A stretch of 64,000 nucleotides of DNA from Tachypleus tridentatus (Eukaryota > Arthropoda > Merostomata > Xiphosura > Limulidae), in the NCBI RefSeq assembly GCF_004210375.1, contig NC_134833.1, positions 140,980,127 through 141,044,126 of the forward strand. The letters are read 5' to 3'. The notes under the pieces are model-generated. The model was not told the origin of the DNA, made no database searches, and saw only the letters and a list, made by a program, of their open reading frames with translations. Within the stretch, counting starts at the first letter, position 1. Every line of letters begins with the position of its first letter. Shown here piece after piece: positions 1-64,000 of the stretch. A program made the translations under genes and the position numbers.

Positions 1-1055
1 GTATTTCTCGTGTAAAGTCATACTTAATATGTTTATTCTTCATATCTACGAGAGCTCTTCCAGCCATCAAAACATACTCCAGTCACTAGATGTAGATTTA
101 TTGCTAATAACTCCTGGCACAAATACTTGCCTTTTAGGCAGTATAATGGATATCATCCTTGTTGCCACTGGAAGTTTAATCTCGGTACAGTAATTGCAAT
201 GTAGCACGTAGGAATTTCTTGGTCATGTACCGTGAAACTAGCCTAACTTCACGTTCATGTTTCCACACACACTCTTTCTCTATGTAAATTACACACGGAT
301 CATGAAGTATAGAAAACTTCCTATAGTAAGGGGAGCCACCGACACCACTGTTGTAAGATGTTCTTTCTTGGTCGAGTTATTTTTAATTATTTGGTGAAAC
401 AATTCGAAGAGCCCACATAATAATAACAAATGAGTTTATTTCTTCGTTAACGTTTGATGCAGGTTACTGTCATTTGCACACAGCGAGATGTAATAGTTCA
501 GAAATAACGTTTTCGGTTTCAACAGAAGTTTATTTGATAATGAAACTAGTACTAGTACGACCAAAGTCCAAATAAACTTACTTGTAAGTTGTAAAATTTC
601 GAATATAATCGATCAAATAATTTAAAATATGAGATAATTACAATGCCTCAAAAGTTTCATTAATTTCCCAATTACTGAAGAACTGAAATGAATACTAAAC
701 TAAATGTTTTACTGAATCCTGTATTCATAATGTATCCATATTTTTAGATATTTATTAAAGGTTCTCGATCTAATATTAATATTCATAAACATTCTAGGTT
801 TCTAGGACAACTTTATAAGCTTTCTAAATCCTGTGTCATCGTTACGTCAGTATCTCCCAAAGCAAATTACTAAATGAAAATACTGAAAATATAACTTTCT
901 ACGATACTATGATTTTACATTATATTTTTCTTAATTATGAAACACACAAAAGCTTTAACAAAAAACACACACACACACAAAAATGTAATTTACGACATAA
1001 GCTTATGATTTCCAATTGCTGTTTGTGTAAAAAAAAATTACAAATCCACGACATA
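1..1055. other. AT-rich unique DNA
   Basis: No gene or recognisable repeat seen apart from a short (AC)n run near 966-980. Both strands are dense in stop codons. Confidence 0.5.
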
Positions 1056-2584
1056 CACTGCTGGCCAAAATCTTAAGGCCAATGAACATAAAGAAAACAC
1101 ATGCATTTTGCGTTGTTAGATTCAACCACTTATTTGAGTAGAGCTTCGAAAGATGAAAATAAGAAAAGGGAAAATGTGAACACTATGAAATTAGCCTAAA
1201 TACAAGCTGGTCAAAAATTTAAGACCATACCAAAAAGAAGTCCTAAACAGGGTAGGAAATGCCCAACAAGAGGCCTCAGTAGCGAGTTGCACGGCCGTCA
1301 TTGCGAATAACTTCAAAAATTCGCTTTGGCGTGGTTCATATAAGCGTTTGCAGAAGGCTGGCTGGAATATTATTCTAAGTGGTGAAGATGGCTTCACGAA
1401 GATCATGCACTGTTTAGAATTAACGTCCATTTCTACAGACTTCCCTTGCCATCCACCCCCAAACATTTTCAATGGGGTTCAGTTCAGACCCACACTCCGG
1501 ATGGTCCAAAAGAATCACGTTATTCGCCAATGTCCTGCGAGCATTGTGGATTGCAGTGTTGTCCTGCTGAAAGATCCAGTCATTTCCACACAAGCGAGGG
1601 TCTTCAGTCAATAAGGATGCTCTCTCTAACATGCCAATGTAGCCAGCTGCTGTTTGACGCACTTGTATAACCTGAAGCTCCATTGTTCCATGGAAGAAGA
1701 AAGCACCCACGATCATGATGGAACCTCCTCCACTGTGTCGTGTAGAAAATGTGTCCGGTGGGATATTCTTATCGCGCCAGTAACGTTGAAAGCCATCTGG
1801 ACCATCCAGGTTAAATGTTTTCTCATCAGAGAACGAAACCTTCGTCCACTTTTCTATATCCCATGTTTGGTGCTTCTCAGCAAAGTTTAACCTAACTGTT
1901 TCGTGGTATGGAAGGAGGCGTGGCCCTTGAAGACATTTACGGTTTTAAAGCTTTTCTCTCGTAGATGCTGTCTTATTGTTCTTGAGCTGCATTCTGCGTC
2001 CGTAAGGGCCTTAATCTAGTTCGACGATCGGCTGGTGTCTTACCGGACAACCCGTCGAATCCTCCTGCTCAACGCCGGCGAAATTTTCTTGGGCCGACCA
2101 CTTAAAATTCTCGTTTCATATTCCTGAGGGTTTTTAAGAAATTTGCAACAGCACTTTTACTACGCCAAATCTCACTAGCGATAGCACGTTGAGAGATACC
2201 TTGTTTTACAGCTCGACAATTCTGCCACGTCCAAATTCTGCCAAAGTTTTAGCCTTTGCCATGTTTTTACCCAATGTAACACAGGAGATGTCAGTGTGAG
2301 ATGTTGACAATGCTAATGCTTGAACACAAATGACTAAATTTCGTTACGAATTTACCGATTAACGCTTCGTTTCAGTATGGTCTTAAACTTTTGACCAGCT
2401 AGTATTTAGGCTAATTTCATATTGTTCATATTTTCCCTATTAAATGCTATAAACGTTTTTTTTTTTTTCCTTTTCTTATTTTAATTTTTCAAAGCTCTAC
2501 TTAAATAATTGGTTGAGTCTAACAACGCAATATGCATATTTTGTCTTTATGTTGATTGGCCTTAAGATTTTGGCCAGGTGTGTG
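1056..2584 (-). mobile_element. Tc1-like DNA transposon, copy 1
   Basis: The left end begins CACTGCTGGCCAAAATCTTA after a TA at 1054-1055. The right end is its inverted complement, ending at about 2584 before TA (2585-2586) but degraded (GGCCAGGTGTGTG instead of GGCCAGCAGTG). The same ends bound the copies at 47395-48954 and 53271-57427, so the boundaries rest on comparison of three copies. The transposase reading frame lies on the minus strand and is broken, so the copy is non-autonomous today. The length (~1.53 kb) is normal for Tc1-type elements. Confidence 0.9.
1276..2262 (-). pseudogene. Tc1-like transposase, broken
   Basis: A remnant of a DD34E transposase, the enzyme that excises and inserts the element at TA. 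The start (CAT complement at 2260-2262) and the final TGA (complement 1276-1278) were placed by comparison with the 47.7 kb copy. Recognisable pieces include the [11 protein letters not shown] block, the second catalytic Asp context (QQDNTAIHN) and the [11 protein letters not shown] block carrying the catalytic Glu. Frameshifts split the frame, with pieces at 1420-1716 and 1191-1472. A deletion after HNARR shortens the Asp-to-Glu spacing, so it cannot encode an active enzyme. The N-terminal helix-turn-helix region is still visible at nucleotide level near 2110-2250. Confidence 0.85.
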
Positions 2585-2586
2585 TA

Positions 2587-3545
2587 TTGATGAACCCATA
2601 CAAGTTGACAACCATTTAAAGATTTGTTTTTGCTATTTATAGTTAATAGTATCTTATCTTTCCTTGTTTACTGTTGTTTTTTGTTTAGATACGCGCTTAT
2701 AAAATCGTACAAAACTAAGTATTTTATTGATTAAGTCAAATTCAATTGTCAGATTAAGTAAAGAATTAAGATTATTTCTGGACCACCTTCTGCGCTTTCC
2801 ATACTTATTTTTTCACAGAAGATAAAGTGTTGTTGTAGTATATATTACCAACGATCTGAGATAATCATCACATTAGCTCCATGTTAGTAGATTAGTCTAT
2901 AAATCTCGGTTAGCAGGCGTAGAGGTAAAAAGGAAAGCATATCACATCATTGAACTGCAAAGAGGCCTAAAAACGAATACGACTCAGCAAGTATCCAGGA
3001 CTAATTAATCACAAAGACGTCAGGTTCTTATTATAATATCACCTAAATCATGTCTTCGAACTGAGTATTAGCTAATTTAATAAGTGCTCAATGACAACAC
3101 TTTCGATGAAAGCGGTGGTGGGGTGCAGAGAATCAATGCATTTTGTAGACTGATTACTGCGTGTAATTCTACCGTATCGTAATTATTTGATATAATAACA
3201 GACTGAATAGCCAATAAAAAATCAGCAATAATTTTTTTTATCGTTTTCATGTCTTACGACGAGTATAATTATTCGTTTTATATGCATTATTCATATACAA
3301 AATTGAAGTTGATTGGCTAATCTACTTCCCAGATGTGGGTCTCGCTGTAGTGACTTAATGGTCACTTCTTGCAAATATATTTTCACCAGATTCTATAGTC
3401 TGAATAAAAGATCCAAAGCACGAAAATACTTACTATAAGGAATGGATAATAAGTAACATTCTATATAACTCTGATTTTTTTTTATCTTAGTTAAAACAAG
3501 GGTAGCTTGTGAGTGAGATATAAGAACGACGACTAAATTCCAATA
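2587..3545. other. unique AT-rich DNA
   Basis: No gene, array or recognisable transposon seen. Confidence 0.4.
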
Positions 3546-3640
3546 AGCGATCAGAAAATAGTAGCCCAACAGTTGGCGGTGGGTGTTGTTGATTAGCTGC
3601 ATTCCCTCTAGCGTATCAGCTCAAAATTAGAGACAGTTAA
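3546..3640 (+). repeat. SINE-A fragment
   Basis: A short internal piece of the common ~275 bp SINE is recognisable: AATAGTAGCCCAACAGTTGG, then GGTGGGTG and GCATTCCCTCTAG. The tRNA-like head and the 3' tail are missing or too diverged to see. Confidence 0.6.
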
Positions 3641-5076
3641 AGAATGTGGTTCTTAAGTAGTTTTACGCCAATATTCGAGAAACAACAAACGTATGAATAA
3701 CGATATTACTTGTCTATACTACGTGGTTAATAAAAAATTCAAAACAAGTTACTGGTTTTCATTTATGTTTTCTGATGAAATGACCACTGAAAAAACGCAG
3801 CTTTCCTAGATTTCTAGACTTAACACATGTTAGTCCTCCATCATGACTTGTAAAACGTCTAGCATCGTAGTTATTAGTGGTGTCACTTTTGTTCAAATTA
3901 CCTATGGTAAGGAAAACGCCAGCACAAACTGGCTTGGCTTGTGGTGTAACAGAAGTTGCAAGTATCTTGATGTGGAAAAAAACAAACACTCAGTTTAGGA
4001 TGTAAAACTATAAACAGCTGACTATTAACTTTGGTTTGTTCTTTTAGTTACTTTGTTTTCAAATGTTTTTTACTTGAAACTTTTGAAACGTTGCTGTAAA
4101 ATGGTCGTCTAATGAAATGCAGTTAAAAATAGTTGATTAGATTTGTTCATCATTGGGTTTTTAAAATAACTAACATATTAACTGGCAACCCCTGCTTCAG
4201 TGAAGGAAGGAATGGCGCAGTTACGACGAAATATTCGTTTTACCGATTTTAAAGGCACATAAAATAAAAATTTTGTATCATTCACCGTAACAATGCAGCG
4301 TTCTGCACCAGTTCTCTAGTTACCGGCTCGGTAACAACCCCCTCAGACCAATTTTAAAGGCACATAAAATAAAAGTATAACACATTCTGCACCAGTTCTC
4401 TAGTTGGGCTCGTCTGTACTGACCAATAGAAAGCAGATTTGAAGCAACATAAGAATTTTAACAATATACATAACCATACATAATAACTTAATCAGAAAGC
4501 AAGTTTTACACGAAACTGTATACTACTGAGTGACATCTGTAGTATTTTTAGGAAACTATTTGAATACTTCCTTTCTTGGCATATTGTTTTTCCTATTGAA
4601 AATATATTCAGAGGTCCAGGAAACAGCGAAATGTAGAGATAGTGAACAAATAACAAAACATTATGTGAAACATTAACAACGAGAAGCCGAAACAACCTTG
4701 TCACTGGCGATATATACAGCTTTTCTACTGAAGGGCATCATATACTGTATGAAATACAGACGTGGCACTGGTGCTAATCCTTTTGAAGTTGGGTTCGGTA
4801 CAGTTCTTCAAATTTCAACCAGTTCTTCAAGAATACTGTTCGTTCACTAAATATAATTTTGGCTGAAGCCCAAGAAATCTATTTTCAAAATCGAAATGCT
4901 TTATTTTATATTGAAAATATTCGCGAGTGTGGTTAAAACTAAACAAATTTCATTAAGAATATTCATGACACATTTTTAGTACTGTAAGCTTCAGATACTT
5001 TTATTGTTGTATTTTGTTCCTACAATATCAGTTAGAAAACGATATCATAGCACCTGTTTCTAAGATACCGATATGC
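3641..5076. other. unique DNA with one imperfect duplication
   Basis: No gene seen. Contains a local direct repeat: GATTTTAAAGGCACATAAAA and TTCTGCACCAGTTCTCTAGT occur at 4245-4320 and again, more compactly, at 4350-4404. Confidence 0.5.
4245..4404. repeat. imperfect two-copy direct repeat
   Basis: Two copies of a block beginning TTTTAAAGGCACATAAAATA and ending CTGCACCAGTTCTCTAGTT, at 4245-4320 and 4350-4404. The second lacks about 25 bp of the interior. No coding potential. Confidence 0.7.
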
Positions 5077-5086
5077 TACGACTATT

Positions 5087-5361
5087 GGCCTGGCATGGCC
5101 AGGTGGTTAAGGCACTCGACTCGTAATCTTACGGTCCAGGGTTCGAATCCCAGTCATACTTAACATGCTCGCCCTTTCAGCCGTCGGAGCGTTATAAGGT
5201 TACGGCCACTTCAACTGATCCTTGGTAAAATAGTAGCCCAAGAGTTGGCGGTGGGTGGTGATGACTAGCTTCCTTCCCTGTAGTCTTGCACTGCTACATT
5301 AGGGACGGCTAGCGCAGACAGCACTCGTGTAGCTTTGCACGAAATTCAAAACAAACCATTT
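5087..5361 (+). repeat. SINE-A (tRNA-derived), full length
   Basis: The head GGCCTGGCATGGCCAGGTGG resembles a tRNA A box and GGGTTCGAATCCC a B box, so this is a tRNA-derived, Pol III type SINE. The body holds AGAGTTGGCGGTGGGTGGTG and the tail ends AAATTCAAAACAAACC. It is flanked by near-perfect target duplications TACGACTATT (5077-5086) and TACGACTCTT (5362-5371), so this is a complete retroposed copy. It has no protein. Confidence 0.92.
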
Positions 5362-5371
5362 TACGACTCTT

Positions 5372-8300
5372 AATAGTTACGTGATTCTTTCAGGTGTTTC
5401 TTGCCCAATAATTAACGTGATTTATATCTGGCGTTTTTAAAATCACAAGATTCTTTAGTAACAAAACTGTAAAATAAATTAAAAATATATATATATAGGA
5501 ATATATAAGCAGAGGATTAGTAAAAATTTATTTGATCGTTTCGATTTCTTTTCTTATGTTGTTGCGGTGCCCAGAGTGCCAGACTATTTATTGTTGGCAT
5601 TGCCTAATAGGTATTAACTAATTCGTTAGGATTCGTAATGTTATATTATGCACCACATTTTTATTGAGCGCGTCTCGGTTTAGATTACTGTAATCTAATA
5701 TAAGAATACAAATGTTGAAGACCTATAAAACCGCTCAATGACAACATAAAGTGATACTATTATAATCAAGATGAACGACATTGTCTTAATAAATGAATAT
5801 GTCACGCCAACATCTCTAAAGAGTTTGATCCAGAAAGTAACAAACAAAACCAGACTTTTAATAAGAGAGCTTTTATTATTCGAAGATGACGTTATTGTAG
5901 GGGTACTGTGTCACGCTATTGTGTTTGGTTTGACCTGAGATCATGGTAGCTGGCACGTGGAGATACGTTCTTCAGATCTTAACTTAGTCAAATATAACGT
6001 AGACTAAGAACTGTGTTAACCCTTTTAAAACGTATTTACTCTTCTAAATATAGTCGGTTCAGAAGTGATATGGCAACAAATGACAGCTCATCGTGTCCCG
6101 ACCAAAGTCTTACCTATTTGTCATATTACAGAATTTTCGTGGAATTCAGGTCCTTGGTCCCACCCCCATAATTTTCTTTTACATATTTATTTGTGTGGCT
6201 GTCCTTTCTTTATCGTATTATACATTAAAAGACGGTTTAAAGATACGATATTAATGTTCTCTCTTCAATGCAGTTATTCCACTCTGTCACATTCTTCTGT
6301 TTTTATTGATTTAAAGTTGTTCACTCGTAAATTAGGTAATTACCTGCATTCGCTACATTGTAAATGTGGCGGATAAGATCAACTTTAAGGGCCTTCATGT
6401 GACGTCCTTTGCGAACGTCGATTCTTTACCAGTTAATGCGAGGCTGTATATTTGTGCTTGTTTAACTTCGTCAATCATTAATTGCAATCAGAAAGTAACG
6501 ACTTTACGAGATTTCAAAATGAATAAATTGCTGAGGGAAGATAAATAAAAGCGTGAATATTTCTGTAGCACATAATTCTTATTGAGGACGAGCATGGTTG
6601 AAATACATTACAGGGGATGTATATTACATTACATCAGCCTAATTTATTCTTAGATGCCTTCCTACTGTTAAGTTCAACAGTCAAAAATTATGACCCAGTT
6701 GCAATTATTGTTTGCCCTCTGGCGTCAAGTGATATAGGTATATGGTCATTGAATCGGTATCATTTCTGATCGGAAAACCTTTCAAAACTAATATTTTATT
6801 ACAATCTTGCGCGAAGAACATACCTAATATTCTCCATTATGTGGGACACAGAAAAACCGAATTGAGCTTGAGTACAACGAAGGTAAAAAAAAAAAACACA
6901 ATACAAATAATAATAAAAAGTGTTAAGACAAACATAATTCGTTCATGGATAAACATGCGAATAAATGCTTTCCCTCGTGGCCTAATTTCTTAACTGGGCG
7001 GCTGTGACTATAGTCTATGCTTGCTCTGATGTGAGACGTCTGGTGGTAGGACAAGTATTTATTTTTCTCCCTCACTTATAGGCATACCTGGCTTCTCACC
7101 TACATAGCAAAGGTTTAGACGTCTACAGGAAAATCTTTCGCGCGTTTTCTTAGCTCGTGCATGGTTGACCTTCAAGTTGTGGTTCGCGCTTCGTGAGGCA
7201 GGTGTTATATAGTTAGTCTTCTAGACCTCGCTGTGATGTAAAATTACGCTGGGAAAGAAATGTGCATTTTACAACAGGGAAAATTACTGTTTTGTGGTCG
7301 GTTTTAGAAGCAAAAACCCAAATTATACCCTTACGTAGACAATAATAGAAGCCAGAGTTGTACTTCTGATGGAGAGACTCTATGCCTGATACCTCCCCAT
7401 TAGATAACACACCGTTTGCATGTGGTATGGTACGTATCTGTTTCCCGCTAAATTCCATGATCTTGTCACGTGATCAACAATATTTAACCTTATTTTCAAG
7501 GGTAATTAACGTCTTTCTGATCGTGTTTGATTTTTAGAAAATAGTTTCACAGTTGCAACAGACTTCTCCCCTTAGTTAGATGTTGGTTGTGTTGAAAGTA
7601 GTTATACTTGGTTTCTTAAATTTTAGACCGTTGTGTCAACAGCGCTTTAAGATACAAAACATTTAGTCCAATTAACGTTTGACATCAAATTGTTTTATTG
7701 AATAGTTATTTTACAAATATCACCATTCTCTCGTTTAAAGCACTTATTGAATGTGTTTGTGTAATTTTGTTTTTTCTTGCGATATAAAACCATTACGCGA
7801 ACGAATAGAAATAACATGGTCACTCTTATGTGTATGTATACGTGTATTAAACAATATTTTTTGTTAAGCCATTCTTAATAAAATTTATGAATTATATTAA
7901 ACCTAACCATGTGGAAGACAAACAAGAAATCATTAGTATTCAGTGGTATAGGAAGGTGTTTGCAAAGCGGGGATAAACATGTAGATTTTTACGACGAAAT
8001 TTTTACGAAAATATAAGGAGCGATAATATCGGCTTAATCTATGAGGGTAGCCTGGGGACATGCTCCTCTGAAGATTAATGTAATAATATAATTTACACTT
8101 GCTATATAAGCCAAATATGTAAAAGTAGGGGTGCTAAAACACTCATGGTTCCGACGCCTCTGATTATTATTGTCTCATGACTAGAGTTGGTGTATTTCTG
8201 GTAGGTTCAAGAGGTTTTAATATAAAACGATAAAACCCTACTTTACATTAGAACTGATTAATATTATTAGAAATATAGTTAAATATGTGTATTTTATTTT

Positions 8301-8391
8301 TCTGGGTTATTTGTTCTGTTTGGAAGAAAACGAAGATAATGTGAAATTTTGTTTATTCTCTCCAAAGCTGTAAACAGATGACATTTGTTAT
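5372..8391. other. unique AT-rich DNA
   Basis: About 3 kb without any recognisable gene or repeat. Several frames of 60-103 codons exist (for example 6065-6376 plus and 7213-7458 minus), but none resembles a protein family and no splice-site framework is evident. Confidence 0.4.
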
Positions 8392-8401
8392 CATTGGATA
8401 A

Positions 8402-8523
8402 GTTTGTTTGGAATTAAGCACAAGGATACACAAAGAGCTATCTCTGCTCTGCCCACTATTGGTATCGAAGCCCGGATTCTAGTGGTGGGAGTCCGCAGAC
8501 ATGCCGCTGTGCCACTGGGGAGC
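8402..8523 (-). repeat. SINE-B (short tRNA-like SINE)
   Basis: A 122 bp element read on the minus strand, with head CCCCAGTGGCACAGCGGCAT, B-box-like region near 8462-8480 and a tail of GATAGCTCTTTGTGTA type followed by TTAATTCC and CAAAC. Flanked by CATTGGATAA (8392-8401) and CATTGGCTAA (8524-8533), a 10 bp target duplication with one mismatch. Confidence 0.87.
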
Positions 8524-8616
8524 CATTGGCTAAGAAAACATCTTTTTTTTTTTGTAAATATTTTTTCTCCCTCTAGTAAATTATGTTTAAAACCTTCCTA
8601 TATATTTTGATATTTC

Positions 8617-8870
8617 ACGAGTCGGGCGTGATTTAGTCATTAGCTTTCTCGGCTTGTGAATCCGGTGTTTCACATCCCATATCTGCAACACTCGCTACTT
8701 TATAGCACTCGTCAGGGTGCTATAAAAGTTACTGTCAAATCACTCTATTCGTCAGACAAGAGCACTCTAAGAGTTAGTGGTGGGTGATGTTGACTAGCTA
8801 CCTTCCCTTTTGTTTTAATTCGAAATTAGGCACAGTTATGCGTAATATGAACCTTGTGTAGTGTTGGTGA
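8617..8870 (+). repeat. diverged SINE-A-like copy with alternative head
   Basis: The body (AGAGTTAGTGGTGGGTGATG, then GACTAGCTACCTTCCCTT) matches SINE-A, but the head (GGGCGTGATTTAGTCATTAGC) differs from the usual tRNA-like head. The same type of head occurs near 45708 and 49366. Highly mutated. Confidence 0.65.
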
Positions 8871-8875
8871 AAGCC

Positions 8876-9113
8876 CGATAATCCGAAAGCCCGTTAGTTT
8901 GAAGCTGTTTTGTGTTTTTAACAATTAAATTGGTTGTTTGGTTAAATTCGTGAAATGTTATTATAAAAACACTCCAGGATATGATCTAAAAGGTTACAAT
9001 TTGACATGAATGATTGGATAATGCTTATTACCAGTTCGCAGATGTTATTTTATTATATGCATGTATAGTATTAGCTGCAGAGCTACGCTTCAGGATTGAA
9101 TTTGGAATTTTAG
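8876..9113. other. unique DNA
   Basis: No feature recognised. Confidence 0.4.
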
Positions 9114-9127
9114 CTCTTCTAAGAGAA

Positions 9128-9208
9128 AGAGTGTGTGTGTGTTTTCTTATCGCAAAGCCACATCGGGCTATCTGCTGAGTCCACCGATGGGAATCGAACC
9201 CCTGATTT
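9128..9208 (-). repeat. SINE-C, 5'-truncated, perfect target duplication
   Basis: An 81 bp fragment with an (TG)n run, TTATCGCAAAGCCACATCGG, GCTATCTGCTGAGTCC and a B-box-like GGGAATCGAACCCC, then abrupt truncation. Flanked on both sides by the perfect 14 bp repeat CTCTTCTAAGAGAA (9114-9127 and 9209-9222). Truncation at the 5' end plus a target duplication is the hallmark of LINE-driven reverse transcription. Confidence 0.92.
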
Positions 9209-9319
9209 CTCTTCTAAGAGAATGGACATTCAAGGTTTTTATTTTATAGTCCTGTGATAACAAATGGTATATCCCCCAATCATTAACGATGTTGAAAGTT
9301 TCCCATCTGTAAAATTATC

Positions 9320-9691
9320 TTGAAACCGAGTGATCTTTACGCCAGAATGTTATTTGAAATATTTCTCTTGCATGTGTGTAAAGCGAAAGCAATCCGTCAG
9401 GGGCGGCTGGTCCTCCGGAATCCCCCAAAGATGTACCCTTTAAACATTTCATTTGAGATTGCATTCATCTATCAAGGACTTACGGATTTGTTTATTAATT
9501 CAGTATTAACTTATACTGCAAGAATATCTGACTATCACGCTTTCGGACTGTCGGCATTCGACTATTGGATAGTCGCCGTGGTTTCGAGCGAAATTCTGCG
9601 GTGGGCACTGTTGACTATTAGTTCCAAATTAAGAGCGCCTATGGGCGGATACTATGCAGCTTTGAGCACAGTCCTGCTAGCAAAAAAATAA
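9320..9691 (+). CDS. unrecognised open frame (possible exon, low confidence)
   Basis: A 123-codon open frame from ATG to TAA. The product has a basic N-terminal third and two hydrophobic stretches (around residues 45-65 and 82-98, the second including DYWIVAVVSSEILRWALL). It resembles no family I know. It lies in otherwise non-coding DNA with no partner exons in view, and the 3' part vaguely resembles a decayed SINE tail (AAATTAAGAGCG ... GCAGCTTTGAGC). It may be a chance frame. Confidence 0.15.
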   Translation: MKPSDLYARMLFEIFLLHVCKAKAIRQGRLVLRNPPKMYPLNISFEIAFIYQGLTDLFINSVLTYTARISDYHAFGLSAFDYWIVAVVSSEILRWALLTISSKLRAPMGGYYAALSTVLLAKK

Positions 9692-10530
9692 TCAATTACA
9701 TGGCAAGGATGAAGGGGGGGCTGTATTATGTACTTCTTAATAATCTCGTGGCGTTCACACGGAAGTAGGCTTTATATCTCTTTTACAAGGTCAAACTAAA
9801 CAAAATAATTACAGCAACTCAAGGTCTTTGTTTCTGACTGTTTAAAAAATCATTAAATTCAATAGGCTACTAACACGCTGTTCGATAGAGGTGTTCAGAT
9901 ACGGAATCATCTTATCTCTAGTTGTTTTGTATAACGAAGAAATATAAATCTTCTAGGTTTGACATGTGGCAGCGCTAAAGGAAATACGTTTAAGAAGTTT
10001 CATGTAAAATTAAATAAGAGCTGTCTGCGCACGGCTGTCCTTAAATTGAGCTCAAAGGCAAGAAAAGAAGGCAGATATTGAACAATACCTACGACCACCT
10101 CTTAAACTGCTGCTGCCTAACCAACATACCCTCTGTTTTTATAGTAATACCGCGGCCGTAGTGTTTGGAGCACGTGTTTACGGTAACAGAACGTATGTTA
10201 TAAACGCATGGATTTACAGATAGGGCACGATAACCAGTAGAACACGTTTGCCAAATGATTTACATAATAGTTTTACTTTTAGAAATATAAAGATTTTCCT
10301 TGTTTCTTTTTTTTTTTTATAAAAATCTTAACAGTTTCTACTTGTGTGTCTTTTCGATTGTGTAGTTTATACATGTGGTATAGATTGGAATTAATGAAAT
10401 CTATGCTTCACATCTGGACGAAACAATACAAGGCATTTTCGTAACTTAACGATTGAAAAATGTATCGTTCTTGAAGCTCTTTTAATAAAGGAGTTGACAT
10501 TTCACTTATTCTACAGTAATTCAGTTTTGC
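9692..10530. other. unique AT-rich DNA
   Basis: No gene or clear repeat seen. Confidence 0.4.
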
Positions 10531-10801
10531 TTGTTTGTTTTTGAATTTCGCACATAGCTCCTCAAGGGCTATCTGCGCTAGCCGTCCCTGATTTAGCAGT
10601 GTAAGACTAGAGGGAAGGCAGCTAGTCATCACCACCCACAGCCAACTCTTCGGCTACTCTTTTTACCAACGAACAGTGGGATTGACTATCACATAATAAC
10701 GCCCCCACGGCTAAAAGAGCGAGCATGTTTGGTGCGACAGGGATTCGAACTCGCGACCCTCAGATTACGAGTCGAACGCCTTAACCTGGCCACGCCGGGC
10801 C
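10531..10801 (-). repeat. SINE-A, full length
   Basis: Complete minus-strand SINE-A: tail TTGTTTGTTTTTGAATTTCG on the left, the CACCACCCACAGCCAACTCT body, B box GATTCGAACTCGCGACC and the head GGCCCGGCGTGGCCAGG (complement). The A-box region lacks a few bases compared with other copies. Confidence 0.9.
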
Positions 10802-11002
10802 TGCCTAAATAAAGAGCCGATGTAAGAAGTTAAATAAAAGGGTAAAGCAGCACGTGAAGTACCAATAGTTTCAGTCGGTCGCACGTTAAGGTATAGTAAT
10901 TATAGCAACAAGAGAAGACGGTGTCTGAGGTGCTTTATCACTGGAAAACAACAGATGTTATCTTATAAAAGCAAATACTATTTTAATAAAATATATTACA
11001 CG

Positions 11003-11162
11003 CAGTGGCACATTTAAAGCTGTGTGGGCTCAGGGGCGAATAATGTTTGTGGGCCCTACATCCTATGTAATTTTACACATAATTAGATTATTAATGGGCT
11101 CCCATTAAGACCATGAACTCCAGGACTGAGCCCGCTTTAGCTCCTACCTAAATGTGCTACTG
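11003..11162. mobile_element. hAT-like MITE
   Basis: A 160 bp element with CAGTGGCACATTTA at the left end and its near-complement TAAATGTGCTACTG at the right; the inverted arms extend about 30 bp, including TGGGCTCAG / CTGAGCCCG. CAG...CTG ends with a CAGTGG start are typical of hAT-type MITEs. An 8 bp target duplication is only weakly visible (ATTACACG / ATTATACA). No coding capacity. Confidence 0.65.
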
Positions 11163-11169
11163 ATTATAC

Positions 11170-11322
11170 AGTAATAGTTGAAAGCTATTTGTACGATAAT
11201 AATTACAAACTATTTATATGACAATAATCAATTATTTTTATACAATCATAATTAAAATTACTTGTACAATAATCATTAAAGACAATTTATATAATAGTAA
11301 TTAAAAACTATTTATACTATTA
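11170..11322. repeat. degenerate ~36 bp AT-rich tandem repeat
   Basis: About four to five diverged units of the form AACTATTTATACAATAATAA followed by ATTA. The period is roughly 36 bp. Confidence 0.6.
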
Positions 11323-11738
11323 TAGGGATTTTGGGAGAAAGGGGTATCCACACTTATCATATCGAAGGCTTTAGGTACCACCCCTCCATCACAGCCATTC
11401 TTTACTGTATTTCTCACAGTTCCAAATAAGGTTAATTAGCTCATAAAAATGGTTTTTATTTGTGATTCTAAAACTTTAAGAATGTGTTTCTTGAGTTCAA
11501 AATCTCTACGTTAGGGCACCAATAATGACTGTGCTATTTGAATTTTTTTCGAACCTTAACTTTAGACATGACAACAAACCTTTGTCAGCCAAAATTTAGG
11601 GCACATTTTCCCGTCTTTCAAGCTACCAATATTTTTTTATTCATATTTATTTCAGATAAAATAAAAGGGGGGACCAGTTTGCTAATAACATATTATACTT
11701 ATTTCAAGTTATAAGATCCCAGCCAGTAGCTTGGTTAC
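11323..11738. other. unique DNA
   Basis: No feature recognised. Confidence 0.4.
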
Positions 11739-11996
11739 TTTGAATTTCGCACAGAAGTTACACGAGATATCTTCTCAAGTCGTCACTAATTTAGCAGTGA
11801 TAGACCAATGAAAAAACATCTATTCAACACCACCCACCGCCAACTCTCGGTCTACTATACTACCAACTAATAATGAGATTAATTGTCACATTATAAACAC
11901 TCTGTGGCTGAAAGAGCGAACATATTTTGGTAACATGGTTTAAAACCCACGACCCTCGGATTGCGAGTCGAACTTTCGAACCATCAGGCCATCAGC
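11739..11996 (-). repeat. SINE-A, diverged
   Basis: Minus-strand copy with tail TTGAATTTCGCACAGAAGTT, body CACCACCCACCGCCAACTCT and head GGCTGATGGCCTGATGGTTC (complement). Many substitutions suggest an old insertion. Confidence 0.82.
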
Positions 11997-12285
11997 CAAT
12001 AGTAGCTCAGAGATTCCATTCATCGTGTGAGTGGGAGTAGCTCTTTCTAATTAAATGAGTTTTCCAACAAGCAATAGTAAGATGAAAATCACTCACTCGT
12101 ACTTATTACTTACATTAAAATTAAATATACCCGTTTTTACAAATATCTGGTAATGCTGGTTATTGTTACAACTACACTACACGATTTAAACACCAACGTT
12201 TTTGTCATCACAAAAGCGCGTAATGGCTTAAAATAAAAGTTAAACAACGTTTTTTTTTTTTTTTCTGCGAATGCAAAACCGAAAG

Positions 12286-12560
12286 GGCCCGGCATGGCCA
12301 GATGAGTTAAGGCGTTCGACTCGTTATCTGAGGGTCGCGAATTCGAATCCCCGTCGCACCAAACATGCTCGCCTTTTCAGCCGTGGGGGCGCTATAATAT
12401 GACGGTCAATCCCACTATTCGATGGTAAAAGAGTAGTCCAAGAGTTGGCGGTTGGCGATGATGACTAGCTGTCTTCCCTCTAGTCTTACACTAGTAAACT
12501 AGGGGCGGCTAGCGCAGATAGCCCTCGTGTAGCTTTGCGCGAAATTAAAAAAACAAACAA
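12286..12560 (+). repeat. SINE-A, full length
   Basis: Head GGCCCGGCATGGCCAGATGA, B box GAATTCGAATCCCCG, body AGAGTTGGCGGTTGGCGATG, tail GCGCGAAATTAAAAAAACAA. All modules are present in order. Confidence 0.92.
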
Positions 12561-12785
12561 ATTTTCTTCAGTCTTTTGAATGATAAATGATACGAATGGA
12601 GAATACTGGTATTGTTCTCTGAGTAGAAGGTGATCACTGCTTGCCCGCGCGAAACGTAAAGTGACAAAGAGAGTTCGAGCTCTTAACTCTAAATTTTATG
12701 AATATTGATTGCAGTTCCAAATACGCTTGCAAGTTTATATTTCGAGTGACATCGAAAGATAATTTCGTATCTAATATTTATCTGT

Positions 12786-13458
12786 AGAAAACATAGCTTC
12801 AGACATAACCACTTTCTGCTTGGTTCTGTAGGAGGACACAGCTTCAGATATAACCACTTTTGCTTGATTCTGTAGGAGGACACAGCTTTGGACATAACCA
12901 ATTTCTGCTTGGTTCTGTAGGAAGACATAGATTTAGGCATAACCACTTTCTGCTTGGTTCTGTAGGAAGACATAGCTTCAGACATTACTTTGTGCTTGGT
13001 TCTGTAGGAGGACACAGCTTCAGAGATAACCACTTTCTGCTTGGTTCTGTAGGAAGTCATAGCTTCAGACATTACTTTGTGCTTGGTTCTGTAGGAGGAC
13101 ACAGCTTCAGAGATAACCACTTTCTGCTTGGTTCTGTAGGAGGACACAGACAGATAGCTTCAGACATTACATTGTGCTTGGTTCTGTTGGTTCTGTAGGA
13201 GGACACAGCTTCAGAGGAGGACACAGCTTCAGAGATAACCACTTTCTGCTTGGTTCTGTAGGAAGACATAGCTTCAGACATTACATTGTGCTTGGTTCTG
13301 TAGGAAGACATAGCTTCAGACATTACATTGTGCTTGGTTCTGTAGGAAGACATAGCTTCAGACATTACTTTGTGCTTGGTTCTGTAAGAGGACACAGCTT
13401 CAGAGATAACCACTTTCTGCTTGGTTCTGTAGGAAGTCATAGCTTCAGACATAACTAA
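12786..13458. repeat. 45/42 bp minisatellite, open on both strands
   Basis: About 15 units of two alternating lengths. The 45 bp form contains TTGGTTCTGTAGGAGGACAC, AGCTTCAGAGATAACC and ACTTTCTGC; the 42 bp form has CATTACTTTGTGC in place of the longer stretch. Both lengths are multiples of three, so long frames exist on both strands (plus: VGGHSFRDNHFLLG-like; minus: SYRTKQKVVISEAV-like). The open frames are a by-product of unit length rather than good evidence for a protein. Near 13145-13220 there are micro-duplications inside units (TTCTGTTGGTTCTG; GAGGACACAGCTTCAGAG twice), signs of slippage. Confidence 0.93.
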
Positions 13459-13566
13459 TATTCACTTGGTGTAAAACACAAATTTTACAATAGGATATTG
13501 AGAGTATAAAGAGTGGCTTTAGTGTGGTCATGTCATGTCATATAGATAAGCATACCTCTGCAGCAC

Positions 13567-14205
13567 CTAGGCTTTATCTCCCTCACAAATAAGTATAACT
13601 CTGTAGTACCTAGGCTTCATCTGTCTTATCTGATAGATGATGATTATAACTCTGTAGTACTTAGGCTTCACTTGTCTTATCTGATAGATGATTATAACTC
13701 TGTAGAACCTAGGCTTCACCTGTCTTATCTGATAGATGATTATAACTCTGTAGTACCTAGGCTTCATCTGTCTTATCTGATAGATGATTATAACTCTGTA
13801 GTACCTAGGCTTCACCTGTCTTATCTGATAGATGATTATAACTCTGTGGTACCTAGGTTTCACCTGTCTTATCTGATAGATGATTATAACTCTGTAGTAC
13901 CTAGGCTTCATCTATCTTATCTGATATATGACTATAACTCTGTAGTACCTAGACTTCACCTGTCTTATCTGATAGATTATTATAACTCTGTAGTACCTGG
14001 GCTTCACCTGTCTTATCTGATAGATGATTATAACTCTGTAGTACCTGGGCTTCATCTGTCTTATCTGATAGATTATTATAACTCTGTAGTACCTGGGCTT
14101 CATCTGTCTTATCTGATAGATGATTATAACTCTGTAGTACCTGGGCTTCATCTGTCTTATCTGATAGATGATTATAACTCTGTAGTACCTAGGCTTCATC
14201 TATCT
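13567..14205. repeat. 48 bp minisatellite, open on both strands
   Basis: About 13 units of 48 bp (16 codons): CTGTCTTATCTGATAGATGA, TTATAACTCTGTAGTACCTA and GGCTTCAC. Because 48 is divisible by three, uninterrupted frames run along both strands (plus: LSYLIDDYNSVVPRLH repeats; minus: VKPRYYRVIIIYQIRQ repeats). One unit near 13630 has an extra 3 bp. The central units are nearly identical; the edges decay, the usual pattern of a satellite homogenised by unequal exchange. Confidence 0.93.
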
Positions 14206-14600
14206 AATAAGATGAATATATCTTTGATGCATATGGTCGTTAATAGTAATTCTAAATCGGTGTAACGCTGTACTGTCTAGTCTTTGTATGTTTTAAATAT
14301 ATCTATAACTATTTAGTATCCAGTCATTACCTAGTCTTATAGATATTTATGACTGTACTATCTAGTCGACATCTTTATTTCTGTATAACTCGATCAATTT
14401 GTTTCTACTTTTAATTTGGTTTTGTAGATAACTATGACTATTTACCGTATTAGCCGTTTTAAGTCTGTCATATTTTGTCTTTATAGGGTACAATAGATAG
14501 GTATGTTTCTGTATTACGTAGGTCTTTCCTGTTATTATAGATAAATATATCTCTATACTGTGTAGTCGCCATCTGGTGTTGTATATAAATATAAAGTTAA
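14206..14600. repeat. degenerate flank of the 48 bp array
   Basis: Diverged relatives of the 48 bp unit continue (for example GTCTTATAGATATTTATGAC and TGTATAACTCGATCAATTTG), with spacing drifting. It reads as the un-homogenised edge of the array. Confidence 0.6.
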
Positions 14601-14652
14601 CGACACTGATTTTTCACGTTCATTTTTTTTTTTTTTTTTTTTGCTGCTGTTG

Positions 14653-14795
14653 TCAACGCGTAGCGTCCTGTAGCACGTGATGACCACGTGGTAATATATA
14701 TAATAAGAAATCTGGTAGTGTGCTGTGGGTCGCGTTGAGTCCTGTAACACGTGATGACCATGTGGTAATGTGTAATAAGAAATCTGGTAGTACAT
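14653..14795. repeat. two-copy ~72 bp tandem repeat
   Basis: Two adjacent units share GTCCTGTARCACGTGATGAC, CAYGTGGTAAT and AATAAGAAATCTGGTAGT. They are preceded by a poly-T run at 14622-14642. The frames on this stretch are chance. Confidence 0.85.
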
Positions 14796-15567
14796 CGTAG
14801 CTACATTTTGTTACCTTGTTGTTTGCTGGAGTAGATGTCGTCACAGAATGTATATCTTTTCTCACCGTATATAAAATACTAATTGGTTTTGCTAGCGTAT
14901 TTCTCTCTCTCTTTAGCTCTCGAGCTGAGATCCACGTGCTCGACATTGTACGCCACCAAGACGACATTCATTGTTCCGTACGTAATGTATTATTCTTCGC
15001 ACACATATTTTAACATCCTAACGTTCTAAATATATGTTAGGAATTTAAAATACCCACGATGCAATTATCCTTAACAGCCTTGGTCATGTACGTGAGGCTT
15101 CTATATGATCAGAGTCAGGCATTGCCTTAACTTATGTGTGTTTCTGTGACCTAGTTTGTCATATGCCCTACCGAGTTCAACGCGATCTTCATGTGCGATA
15201 TAAATATTTTCCAGGGGTTAGAAGGGAGAAAAGGTCGTACAGTACGTTGATATTCGACATATTTAGTGTCACTCAACTTTTCGTGCATAATAGGTTTTAC
15301 TGGGATTTCCTAGTTTTTGTTATTAAACAGAAAACTACCAAAATATTAGAAAACAGAATAAATATCCTTTTTAAGGTCCGAGTTAAGTCAGGAGAGGCCG
15401 ATGGGAAGGAGCCACGACTCAGGCTTATGGACCACACAAACAGTGAATTTTCAAACTTAAAGGCTTAATATTTAAACAAGAAACGCACCTTTGCACGCTC
15501 ATGGAAACTTTCGCTGTATTTCGTTGAAAGTTTAGTACTAAGAAATTAAAACAACAACAAGATATTT
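14796..15567. other. unique DNA
   Basis: No gene recognised. A 110-codon frame at 15136-15468 (plus) does not resemble any protein known to me and is likely chance. Confidence 0.4.
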
Positions 15568-15683
15568 GTTTGTTAAGCACAAAGCTACACAATGGGCTAG
15601 CTGTAATCTGCCGACTATGGGTATCTAAACCTGATATTTAGCGTTTTAAGTCCACATACTTCCCGCCGTGCCACTGGGTGGCA
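15568..15683 (-). repeat. SINE-B
   Basis: Tail GTTTGTTAAGCACAAAGCTA on the left, head GCCACCCAGTGGCACGGCGG (complement) on the right. ACAACAACAAG occurs on both sides (about 15549-15560 and 15685-15698) and is the likely target duplication. Confidence 0.82.
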
Positions 15684-16027
15684 ACAACAACAACAAGGAA
15701 ACAAGCAAATGTGTTCCGATTTTCTACAACAAGGTTTTCGTATTCGGGACTAGCGATGACGATAGTGAACCATCACATTACTAAATTGTTCACGACTAGT
15801 GAGCATAATACATGGTGTTTAAAGCCCTTCTTTTTTTAATGTTGTTAATTATTAAACTATGGGTAAAATCGCTAATTTTCTGTATAAAATACAGAGAAGA
15901 CCATAGTCGTAATAATTACAATTCTGATGGTAGTTTTGGCTAAATTTCTTTTATTGGCTTACATAAATTGAAGGATCAGTAAAGTGTATGCATGTTTTGA
16001 TTTTCCCTCAAAGCTATACGAAGGCTA

Positions 16028-16983
16028 CACCCTTGTGCAAATTAATTGAAACAAATGGTCATTTTACAATATTTTCAGCATGGCGGTCGGTGAAGGCTCG
16101 CTGGACCCACTGATTTCTTTTAATAGTCATTTTTTCACACAGACGGCGTCATTAGCTGTGTTTTGCACTACGGCCGGTCTATTTTTGGGACATATGACGA
16201 AATTTTGAGGAATATTACGTCATTCGAAATTGCGTTAGAAGAGCAAAAAGACCAGTCAAAAAACAACTTCTTACCAACTCAATGAAGAAAAAACGGTATA
16301 AATGGGGTCTGAAATACAAGAACTGGATGCAAGAACAATGGAGGGAGGTGTTATTCAGTGACGAGACTCGTTTCTTCGAACAGGGTCAAAGAAATCTGCA
16401 TGTTTGCAGATCTCCAGGTGAGAAACTTCGAGAATCTCACATCAGTCAGTTCGTAAAACATCCCTTGAAGAAGATGTTTTGGGGCTTTTTCAGCTGCTAT
16501 GGCGTCAGAGGCTTACATATCGTAGAAGGTATGATGCGAGGACCACAGTACATCGAAGTTTTGCAGAGAAGAGTCGTTTCAGAATTAAAAAAGAGATTTC
16601 CAGATGGATCTGGCATTTTTCAACAAGATCTGGCTCCGTGCCACACATCGAAACTTGTGAAGAATTTCATGACTACAACGCGAATAAAGGTGCTGGACTG
16701 GCCTGGAAACTCCCCGGACTTAAATCCTATTGAAAAGACTGTACTACGAAAGATAAGCTAATTGAGGCCATAATTGAGGTGTGGTACCATGATCTAAAAA
16801 TTAGTAAAGATTGCAGTCAACTCGTGGACTCGATGCCAAAGCGGATTAATGATCTTGTGAAAAATGAAGGCGGTCATATCATGTATTAATTTGTGAGTAA
16901 TGTTTGGATTCTTAGAAATAAAACGCAAAAAAATGAAAAAATTGTAATTTTCCGTCTTATTTCAATTAATTTGCACAAGGGTG
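16028..16983 (+). mobile_element. Tc1-type transposon, internally deleted
   Basis: A 956 bp element with perfect terminal inverted repeats of at least 24 bp (CACCCTTGTGCAAATTAATT and GAAA), flanked by TA at 16026-16027 and 16984-16985. It is shorter than the ~1.2-1.6 kb expected for an autonomous Tc1 element; the missing part is the N-terminal half of the transposase gene. Its ends are unrelated to those of the CACTGCTGGCC family at 1, 47 and 53 kb, so it is a separate lineage. Confidence 0.93.
16282..16889 (+). pseudogene. Tc1-type DD34E transposase, N-terminus missing, frameshifted
   Basis: The main open part (16282-16761, 159 codons) covers the catalytic domain: first Asp in EVLFSDETRF, second in IFQQDLAPCHTS, and Glu in SPDLNPIE, with exactly 34 residues between second Asp and Glu. 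After NPIE a deletion of roughly 25-30 bp removes the usual NLW motif and shifts frame. The C-terminus continues in another frame to TAA at 16887-16889 (LIEAIIEVWYHD ... MPKRINDLV). The frame is open upstream for a few tens of codons without an ATG, and the DNA-binding domain is absent. It cannot encode a complete transposase. Confidence 0.9.
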
Positions 16984-17340
16984 TATCTGCGTTAGCCGTC
17001 CTTAATTTAGCAGTGTAGGACTAGAGGGAAAGCAGCTAGTCATCACCAACCATCGTCAACTCTTGAGCTATTCTTTTACCAAAAAATAGTGAGATTGATT
17101 TTTACGTTATAACGCCCCCCACGGCTGAAACGGCGAGCATGTTTGGTGTGACAGGGATTCTGACCCATATCTTAGATTACAAGACGAGTGCCCTAACCAC
17201 CTGGCCATGCCGGGGTTTTTACTGTGGATGTCTATACAGTTGAGCATCGTTTTCTCTCAAACTTCATTAATCGTTCAGGATAAGTGACCTGTAATTTCTG
17301 CAGTTTTTAAGGGTCCGACATTTGTTTGTTTATTTTTAAT

Positions 17341-17620
17341 AGCTTGTTTGTTTGTTTTGGAATTTCGCACAAAGCTACTCGAGGGCTATCTGTGCTAGCC
17401 GTCCCTAATTTAGCAGTGTAAGACTAGAGGGAAGGCAGATAGTCATCACCACCCACCGCCAACTCTTAGGCTACTCTTTTACCAACGAATAGTGGGATTG
17501 ACCGTGACATTTTAACGCCCCCACGGCTGAGAGGGCGAGCATGTTTGGTGCGATGGGGATTCGAGCCCGCGACCCTCAGATTACGAGTCGAACGCCTTAA
17601 CCCACCTGGCCATGCCTGGC
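17341..17620 (-). repeat. SINE-A, full length
   Basis: Tail TTGTTTGTTTGTTTTGGAAT, body CACCACCCACCGCCAACTCT, B box GGATTCGAGCCCGCGACC, head GCCAGGCATGGCCAGGTGGG (complement). Little diverged from the consensus. Confidence 0.93.
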
Positions 17621-17639
17621 TAGCAAGATGAGCATGTTT

Positions 17640-18745
17640 TACCAAAACCATTTGTACTATCTTGATGAAACGTTCCTTACTCCAAAACTATCTATATCAG
17701 CCTGATAAAATGGTTTACATTTGTTCTGAAACTACCTTTAACCAACCCAGTGAGGAATTTCTTTCTTGAAAACTGTCTGCAAAGGGTTCTCCTCTCTAAA
17801 ATCTTGTATACCAACCTGGAGAAGAGAGCGTCTTCTTTGAAGTACTCTGTATCTACCTGATGAGGACGCTTTTTCTTTTAAATTTCCTTTAGTATTAACC
17901 TGAAGAGTTAACCGAATGTTATAACTTCATAAAAATGCTTCTCTTTGAAACCATCTGTGCAAACCCGGTGAAGGATGTCTTGTTTCAAAACAGTTCGCAC
18001 TAGTTTATAAAGGAACACTTTTCTCTGAAACTCTTTATACGTATGTAATGAAGAGGGCGCTGTTCTCCAAAATACTTTATACGTATTTCACAAAGAGGGC
18101 GATGTTATTCGAACATCTTTGTGCGCATTTAACAAAGAGGGCGCTGTTATCCAAAACCGTCTGTACTTAAGGAAAGAGGACGCTTTTCTTTGAAACAGTC
18201 TATACATGTTTAATTAACAGCGATTTTCTGTTCTAACTTCAATAAAAAACTCTTACTTAACCTGTATTAACATGGACAAGGAGTTTTCTTCCTTCAGAAA
18301 TTGCCTCTACTTTTCTGCAAAACTTTCAAGAATGACCTTATGAAAAGTACTTTTTAAAAATATCTTTATTGAGCTGATGAAAGTTCCCTCTCTTCACTAA
18401 AATTTCATTGTAATTTGAGGAAGTGTACTTTCCTTTGAAACTCCCTGTATTAGCCTGAGCAAAGACACTGTCCTATTGAAAATGTCCAGTAACCTATAGA
18501 GAGCACTTTTCTATAAATTCGCCTGTTTCAAGCTAAAAAGGCGCTTTTCTCCAAAACTGTTTTGTTTTGAACGTAATGAATAACAAATCCGCTGATACTA
18601 ACCCAATGGATACATCGCTCTAATCAGAAGTAGTCATTACTAACCATGCACAAACTGATATTTTCTCCAACTGAAAACTACTTAAATGATCTTATGAAAG
18701 GCATTTTCTGCTTTTAAAATGGTTTGTACTTACCATATGAAAGGC
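17640..18745. repeat. old degenerate ~45-50 bp tandem array
   Basis: Roughly 20 diverged units recur with a shared skeleton: AAAACTGTCTGTA, then ACCTGATGA, then GAGGGCGCTTTTCT and TTTG. The best preserved stretch is about 18005-18200 (GAAGAGGGCGCTGTTCTCC, CAAAGAGGGCGATGTTATTC, CAAAGAGGGCGCTGTTATCC). Period estimated by eye at 42-55 bp. No coding potential. Confidence 0.75.
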
Positions 18746-19314
18746 TTTACTATTATAACTTCTACCTGTGACATTTCCTTTTTGTAATCTATAATTTTGC
18801 TAAAAATAATTCTTACGTAAGGTTGACCAATATGCATGGAAGTAACTGGACAATGTGTGTTTGTGTTCATACTAATAATTTCTTTTGGTGGTAGTGAGAA
18901 GTTAGGGTACCTCTCCTTTACGTAAATGCTGTCACAACAGAATTGAGATGCACTGTAACTATCCAAGGTTTGAAGTCGCATTGCATAATTTAGGTTAGTT
19001 CGCTGTTCGAGATAACCATCGCATTTATAGTTATGTGACAAGATTTAAAAAAACAAACAAACGAAATAGATGGACTGCATAACATATATTGGTATGTTTT
19101 ATAATACCTGCGGTACCATTGCGTCGTTATACACAGGAACACCGTCTGTTAGATAAAACTCGCAGTTAATACTGTCAGCTTACCTTGATGCTAGCAGCGA
19201 CAGGCTAGTCTTGTTTAATAAAGAAACCAGTTCACCATAAAAATCAAGTTTGACAGGACGCCTTTATCCAAAAACTTGTACAACAAGATACACATACTTG
19301 AAGGCACACGGTGT
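18746..19314. other. unique DNA
   Basis: No feature recognised; a 103-codon minus frame at 18730-19041 looks like chance. Confidence 0.4.
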
Positions 19315-19885
19315 ACAGATCAGAAGCTAGGACTTAGTCCTCAGTTCTGAGCTACAACAACAACTAAGACTTAGTCCTTACTTCTAAGCTACAACAGGAA
19401 CTTAAAACTACTTTGTTTTAAGTTACATCAAGAATGAGGACTTTGTCTTTATTTCTATGCTGCATGAACAATGAGGACTTAACCCTTAGTTCTAAGCTAC
19501 AACAGGAACATGGGCTTAGTTCCGAGTTCTAAGTTGCACCAGCAATAAGAATTACTCCCCAGTTCTAAACTACACTAGGAATAAGGATTTAGGTATATCA
19601 GTAACAAAGAATGAATCTATAGCTCTAAGTTACGCTTGTAACAGAAAATTATTCCTTAGTTCTAAGGTACAATTAGGAACAAGAACTTAGGCCTTAACCA
19701 TAAAGCTACACTAGAAACAAAAATTTATATAGAGTTCTCAACTACACGAAGGATGTGAACTTAGGGTTTACTCTTCAGCTACACTAGAAATAAAGAATTT
19801 ATCTCTGTTTTTAAGATAAATTAGGAACAAATAATTAGTTCGTAGTTCTAAGCTACTCCATGAACAAGAAATTATTTTGTAAGGG
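19315..19885. repeat. old degenerate ~40 bp tandem array
   Basis: About 13 units related to TTAGTTCTAAGCTACAACAG followed by GAACAAGGACTTAGTCC. Units vary in length and have many substitutions. It is a separate family from the array ending at 18.7 kb. Confidence 0.8.
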
Positions 19886-21296
19886 CCCTTGTTATTACAG
19901 CACATTGCGACAGTAATCTCGTGCAGAGGAGTCAAAATTTATTAGCATAAATCTAATCAACACCATTTTTAACACCAGGCGACACGAAACTATACATAAT
20001 GACATATGTATTAACGCAGGTGCGTTTCTAAAAGGGAAAATAAAACAGCTTTTTATTGAACATCAATATAAAATCATTTACCATAATTTTTTCTTTATTT
20101 TGCGCGTTCTACATTTTAAACATGTCAGTTGTATAGAACCTTCTTCTAGGACTTACTTTACACCATTTTATTTTTTTTTTGTTAGTGTTAACACTTTTTA
20201 AATGAAAATAAAATTTGTTTAGTAACTACTTAAAATTAATTTGTTTGCTTTAATCGCCTCTTCGAAACAAATTATTATGCAGCAGCGTGGTATATTATAA
20301 CAACTGTTGCTGAGTTACCAAACAAATTTTATTTCAACCTAACAAGGAGGAGGTATTCTGTTTATGTTAGGAACCGCTTATACGATTGCTACGTCCATAA
20401 TAAGCCTTTTCATAAATATGAACCGGAAAGAGAAGTACAGAAACTGCATTAGCAAAACGTTTCATGATTTACTAGGTGTTAGTGTTAATTCATGTTTCGT
20501 TTTTTTTTATCGTCTGTCATGCACTCAAAGCAAGGTCTAAACCTTCAGTATCAACTCTCTGTGTAGAGAGTTTTGTGTTTATGTGCGACAAAAAATGAGT
20601 GATTATCAGTACGTGTAAACAATTTGAAGACATTTATTAAGATACGCTTTCCTAACACTAACCGAATGGTAATTCTGTTTTATTTCTGATTTATGTTGTA
20701 ATAGTTTCTTGTTGGAGTTGGGAGTTCTTGTTCGGATTACTTAAAGAAAAGAATGTTGCAAAATCCGAACCACTTAGATATAATGAAAGCGTTTATTTTT
20801 TCGATTACCAGTTCTGTAAGAATAGCTTATACAAGTTTTACATAACTGACGATAGACTTAATTGCTAAGGGAAATTACCTGCCAATTTTCCTGTATGATT
20901 ATTCTCATATTTTTAGTATGTTGAAAGCACAAACTCAAATTTACAGCGCTGAACTAACTGGCTGACAAAATAATTAAGTGAACAATCTACTTTAGTTAAT
21001 TACATTTTTGGTATTCCCTGGTAGAAGGATTTATCGCATATTAGTCGTATATGGCTCGTTATTTTGAAGTTCGAAAGATACCAAGTTACGGAGTGCCTCT
21101 CCACACTGACAGCTCGTCGTAAAAACAAAAGTCAAAACACGGTAAGTGCACAAAATACTTTTTCAATACACAATTACAAACGCAGAAGAAAACAACAACA
21201 ACAAAAACAGGGTCAAGTGGATTTGTAGTGAGAGTATTAGAATGGTGAGAGAGACAGAGAAAGAAAGGATTTGAAACCTTAACGAGTTCTCTGTCA
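19886..21296. other. unique AT-rich DNA
   Basis: No gene or element recognised. A small perfect hairpin (ACTCTCT-GTGT-AGAGAGT) is at about 20553-20570. Confidence 0.4.
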
Positions 21297-21563
21297 CCAA
21301 TTCTCGCCTGATGGGTTAAGGCTCTTGATTTGCAGTCTGAGGGCCTCGGGTTGGAATCTCCGTCCTACCATATATTCTCGCCTCTCAGCCTTGTGGGTGT
21401 TGTAATGTCACGGTCAATTCCATTATTCGTTGGTAAAAAGAGTAAGTAGCCCAAGCATTGGTAGTGATTGGTAGTGACTAGCTGCCTTCCTTCTAGTATT
21501 TCACTGCGAAATGAAGAACGGCTAGTATAGGTAATCCTCATTTAGTTTAGCACAAAAAACAAA
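21297..21563 (+). repeat. SINE-A, diverged
   Basis: Head CTGATGGGTTAAGGCTCTTG, B-box-like GGGTTGGAATCTCCG, body AGTGATTGGTAGTGACTAGC, tail TTTAGCACAAAAAACAAACC. Order conserved, many substitutions. Confidence 0.82.
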
Positions 21564-22096
21564 CCAAACTAAACTGTCACCAGTTCAGTGTACAACTTTC
21601 CCTTCTCTCTACAAGGTAAAAGAAGACTTTCAAATTTAAATTCAAAAGATGTTAAAATATAAAACATTCTTGCACTGGAAATTAAAACGAAGCAGTTGTG
21701 ATTCAAGTTGTGTTGTGTGCAAAGCTCAATTCAGAAATTCGAACCAGAAATTTTAAGGTCTGTTAAAAATTTGATTAAAGAAAAGAGTATGGCAAAGAAG
21801 AACCGGGCTTTTAATATCGAAAAAAAACACTAAAACATGAAACAAAACCAGATTTCACACGAAAATGCAAAGGTGTGGAATCCCATGGCCATTATCCGAT
21901 TTGCCGACAGAAAAGAGAGCCTTCTATTTTAGACGGTCAACAGCTGTCATTCCTTCAAGAAAACTTGTTTGATATGACAATTTGTGAACTGAGTCCCTGG
22001 CAGAGCTAAAATTTGAAGACCTTTCCGTGTGCGTGTAAGAAAAAAACAGACATTTTAAAATAGAAAATGTTTCGTTTTTAAGCGAATTAGTCTTTT
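21564..22096. other. unique DNA
   Basis: No feature recognised. Confidence 0.4.
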
Positions 22097-22105
22097 AAAC
22101 ACCTT

Positions 22106-22392
22106 TGGCCCGGCATTGCCAGGTGGGTTAAGGCGTTCAACTCGTAATCTGAGGGTCGTGGGTTCGAATCCCCGTCACACCAAACATACTTGCTCTTTCA
22201 GCTGTGGGGGTGTTATAATGTGACAGTCAATTTCACTATTCGTTGGTAAAAGAGTAGCCCAAGTGTTGACGGTGGGTGGTGACGACTAGCTGCATTCCCT
22301 CTAGTCTTACACTACTAAGTTAGGGACGGCTAGCGTAGATAACCCTCGTGTAGCTTTGCGCGAAATTCCAAAAAAAAACAAACAAACAAACT
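22106..22392 (+). repeat. SINE-A, full length with target duplication
   Basis: Head TGGCCCGGCATTGCCAGGTG, B box GGGTTCGAATCCCCG, body and long A-rich tail (CCAAAAAAAAACAAACAAAC). Perfect 9 bp target duplication AAACACCTT at 22097-22105 and 22393-22401. Confidence 0.95.
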
Positions 22393-22401
22393 AAACACCT
22401 T

Positions 22402-22756
22402 CAGATAGAATGGGCCTTCCCGAGAACCGAATAAATAGTGCAATATCTTCTAAAATAATATCTACTCAAGCATATACCTACACAGTTTTTTAAAAAGCGC
22501 TTCGTATACTCATTAATTAGTGTTTATACAAAGAAAAAAACAATAAAAAACAACTAAATTAATATATTGTACAAAATGTAATAATAAATAAATAAACGTT
22601 GAAGTTGGAGCTTTATCAAACACATGCGAATGTTACAGCTTGCATTACATCTCAAAAAGGAGAGATTGAAAAACTTTTAAAAAGTAGCTTTTTGATGATT
22701 AGTTGGATAACAACGTTTCGTCAGTTTAGGTGAAATCAAACGAAACGATGTATAAG
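22402..22756. other. unique AT-rich DNA
   Basis: No feature recognised. Confidence 0.4.
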
Positions 22757-23026
22757 TTTATTTTAAATTTCGCGCAAAGCTACACGAGGGCTATCTGCGC
22801 TAGCCATCCCTAATTTAGCAGTGTAAGACTAGAGGGAAGGCAGCTAGTCATCACCACCCACCGCCAACTGTTGGGCTACTCTTTTACCAACGAATAGTGG
22901 GATTGACCGTCACATTATAACGACCCCACGGCTAAAAGGGCGAGCATGTTTGGTGCGACGGGGATTCGAACCTGCAATTCTCAGATTACGAGTCGGACGC
23001 CTTAACCCACCTGTCCATGCCGGACC
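22757..23026 (-). repeat. SINE-A, full length
   Basis: Tail TTTAAATTTCGCGCAAAGCT, body CACCACCCACCGCCAACTGT, B box GGGGATTCGAACCTGC, head GGTCCGGCATGGACAGGTGG (complement). Well preserved. Confidence 0.92.
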
Positions 23027-24826
23027 AGTGCGGAGTGAAATTTTTGTAGTTACTGGATGCGAATCATAAACCCTCGAATTGACATTTTGGCACGCTAATA
23101 TTTCTGCGCGCTAATTATTAGACCAAACCCAGTCCAGGCCTATACTGTGCTCGAGGGAAAACGTTTATTCTTATCGTTTCATTACTTAGATAAAAGCCAT
23201 AATGTTTTATTTTCCAGTAAGCTTAAGAATATTTTGACAATCTTGAAATAATCCAAGTAAATATTCGCTACTAAACACCATAAAAATGTCGTTAATGAAT
23301 GAACGATCACAACATTTTAAGGAGAAAAAAAATGCAGCAATTTATTGTTAACGACTTTCCTTCACACAGAATCGTTTGTGTGTTTGCTTGTTCTTAAGCC
23401 TAAAACCTCAAACTGGTTTTTTTTTTTTGTGCTCTTCTTGATGCGGTTGTCGAAACTCGATTTTGTGTTAATAGCCCACTGACTTACTTTTGAACCATCC
23501 AGAACCGAGTATCGAATTTGATAAGGATTAGAGCCTGATGTTCTTTAGACCCATTGTTTTGAAAATCGAACGTAAAATCAATTACACATATAAGTCTAAT
23601 GTTCATTCGGGTATTTATATTACATGAACAGTAATACGGAGTGTAATGTTATGTTAGGGACGTAAGCTGCTAACATTTTGAGATATATTTGCAGTTTCAG
23701 AATGTTTCAGAATATCGGTCTGTCCCCAAGTCAATTGTATAATAACATCGTCCTTTCCAACGTTTGGAAATTGTTTAACGGGACACCGAAAGCAAGGAGC
23801 TGGATGTTACGGAATTTAAAAAAATATTTCGCGTCATATAGATACTTACGTAGCATACTTAGTTACATATACATTTAACACCACTTTTTATATATTACCC
23901 TAAACCTAGCCTACAAACTTACTCGCATATATATATATATTAGTATCACTTTTTACGTATTACCCGAATAGATATTTAAATATCTTACGCCTAGATAGGT
24001 ACTTTTCACAAGTGTATTATATATAAATGTATGATATTCGGCGAGTTTTAACTGACTATTGATTTTACTATTTTTCATTATGAAGACACACATGCCTAGG
24101 CTTTTTGAAGTTCCAGGATCTTTATAAGTGTGTTTTAATGGTTATTTTTCCGGGAAAAAACAATTTCGAATATTCCAAGACAAGCTTGTTTATTACTAAT
24201 ATTGTGTTATTTGAAGCAGTTGACCTTGGCAGACGACACTTTCTGTATTGGCAACGCGCCACCTGAGCATTTCGTTGATGCGTGTTTGAAGGCCTTGTAT
24301 TCTTAATAGCAGATGCCATCCCAATGCAATTCTAGCCTTGAATCAACACAAGCACGTAGTTCAGTGAAAGTATCTCCTTGGGCAGAGTTCCGACTCAATA
24401 TTACGCAATTTGTGAGCAATTCAGTCATGCTTTGCTTCAAGTGGGTTTCCAGTTTACCTTACCCAAGAAGAAGCAGGTTAAAATACATTTTTTGAGTCAC
24501 CTTAAAGTTCTTTTTATTATTGTTATTATTGCTGATGGTGAACTACATATATATTTTTGTTATTTCTTCGTAGGTTTTATTAGGCCTAGTACATTTAATC
24601 GGCAGTGGAGGAAACGTATTCTTTCTCCCCCTCTTTTATTTTATTCGCTCCCTGCTGGTTTAAACCTGCGAGTAAAGGTTTCGTTTTTGAAAACCAAAAC
24701 AAAAAGCTGATACATGCATATCTCAAAATATCGAACTGGTGACATCTGTTATTAAAGCAGACGGTATGTTACAACATTTCACTTCATTATTCAGCGATAA
24801 TCGTGTACTCCTCGCTAAACTGATGT
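23027..24826. other. unique AT-rich DNA
   Basis: No gene recognised; several 60-110 codon frames (for example 24378-24710 plus) look random. A (TA)n run is at about 23926-23940, and CACTTTTTATATATTACCC / CACTTTTTACGTATTACCC at 23881 and 23946 hint at a weak two-copy repeat. Confidence 0.4.
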
Positions 24827-24967
24827 GTTGAATAACAATTGGCGATATAACATTTTTGGTTCCCTACAGGGGGTATGTTTCCCAGTGGATTGGCGTGGTG
24901 ATTTAAAACTGGCAATATAACTTTTTTGTTTCATTATAGAGGGTGTGCTTCCCAGTGGAGCAGAGTG
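24827..24967. repeat. two-copy ~70 bp tandem repeat
   Basis: Two diverged units share TTGGCGATATAACATTTTTG / CTGGCAATATAACTTTTTTG and GTTTCCCAGTGGA / GCTTCCCAGTGGA. Confidence 0.75.
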
Positions 24968-26670
24968 TTGAATTAAATGCAAACGCTGAGAGTTGAAAAA
25001 AATAAAATAAAAATGAGCAAAGCAAATTTTACAGATGAAATCCAAGAGGTTAAAATTTTAAATTTGGAATAGTTTGAGAAAAAATGCAATTCCTTAAAAA
25101 GTTTAATATGGAAATATTTGGGTAAAGGGGAATTAATCTAACCAGGTTTTAATTGTATTTCCAACCAGTAAAAACTGTACGTATTAATATCGAATTAATA
25201 ATGTTTATGTATTACAAAACAAACAACAAAAACGCACGTCCCCATGTGGCACAGCGGTATGTATGTGGACTTTAAACGCTAAAATATGGGTTTAGATCAC
25301 TGATGGTGGGCTGACCACAGATAGCTTTTATGTAGTTTTGCGCTTAACTTAAAAATTGAAAACGTACAAACGATGAACATGCAGGAGTTACAAGCAATGG
25401 GTAATTACAATTAAATTTGGCGTTAGTACAACCATATTATAGAAAATACAAAAGAAAGGCGAATAAGTTGCACAATGTTTGAGTATTTTCTTTAATCAGG
25501 ACAGTACACTCTAAGTTTATCAATGTACGACTGTGAAATGTTATTCAAACTGTCCTGGATTACTGCACATGATACGCTAAAGTTGTTCGATTGTTGTTTA
25601 ACCTTCTGAGCTTCTACCTAAGCAAATTAAATTACAGGATCATCTTCTTGTTTGAAGACAAATACCTTCTAAACATAGCTTGTTCGTAGGGGAAAGACGA
25701 AATGAATAAGAGTTTGTTTGTACCTATCAGTCTCAAGGGTGCCATCAATTTCCTTTAAATTTTCAACAGCGGTGACCGAATGCAGTCCACACTTGTAGTG
25801 GCCCATAGCATGATTCGCTACAGACCTTTCACATTGATCGCTATACGTGTTTCGTTTTCGCCATAGTTTATTATTGCCAGACAACTTTAATATGGATTCA
25901 TCTGTAAGGGTGAATACCCCTGTTGTACCTGATACTCATTTCAACTCTGATTATCTTTCATAAGTAGTACCTTATGGGAAGCTGTGTGTCTGTCGAGACC
26001 ACTTGACATGTTTGTATATCTTTCAGTCATGAAAATAAAATGTACACGTGTACTTACAACTAGGTTGTTTTCAATATCTCTAATGATTTGTCGTGTTTCC
26101 TCGCACGTCACTTTTGAAGACTTTGAGATTTTTAACCTTGCCTGTATTTATTGTCAGCAGTGTTTGTTTCATATACCTTCTTAAAAATATTCATATAGGC
26201 TCGTACTGACAAGTGACGTATGTTTTCGGTTTATTGCATGGATTAACTTTCACCAACCAAAATGTTTAATCGTGTAGTGTTTCTGTGCCAGGAACCACCG
26301 GTATATTCACTAAACTACTGTCTATACTTTTATAGATATAATTCTGATGTGGCGCTATCTGATTGGTTGGGTAACGTGCTGTAAATATATTATAGTGCAG
26401 TTCATTTTTTAACAGTAGTTGGAGAAGCATTTCCAGAATATTTGCATTTTATATCCATTTTACTTACTATTTCTATAATTATTTAATACTGCGCACATTG
26501 TGATCTAATTTGTTACAATTTTCTACGACATTTCTGTTATATGCTGAATATAACGTAGTAGCATAAAGTTCTATAGATGTTTTATAAAGTTCTGTTAATG
26601 TTTAAAAATCTACCTGGAAACCGAAAACCTAGAAATTGGGATACATTATGATGCAAATGATTATGCTTCC
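24968..26670. other. unique DNA with one SINE-B
   Basis: Apart from the SINE-B at 25235-25350 no gene or repeat is recognised. The minus frame at 25669-25884 and the plus frame at 25984-26184 resemble no known family. Confidence 0.4.
25235..25350 (+). repeat. SINE-B
   Basis: Head CCCCATGTGGCACAGCGGTA, diverged B box, then GACCACAGATAGCTTTTATG and GTAGTTTTGCGCTTAACTT. Orientation plus. Confidence 0.78.
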
Positions 26671-26684
26671 GTACTGAAGGTTTT

Positions 26685-26890
26685 AGTTTGTTTAAAATTT
26701 CCCGCAAAGCTACACGAGAGCTATCTGCGCTAGCCGTCCATAATTTAACAGTGTAAGACTAGAGGGAACGTAGCTAGTAGTCACCCCAAGTTATAACACC
26801 CCAACAACTGAAAGGGCGAGCATGTTTGGTGTATCGGGGATTCAAACCCATGACACTCAGATTGTCTTAACCACCAGGCTATGCGAGGCC
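26685..26890 (-). repeat. SINE-A with internal deletion
   Basis: Tail GTTTGTTTAAAATTTCCCGC, then the body as far as AGCTAGTAGTCACC, which jumps directly to CCAAGTTATAACACCCC. About 60 bp (the CCGCCAACTCTTGGGCTACT region) is missing. The head GGCCTCGCATAGCCTGGTGG (complement) is present. The 5' flank (GTACTGAAGGTTTT at 26671-26684) is the same sequence that flanks the next SINE at 27253. Confidence 0.88.
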
Positions 26891-26929
26891 CATGATGATT
26901 GGAAGAGTTATTAAAAACCAGGAAAATAT

Positions 26930-27252
26930 TTAGTCCACACGAAACGTTTTGGAGGCTTAGTAGCTCTGTTGCCGTAAAATGCTGCAAGCCATACACAATC
27001 AACGTTTCGGAAACTTATCATTTCCGTTACCAAGAGGAATATGAGTCTATGCGTAACGTGTCGGAGGCTTATTAACTTTATTATCATAAAATATTGGAAT
27101 CCGTAAATTATCAGCGTTTCTCTGTTTCAGAATGTTATAAACTCCATTATAAAATTTAATTTGGAGGCTTAGTAGCACAATTGTCATAAAATTTCGGAAT
27201 TATAGATAACCAATGCTTCAGGCTTATCAAGTTTCATTATCAAAAAAGTTCC
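26930..27252. repeat. degenerate ~55-60 bp tandem repeat
   Basis: Five or six units related to AACGTTTTGGAGGCTTAGTA, then TTGTCATAAAAT and GGAATCCGTAAATAATCA. It lies exactly between the two SINEs that share the same 5' flank. Confidence 0.72.
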
Positions 27253-27266
27253 GTACTGAAGGTTTT

Positions 27267-27532
27267 GGTTTGTTTACAGTTTCGTGCAAAGCTAAATGAG
27301 GGCTATTTGCGTTAACCGTCCCTAATTTAGCAGGGAAAGACGAGAGAAAAGGCAACTAGCCACTCATCACTACCCACCGCCAACTCTTAGAGTACTCTTT
27401 TACGAACGAATAGTAGGATTGATCGTGATATTATAACGTCCTGTTCCAGCTGAAAGGACGAGCATGTGTGATGGGATGGGTATTCGAATCCGCATTCCGC
27501 AGATTGACAGACAAGCGCCCAAAACCACCTGC
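27267..27532 (-). repeat. SINE-A, full length with target duplication
   Basis: Tail GGTTTGTTTACAGTTTCGTG, body TACCCACCGCCAACTCTTAG, diverged head at the right. Perfect 14 bp duplication GTACTGAAGGTTTT at 27253-27266 and 27533-27546. Confidence 0.9.
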
Positions 27533-27546
27533 GTACTGAAGGTTTT

Positions 27547-29779
27547 ATTTTTAACACCCACTCGTTTAAACGTACAAATTATCCCAGGGCAAGATTTTAA
27601 TTCATGCCAGCATGCGATAACAATTAGTAAACGAATGTGAGAAATAAGCTGAGACCATAACGTAGTTAAAATAAACAATTATTGTTATGAGTAAATAACA
27701 CCCAAGTTGACACACCAGATGAAAGAGGAAAAATAAGGGATTTAAAAAATATATAATTGTAACTATGGTGATTTATATTTACGCAGGGTGATGGAACACA
27801 TTTTTAGAATATTAATCCAACAAAATTAAATCCACTTTGAATCTAGTCACGTATTGTAAATCCTCTTCTTTCACCTTCTTTCTTTGTTAGAGGACTTACT
27901 CATTTATCGTTTTTTATTTCCTTGTCGGACCGAAAGTGAAAATCTGACCTTAGAAAATTACCTAAAACATTGAAGTATATATTCGTATATATATGTACAT
28001 GTAAATATACACAAACCTCTATGACCTCAAATGGTAAATAGCCAGTTTATTTGGTATTGGGGCGTGACACGATTTTTGTGTATGAAAAGTGCGTAAAGCG
28101 GATTATGCAATTAGTTGAGGGCGCATTAAGAACATTTTCATCCAAGCGCGTTGTCTAATAAATTATACGTTTGTACACAAACCGTACGTTATATCATTAT
28201 GGGAAAAGTTAAATTTGAAGCGGGAATATAAAGAAGGCTTGACTAACAACATTTTGTTTTGTTTTTAACATTCAAGCATTGTAAGTGTCGTATTTATTAC
28301 TGCCAAGTTTATAAACACATTTCCAGTACCGTGTTTATTTTTGGATACACAATAAAAACAGAGAAACAAAAGACACGCTCTTTAGTATTCCATTACTCAT
28401 CTGAGACATAAAAGAGGTAAACTTTGGGGATTTTGAAGGGGAATACCCCTTTTTCTATTGTGATACAAAATTCCAAACTCATATGTAATACTACACATTT
28501 CAAGGCTAAAATAAAGTTATATAGAATGCCCGATATGTCAACCCATGGACGACAGAGTTTTAAAGTTCGACGCCGTTAAAAAACGTGGCGTCATTTGAGT
28601 GTTATTACAGTTTAAATGTTTGAAACGCATCCATTGTTATGATTATATATGCGTTTTTTTATTCTTTTTTTTGAAATATGACTCGATTTCTTAAACCATA
28701 AATCGGGGTACTTCAATGGAGGAAGGCAGTAAGAGGAGTTGTTGGGATTTTACCGTGAAATAAAAAAATTATTGCTGTGTTCACAATTTTTCTTTTTTTT
28801 TAAATGGAGACAACTTTAATATTCGTGTGCCCACAAATTCACGAAGAAAACTAGAAAACGTAATCAATAATAACTGACTGCTAAAATACGTCTAAACAAA
28901 AGGATGCTGCTGTCATCTGCTGCGCATTAGGGTGAAGTTGTTAATCAAATTTTACCTTTAAAATTCACAAGCTTGAAGGGTGAAAAACCATTAAGAAAGC
29001 GTTTGCAGAGAAAGTGAGTTCCACAGAACTGTTACCTTTGGGCCTAATGCGACTTTAGTCCTGCCCTGTGACACAATGTGACGTTTGGTCACTCTGCTTG
29101 TTGTGTGTGTGTCTCTGTGGAATACGGTTCTAACCTTTTCAGAACTCAGAATAAAGACAGAATTTTGAAATTTTGATCTTGTTCCAATATGACACTTGTT
29201 CTAGAGTAAAACATACTAGTTTATCGCTAAAGGTCAGACGCTGGCTCACAGGGCGTATGATCCCATTCTGTTTGACAATGATCAGAATCACCCGTTATTG
29301 CTTTGAAAAATCAAAATAGAAAGCCATGATCGATATCACATCGAAACGTCGAAAATTTATCTCACCTATTGGACCGAGTACCGATTTTTCTTTTTAAGCA
29401 CTTAACGACGTTTCTGCTGGACGTTATCGTATAATTCACCTTTATGCTAAACATCAGGCGTCAGTAGCTTTGCTCGAAGAATTTAATTTTTTTTTCATTA
29501 GAATTTATGAGTGAAAATGAAGAATAATATGATAATATGCCAACCACGTTATAGCTGCTCTGTCAAGTGCAGACAAGATCTTTCGCCCATTACCAAGGTT
29601 TATCAGATCGGCTGAGATGTGATGACGTCATAGCACTGGTAGAGCGACTGTTTCGGTTTGAAACAGATTAATTTTATTTAAGCCATTACATATTAGGGTT
29701 ACGATCTGTGTTGATATAAGATTATTTACTTATTTTTAAAACCGAGCTATTTATTATTAACATTATTTATTTGTTCATT
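27547..29779. other. unique AT-rich DNA
   Basis: About 2.2 kb with no gene, array or known element recognised. Confidence 0.4.
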
Positions 29780-29791
29780 CTTACTTTAATT

Positions 29792-30233
29792 CTTCTGGAT
29801 GTGGATTCCTGTACGTGGTGAGGGGACCTCCCAGAGAAGGTTCTATACTTTCAGTTTACCTTCTCTGGTATCTAAACATCCACCTGCGTGTTTGCCGTGC
29901 GTGGTGACCCGTGAAGGGGAGGAGAGGATCCTGGTGGCTGAGGGGTCCAACTCCAGCACACCACTTTGGCCTTGAATTCCTGTAGAGGGGCGGTCTTGGG
30001 GTGGCCCTCCAAGATCAGTCGGCTAGTCCATTTGGGCCAGGGTCAACTAAGTGCCAGCATTGGACGTCCTCAACAGGTACAGTGGACATTAAATCTGATA
30101 CTGGTGTTCGGGTATAGTGCTCACAAAACCCTGGCGTCGGTGTAGTGACCTTATATGGCATTGTAGTGTGTCACCTCGTAGGGCTCCATGGTGGGTGGGG
30201 TCAGTGGGCACCGAAATATTCTTTTTTTTTATT
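29792..30233 (+). promoter_or_regulatory. LINE 5' leader / presumed internal promoter
   Basis: A GC-rich leader relative to its surroundings, with a possible hairpin AGAGAAGG ... CCTTCTCT (29834-29869) and repeated GTGCGTGGTGA-type words. LINEs of this type carry an internal promoter at the 5' end; no specific motif was identified. Confidence 0.45.
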
Positions 30234-31483
30234 ATGGATATCCCTCAAATAAAAAAAAAAAAACAAGCATGATAGCACAAAGAAAAATCCGACTACTGGC
30301 AGACGACCGTGCATTGATGACTTTGTACGGTCAAACTCACTTGAATCTGTCCCGCGATTTTAAATTATACATTCTTTAACTGAAAAACCCTTAGGGAAGA
30401 TGTCGCCATTTTATATTCAGAAGGGTTTAGAAGGGCTTGCTGGCTCACCTAAATCGGTAAAACAAATATGGTCTGGGAACATTTTAATGGAGACAGCTTC
30501 ATCACAACATTCCAAACTCCTCTTGAAGTCGAAGGCCATTGGGGATATACCAATTGAGGTTACTCCTCATTATACTTTGAATTCTTTCAGAGGTGTTATA
30601 GTTGAGAGGGATTTAAAGACCATTCCAGAGTCAGAGATCCTCGCAGGTTTCACCAGCCAAGGTGTTACAGCCGAGAGCCGAATTTATATTCGTAAAGACG
30701 GGATTATGTAGCCAACAAATGTTCTAATGTTAACATTTACAATATCATGTCTTTCTACCACAATCAAGGTAGTGTATCTGAATTGTAAGGTACGGCCTTA
30801 TATTCCTAACCCTGTTAAGTGTTTTCATTGTCAATGATTTGGTCACTCGAAAACATCTTGTCGTGATTCCTTGACGTGTGCTCTTTGTGCTGGTAAAGAC
30901 CATGATGCTTTTAAATACCAACTAGAACCACATTGTATTAACTGCAATGGTCCACATCCTTCCTATTTTACTTCTTACCCTAAATGGGTGGAAGAGAAAG
31001 AAGTACAGCGTTTCAAGACAGTTCATAATATTACTTATCCAGAGGCTTGGAAATTACTATTCCCAATTCCATCTCGGACTTATGCTGCTGTTATCCATTC
31101 CACTACTACAATAGGAGTCCAGACAGACCTTTCCGTGCCTCCTAGAGAATCCTTAACAGCACATCTTAATCTAGTATCATCCAAAATCAACAAAGTTAAC
31201 GAATCAGAATCTATTTCTATCTGTCCCTACCACATCTCCTACTCATTACCCAACTTCACCTTGTTCAAGCCCAGTTGTTTCCATGGAGTCTTCCTTGCTT
31301 GACACCCCAAAAATTGAACAACCCATTTGTTCACGTCCTCAATCACTGGAACGTATGTCTACAAATTCCGACCTGCTTACTCGATCCAGAGCAGGATCAC
31401 AAGAGAGTGACCGACCCACATCCAGTAAAGAAACAAAGCGCGATTGCAAGCAGGTCTCCGTGCTGTATTATCTTCCAATATAA
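30234..31483 (+). pseudogene. LINE ORF1 (gag-like, CCHC zinc knuckles), broken
   Basis: Encodes the RNA-binding ORF1 protein of the LINE, which packages the element RNA. Start placed at ATG 30234 (MDIPQ). A poly-A run (30249-30263) and a site near 30360 shift the frame; the longest pieces are 30400-30711, 30871-31302 and 31283-31483. Visible motifs: CFHC...FGHSKTSC (first knuckle, interrupted by TGA at about 30836), CALCAGKDHDAFKY (second, last Cys mutated to Tyr) and CINCNGPHPSYF (third). It ends 6 bp before the ORF2 start. Confidence 0.87.
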
Positions 31484-31489
31484 AGAAAA

Positions 31490-34400
31490 ATGGCCATGCT
31501 AATCCAATGGAACTGTCGAGGTTTTCAATCAAATGTGAATGACATCAAGGATTTAATTGACTTTTATTATGCCAAATGCCTTTCTTTACAGGAAAATATT
31601 TTAAAACCTACTAATACAGTTACAATTCGACAATATTCCTTATACCGAAATGACAGGTCATGTGTAGGACAAGGACATGGGGGAGTAGCACTGCTGGTTG
31701 ATCAACATGTGCCCACTCAGTCCTTTTCATTGACTATGCCCTTGGAGGCTGTAGCCATCCATATCTTCTTGGGTCGTACTATCACTGCTTGCTCTCTGTA
31801 CCTTACCCCTGGAAAAAATTATCATCCCTCAGACCTTGATGCCCTCATTGAGCAACTGTCAACCCCCTTTTTAATTTTAGGGGATCTTAATGGGCATAAT
31901 CCCCTCTGGGGTGGTCCTAGTACTGATGTGAGGGGTCGTACTATAGATCATATGCTCCTGAATCACAACCTGTCTCTCTACAATTCTGGCTCTTACACTT
32001 ATTTTCATGCACCCAGCTAGTGATTTACTGATATAGTGTTTGTATCTGCTCCTCTTCGCTTTTCACTTGCTTTACTTGGGAGGTTAACGTCAACTCTCGA
32101 AGCAGTGATCATTTTTTATCATATTAAGAGAGGTTGGCCGTGGTCAGTGTCACCTGCTCTTTCGGAACTTGATCCTGCTATCTTATGTAAATCATCGATA
32201 GGTGATTGTGTAGCAGCAGTAATTAACTGTATTGTTCAAGCAGCTGCTCAGTGCATCCCCAAAACCTCGACATCTTTCCCACGGCATCTTCGCCCTTGGT
32301 GGAATTCTGCTTGCTCTATAACACGAAAAGCTCAGAAATGTACTTGGAATAAATTTCATAGATATCCCACGCTTACAAACTACATTGCATTTCAGCAATC
32401 CCGTGCACAGGCTCGGCGAGTTAGACATCAAAGCAAGAAGAAATCTTGGATTAAATATACCTCCAGCATTTCTTCAACCACCAATTCAAAAGTCATATGG
32501 GACAAGATTCGGAAGGTGAGTGGACGGTATACTTCTGCCTCTCTCTCTCTCTTAATATTCAATGACCATGAACTTGCTGATGCTCAGAATATTACCAATA
32601 CTTTTGGTGAATGTTGCTCTCATGTATCTACCTCTTCAAACTCATCTCCTTCATTCTTAGCTATTAAAACACGAGTTGAACATCTGCTTCTTTTCTTTTC
32701 GACTGATAATCCCTATGACTACAATCACCCTCTTACACTGGTGGATATCAAACTTGAGCTTCATCGGTCTAGCAATACATCAGTTGGACCTGATGATATA
32801 CATTGTGAGATGCTACGTAACCTTTCTTCTGTCTCTCTTACTCTTCTCCTGACTGTCTCTCACCTGATATGGCAGGATAATGTCTTTCCTGATGTTTGGC
32901 GCCAAGCTATTGTACTCCCTATTCTTAAACTTGTGAAGGATCCAAAGATTCCTTCGAATTACCGTCCCATTGCTTTGACGAGTTTGTCAGTAAGCCTTAG
33001 AGAGGATGATTAATGCTCGTCTTCTTTGGTTCCTTGAATCAAACAACTTTCTCTCACCCACTCAGTGTGGGTTCCGAAGACAACGCTCCACGATAGACCA
33101 CTTAATTCTCCTTGAAACATTAGTCAGAGAAGCCTTTTTGAAGCGACACATCTTGTTTCTATTTTTTTTATTTAGAGAAAGCTTATGATGCAACATGGAG
33201 ATATGGCATCTTGCGAGACCTTCACTCATACGGATTACATGGGAATTTGCCACTTTTTATTAAGCATTTTTTAATGAACCGCCGATACCAGTTCTGTGTG
33301 GGCTCAATACTTTCCCGTTTTTCCCATAGGAACTTGGAGCCGCTCAGGGCTGTGTTCTAAGTGTCATACTTTTCATTATAAAGTTTAATGCCATCAGTGA
33401 ACAGCTACCCCTACAGTTGCAAATGGTCTTTTCGTTGATGACTTTCACAACTCATGTCAGTCATCAAATATGAGGTTTATTGAGCGGCAACTACAAACTG
33501 CAATTAATCATATACTTAAGTGGACCACAGCAAATAGTTTTCAACTTTCTCTCCATAAAACTGTTTGTGTACATTTCTGCCGCTAACGGGATATCCATTC
33601 AGATACAAAACTTCGTATTGATGATGTTGTACTTCCTGTCGTCCCTGAGGCTAAGTTCTTAGGCCTTATATTTTACTGTAAATTAAACTTTATTTCCCTT
33701 ATCAAGCAACTTCGTGCAAAAGAGCACTGAACATCCTCCGTGCCATCTCTACCACCTCTTGGGGAGGGGATCGATACTCCATGCTTAAAATTTATCGTGC
33801 CCTTGTCCGATCCAAACTTGACTATGGATCTATGGTTTATGGTTCTGCCACTGAAAATGCTGGATCCTATCCATCATCAGGGGCTTCGGCTTTGCACTGG
33901 GACCTTTCGTACTTCTCCAGTCCAAAGTTCGTATGTGGAGTCCCATGAACCCCCTCTGTATTTTCGCCGTTTGTAACTCTCTCTTGTTTATGCTTTCAAA
34001 CTTCGCTCTTTACCGTAGGATCCTACTTGTGGTCGTGTTTTCCATCCTCAGTGGGCCACACTTTTCTATAATAGAAAATCTGCCATTGTTCCTCTTAGCC
34101 TTCGTATTCGGGCACAATAAAAAATTTGAATAGCATAGCAGTATCAACACTTTGACCTCTTCCACCATGACTAATTACTATCCCCAACTGTGGCCTATCT
34201 TTGACCCATCTGAGGAAGGCCTGCACTCCAAATTGAAAATATCACTCTTTATTTGCTGAACATCTTTCAAACGATCCATACATTCCCATATATACAGATG
34301 GTTCAAAATCAGGTAACTCTGTAGGTTCTGCCATGGTTTGTTGCAGTTCACTCCCGAATTGTATGCTATTTCTCTTACCCTGAATCATATTGAAACTATG

Positions 34401-35060
34401 CAATATACTAATTGTACGATCTATACTGGTTCACTCAGCTGTCAATCGGCCCTGACATCATTCCATGTTAGTTACCATCCTATTCTTATCAATATCCAAA
34501 ACAAATTGGCCCATCTCTCTCTATCATCTAACTCTGTCCAGTTTTTTTGGATACCAGGTCATGTTGTTATTCGTGGGAATGAGCTAGCTGACAGAGCGGC
34601 AAAATCCATCTGCTCTGGCTCCGTCCCTGTTCCATACATGGACTTTGGTCCAGTTATCAAAACCCAACTATACACCAGTTGGCAGTCGACCTGGAGTGAG
34701 CAACGAAATAATAAGCTTTTTCAACTCAAACCTTCTTTAGCTCTTTGGTCATCTTGTTTCTGTAAAGATCAAAGGGAGAAATTTGTTTTGGCTAGGCTAC
34801 GCATTGGTCACAGTTTTTTAACTCACCACTATCTTTTATCTGGTACTGATTCACCAATGTGTGGTCTGTGTGGCACTCAGGTCACAATCATACCTATTTT
34901 ATAATCATGATGTCATTACAACCAAGAACGACGATTCCACTTTAAACATATTTTTAAGGTAGGTTTGTCCTTTACATTAGCCAATGTCATAGGTGATACT
35001 GACCGCCTCACTCATGTTTTTACATTTTTAGAAGCTATTGGCCTTTTTGACTTAATTTAA
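31490..35060 (+). pseudogene. LINE ORF2: endonuclease - reverse transcriptase - RNase H, broken
   Basis: Nicks target DNA, copies the RNA and degrades it. Endonuclease: IQWNCRGFQS at the start, catalytic LQE, GDLNGHNPLWGG, and SRSSDHF (another frame, near 32095). Reverse transcriptase: NYRPIALTS (about 32958), GFRRQRSTIDHLILLE, motif A around 33169 with the expected Asp codon reading TAT (Tyr) before LEKAYD, and catalytic FVDDF at 33431-33445. RNase H: YTDGSKSG at about 34291; second catalytic site reads YTGSLS (GGT at 34428-34430 where GAT is expected); NELADRAAKS is intact. C-terminal CGLCG zinc motif. Several frameshifts and stops (first at about 32018). The original length would be about 1190 residues. 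Confidence 0.92.
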
Positions 35061-35327
35061 GGTTTTTATTGGACTATACACTGTTTTAGCATGATTTCTT
35101 TTACATATTTTAATTTTATTTTGACCTGAACCCAGGACTGGAAAGGCCAATTTCAGGTGACTGACAGCAAGTTTGAACTTAATGCTTCAGTCTTCCTGGC
35201 AGGTCTTAATTTTACATATTTTACGTATTTTTACATTCATATCCATATACCATTATAGTATACTACATCTTGTTTGGCACAGATAGTCTAGTAGCTACGT
35301 ACCAATAAACATGAAATACCTACCTAC
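35061..35327 (+). other. LINE 3' leader and CCTA tail
   Basis: Non-coding 3' part of the LINE ending AATACCTACCTACC before the target duplication. It does not resemble the 3' tails of the SINEs in this window, so this LINE is probably not their helper. Confidence 0.75.
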
Positions 35328-35339
35328 CTTACTTTAATT

Positions 35340-35634
35340 ACCTTTTCTCATCATCGAGACGAACTGGAGAACCAATAACTTGGTGTTTTTGTTCCCGGAT
35401 CAGGTCAATTGACCACACTGTTAACGTGAGAGTACTACAATGGAGTTACAAGAATTCATAAGTGAAACTAAAGAAAAATGTAATAATGTATCAAGTAGGT
35501 TATAGTCATATGGAGCGAGAGCATACAAATAAGGATTCTCAGTTCTCCAAAATATCACTGAATAAATTGTAAACGTTTATAGAAACGGGATGCTTAACGT
35601 GAAGTCTGACTTTGTTTGTTTCAGACACTCACGT
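35340..35634. other. unique DNA
   Basis: No feature recognised. Confidence 0.4.
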
Positions 35635-35850
35635 AAACTTACAGAAAGGTTATACAAGTGAATCAGCCGTCCATAATTTTACAGTGATAAATGAAAGAGA
35701 AGGTAGTTAGCTAGATATTCAACTCCAATGACGCTACTTTAATAGAATAGTGGGACTTGACTGTTATTCTTACAATGCACTCGTGGCCCAAGAAAGCGCA
35801 AAACGTGTTTTTTCACAGTTTGGCATGCTAACCACTAGGTGTCACGCTCT
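35635..35850 (-). repeat. diverged SINE-A-like copy with alternative head
   Basis: Minus-strand remnant: AGCCGTCCATAATTTTACAG, then AATAGTGGGACTTGACTGTT, and an alternative head GACACCTAGTGGTTAGCATG (complement). Heavily mutated. Confidence 0.6.
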
Positions 35851-35961
35851 ACTCATTAATTATAAGAATATCATCATTCTCTTAACACGTAAGTTAGTTT
35901 TCGGTTCTACGTTTTGCTCAGAAATATATATATCTATATATAGAGTATTAGTACTGAACAG

Positions 35962-36327
35962 TCAAGAATAACAAAAAATCAAAAGGAAGGACTGCGTTGA
36001 AAACAACAAATCCAAACCTCTGAGTAATGACAATTTGTTATAAACAAAAACAAGCCCAAACAAAATTAAAAAAAACGCTGCACTGATCGAAAATATCTCC
36101 AAGGTACAGGCTATAATGTGGGATATAAAATGGAACCTAGGTTTAGGAGGTGACTGAGAAAGTAGGACCCACATTACGGGTGGGATACACCGTCTATCAG
36201 TCTTGGCCTCCGTTCGCTGGTCTCGCATAAAGAGTAATTGAATAATCAAAGGAATAGAAGTAAAAATCAGGAGAGCGAGATGTGGGTGTTCAAGCCCATA
36301 ATGTTCAACATTTATATCACCCTTCAT
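35962..36327 (-). CDS. candidate exon: unrecognised hydrophobic protein fragment
   Basis: A 121-codon minus frame. On the minus strand the ATG is preceded by CCCAACAACTGTCTGCAG, an acceptor-like sequence, so an exon could begin at about 36330 in this frame. The first half has natural-looking composition: an acidic/His-rich lead (GDINVEHYGLEHPHLAL), a hydrophobic segment (residues 20-36), a charged basic loop (RDQRTEAKTDRR), then another long hydrophobic segment (residues 72-100). This looks like part of a multi-pass membrane protein, but I recognise no family, no clear splice donor is visible and no neighbouring exons were found. Confidence 0.25.
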   Translation of the reverse strand: MKGDINVEHYGLEHPHLALLIFTSIPLIIQLLFMRDQRTEAKTDRRCIPPVMWVLLSQSPPKPRFHFISHIIACTLEIFSISAAFFLILFGLVFVYNKLSLLRGLDLLFSTQSFLLIFCYS

Positions 36328-36339
36328 TGTCTGCAGACA

Positions 36340-37918
36340 GTTGTTGGGTGGTGTCTCATCTATTTATCTCTGTACCTATCCGTCTACCTGTCTGTCTTTT
36401 ATTATGACTCCGAAGTCATTTGTGTTAAAGTATTTTAATTTCATTTTTGGGATATCTGAATATTACACTACTACCTTAGTATACTTTGGTTTAATTACAA
36501 ACTACCAGTATTAAACTTTTACAGTTTTGCATTATGGAGATGTAACTGTACCGCTACTAGTTTTTTTTTTTATTATTATTTGTGCCCCCGTTCTAAAGGA
36601 AAGTAAGAAAACAACCACGTACTTATTACAGCTTAAAGACATATGTAACTTTAGAAATATAGTATTTAACTTCTTGTATTTATTCAAATTGTTAATTCAT
36701 TATGGTCTGTAGAACATACTGAACATTGCAGCTTCGTAATAAGTTAGTTCGTTTAACAGGGGGGAAGAATATTTTCCAATACGTGTGACAAGATTCTCTG
36801 CTGTTATAAACATATTCATAAGTTCCTGGTGTGAAATAAAGTATTTCCTTACATGTTTGTTAGATGGCGCCTTTTAGCACGGTTGTGCTTGATTCGGGTT
36901 CAGATCAATCTCGACAAGAAATAGATATTTAAATTTGCATTTCTTTTTCTGAAGTTCGTAAAATCATCTCTTAGTGACTCCCATATTACAAATGTGCTTC
37001 ATGCAAAACATAGTTCGTGGTAATTCATAATGGCAAAAGACAATACTAAACCTCATTAATATTGTTGACTAATGAACTTCTGAAGTGTAGTTTTTGTTAA
37101 TTATCTAATCTTTATGCTAATATTAGTATGTACTTAGCATTTTGTTAGACTCTAGCGCCATCTATGTTCTTCATCTTGTACATTAAAGCCAAATTACGTT
37201 TCTTGAAATTCACATATGTTTAAAATCTGTTCTATAAATTTATGTGAAACATTAAAATGGGTATAGTTTGATGTTAACTCTGAATACTGTTGTCCTTTAT
37301 GTTGTTTTAAGTATGATCGGCTGGGATTTTTCTTTCTTCTTATTGATGGGGAGACTTTTGATTTGTGACATGTACTAAGTTTTTCATGAAGGTTACTTAA
37401 TTACGAAATGTGTTTTGTTATTTGTTACTTACTTAATATTATTTGACGCTTAGACAACAACAGAAAATGATCGCTTATTTCAGCATATCTACTACTCCCA
37501 AGTGTTCTTTCATTAGCCACAGTTTCCATGGTAATGAGTAAAATATTTTTATACTTTATTACCAGCTCTGCTATTGTGAGAAAACAAGTGTTTGAAAAAA
37601 ACTAACAACTCAAGTGTAAGATTCAAAGACAGGATTCAAAATTAGAAACTTGAATGTTTCGATTGAGACATAAAACTTAAAATAATTAAAGCACTTCCTT
37701 TCAGAAAAATGAGTGTCAGGTTTGATGATTAAAATATATAACCATTATTGTATAGTTAAAAGGAATAATTAAAACATGGACTCCACTATTGCCAAAATGA
37801 AACAGGCCAGTCTTATAAGATTTTTATTTCCTCTGTAATGTTTTTAAACGAAAGACTCCAGCTAACCCTTGTTAGCCGACAAAGATATTCTGGAAGAGTC
37901 TAAAGAGGGTTGGATTGG
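36340..37918. other. unique AT-rich DNA
   Basis: No gene or repeat recognised. Confidence 0.4.
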
Positions 37919-38120
37919 TTTGTTTTGAATATCACGAAAAAGCACACTGTGTTAGCTTTCCCTAATTTAGCAGTGATAGACTTGAGAGAAGACAACCAGT
38001 CAATACCACCCACCGCCAACTCTTGGGCTACTCTTTAACCAACGAATAATGTTTAGGGAAGGGGATTTGAACCCGCGACCGCAGATAGCTAGTCGAACGC
38101 CCTAACCATTAGACCTAGGG
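37919..38120 (-). repeat. SINE-A, diverged and partly deleted
   Basis: Tail TTGTTTTGAATATCACGAAA, body CACCACCCACCGCCAACTCT, then the section after AACCAACGAATAATG is deleted through to the B box (GATTTGAACCCGCGACC). Possible target duplication around GTTGGAT on both sides. Confidence 0.82.
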
Positions 38121-38574
38121 AGTTGGATAAACACACCTATGTAATTCACACTTCACTTATAACAACCATATAAAATGTATAATCTGTTCAGCTGCGCTGA
38201 AGACTATTACCACCATACTTAACTATCACGAAACGAGTTTTGTAATTTATTATAAACCCGAGAAAGAAAGAAAAAGAATTTCTTCAGCAGGAGAATTAAA
38301 CTTCGTTAAACGTAAGACGATAGATACCCTGGTGCACTTCTACAGAAATAGGACAATAGGGAATCCATTACCGCCTTCCTTGTCTGAGATGCTATTTGTC
38401 AGATGTTCTGTTGTTATTAAAAATTCTCGAATAAACAGCTCAATTACAGATAGTTACAGTGAAATAGTGATTTGAGGAATGTCCGATCTAGGATTGTTAT
38501 TCGTTATGGTAAAAGAGAAAACCGTATATATCTTGATTGTTATCGAATAAAAAAAAATCGATTTGTTTTTGAAC

Positions 38575-38800
38575 GGCCAAGATTTCAATGTGTCTCAAGA
38601 CTGCTGATAAGGGTATTATATTGACACTTTTGTTAAAATAAAGTAGAGAACAACGTTTTGGCCTTAAGTTATTTTTGTTAACCTGAAGATGACCTAAAAA
38701 GGCCGAAACGTTGTTTTCTGCTTTATTTTAATAATAGTTTTAATGCCCATACCAACATTTTTGAAATACATTGTTATTTCAGTGGGTTTCTCGTCATCAT
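38575..38800. repeat. palindromic (foldback) element
   Basis: Two inverted arms of about 95-100 bp (38580-38674 and 38692-38785) around a short centre containing CCTGAAGATGACC. The best matched core is AAAATAAAGTAGAGAACAAC / GTTGTTTTCTGCTTTATTTT. A half-element of the same family is at 46295-46400. No coding capacity. Confidence 0.8.
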
Positions 38801-39701
38801 GAATTACTTCACCACGGCTGAGATTTGAGTTTAGTTCTAATTATCTAAGGATAATATTGTAGGTCCTTGACAGAGAATAAACAAACATTAAACTGTATTT
38901 TCTGAAACTGAAGGTAGAATTTTAAGCCTCGTGACGGGTTTATTTTTAGCATTTACTTTTCTTGGCTTTTAAGTTAAAAAAAAAAAGTTGTCTGTCCCAA
39001 ATTGTACGAGTTTATTACTTAACTCGCTCCCCTGGGTGGACGCAGCAGATAGTCCGATGTAAAAAAACACGCACATACACTTAACTCGCAAGTTACCGCC
39101 TCTCACACCACCTGGTGTGAAGACGTGATAAAAAAAAAAAGAGTAAGTGAAATCACACATTCGTTACGTGGAATACACAGGAATTCCTAGAACCGTAATA
39201 AGTAGTACTAGCAGAAATACTCGTCCTCTGGGCAGGTATGACTGCTGGTTTCTTCGAAAGACTATTGTGTCTGCTGCATTTTCTGGAATTGTCTGACAGT
39301 TGTACAACAATACATTCATGCTTGGCATTCAATAATGTTCGCCATCTATGATAAAAAGTATTTTGTAGAAAAATTAATTTAAATATGAGCTATCGTCACA
39401 GTATTACGTCATACAGTAGATGTTATTGAAGTATTTCTTTACAGACTCGGTTATCAAAGAAAGTACCTTGCTTTTTTGTTTCAAAACTTATGATATTTTC
39501 ATAAAGAAAACAAATATTTTTTAAGTTTGTTTTTAATTATTTTATACTTAAAACTTACTCCTTTCATTGTAATTTTTATTGGTTAAATCTGAAATATATA
39601 ATTTCTGCTGAGGTTTAAATTGTTTTATTCATTGCTCAGCTATAAAAATACTGCCTAGTTATAAAAATAGTACCCACTTACGACTGGTGATGATCGGTGC
39701 G
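38801..39701. other. unique AT-rich DNA
   Basis: No feature recognised. Confidence 0.4.
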
Positions 39702-40518
39702 CTAGTTTCCAAGATCCGAGTTTTGGACATACACATCACAAGCTCCATTATAATAATATTAACTGCGATACTGATATGTTTTCGTGTTCAATTTTCTGTG
39801 TGACTAGCACGTTATTGAGAACCTTATAACCAACGAATTCATGGATTCACAAACAAATTGGTGCATAAATATTCCCCCCCCCGTCTAACCCCGGTTTTAA
39901 ATCCCATACCAGTTGTCTCAAGAATACATTTTTATTTCAAGTGGGTTTCTCGTCATCATGAATTAATTAATGGGTTCTTATATTCTGAGAAACAGATAAG
40001 TTATTCGTCAGTAAATCTGCAGACTTATATCGCTAAAAACCGGATTTCGATTACCGTAGTGGACATAGCACAGAGAGTCTGTTGTCTACCTTTGTCCTTA
40101 ATAATAAACTAACAAATACTGCATATTTCACAAACAAACATTTCAAAAACAACCTCTCAGTGGCTCAGCGATAAATCATAGGACTTATATCGCAAAAAAA
40201 AAAAAATAGTTTCGATAAACGCTGTGGACACAAATTCTCTGTTGCGTACGTTTGTTCTTAACAATGAGCAAACTAACTTTTGGAATAGCGAACTTTGCGC
40301 TATGAAAAAGAAATAATACAAATTATCTTTGCTTTTCTCTGTCATGAAATAGAAACTAGATTATGAAAGTGAGAAACTGACATGTTTCAAACATGAGGTT
40401 TTGTGTTATAGCATTCTTCTCAGGTCATCACGTGCAGCTGATACTCGAAAAGTATTGCGTTATACAGTATGCCATTTAAAAAACTACATCTTTGTAGCTA
40501 CATTTATAATGTAGAAGG

Positions 40519-40797
40519 TTTTTTTGTTTGTTTTGGAATTTCGCACAAAGCTACTCGAGGGCTATCTGTGCTAGCCGTCCCTAATTTAGCAGTGTAAGAC
40601 TAGAGGGAAGGCAGCTAGTCATCACCACCCACCGCCAACTCTTGGGCTACTCTTGTACCAACGAATAGTGGGATTCACCGTCACATTATAACGCCCCCAC
40701 GGCTGGGAGGGCGAGCATGTTTGGCGCGACGTGGGCGCGAACCCGCGACCCTCGGATTACGAGTCGCACGCCTCACGCGCTAGGCCATGCCAGGCCA
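40519..40797 (-). repeat. SINE-A inserted in unit copy A
   Basis: Full minus-strand SINE-A (TTTTTTGTTTGTTTTGGAAT to the GGCCTGGCATGGCC complement). Flanked by AATGTAGAAGG on the left and AACGTAAAAGG on the right. Copy B (about 55700-55715) lacks the SINE and has AATGTAGAAGGAAAAG continuous: a natural empty site. Confidence 0.95.
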
Positions 40798-40970
40798 ACG
40801 TAAAAGGAAAAGAATTATGAAACTTTGAGCATTTATTTCACACTTGGGTGGTTATTATTTACAATAAATAAACACATTAAAGGAATTAAAAATAGTTTTG
40901 TTATTTATTCTGTTGAAACTTTAGCTTTCTTTGGAATCAAGAAAGATTTATGTCCTGTTTAAGGAAGGCT

Positions 40971-43372
40971 AGAAGTTGAAACTTATCTCTGTATGTATTT
41001 GTTGATCCATAGGAAGGGTAAAAGTTGAAACTTATCTCTGTATGTATTTGTTGATCCATAGGAAGGGAAGAAGTTGAAATTTATCTCTGTATGTATTTGT
41101 TGGCCCATAGGAAGGGTAAAAGTTGAAACTTATCTCTGTATGTATTTGTTGGCCCATAGGATGGATAGAAGTTTAAACTTATCTCTGTATGTATTTGTTG
41201 ATCCATAGGAAGGGTAGAAGTTTAAACTTATCTCTGTATGTATTTGTTGGCCCATAGGAAGGGTAAAAGTTGAAACTTATCTCTGTATGTATTTGTTGGC
41301 CCATAGGAAGGGAAGAAGTTGAAATTTATCTCTGTATGTATTTGTTGATCCATAGGAAGGGTAAAAGTTGAAACTTATCTCTGTATGTATTTGTTGATCC
41401 ATAGGAAGGGTAAAAGTTGAAACTTATCTCTGTATGTATTTGTTGATCCATAGGAAGGGTAAAAGTTGAAACTTATCTCTGTATGTATTTGTTGATCCAT
41501 AGGAAGGGTAAAAGTTGAAACTTATCTCTGTATGTATTTGTTGATCCATAGGAAGGGTAAAAGTTGAAACTCATCTCTGTATGTATTTGTTGATCCATAG
41601 GAAGGGTAAAAGTTGAAACTCATCTCTGTATGTATTTGTTGATCCATAGGAAGGGTAAAAGTTGAAACTTATCTCTGTATGTATTTGTTGATCCATAGGA
41701 AGGGTAAAAGTTGAAACTTATCTCTGTATGTATTTGTTGATCCATAGGAAGGGTAGAAGTTTAAACTTATCTCTGTATGTATTTGTTGGCCCATAGGAAG
41801 GGTAAAAGTTGAAACTTATCTCTGTATGTATTTGTTGGTCCATAGGAAGGGCAAGTTGAAACTTATCTCTGTATGTATTTGTTGGCCCATAGGAAGGGTA
41901 GAAGTTTAAACTTATCTCTGTATGTATTTGTTGGCCCATAGGATGGATAGAAGTTTAAACTTATCTCTGTATGTATTTGTTGATCCATAGGAAGGGTAGA
42001 AGTTTAAACTTATCTCTGTATGTATTTGTTGGTCCATAGGAAGGGCAAGTTGAAACTTATCTCTGTATGTATTTGTTGATCCATAGGAAGGGTAGAAGTT
42101 TAAACTTATCTCTGTATGTATTTGTTGATCCATAGGAAGGGTAAAAGTTGAAACTTATCTCTGTATGTATTTGTTGGCCCATAGGAAGGGAAGAAGTTGA
42201 AATTTATCTCTGTATGTATTTGTTGGTCCATAGGAAGGGTAAAAGTTTAAACTTATCTCTGTATGTATTTGTTGGCCCATAGGAAGGGAAGAAGTTGAAA
42301 TTTATCTCTGTATGTATTTGTTGATCCATAGGAAGGGTAGAAGTTGAAACTTATCTCTGTATGTATTTGTTGGTCCATAGGAAGGGCAAGTTGAAACTTA
42401 TCTCTGTATGTATTTGTTGGCCCATAGGATGGATAGAAGTTTAAACTTATCTCTGTATGTATTTGTTGATCCATAGGAAGGGTAGAAGTTTAAACTTATC
42501 TCTGTATGTATTTGTTGGCCCATAGGAAGGGTAAAAGTTGAAACTTATCTCTGTATGTATTTGTTGGTCCATAGGAAGGGCAAGTTGAAACTTATCTCTG
42601 TATGTATTTGTTGATCCATAGGAAGGGTAGAAGTTTAAACTTATCTCTGTATGTATTTGTTGGCCCATAGGAAGGGTAGAAGTTTAAACTTATCTCTGTA
42701 TGTATTTGTTGATCCATAGGAAGGGTAAAAGTTGAAACTTATCTCTGTATGTATTTGTTGATCCATAGGAAGGGAAGAAGTTGAAACTTATCTCTGTATG
42801 TATTTGTTGGTCCATAGGAAGGGCAAGTTGAAACTTATCTCTGTATGTATTTGTTGATCCATAGGAAGGGTAGAAGTTTAAACTTATCTCTGTATGTATT
42901 TGTTGGCCCATAGGAAGGGTAGAAGTTTAAACTTATCTCTGTATGTATTTGTTGATCCATAGGAAGGGTAAAAGTTGAAACTTATCTCTGTATGTATTTG
43001 TTGGCCCATAGGAAGGGTAGAAGTTTAAACTTATCTCTGTATGTATTTGTTGATCCATAGGAAGGGTAAAAGTTGAAACTTATCTCTGTATGTATTTGTT
43101 GATCCATAGGAAGGGAAGAAGTTGAAACTTATCTCTGTATGTATTTGTTGGCCCATAGGAAGGGCAGAAGTTGAAACTTATCTCTGTATGTATTTGTTGA
43201 TCCATAGGAAGGGTAAAAGTTGAAACTTATCTCTGTATGTATTTGTTGATCCATAGGAAGGGAAGAAGTTGAAACTTATCTCTGTATGTATTTGTTGGCC
43301 CATAGGAAGGGAAGAAGTTGAAACTTATCTCTGTATGTAATTGTTGGCCCATAGGATGGATAGAAGTTGAAA
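40971..43372. repeat. 49 bp minisatellite, ~49 units
   Basis: Unit: AAAGTTGAAACTTATCTCTG, TATGTATTTGTTGATCCATA, GGAAGGGTA (49 bp). Variants: GATCC, GCCC or GTCC at one site, and a 46 bp form with GGGCAAGTTG. Higher-order structure is visible: near-identical blocks recur at 41718, 41912, 42253, 42447 and 42690, spacings of 194, 341, 194 and 243 bp, close to 4, 7, 4 and 5 units. Short frames on the minus strand are by-products of the repeat. Confidence 0.96.
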
Positions 43373-43443
43373 GTTACGAAGAAATTATAAAACAAAATTT
43401 GTATGAAGACAAAATTCGTAATTTAATTTTGATGGAACATTCA

Positions 43444-43569
43444 GTTTGTTTGTGTTTTGTAATTAAGCACAAAACAAAATAATGGACGAAATTTGCTCTG
43501 CCCACTATGGGTATCGAAACACAGATTCTAGCGTTGTAAGTCTGTAGACATACCGCTATGGCACTGGGA
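43444..43569 (-). repeat. SINE-B shared by both unit copies
   Basis: Tail GTTTGTTTGTGTTTTGTAAT, head TCCCAGTGCCATAGCGGTAT (complement). Present at the same place in copy B (56991-57116), so it predates the duplication. Confidence 0.85.
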
Positions 43570-43671
43570 AAGGGGCTGAAGAAATAAAATATATTTTTGT
43601 AAATCTTGATAATAAAGAAGCGGTTCCCTTCCTTTGATGTTTTCACTCGAGGTTATAATTTTATACTAAAC

Positions 43672-44364
43672 TTATGTATATATGTTTTCGTAACATGTTA
43701 AGCCTTTTGTTTTTTTTTAAAGCTATTGTATGTAGGTTGTAGGGCACTAAAACTGCACGAGGTCGCATGTAATTACACAGCTCTCACTGTTTGGAATATT
43801 AAAGCTTAAACTGCATGACATGAACTGATACTGTATAGTTGTAATTAACATGTTAAATATGTGGAAAAGATAATTATGATAACTATTGTGATAATTGTTC
43901 CAATTAGATTCCGGAGTACAGAAGAAATGTACGAGTTCGTCTTTTTGGCAAAGTATAAATTTAACTTTATTACACTAAAATGTGATTATAACTGACGTGG
44001 TAAGTATGTAGAATAAAGTCAGTGTCTACTGTTCCAATTGCATATTGTAGGAGGAATGTATGTGCACGTACTTCTTGGCGCAGTATAAACTCGATTATAT
44101 AACACTGCATTTTGATCAAAGATCACATGCGTGTTCATAAGATATCACGGTATTTAAATACAGATGAGTTAATGAGAAAGTGACACGAGATATCATCACG
44201 GTCTTAATCCTTTTAACATTATGGAAAATCTGGAATTTACACTTAGAAGTTCCTGATCAGAACTACAAGCTGAGTTAACTAGATTATTAATAATCTCTCA
44301 AAATTATGGTGTCAAAACAGTTTTATTAAAGTTCCTCTACTCCGCCTTGGTGTTGCATGAACGT
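43672..44364. other. unique AT-rich DNA
   Basis: No feature recognised. Confidence 0.4.
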
Positions 44365-44372
44365 TATTACAA

Positions 44373-44649
44373 GTTTGTTTGTTATGGAATTTCGCGTAAA
44401 GCTACACGAGGGCTATTTACGCTAGTCGTCCGTAATTTAGCAGTGTAAGACTAGAGAGAAGGCAACTAGTCATCACCACCCACTGCCAACTCTTGGGCTA
44501 CTCTTTTACCAACGAAAAGTGAGATTGACCGTCACATTATAACGCCCCCACGGCTGAAAGGGCGAGCATGTTTGGTGTGACGGAGATCTGAACCCGCGAC
44601 CCTCAGATTACGAGTCGAACGCCTTAACTCACTTGGCCATGTCGGGCCA
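44373..44649 (-). repeat. SINE-A, full length with target duplication
   Basis: Tail GTTTGTTTGTTATGGAATTT, body, B box GATCTGAACCCGCGACC, head GGCCCGACATGGCCAAGTGA (complement). TATTACAA flanks it at 44365-44372 and 44650-44657. Confidence 0.93.
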
Positions 44650-44826
44650 TATTACAACTACATCAAGGTCGTATAATTATTAAAGTTGTCTTTCTTACAC
44701 TTGGAGTGTTTTGGGATGATGAGTGCTTCCAAGACAAATTACGTGTTTTAACTTCATAAGAGAAAGCTTTCAAAGTCGATGTTAATATTATGCAATGAAA
44801 TTATATACGTATTTGCTAACGTAAAT

Positions 44827-44879
44827 TTATTTGTTTGTTTTGAATTTCGCGTAAAGCTACTCGAAGGCTATTTGCGCTT
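44827..44879 (-). repeat. severely 5'-truncated SINE-A (53 bp)
   Basis: Only the 3' tail was inserted: TATTTGTTTGTTTTGAATTT, CGCGTAAAGCTACTCG, AAGGCTATTTGCGCT. Perfect 10 bp target duplication TAACGTAAAT at 44817-44826 and 44880-44889. Confidence 0.92.
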
Positions 44880-44889
44880 TAACGTAAAT

Positions 44890-45384
44890 AATGTTTCTAC
44901 CTAAATGCTGATGTACGGCACAAACTGGAATCTACGACTCGGTTGTAATTGAAAATGTTTTCCATGTTTCTGTACTTATAAGAAAGGCTGACTAGAGAAT
45001 GTCTATTCCCCTTTTTTAATAGTGTTTTCGAAAAAAAAAAAGCCAAATCAAACCGAAAACATCAGTGATAAAAAGTAAAACCAGCAACTAAAATTAACGT
45101 TTTATATTTCTCACTTCTACAACTAACTGGATTTTAAGAAAATCTGTTGTTTGTGTTTAGTTTTAACTGAAGAAAAGAAATAAATAGTGAAAAAATATCA
45201 GTGCGGTGGTAACCATTTCTAAACAAATCGTTACTAACTATTAAAACATTAATATAATTCGAGTCATGCAGTGGCTCGGCGGTAAGTCGAAGGCCTGTCA
45301 CGCCTTGTCACACAAAATATATTTTTATTATTTAGTTTACTTGGCTTTGAAAGAAAACTTATATGAAAATGCTGTTCTGGTTTA
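44890..45384. other. unique DNA with a SINE-B head fragment
   Basis: A fragment near 45267-45312 (CATGCAGTGGCTCGGCGGTA) resembles a SINE-B head. Otherwise nothing recognised. Confidence 0.45.
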
Positions 45385-45497
45385 GTTTGTTTCTTCTTTA
45401 CCAAGCACAGAGTTACACAATGTGCTGTGGCCACCCGAAGTATGGAAACTGTTATTTGGCGGTGTGAGCCTTTAGACGTACTCCCGAGCCACTGGGG
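45385..45497 (-). repeat. SINE-B
   Basis: Tail GTTTGTTTCTTCTTTACCAA then GCACAGAGTTACACAATG, head GCCCCCAGTGGCTCGGGAGT (complement). Diverged. Confidence 0.78.
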
Positions 45498-45707
45498 GCG
45501 AGGGGGCTTTAGTTTTGAAATAAAAACGAATAAGAAAAAGTTTTAATAATTAATGCAATAATCATACAATTTTAATAATTAATACAACAATTATTGTTTG
45601 ATCAATCAGCCTCAATTAATGTCCCGACATGTATCGTGTGAGATAAGTCTTACTGGTGGTAGTAGCCGTTTAAGTAACATACCTGTATATGACCTTACAT
45701 TTAATGC

Positions 45708-45930
45708 GGAGCACGGCCTAATGACTAACGTGCCGGTCCGCTTACAGTAAGTTCACACTACAATATGCTGTTTGACACACCTCGCACTTTTGATCGTGGA
45801 GCGTTAAAGTATTTTGGCAGTCAATCCTATTGTTCAGTCAAGAGTAGACGTGTAGGCGATGGGTGCTCTGATTGGTTGTCCTCTCGCACGGCAAAATTTC
45901 TGAATTAAGGATAGTTTCGTCTGAGCCTTA
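45708..45930 (+). repeat. diverged SINE-A-like copy with alternative head
   Basis: Head CACGGCCTAATGACTAACGT differs from SINE-A, while GTCAATCCTATTGTTCAGTC and GTAGGCGATGGGTG correspond to the SINE-A body. Same head type as 49366 and 8617. Confidence 0.65.
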
Positions 45931-45935
45931 ATAAG

Positions 45936-46209
45936 GTTTGTTTGGTTTGAATTTCGCGCAAAGCTACATAAGGGCTATCTGAACTAATCGCCCCTAATTT
46001 AACAGTGTAAGACTAAAGGGAAGGCAGCTAGTTATCATCACCCACCGCCAACTTTTGGGCTACTCTTTTACCAACGAACAATGGGATTGACCGTCACGTT
46101 ATAACGCCTCCACGGCTGAAAGGGCAAGCATGTTTGATGTGATGGGGATTAGAACTCTCGACCCTCAGATTACGAATCGAATGCCTTAACCACCTGGCCA
46201 TGCCGAGCC
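45936..46209 (-). repeat. SINE-A, full length
   Basis: Tail GTTTGTTTGGTTTGAATTTC, body TCACCCACCGCCAACTTTTG, head GGCTCGGCATGGCCAGGTGG (complement). Probable imperfect duplication CTTAATAAGG / CTTATAAGG. Confidence 0.92.
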
Positions 46210-46294
46210 ACCTCTTATAAGGTACTATTCCTGTTAAAAAGTACATAATTACTAATCATTGCATTTATTCTTAGAATATGCAGTAAGCTGTTAT

Positions 46295-46400
46295 ATAGTT
46301 TTAATATATCTCAGAACGGCTGGTTTGTGTATTAACACTTTTACCAAAATAAAGCAGAGAACAACGTTTCGACCTTCTTGGGTGATCTTCAGGTAAACAA
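46295..46400 (-). repeat. half-copy of the foldback family
   Basis: AAATAAAGCAGAGAACAACG followed by TTTCGACCTTC and GATCTTCAGGTAAACAAAG matches one arm of the palindrome at 38.6 kb. Confidence 0.7.
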
Positions 46401-46983
46401 AGAGATATAGTTAGTTTTAAGCAGTAAACTGCACATTGAGCTGTCTGCCTTGTACCAACCATAGGTATGGAACCCCCGTTTTAGCACTATAAGCTTTTAA
46501 GTTTACCATTGAGCCACCATGGTAAAGGTCAACAATTAAACAAAGAAACATGGAAAAAAGTATGTCCGATTTGATTTTCTTTAACCTATGTAATTTTATC
46601 ATAGTTCCAAATTTAGTGTATGGTTCAACGAAAGTAAGCTGTCATAACTCCCAGACCTTTGTTTAACCAAAGCGTAAGTAAAGAAACTTTGTCGGTTACG
46701 TTTATTATTTTTTTTATCTCTTCCCCCATATGATCGACAATTCATCAAGCAGGCAGTGGAGCTGCTTGTATAGGGGTGGCTCGGATTGTTCATGGAAATG
46801 GTATTTTAAATATCTCCTCATAGGTCATTAGAACTTTACAATAATATACAGTGTTTCCTTTTATCACAATATCTATATAAAGACTGAGTCACAAATTCTG
46901 ATAATGTTTGTAGATATCATAGTTTGAACTTCTTGTATTTCCTTCTTATTACATAATAATTCAAAAACCAAAACAATGATGTC
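46401..46983. other. mostly unique DNA with a SINE-B remnant
   Basis: A decayed SINE-B-like piece is at about 46435-46525 (GCACTATAAGCTTTTAAGTT, then GAGCCACCATGG). No gene seen. Confidence 0.45.
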
Positions 46984-47247
46984 AGCCATTGGCAGCTGGT
47001 TAAGGTACTTGAATCGTAATCCGAGGGTCGCGGGTTCGAATCCCGTAACACCAAACGTGCTCACTTTTTCAGCCATGGGGGCGTATATTGTAAGGGTCAT
47101 TCTCACTATTCGTTGGTAAAAGAGTAGCCCAAGAGTTTGCTGTGGGTGGTAATGACTAACTACCTTCTCTCTAGTCTTACACTGCTAAATTAGGGACGGC
47201 TAGCGCAGATAGCCTTCGTGTAGCTTTGTGTGAAATTCAAAACAAAC
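46984..47247 (+). repeat. SINE-A, 5' end slightly damaged
   Basis: Head CCATTGGCAGCTGGTTAAGG, perfect B box GGGTTCGAATCCCG, body AGAGTTTGCTGTGGGTGGTA, tail TGTGAAATTCAAAACAAAC. Confidence 0.9.
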
Positions 47248-47394
47248 TTATTAGTAATTTAAAAAATAATAACTCTAATGAAACCAATGTTATAATTGCC
47301 CCTTGAAGTTAGCTTTCTCACAAAAAATTGTACCTTCAAAAGACATAGGTACAGGGTGAAGAAGAAATTACAAACCAATAATAGTTAAACAATA

Positions 47395-48954
47395 CACTGC
47401 TGGACAAAATCTTAAGGCGAATGAACATAAAGAAAAAATATGCATTTTGCATTGTTAGATCAACCACATATTTGAGTAGAGCTTCGAAAGATGAAAATCA
47501 AAAAACCTTTTTAGCATTTAATAGGGAAAATGTGAACACTATGAAATTAGCCTAAATACTCGATGGTCAAAAGTTTAAGATAATACTGAAACGAAGCGTT
47601 AATCGGTAAACACGTAACATTTAGTCATTTGTGTTCAAGCATTAGCGTTGTTAAAATCTCCCACTGACATCTTCTGTGTTACTTTGGGTAAAAACATGGC
47701 AAAGGCTAAAAAGTTGACAGAGTTTGAACGTGGCAGAATTGTCGAGCTCCAAAAGCAAGTTCTTTCTCAACGTGCTGTCGCTGGTGAGATTGGGCGTAGT
47801 AAAACTGCTGTTGTAAATTTTTTAAAAGACCCTAATGGATACGGAACGAGAAGTTGAAGTGGTCGGCTCAAGAAAATTTTGCTGGCGTTGAGCAGGAGGA
47901 TTCGGCGGGTTGTCTGGCAAGACACCAGCCAATCGTCGAATCAGATTAAGGCTCTTACGGACGCGGAATGCAGCTCAAGAATAATAAGACGGCATCTACG
48001 GGAGAAAGGCTTTAAAAACTGTAAACGTCTTCAAAGGCCACGCCTCCTTCCACACCACGAAACAGCTCGGTTAAACTTTGCTGAGAAGTACCAAACATGG
48101 GCCGTAGAAAAGTAGACGAAGGTTTTGTTCTCTGATGAGAAACAATTTAACCTAGATGGTCCAGATGGCTTCCAACTTTACTGGCACGATGAGGATATCC
48201 CACCAGAGATATTTTCTACACGACACAGCAGAGGAGGTTCCATCATGATCTGGAGTGCTTTCTCCTTTCATGGAACAATGGAGCTTCAGGTTATACAGGG
48301 GCGTCAAACAGCAGCTGGCTACATTGGCAAGTTGGAGAGAGCATCCTTATTGACTGAAGGCCCTCGCTTGTGTGGAAATGACTGGGTCTTTTAGCAGGAC
48401 ATACGCCGCAATCCACAATGCCCGCAGGGTAAAGGACTTTTTCATGACGAATAACGTGATTCTTTTGGACCATCCAGCGTGTTCGCCTGACCTGAACCCC
48501 ATTGAAAATGTTTGGGGGGTGGATGGCAAGAGAAATCTATAGAAATGGACGTCAATTCCAAACAGTGCATGATCTTCGTGAAGCCATCTTGACCACTTGG
48601 AATAATATTCCAGCCAGTCTTCTGCAAACGCTTATATCTACCATGCCAGAGCGAATGTTTGAAGTTATTCGCAATGACGGCCGTGCAACTCACTACTGAG
48701 ACCTCTTGTAGGGTATTTTCTACCCTGTTTATGACTTTTTTTTGGTATGGTCTTAAACTTTTGACCAGCTAGTATTTAGGCTAATATCATAGTGTTCACA
48801 TTTTCCCTATTAAATGCTAAAAAGTTTTTTTTTTATCTTCCCTTTTCTTATTTTCATCTTTCTAAGCTCTATTCAAATAAGTGGTTGAGTCTAACAACGC
48901 AAAATGCATATTTTTTCTTTATGTTCATTACCCTTAAGATTTTGGCCAGCAGTG
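47395..48954 (+). mobile_element. Tc1-like DNA transposon, copy 2
   Basis: 1560 bp with ends CACTGCTGGACAAAATCTTA and TAAGATTTTGGCCAGCAGTG, flanked by TA (47393-47394 and 48955-48956). Same family as the copies at 1.06 and 53.27 kb. It is the only copy of the three with near-perfect outer ends and an uninterrupted layout. Confidence 0.94.
47696..48699 (+). pseudogene. Tc1-like transposase, three main lesions
   Basis: Start ATG 47696 (MAKAKKLTEFERGRIVEL), final TGA 48697-48699. The N-terminus carries the helix-turn-helix that binds the element ends (residues about 5-55, including SQRAVAGEIGRSKTAVVNFL). A TGA follows TRS at about 47855, a TAG falls within [11 protein letters not shown] (about 48114) and a frameshift with an early TAG occurs at the second catalytic Asp (DWVF, about 48392). 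First catalytic Asp ([12 protein letters not shown]) intact. C-terminus MPERMFEVIRNDGRATHY. Confidence 0.92.
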
Positions 48955-49057
48955 TATATATTATAGTTGGAACTGTGATGTATTTATTTAGAGCGTGGTT
49001 GTGAATACAAATTTCCTTTATCTACTGAAACAATGCATTAAATAAAACATTCAAACG

Positions 49058-49339
49058 AGTAAAGAAAAAAAACGTTTCAAAAGAGGAAGTAAATCTATGG
49101 ATGGCTTATATCAATCCTTCAACAACAATACGAACAAGATAATAGGGATAGCATTTGTATCATCCCTACAAAATAGCAAGGCACCAATTAACGTATAGTA
49201 ATACAAATAATTATTAATCACAAACCAATAAGATAAATTAATCCCAAGTGCCATTCCTATTGTCTTGTTTGTATTATGCTGTTATTGATATAAGCCAGCC
49301 CTACACTTACTTCCTGTTTTAAATGTTTGTTTCTTTACT
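49058..49339. mobile_element. foldback / MITE-like element with ~95 bp inverted arms
   Basis: Left arm AGTAAAGAAAAAAAACGTTT..., GGCTTATATCAATCC, GAACAAGATAATAGGGATAG; the right arm is its imperfect reverse complement (GCCATTCCTATTGTCTTGTT, TTGATATAAGCCAGCC, TTTCTTTACT). The AT-rich centre is about 90 bp. No coding capacity. Confidence 0.82.
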
Positions 49340-49365
49340 ATACATTGAAAAGTCGCTCAAGTGAC

Positions 49366-49510
49366 GAGCTGGGATTGGCCTAATGATTAGCGTCGAAGGT
49401 TGGAGCCACGATGTGTCACGAAACACACACTGCACTTTAGCCATAGAGCCTTAACACTGCTATAGTCATTATGACTGTTCAGCTAAGAGAAACTATGTAA
49501 GCGGTGAGTT
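49366..49510 (+). repeat. SINE fragment with alternative head
   Basis: GATTGGCCTAATGATTAGCG then ACACACTGCACTTTAGCCAT parallels the copy at 45708; the 3' half is missing. Confidence 0.55.
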
Positions 49511-50965
49511 CTGTTGACTTTCTTTTGGTCATAAGTTTTAAGTTAGTGATGGCTTTGCTTGAAGGTTGGGGGGATACGTTACGTCGCTGACAGTTCTATG
49601 TTCCATAAGGTGTCCCTTAGGCTGAAAGTACCCATCTACAATGGGTTACTTGTTTTAAGAGTTTATAAAATGATACTTTTGTATAACGTTTTTGAAGAGT
49701 TGGTGACGTATGTACATTGTATACATCAGGACAAAAAAAAAACAAACTAGACATATTAACAAACTTTCTTTAATTAGTTTGTGGCGCTCCTGAATTTGTT
49801 TTGGTAAGCATGCCCCGAGAATCGAGTTTGGAACTTGAGAGGACGGGCTCAGATATCTGAACATATTTTATGTAAATTAACTATTTCCAAGTCTTTTAAG
49901 CATCTTGGGAGGCTATCCTCTGTTACATAGGCAAAGAAAACGTCAAGTACTGGAGAATGTTTGATTGGTTAATCATTTCACTAGGCTGGCCAATCAGTAC
50001 AAACGTAGTCCGAAATGAATACACCTAATAATACACCAATAATTTGCATATCAAGTCAACGTCTGTAGTAACCTTTCACCTAGTGTCAGTTGAGCGATTC
50101 GAATGCGTGTTTAATCGACACGGGAGTGTCCTTTTGTCACCTAGTGTTCAAGATCATTAATACATCTGTAATATATATTTAATTATTCGGATTTCTGAGC
50201 CTTGAATTTTGTGTTTCTCTTCTTCAAAATTAATTTAATATAACAATGTATAAAACTTCCACGTAACGTATGTAGTTCCTAGTAGCGTATATAAAAAGTG
50301 AGGGGTAGCAGCCTCAATTCCATAGGCTCTATGGTGCCTAGCAAAGAGTTTTTTGTTCTTCTCTTAGTATTTTCATTCATTCTGCATAATATATCAAAAC
50401 CAGAAAAAAATCGTAGTTTTATTTCACCATCAAGAGTGTCAGTTTTTCTAATCTTCGCTACATTTTTTTAACAGAAGTTTGAAGAGATAAGGTTTGCATA
50501 TTGGTCGGTCCATGTAATAAAAAAGAATGACTAGACACTGAGATCACGGTAACGCATCCGATATTGGCAAGCTATTTGTCAAGTTCTGTGTCAGCTTGTT
50601 TAGCTGAGTTCTATTTGTCAATTTATTTATTTTTTTTTCTCACCGGACCGGCTGCTGAGCTCAAAGAAAACAACAAAATATATTCATGGTGAAAAAGAAT
50701 TCCAAAGCAAGTTTTCAAACTGGTGGTCAATATTAATATATATGTAAGATATATAAAAAGAACGCTCAATATAAATAGATACAAGTACACGTATCACGAA
50801 GAATAATTACTGCAGTTAGAGATAAATAAAACTGGAAAGATAACTTCGTGTAAGTTATTTATGTAAGATAAAATTATGAAAAAGAATGACTCGCTTGAAT
50901 CTAGATGTTTATATTAGATTTACAAAATCTCTTCATTCGTACGGAATGTAAGACAACAGAAAGAT
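49511..50965. other. unique AT-rich DNA
   Basis: No gene or repeat recognised. Confidence 0.4.
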
Positions 50966-51059
50966 TGTTTGTTATTAAACCTACACAAAGTTTCGGGTAT
51001 CGAAACTCGGTTTCTAGCAGTATAAATTCGTAGACATACCATTGTGCCACTGGGGGTAG
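50966..51059 (-). repeat. SINE-B, shortened
   Basis: GTTTGTTATTAAACCTACAC, then GGGTATCGAAACTCGG (B box) and CCCCCAGTGGCACAATGGTA (complement head). About 25 bp of the tail side is missing. It abuts the 52 bp array. Confidence 0.8.
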
Positions 51060-51084
51060 TTGAAAAAGGATGATTCAATAACAC

Positions 51085-51660
51085 ACTCACCTAAGTAGGA
51101 GGTTCACTTCAATATAGGTGTTTATGTAACATAATAGACTTTCTTAAGTAGGAATTTCACTTCAATATAGGTGTTTATGTAACATAATAAACTTACTAAG
51201 TAGGAGGCTCACTTCAACATAGGGATTTATGTAACATAATAAACTTACTAAGTAGGAGGTTCACTTCAATATAAGGATTTATGTAACATAATAAACTTAC
51301 TAAGTAGGAGGTTCACTTCAATATAGGGATTTATGTAACATAATAAACTTACTAAGTAGGAGGTTCACTTCAATATAGGGATTTATGTAACATAATAAAC
51401 TTATTGAGTAGGAGGTTCACTTCAATATAGGTGTTTATGTAACATAATAAACTTACTAAGTAGGAGGCTCACTTCAACATAGGGATTTATGTAACATAAT
51501 AAACTTACTAAGTAGGAGGTTCACTTCAATATAGGGATTTATGTAACATAATAAACTTACTAAGTAGGAGGTTCACTTCAATATAGGGATTTATGTAACA
51601 TAATAAACTTATTGAGTAGGAGGTTCACTTCAATATAGGTGTTTATGTAACATAATAGAC
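51085..51660. repeat. 52 bp minisatellite with higher-order structure
   Basis: About 11 units: CTTACTAAGTAGGAGGTTCA, CTTCAATATAGGGATTTATG, TAACATAATAAA. A marked variant (AGGCTCACTTCAACATAGGG) recurs exactly 260 bp apart (about 51206 and 51466, five units) and another (TTATTGAGTAGGAGG) about 208 bp apart (51402 and 51609, four units). This is the footprint of unequal exchange duplicating a multi-unit block. Confidence 0.95.
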
Positions 51661-51850
51661 ATATTTAAGCAGAGATGTTCATTTCAGTCTAGGTGTTTAT
51701 GTTAGACATAGATATACGAATATACGAATGTAAAATATGTACATACGAATCAGAAAAGTGTACTTCAGTTTGGATATTTGTGTAAGGTATAGACATTCAA
51801 AACACAGAAGTTCACTTCACTCTGGATATTTAGTCTATTTCAGTATGTGT
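51661..51850. repeat. degenerate edge of the 52 bp array
   Basis: Decayed units: GAGATGTTCATTTCAGTCTA, AAGTGTACTTCAGTTTGG, AAGTTCACTTCACTCTGG. Marks the un-homogenised end of the array. Confidence 0.7.
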
Positions 51851-52346
51851 CGTATTTTTTTATAAGAAACATTACAAGCTTCTCAAAATTCAGAGACAAG
51901 CGAGTAACACTAAGTGGAATCATGAAGGTGAAGACGGATGATTAGTATTGAAGATATTTATTTTGAGAAACGCCAATCGATTTGAAATGCAGCGTTTTCC
52001 ATCTTTAATGAAATCAGGAAAACGTTGTATAATGAAATCATTAACTAATGTACTTGAAAGATAAATTTAAAAGTAAGGAAGTGTCAGATTATGTACCCGA
52101 AGTAGGAAGATTGTATATAAGGTATGAAGTTGTAATAAACATGACCTTGGTTGTCAGGTGCCATATTAATTTATTACTAGAAGTTCAGGCAAGCAGTCGA
52201 TGGTCTCCCTTGCTAACTCAATAAACAATGATAGGTGAGTATTCGCACAAATATAAGAAGTTTCTTCCAAATTTTTGTTTGCTTTATGCGATTTATTTTT
52301 CATTTCATAAATATAAACAGAAGTAAAACCTCACTTTCGTCCTCCG
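51851..52346. other. unique DNA
   Basis: No feature recognised. Confidence 0.4.
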
Positions 52347-52356
52347 TACCACATAG

Positions 52357-52479
52357 CGTGTGTGCATTTTTTTCTTGTAGTAAAACCACATCGGGCTATC
52401 TGCTAAGTCCACGGAGGCGAATCGAACCCGTAATTTTAGCGTTGTAAATCCGTAGACTTACCGCTGTACTAACGGGAGA
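52357..52479 (-). repeat. SINE-C, full length with target duplication
   Basis: AGCGTGTGTGCATTTTTTTC, TAAAACCACATCGGGCTATC, B-box-like GCGAATCGAACCCGT, then head CCGTTAGTACAGCGGTAAGT (complement). Perfect 10 bp duplication CGTACCACAT at 52347-52356 and 52480-52489. Gives the full length (~123 bp) of the family seen truncated at 9.1 kb. Confidence 0.93.
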
Positions 52480-52489
52480 CGTACCACAT

Positions 52490-53268
52490 GGTCGTGGGAA
52501 TGAAAACTGTGGGTAGCGGAGTGACGGATGCTCAGTCATGTTTCGAAACATTGAGTAAAAACAAACTTTAGAATTTATTTGATGTATTTATGTATTTATT
52601 ACCTTGAAGTAGCATATTTATTAATCCATTAATCTATGGATTGTTTGCGTAGATGTTAATCTTGGGTTTAATAATCATCAACATTTGATTTCCGAGAATG
52701 TTAGGATAAATTATTATTTTGTTGATCGGGGACAGCCTAATGTGTAACAAGTTTTGAACATTTACTTAACTGGTACAGTGTTAGACATAAATTTGTTCCT
52801 ATTTGATTAACACAGTACACATTTCAGTGCACAAGAGCAGGCATACACCAGCAACAACAAAACATGGGAAATGATTACCATAAGATACTCACTGATATAT
52901 AGTAATACATAATATACGGAATAACGCTTTAAAACCGTTTAACATTTTCTGTTGGTTTGTTGTTTATATTATTTTTCATTATCACAAGACTTGTTTTGCT
53001 TCAAAAGTTTAGACTATAAATGAATTATAATACATTTATCAGGTAGTGTTTCTTATTAATATGATTGTATCCAGTTGTTTTGGAAAGTAATTTTACGTGA
53101 ATTTATTTTATCTCTTTCTCCTTTTTAATATTTAACTTGAGTTATTATGTTTATATATTAAGGCACATTCCCTGACTTTTATGGTACATTTTCAAAATTC
53201 CGGTACACCTTCCACCCCTTTGTCATCGAAGTTTCTGCGTTCCAACAGAAAAATTGTACCCCCGCATA
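52490..53268. other. unique AT-rich DNA
   Basis: No feature recognised. Confidence 0.4.
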
Positions 53269-53527
53269 TACACTGCTGGCCAAAATCTTAAGTTCAATGA
53301 ACAAAAAGAAAAAAAAAATATGCATTTTGCATCGTTGGACTCAACCACTTACTTGAGTGGAGCTTTGAAAGATGAAAATAAAAAATGGAAAATAAAAAAA
53401 ACGTTTTTAGCATTTAATAGAGAAAATGTGAACACTATGATATTGGCCTAAATACTAGCTGATCAAAAGTTTAAGACCATGCCAAAAAGAAGTCATAAAC
53501 AGGGTAGACAATACCCTACAAGAGGTC

Positions 53528-54390
53528 TCAGTAGTGAGATGCACGGCCGTCATTGCAAATAACTGCAAAAATTCGCTTTGGCATGGTCGATATAAGCGTT
53601 TGCAGAAGGCTGGCCGGAATGTTGGTGAAGGTGGCTTCACGAAGATCATGCACTGTTTGGAATTGACGTCCATTTCTATAGACTTTCCATGCCATCCACC
53701 CACAAACATTTTCAATGGGGTTCAGTTCGGGCGAACACACTGGATAGTCCAAAAGAATCACGTTATTCGCCATTAAAAAATCCTTTATCCTGCGGACATT
53801 GTGGATTGCAGCGTTGTCCACCTGAAAGATCCAGTCATTTCCACACAGGCGAGGGTCTTCAGTCAATAAGGATGCTCTCTTCAACATGCCAATGTAGCCA
53901 GCCGCTGTTTGACGCCACTGTATAACCTGAAGCTCCATTGTTCCATAGAAGGAGAAAGACCCCAGATCATAATGAAACCTCCTCCACTGTGTCGTGTAGA
54001 AAATGTCTCCAGTGGGATATCCTCATCGTGCCAGTAACGTTGGAAGCCATCTGGACCATCCAGGTTAAATTGTTTCTCATCAGAGAACAAAACCTTCGTC
54101 CACTTTTCTACGTCCCATGTTTGGTGCTTCTCAGCAAAGTTTAACCGAGCTGTTTCGTGGTGTGGAAGGAGGCGTGGCGTTTGAAGACGTTTACGGTTTT
54201 TAAAGCCTTTCTTTCGTAGATGCCGTTTGATTGTTCTTGATCTGCATTCTGCGTCCGTAAGGGCCTTAATCTGGTTCGACGATCGCCTGGTGTCTTGCCG
54301 GGCAACCCGTCGAATCCTCCTGCTCAACGCCGGCGAAATGTTCTTGGGCCGACCACGTCCAAACTCTGCCAACATTTTAGCGTTTACCAT
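53528..54390 (-). pseudogene. Tc1-like transposase, helix-turn-helix deleted, one frameshift
   Basis: Start codon at 54388-54390 ([14 protein letters not shown]), stop complement at 53528-53530 (CNDGRASHY end). Compared with the 47.7 kb copy about 43 codons are missing immediately after GRGR, removing most of the DNA-binding domain, in frame with [15 protein letters not shown] single frameshift near 53900-53940 separates two long frames. All catalytic residues survive: [22 protein letters not shown], and LNPIENV, with exactly 34 residues between second Asp and Glu. This is the least damaged catalytic domain of the family in the window. Confidence 0.92.
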
Positions 54391-54926
54391 GTTTTTACCC
54401 AATGTAACATAGAAGATGTCAGAGGGAGATGTTGACAACGCTAATTCTCGAACACAAATGACTAATTTCGTTACGTGTTTACCAATTAACACTTCGTTTC
54501 AGTATGGTCTTAAATTATTGACCAGGTAGTATTTAGGCTAATTTAATAGTGTTCACATTTTCCCTATTAAATGCTAAAAAGTTTTTTTATTTTTATTTTC
54601 CCTTTTTTTTATTTTCATCTTTTATCTCGTTTCCGAGATCCGAGTTTTGGACATACACATCAAAAGCTCCATTATAATAATATTAACTGCGATACTAATA
54701 TGTTTTTGTGTTCAATTTTCTGTGTGACTAGCATGTTATTGAGAACCTTATAAACAAGGAATTCATGGATTCATAAACAAATATTCCCCCCCGTCTACCC
54801 CCCGGTTTTAATTCCCGTACCAGTCGTCTCAAGAATACCTTTTTTATTTCAAGTTGGTTTCTCGTCATTATGAATTAATTAATGGGTTCTTGTATTCTGA
54901 GAAACAGGTAAGTTATTCGTCAGTGG

Positions 54927-55202
54927 GCCTGGCATGGCCGAGCGCGATAAGGCATGCGCTCGGAATCTGAGGGTCGCGGGTTTGCATCCGAGTCGCGCTA
55001 AACATGCTCGCCCTCCCAGCCGTGGGGGCGTTATAATGTGACGGTCAATCCCACTTTTCGTTGGTAAAAGAGTAGCCCAAGAGTTGGCGGTGGGTGGTGA
55101 TGACTAGCTGCCTTCCCTCTAGTCTTACACTACTAAATTAGGGACGGCTAGCACAGATAGCCCTCGAGCAGCTTTGTGCGAATTTCAAAACAAACGAAAC
55201 AA
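54927..55202 (+). repeat. SINE-A inserted in unit copy B
   Basis: Full plus-strand SINE-A (GGCCTGGCATGGCCGAGCGC to AAACGAAACAAACGAAA). Flanked by TATTCGTCAGT on both sides. Copy A (about 40000-40015) has TTATTCGTCAGTAAATC uninterrupted: a natural empty site. The head has GAGCGCGATAAGG instead of GGTGGGTTAAGG, as does the SINE in copy A on its own strand. Confidence 0.95.
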
Positions 55203-55880
55203 ACGAAATATTCGTCAGTAAATCTGCAGACTTATATCGCTAAAAACCGGATTTCGATTACCGTAGTGGACATAGCACAGAGAGTCTGTTGTGTACCTTT
55301 GCGCTTAACAATAAACTAACAAACACTGCATATTTCAGAAACGAAGATTTAAAAAACAACCTCTTAGTGTCTCAGCGATAAACCATAGGATTTATAATGC
55401 AAAAAATTGAGTTTCGATAAACGTTGTGGACACAAATTCTCTGTTGGGTAGGTTTGTTCTTAACAATGAGCAAACTAACTTTTGAAATAGCGCACTTTGC
55501 GCTATGAAAAAGAAATAATATAAATTGTCTTTGCTTTTCTCTGTCATGAAATATAAACTAGATTATGAACGTGAGAAACTGACATATTTGAAACACGAGG
55601 TTTTGTGTTATAGCATTCCTCTGAGGTCATCACATGCAGCTAATACTCGAAAAGTATTGCACTATACAGTATGCCATTTAAAAACATTTGTAGCTACATT
55701 TATAATGTAGAAGGAAAAGAATTATGAAACTTTGAGCATTTATTTCACACTTGGGTGGTTATTATTTACAATAAATAAACACATTAAAGGAATTAAAAAT
55801 AGTTTTGTTATTTATTCTGCTGAAACTTGAGCTTTCTTTGAAAACAAGAAAGATTTATGTCCTGTTTAAGGAAGGGTAGT

Positions 55881-56919
55881 AGAAGTTGAAACTTATCTCT
55901 GTGTGTATTTGTTGGTCCATAGGAAGGGAAGAACTTGAAACTTATCTCTGTATGTATTTGTTGATCCATAGGAAGGGAAGAAGTTGAAACTTATCTCTGT
56001 TTGTATTTGTTGGCCCATAGGAAGGGAAGAAGTTGGAACTTATCTCTGAATGTATTTGTTGGCCCATAGGAAGGGTAGAAGTTGAAACTTATCTCTGTAT
56101 GTATTTGTTGGCCCATAGGAAGGGAATAAGTTGAAACTTATCTCTGTATGTATTTGTTGGTCCATAGGAAGGGAAGAACTTGAAACTTATATCTGTATGT
56201 ATTTGTTGATCCATAGGAAGGGTAGAACTTGAAACTTATCTCTGTATGTATTTGTTGGTCCATAGGAAGGGTAGAAGTTGAAACTTATCTCTGTATGTAT
56301 TTGTTGATCCATCGGAAGGGAAGAACTTGAAACTTATATCTGTATGTATTTGTTGATCCATAGGAAGGGTAGAACTTGAAACTTATCTCTGTATGTATTT
56401 GTTGATCCATCGGAAGGGTAGAAGTTGGAACTTATCTCTGTATGTATTTGTTGGCCCATAGGAAGGGAAGAAGTTGAAACTTATCTCTGTATGTATTTGT
56501 TGATCCATCGGAAGGGTAGAAGTTGGAACTTATCTCTGTATGTATTTGTTGGCCCATAGGAAGGGAAGAAGTTGAAACTTATCTCTGTATGTATTTGTTG
56601 GCCCATAGGAAGGGAAGAAGTTGAAACTTATCTCTGTATGTATTTGTTGGCCCATAGGAAGGGAAGAAGTTGAAACTTATCTCTGTATGTATTTGTTGGC
56701 CCATAGGAAGGGAAGAAGTTGAAACTTATCTCTGTATGTATTTGTTGGCTCATAGGAAGGGAAGAAGTTGAAACTTATCTCTGTATGTATTTGTTGGCCC
56801 ATAGGAAGGCTAGAAGTTGAAACTTATCTCTGTATGTATTTGTTGGCCCATAGGAAGGGTAGAAGTTGAAACTCATCTCTGTATGTATTTGTTGGCCCAT
56901 AGGAAGGGCAAGTTGAAAG
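55881..56919. repeat. 49 bp minisatellite, ~21 units
   Basis: Same unit as at 41-43.4 kb, but with its own common variants (GAACTTGAAACTTATATCTG; CCATCGGAAGGG; GAAGTTGGAAC), so the two arrays have been homogenised separately since duplication. Confidence 0.95.
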
Positions 56920-56990
56920 TTACGAAGAAATTATAAAACAAAATTTGTATGAAGACAAAATTCGTAATTTCATTTTGATGAAATTTTCAG

Positions 56991-57116
56991 TTTGTTTGTG
57001 TTTTGAAATTAAGCACAAAACTAAACAATGGGCTATATGTGTTCTGCCCACTATGGATATCTAAACCCAGATTCTAGCGTTGTGAGTCTGCAGACATACC
57101 GCTATGGCACTGATAG
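56991..57116 (-). repeat. SINE-B shared by both unit copies
   Basis: Paralogue of 43444-43569; copy B keeps AAACTAAACAATGGGCTATA, closer to the family consensus than copy A. Confidence 0.85.
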
Positions 57117-57429
57117 GGGGGCTGGAGAAATAAAATATATTTTTGTAAATCCTGATAATAAAGAAGCGGTTCTCTTCCTTTGATTTTTTCTCTCGGGGTT
57201 ATAATTTTATACTAAACGTATAGAGCTCTACTCAAATAAGGTAGTATTTAGGCTAATTTCATAGTGTTCACATTTTCCCTATTAAATGCGAAAAAAAAGT
57301 TTTTTTTATTTTCCCTATTCTTATTTTCATCTTTCGAAGCTCTACTGAAATAAGTGGTTGAGTCTAACAACGCAAAATGCATATTTTTTCTTTATGTTCA
57401 TTGGCCTTAAGATTTTGGCCAGCAGTGTA

Positions 57430-59400
57430 TCTACCTTATACCAACTTATGATGGAGGTATCAAATCGCCCATTGTTGACAGAAAGTCCCAACCGCATAAA
57501 AAGTGTTATATGTAATATTATTGGTCTATATAAATCTCTCATTAGATTCTTACTTTTTATTCATTTTTCTAATTTTTGTCGAGGTGCTACTCGAAATATG
57601 GAATTATTTTACAACATTTTAAAACCACATTCATCAAATTAATGAGTATTGTGTATTTTTAAAATGGAAATAAGATAACTAAAATTAATTTTTAGTGTCT
57701 ATAAAACATAGTTTTCTACATAGGATGTTTGTGTGATATTACGTTATAATCGGGCTGATAACAGGTACATCAGGCGTCTCTAATTTTGAACTCATAGACG
57801 ACAGGGGGAGGTCACCTTATTAACATCTCCTACCACAAATTTATGGACTCCTTTTTTTTTTTCCTTACCGAATAATGAAACTTTACAGTCACTCCTATAA
57901 TTCTCCTGCAGATACAAAGACGGAGCGCAAATAGTTTTCTAATAACGGGTCGCGAAACATAGATCCACAGCTTCATAATCCGATATGCTAAACACTGACC
58001 TACGGTCGGCTCAAATTGTTATCTGCCATCAAATTTTGAACTTGAACACTGGATTCCGTATTTTAAATGCATTCTTAAAGTTGTTTTTGTTTTATTTGAT
58101 CTAGCAGCTGGTATTAAATTAAAAACACAGGGTTCTATTTTTACACTGAGTATTATAATGTAATCAAGTTAATTAATTTTTTTTATTTACTTTAGGATTT
58201 AGTGTTAAGTTAGATCATATAATACTGTTTTATTGCCTTTATTTTCATATATGGTTATTTTTGGCTTTCCTTATATCCGTGTGCTATGAATATTGTTTGG
58301 CTAAGTCCACACCGGCTGAACAGGTAAACCCAGACTCTGAGAGAGGAAGGGAGAATCAGATATTTTATTTTTTGTATGTTTTAATAAAATAAAGCCTCGC
58401 AAGCGTAGCCACCTGCCGTCTGTGATATTTGAAGATTGGATTTTGTAGTCCTCGTTTATTCTGAGCTACATCTACAAGTACAGCGAATGTTCCACTGAAG
58501 TTGATAATATAATCCTACTCTATCTTCTTAATACACTCACGAAGACACGTGCAATCAGTCTGTTACTTACCACGTGAAGCGTGCGAATAAACTTTAATAT
58601 CGAGCGAGTGAAGAGTTTTATTTAACACGAGAAGGTAATGCCCGATATAATCTCTCCCATCGTGCACCGCGTGGCTATATCTTTGTTACGTTATGTTTAA
58701 CTGGTTTGGTAAACCATGCAAAGCGCGGTATGTTGTTACCGTATTTTGTTATTTGCACCTAGTGACATATTTTACTGAGCGTAATACACTAGGCAAGTTT
58801 GATTTAATTTTTGAGTAAATAACTTTTGTAAGATAAGAATGCCGAATGTATTAGAGGAAATTCCAAGTTAGTCTAGAGATTTATAGAAGAATACTGCTCT
58901 AGAGTAAACTGGTTTACAAATTAAAATAAAAAACATTAAACAATACAATTTCTGAAAATTTTTCAAATTCATTTTTTCCTGCTTGAATTATAACTATCTC
59001 TTAGAAACAGGGCTTGAGTTGTGTAAAATGATCACGCGGAACTCAATTTTGCAGCCCCTGTAAATCGGAGGTCCAGGGTTCGACAGTCTATTATTTCGAT
59101 TATTTGATGACGTCACAACGTTTGTTGATACAGAAAAGTAACTCATTACTCAAATTCAGGGGAATGACGTGTTACAAAGTAGGTCTATAATGAAGTAGAC
59201 CTACATAAACGATATGAATTGGTAAGATTCTGATAACATGTCTTTACATTTGCGTCTGTTCTTGAACACTCCATAAAAGGAACATTTTCACAACAATTTC
59301 GTACAGTAAGAAATTCGTACACGTTCGTTCAACTCAAGCTGTGCTAAGAAGTCTTCAAATTTATTTGGAGGCTTTCAAATATGTTCTGAATTATTTAAAT
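57430..59400. other. unique AT-rich DNA
   Basis: No gene, array or element recognised. Confidence 0.4.
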
Positions 59401-59990
59401 ACATCTATATAAATATAATAGTACTGACTGTTGTAGGTCCTTGTAACTACTTATCTATATAAATATAACAGTAGTGTGTTTTATGTTCATGTAACTACTT
59501 GTCTACAGAAATATAATAGTATTGTCTGTTTTATGTTCATGTAACTACTTATCTATATAAATATAATAGTACTGTCTGTTGTGTGTCCATTTAACTACTT
59601 TTCTATATAAATATAATAGTACTGGCTGTTGTGTGTCCATTTAACTACTTATTTATATAAATATAATACTACTGTCGTCTGTCCACATAACTATTTATCT
59701 ACAGAGTGTTCGGAAAGTCACTGTGCACTTATATATTTATTAACAGACATGTTTCAATATAGAATACAGGAGGTAAATATGAATGACAATTATAAACAAT
59801 GTTAAAAGTGACCCCGTTGGCATCAATACAGGCCTGGATCATTCTTATTTTGTTTCTAAACACCGCTATCAGTTGCTGGCTTGAAATAGACTGAATAAAA
59901 TATGATTACAAAACTGCACAGTGACATTCTGAACACCCTGTATATAAATATAATAGTACTGACTGTTGTATGTCCATCCATATAACTGTT
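59401..59990. repeat. ~50 bp minisatellite, interrupted by a mariner MITE
   Basis: About seven units of TTATCTATATAAATATAATA, GTACTGTCTGTTGTGTGTCC, ATTTAACTAC at 59401-59700. The array resumes at 59941 (TATATAAATATAATAGTACT) after the insertion at 59702-59940. Confidence 0.92.
59702..59940 (-). mobile_element. mariner-type MITE (239 bp) with transposase C-terminus remnant
   Basis: Inverted ends CAGAGTGTTCGGAAAGTCAC / GTGACATTCTGAACACCCTG, about 27 bp with a few mismatches, flanked by TA (59700-59701 and 59941-59942). Read on the minus strand the interior contains a fragment like IRMIQACIDANG, resembling the C-terminal end of mariner-related transposases, so the element is an internal-deletion derivative of an autonomous transposon. 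Confidence 0.88.
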
Positions 59991-60262
59991 TCGCGCAGTG
60001 TGGATGGATCTTCACGAAATTTCATACTGATGTTCATTAGATCCTTGGGGAGATACATACACATTTTTAGTTTTGAATTTTTTTCGCCCCTAGTTGATGG
60101 ATTTTCACTAACTTTGGCATAAAAGTTTGTTGGGTCAATGTGGCGATACTTGGAAGTTTCATATTTTGTGTCTTGCAATTTTTATTGACTTTTTTCTTTT
60201 TTTTGACAATTACATGTAAGGGAAGCAACTTTTTATGTCATAAAATAGGGGGCGTGTACTCC
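59991..60262. other. possible decayed repeat
   Basis: Contains TGGATGGATCTTCACGAAAT and TTGATGGATTTTCACTAACT about 100 bp apart. A word of this kind is common in invertebrate interspersed repeats, but no ends or coding region are visible. Confidence 0.35.
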
Positions 60263-62377
60263 ATCTAGTTTAAGAATAAAATATTTGTATCAGGAAAGAT
60301 GCGCTACTAATGTAACTACTGTTATTATATCTAAAATATTGCCGTTACAATGAAAAATATCTTATGAGTTTGAAAAAAAAATTAACTGTACATAAAAATA
60401 ATACATGACGTAATATCTACTTAGATAAATTAACATCTTAGTGTGTTTTGTCTTTAAATAATTACATCCAGAAATGCTCTATATCTATAAGTACTATGGA
60501 AATTATTAGTGTTAGCTCATTGAAAAAAAACCCAGAACAAACAGTATTGAAAAATAAATTACAGTTGTAACAGAATACGTCAGTAAAGATATAGCCAGCT
60601 GAAATTTCAAGTAAAATTTTATCTTTCATTGTGCCACAAAACGTCGATTATGTATTACTCTTAATGTGATAACACATATGCCTGACAAGAAATTATAATA
60701 TACACATGTGCAAAACATAAATAAGCGAAAGGTAGGGTTTTACAGTTAAAGTTTTATCATCTTCACCAACGTCAGTAGTAAACCACCGTGTTAAAACTTT
60801 TACTGTTCTTTTGTCTTAAACATGAACGTATAGAAAAATGATTTCTAAAAAGGCTGAGAAACAAAACAAAACATGATAACAGTTTTATCGTTTTTCTTCG
60901 CTGTACGTGAACGATAGGAAACACGATTAAAATAATTACGCTTCCTGCTAGAGTTAAATGATTGTTAGGAGATTTTTTGCAGCATAATATTTATTTCTTT
61001 TTTGTGTGTGTGTTATTACAAAATTCTAAACTGTCAAACTAAAAACATTTCTTTGGCAGATAGGGGTGAAATGATAAAGATTGATCGAAAGGATGAACTT
61101 AAAAAAACGAACTACATCTGTTCGGTAATCTTCAACTAATAAGTTGTCTTTTTTCCCTAAACCTTTATGTTTTTGTATCTAATTTTCAAATCGCGTGGTT
61201 AAGCAAATACTCGCTTGCTAAAGAAACAAAATATTCGTGATTTTAATGTTGTGTTTGAGAATGAAAGTGTATCGATTTTACTAATTTTTTACAACTTTGT
61301 TCACTAAATTTTCGCCACAATTAAATCTTTTCTGGAAAAGTATTTCACAACGAACACGAAGAGACTTGTAATCAGAATTTTGAAGTAGATAAATATATAA
61401 ACCTGCGAACTAACTTACCAAACTTATCTCTGAGCCATGATATGCTGGACTTGTAGAAAGAAACATCAACATAACTGTTTCACGAAACGTAATTGAACCA
61501 TTTGAACCATTTTAGAAAATGTGCGATTGGAGTAAACTACAAATCATAACACGAGATGGTTTTTGTTACATTTTGTAACTGAATTCAAACCCAAATTTAA
61601 TTTCGTCACTAGAAACAATATCTGAAACAAGTAATAATTGTACTGAAAATTCTGTTGCATTCTTAATTATACGTAAAATTTAGGCATATTTCAGTATGTT
61701 TTACGTGAACCCCCGTAAAAGCAGGGTTTTGGCAGAGTTCACGAGTTAAACAAAGTAAACAACCTTTTCTGTAGCTAAACTGAAACATAATGAGGTAGAT
61801 AGTGATATATGTATAAACACAAAACTTTTCGGAAAAGAACTCTTACCATGTAACAGAGGGTAAACAATCATTTGTTTACTGACGTACGTCGTAAATTTGC
61901 TTTAAATTGTATTATTTATATGTTGGTTTGAGAATAATACTTTCAACTGTTGTTTACATGTGTTGGATACGCACAACTGTTTCAACATGAGTTCGATGCA
62001 AGTGTTGAATTTACTTATTTTTAGAAGCGATAGTTTATCTCAAGTTTATTCTGCATCAAATTTCTGATTTTGGAAATGTCGTCCTCCACACTTGTGTTAC
62101 TACAACAGCCAGTTGGCGTCCTTTCAACTATGTTCATATCATGAATACTCTCGCTAAACAATCTATCAAAGCATGTGTGGTGTAGTTCAGTTGTTACTAG
62201 AACATTTTAAAGTTTTTCTTGTTGTTTTGATTGAGAATTATTGTATTATAGTATCTTGTAGTGTGTAGAATGCTCTAGACCTCTGCCAGTTGTTACGTAT
62301 TATAGTTTACCTCGGACGACTATCCGGTTTAATATTACTATTTCAAATAACTGTAAATTTTAGTTTTTATTTAGAAG
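60263..62377. other. unique AT-rich DNA
   Basis: About 2.1 kb, no gene or repeat recognised. Confidence 0.4.
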
Positions 62378-62760
62378 TTGTTTAAATGTTTATGTGTATC
62401 AAATCTGCCAACAAAACTGATACACATACTTTTCTTTTTTGTTGTTTAAATGTTTATGTGTATCAAATCTGCCAACAAGACTGATACACATACTTTTCTT
62501 TTTTTGTTGTTTAAATGTTTATGTGTATCAAATCTGCCAACAAGACTGATACATACTTTTCTTTTTTGTTGTTTAAATGTTTATGTGTTTCAAATCTGCC
62601 AACAAGACTGATACACATACTTTTCTTTTTTTGTTGTTTAAATGTTTATGTGTATCAAATCTGCCAACAAGACTGATACACATACTTTTCTTTTTTTGTT
62701 GTTTAAATGTTTATGTGTATCAAATCTGCCAACAAGACTGATACACATACTTTTCTTTTA
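62378..62760. repeat. six-copy 63 bp tandem repeat, each unit a hairpin
   Basis: Unit: TTGTTTAAATGTTTATGTGT, ATCAAATCTGCCAACAAGAC, TGATACACATACTTTTCTTT. Within each unit TATGTGTATCA and TGATACACATA are perfect 11 bp inverted repeats around AATCTGCCAACAAGAC. Unit 3 has lost four bases of one arm and unit 4 carries a mismatch (GTGTTTC). Confidence 0.95.
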
Positions 62761-62840
62761 ACACAAATACTTTGTAATATACAAACAAAAACAATACAAT
62801 TTATAATAATAGTTAATACTAACAGTGATTATTGTTTGTA

Positions 62841-63114
62841 CATTTGTTTGTTTTGAATTTCGCGCAAAGCTACACGAGGGCTATCTGCGCTAGTCGTCTT
62901 TAATTTAGCAGTGTAAGACTAAAAGGAAGGTAGCTAGTCGTCACCACCCACCGTCAACTCTTGAACTACTCTTTTACCAACGAATAGTGGGATTGGCTGT
63001 TACATTATAACGCCCCCACGGCTGAAAGGGCGAGCATGTTTGGTGTGACGGGATTCGAACCCGCGACCCTCAGATTACGAGTCGTGTGCCTTAACCACTT
63101 GGCCATGCCGAGCC
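62841..63114 (-). repeat. SINE-A, full length
   Basis: Tail ACATTTGTTTGTTTTGAATT, body CACCACCCACCGTCAACTCT, B box GGGATTCGAACCCGCGACC, head GGCTCGGCATGGCCAAGTGG (complement). Confidence 0.93.
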
Positions 63115-64000
63115 AATAGTTATTACAAATGTTGGTTTATAGACAATAGTTTTTCAAGCTTACAAACTATACCGAGTCTTCTGGTTTGTAGTTGAATACT
63201 TTATTGACAATCCAGGTCCACGACAAGCAAATTAATTCTGAGTTGATGCTGTCACACCTCACGTAAGCTAGCCGGTTTGAAATGTTCGAAATCTATAAAC
63301 GTTTCTAGACAAATTATGTAGATTTCCGATTACTTATATCTTCCGAGGTCTATAGTACACTGACTGTATCTGACTAATAATAATATTACTGCCTCTTGAC
63401 GAGTTGGTTTATGTAATTTAACGCGAATTTCTAGAAAGTTCAACAATGTCCGAACAGGCTCGCTTCGTTTTTCGTAGAACAAATATTGTTGATGCTTATT
63501 CTCAAGAATCTTCTACAAATTTAGAGAACAGGCGGGACTTGCACAATATACAACCAATAATATACGTTACTTGTAAAGACGAAAACTATACCGAAACAAA
63601 CCTAGGTATTAAAAATAAACGTACAATGGTAAATCCGTTACACAGTGTATAAGTATACGTGTGAAATGAAGTTCGAGTAAGCACGACATATCTGGTTAGA
63701 TAAATAGTTAGGTCTAGACTGTATGATTGTGAGCTTAGCCATAAAGATGTGTAGTGGCGTTTTCTTTTAAAAGTGAAATTATTGCTGATTGTATTGCAAT
63801 TACAGAGTAGAAAAGAATAATTTGTTATTGAACCAGACAATTATTTCAAGCTCTGAATGCAACTGTGATAACCAACAGTGTAACGAACATTTGTATATGC
63901 GTTTGACTTCTTTTAATATATTATTTTAAAACAAGTGGACTGTTTTACTATTTGTTTATTGTTCAAATTTATCGCCAACAAATCACAGACACCTACTGTA
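63115..64000. other. unique DNA to window end
   Basis: Apart from the small frame at 63446 no feature recognised. Confidence 0.4.
63446..63652 (+). CDS. candidate short ORF or first exon, unrecognised
   Basis: A 68-codon frame with a favourable start context (TTCAACAATGTCC) and natural-looking hydrophilic composition (MSEQARFVFRRTNIVDAYSQ at the start, then Asn/Glu/Arg-rich). It ends in TAA at 63650-63652, beside GTATAAGT-like sequence that could be read as a weak splice donor (63646 onward). No homology recognised. It may be chance, or the 5' exon of a gene continuing beyond the window. Confidence 0.22.
   Translation: MSEQARFVFRRTNIVDAYSQESSTNLENRRDLHNIQPIIYVTCKDENYTETNLGIKNKRTMVNPLHSV

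Follow-up and report, generated by a model that had tools for sequence, protein, structure and literature searches.

The window is a stretch of 64,000 nucleotides on contig C9 of a 2.17-Gb genome, and it holds two copies of a segment built around a 49-bp minisatellite. Copy A (39702..43675, plus strand) is the donor and copy B (54626..57221, plus strand) is a truncated insert. Both were delimited by pairwise alignment; the last four bases are uncertain, as the homology may be 4 bp longer on the right (TTAT/GTAT) than its firm ends at 43671 and 57217. TRF places the array of A at 40962..43376 (plus strand, 49.5 units) and that of B at 55881..56922 (plus strand, 21.3 units). With the arrays masked, self-BLAST pairs the margins in the same order and in direct orientation at 89-96% identity: 39702-40012 with 54626-54924 (89%), 39989-40518 with 55196-55714 (90%), 40797-40961 with 55704-55868 (96%) and 43377-43675 with 56923-57221 (91%). 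The initial annotation had described a minisatellite-bearing segment that is present twice and has abrupt homology ends. TRF, masked self-BLAST and pairwise alignment confirm the two copies, and in the alignment the homology breaks off sharply, with CT(A/C)GTTTCC at its left end and ATACTAAAC at its right. Its statement that both arms are common to the copies holds once the private SINEs are set aside, but not as it was worded, as one full SINE is private to each copy.

The SINE found in A only (40519..40799, minus strand) has dispersed relatives and is flanked by an imperfect duplication, GTAGAAGG/GTAAAAGG. The one found in B only (54925..55208, plus strand) has an exact 11-bp flanking duplication, TATTCGTCAGT. 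We use the name SINE on the basis of the dispersed copies and of a tRNA match in one relative: Rfam gave a single tRNA match, at 63048-63105 within a relative of the private SINEs, and a tRNA search with ARAGORN found none. Both private SINEs were inserted after A had been copied to B. The arms also include older SINE-like and other dispersed pieces. A and B differ at 97 of 1260 aligned sites (7.7%). The private SINEs are left out of this count, and of the arrays just 14 sites in the last partial repeat unit enter it. The different flanks of the copies and this divergence speak against a misassembly, which is unlikely.

The two arrays have 1 of 38 distinct unit types in common, end units counted, and site variants common to both suggest an array older than the copying. 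Uninterrupted identity between A and B extends over 133, 89 and 61 bp in the three longest runs, more than in shuffles (P = 0.001 for the longest, P = 0.00015 for the top three), and this unevenness hints at later gene conversion between the copies. Conversion focused beside the array was considered and rejected, the divergence of sites up to 60, 100 or 150 bp away from the array not being significantly lowered (P 0.15-0.38). Five more minisatellite regions, with basic periods of 42-65 bp, lie in the window at 12781-13456, 13594-14205, 51091-51702, 59403-59676 and 62377-62759.

A genome search scores no more than 40 candidates and passes over very common words. The count of two copies is based on the right 108 bp and on the array and left-margin queries, for which all candidates were scored. 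Queried with the rightmost 108 bp, the 2.17-Gb genome yields two candidates, A and B, both of them scored. The left margin with the start of the array also has two candidates genome-wide, and 33 of 33 matches fall within A or B. When the whole left arm was used, SINE-like pieces took up the 40 scored matches, hence the SINE-poor queries. Among the matches scored, A and B alone are full-length for the whole left arm (B in two pieces) and for the right arm; the remaining scored matches of the two arms are 49-147-bp fragments of dispersed repeats. The DNA to the right of A is single-copy: the one candidate for this flank in the genome is the flank itself.

The left boundary of A lies within another repeat. 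R1 is an unclassified dispersed repeat of about 555 bp (39206..~39760, plus strand) that runs across position 39702. Among the best 40 of 158 candidates for the left 189 bp of the segment, 38 places besides A and B match inside the first 80 bp, at 81-93% identity, and past about 80 bp the matches are A and B only. We sampled 20 of the 38 places, and in all 20 the similarity extends leftward over 39702, by at least 88 bp in 19 and by just 9 bp in L036; the number of independent cases is at most 18, as the pairs L046/L047 and L048/L049 are near-identical. R1 is intact in A, whereas B has its last ~59 bp alone, with Tc1 sequence immediately before. Because R1 is whole in A and cut in B, A is the donor and B the truncated copy. 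Base 39702 is a C in both A and B; of the 20 relatives, 16 have G here, 3 have T and 1 has A. Judged from these alignments, the left boundary of the segment is an arbitrary cut within R1 and no terminus; the idea of a common terminus at this position was rejected, as R1 carries on leftward in its relatives.

The two near-identical pairs of 6-kb loci are located on C4 (L046 and L047, at ~104.83 and ~103.77 Mb) and on C2 (L048 and L049, at ~153.10 and ~150.57 Mb). Each pair is confined to one contig, its members 1-2.5 Mb apart and inverted relative to each other; they have 94-99% identity in their longest alignments and may be large inverted duplications or haplotypes retained in the assembly. 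In the R1 copies of L048 (3181-5415) and L049 (576-2764) a 76-bp unit with a piece of R1 is tandemly repeated, up to ~29 units, and so forms a minisatellite that arose within a dispersed repeat.

The element that B interrupts is Tc1-like (53271..57427, minus strand), and B sits in its TIR region on the right-hand side. That it lies inside such an element, and that it arrived there as an insertion, had both been proposed from the sequence alone, and both are borne out. Two minus-strand transposase fragments match Pfam HTH_Tnp_Tc3_2 and DDE_3, the element has CACTGCTGGCC ends beside TA at 53271 and 57427, and the insert is absent from 33 of 33 other copies examined. These 33 are 31 of the 39 other matches (among the best 40 of 2419 candidates) plus two in the window, and their empty sites are paralogous sites. 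The two family members in the window, at 1053-2595 and 47384-48957, are uninterrupted at B's site.

Around the insert, a stretch of the element reading AGTATTTAGG..CATCTTT..CAAATAAG is present twice; the other 33 copies have it once. The first copy (54526..54622, plus strand) is cut after CATCTTT, where the left joint of B adjoins the T run CATCTTTT. The remainder of this copy, GCTCTACTCAAATAAG (57225-57240), stands to the right of B and is followed by a back-jump to GTAGTATTT and by the second copy (57241-57354, 114 bp), the whole spanning 57225..57354 on the plus strand. About 115 bp of the target are thus doubled. The back-jump junction (57228-57252) was found at one place in the 2.17-Gb genome with up to 3 mismatches allowed.

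The alignment of the two copies of the stretch has 99 columns, of which 11 differ when gaps are counted; this is broadly like the divergence of A and B (97/1260) and consistent with one date for both. Over 120 aligned columns, 96 are majority-like in both copies, one change is shared and one site differs in both; the private changes number 6 in the left copy and 16 in the right, several of them in the poorly aligned first bases. A G just before TAGTATTT is found in both copies beside B, in 0 of the 13 other Tc1 copies that were aligned and in 0 of the 33 examined. Since this private G is common to both copies of the stretch, the second was most likely derived from the same Tc1 element, i.e. 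copied from the interrupted element itself.

The initial annotation had further suggested a mobile unit that carries the minisatellite, perhaps a Helitron-like non-autonomous element, as an explanation of how such arrays disperse. The mobile-unit reading fails because the right end and the array with the left margin are found only in A and B, an outcome that the annotation itself had named as refuting it, and because the left boundary is a breakpoint in R1. Terminal inverted repeats and a short target duplication, which are the criteria for a TIR DNA transposon, are absent from the ends of A and B, the best inverted end match being 7 bp (P 0.66 in A, 0.67 in B). Also absent are the Helitron criteria, namely ends shared by many copies, subterminal inverted repeats and a 3' palindrome. 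Folding of the 3' 60 bases gave -1.6 and -1.2 kcal/mol, and of the other end, reversed, -2.0 (A) and -5.7 kcal/mol (B), all without a shuffle control. Where a terminal hairpin or a target duplication had been looked for as a sign of transposition, there is no clear hairpin and no short duplication, and ~115 bp of Tc1 are doubled. Arrays with a period of at least 20 and at least 4 copies occur in 12 of the 42 non-window loci checked and in 10 of the 20 loci of 6 kb, a rough rate, since the 20 loci had been picked by their R1 and two pairs among them are near-duplicates. With arrays in half of the 6-kb loci, no special carrier is needed for an array in a few-kb segment, and the genome seems rich in minisatellite arrays.

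A mobile element of the Helitron or Helentron (HINE) kind, with the minisatellite at its centre, is highly improbable for these reasons: two copies were found, the left end is internal to R1, subterminal inverted repeats are lacking (P 0.66-0.67) and the doubled target measures ~115 bp. The missing family and the missing paired ends contradict it, against a central array, the absence of a classical short target duplication and, at B's end on the opposite strand, a weak hairpin (-5.7 kcal/mol, -2.0 in A, without a shuffle control). B also lies beside the T run CATCTTTT, and Helentrons are described as inserting near T runs without target duplication (PMC4067079, in part); in the oyster, Cg_HINE elements carry arrays between flanking modules (PMC7492417, in part). 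An RNA-templated insertion mediated by a LINE, a class 1 TSIP, has the very lowest standing of the readings considered here and is already contradicted by the features of the ends. LINE protein remnants with exonuclease and RNase H domains are present in the window, but poly(A) is absent at both ends, there is no short target duplication, and the T run at the left is part of the Tc1 majority sequence.

Within their limits, the searches show A to be the donor and B a copy cut short in R1, with two copies of the segment detected and a doubled Tc1 site in B alone. We consider it probable that B arose in a single event, in which A's 39702-~43675 was copied in the course of error-prone repair or replication of the Tc1-like element ~11 kb downstream. 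The pathway, a sequence of template switches, is one that we infer. Synthesis would have departed from the Tc1 template behind CATCTTT, run for ~4 kb along A without a change of orientation, and re-entered Tc1 a few bases further on, at GCTCTACTCAAATAAG. A back-slip of ~115 bp with a 2-base match (AG) would have followed, after which synthesis continued. Such an event would be of the FoSTeS/MMBIR/serial-slippage type. Afterwards, A and B would have diverged, acquired one SINE each and turned over their arrays independently.

Patch repair accounts for the arrangement almost as well as template switching does. Microhomology, the 2 bases AG, is seen at the back-jump only, i.e. at one of three joints; the left joint has a filler of ~2-3 bases, TAT, and the entry to and the exit from A are without evident microhomology, with the 7.7% divergence blurring the joint positions by a few bases. 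According to an excerpt of PMC4056370, FoSTeS, MMBIR and serial slippage are essentially indistinguishable by their breakpoints and require microhomology at each switch. The sparse microhomology is explained no less well by a patch attached through end joining. In such a patch repair the fill-in of a staggered double-strand break in Tc1 would have produced the ~115-bp duplication, and the filler would be a piece of ~4 kb that was either copied from A or broken out of it. Its anatomy matches what is observed, a local duplication around foreign filler, a small loss with filler bases and little microhomology. Small tandem duplications do arise from break repair, with human and plant insertions cited (PMC8355091, in part), and class 2 TSIPs offer a human parallel for the patch (PMC5110952, in part). 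We regard it as a real candidate with a minor share of the probability: it needs an extra step, as 16 bases of the first stretch copy stand to the right of the insert, the inserts in the experimental system of PMC5110952 measure 73-414 bp, far below ~4 kb, and a section heading of that paper reads 'TSIs are derived from RNA'.

The duplication and the insertion could also be two events, a ~115-bp tandem duplication in the Tc1 copy followed by an unrelated insertion of a copy of A into the first unit. This is unlikely. The insert does lie within the first unit, away from its edge, and no sequence in this analysis fixes the order of events, but landing by chance in the sole rearranged unit would be a coincidence, 33 of 33 other copies being without the duplication and the junction occurring once. 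Certain human minisatellites reportedly increase gross rearrangements in yeast, and fork collapse in the 49-bp array might have drawn the array and its margins into a nearby break, the array then promoting conversion between A and B. We think this very unlikely; if true, minisatellites would be able to seed their own dispersal without a transposase.

The mechanism behind B, which we believe to be template switching during repair or replication, is of an ordinary kind. B is an ordinary genomic scar that is unusually legible: a single genome is enough to tell donor, recipient and order of events, thanks to the Tc1 sites without insert, the doubling of the target, the cut through R1 and the SINE private to each copy. 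At this locus the carrier-transposon explanation gives a clean negative, and the case illustrates a cheap test missing from a first reading, namely whether another repeat runs over the supposed terminus.

Among known systems, the Cg_HINE Helentrons of the Pacific oyster resemble A and B in having a tandem array between two modules and no classical target duplication; they come in families whose members share their ends and have subterminal inverted repeats, whereas A and B are two copies without such ends and with a boundary inside R1 (PMC7492417, in part). B has an identifiable donor and ends at arbitrary points of it, and its target is known in the empty state from the 33 paralogous copies; both are marks of a templated insertion or interspersed duplication. 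Like class 2 templated sequence insertions, it has a piece of another locus patched into a break (PMC5110952, in part), and like break-repair tandem duplications it has a short tandem duplication at the break (PMC8355091, in part). It differs from both in its donor ~11 kb away, in an insert much longer than 73-414 bp and in combining the two features. Compared with the FoSTeS/MMBIR/serial-slippage variants in the available part of PMC4056370, B has a larger insert (~4 kb), little or no visible microhomology and old, eroded joints, but it shares with them nearby sequence at the breakpoint together with a short local duplication, on the same chromosome and in the same orientation.
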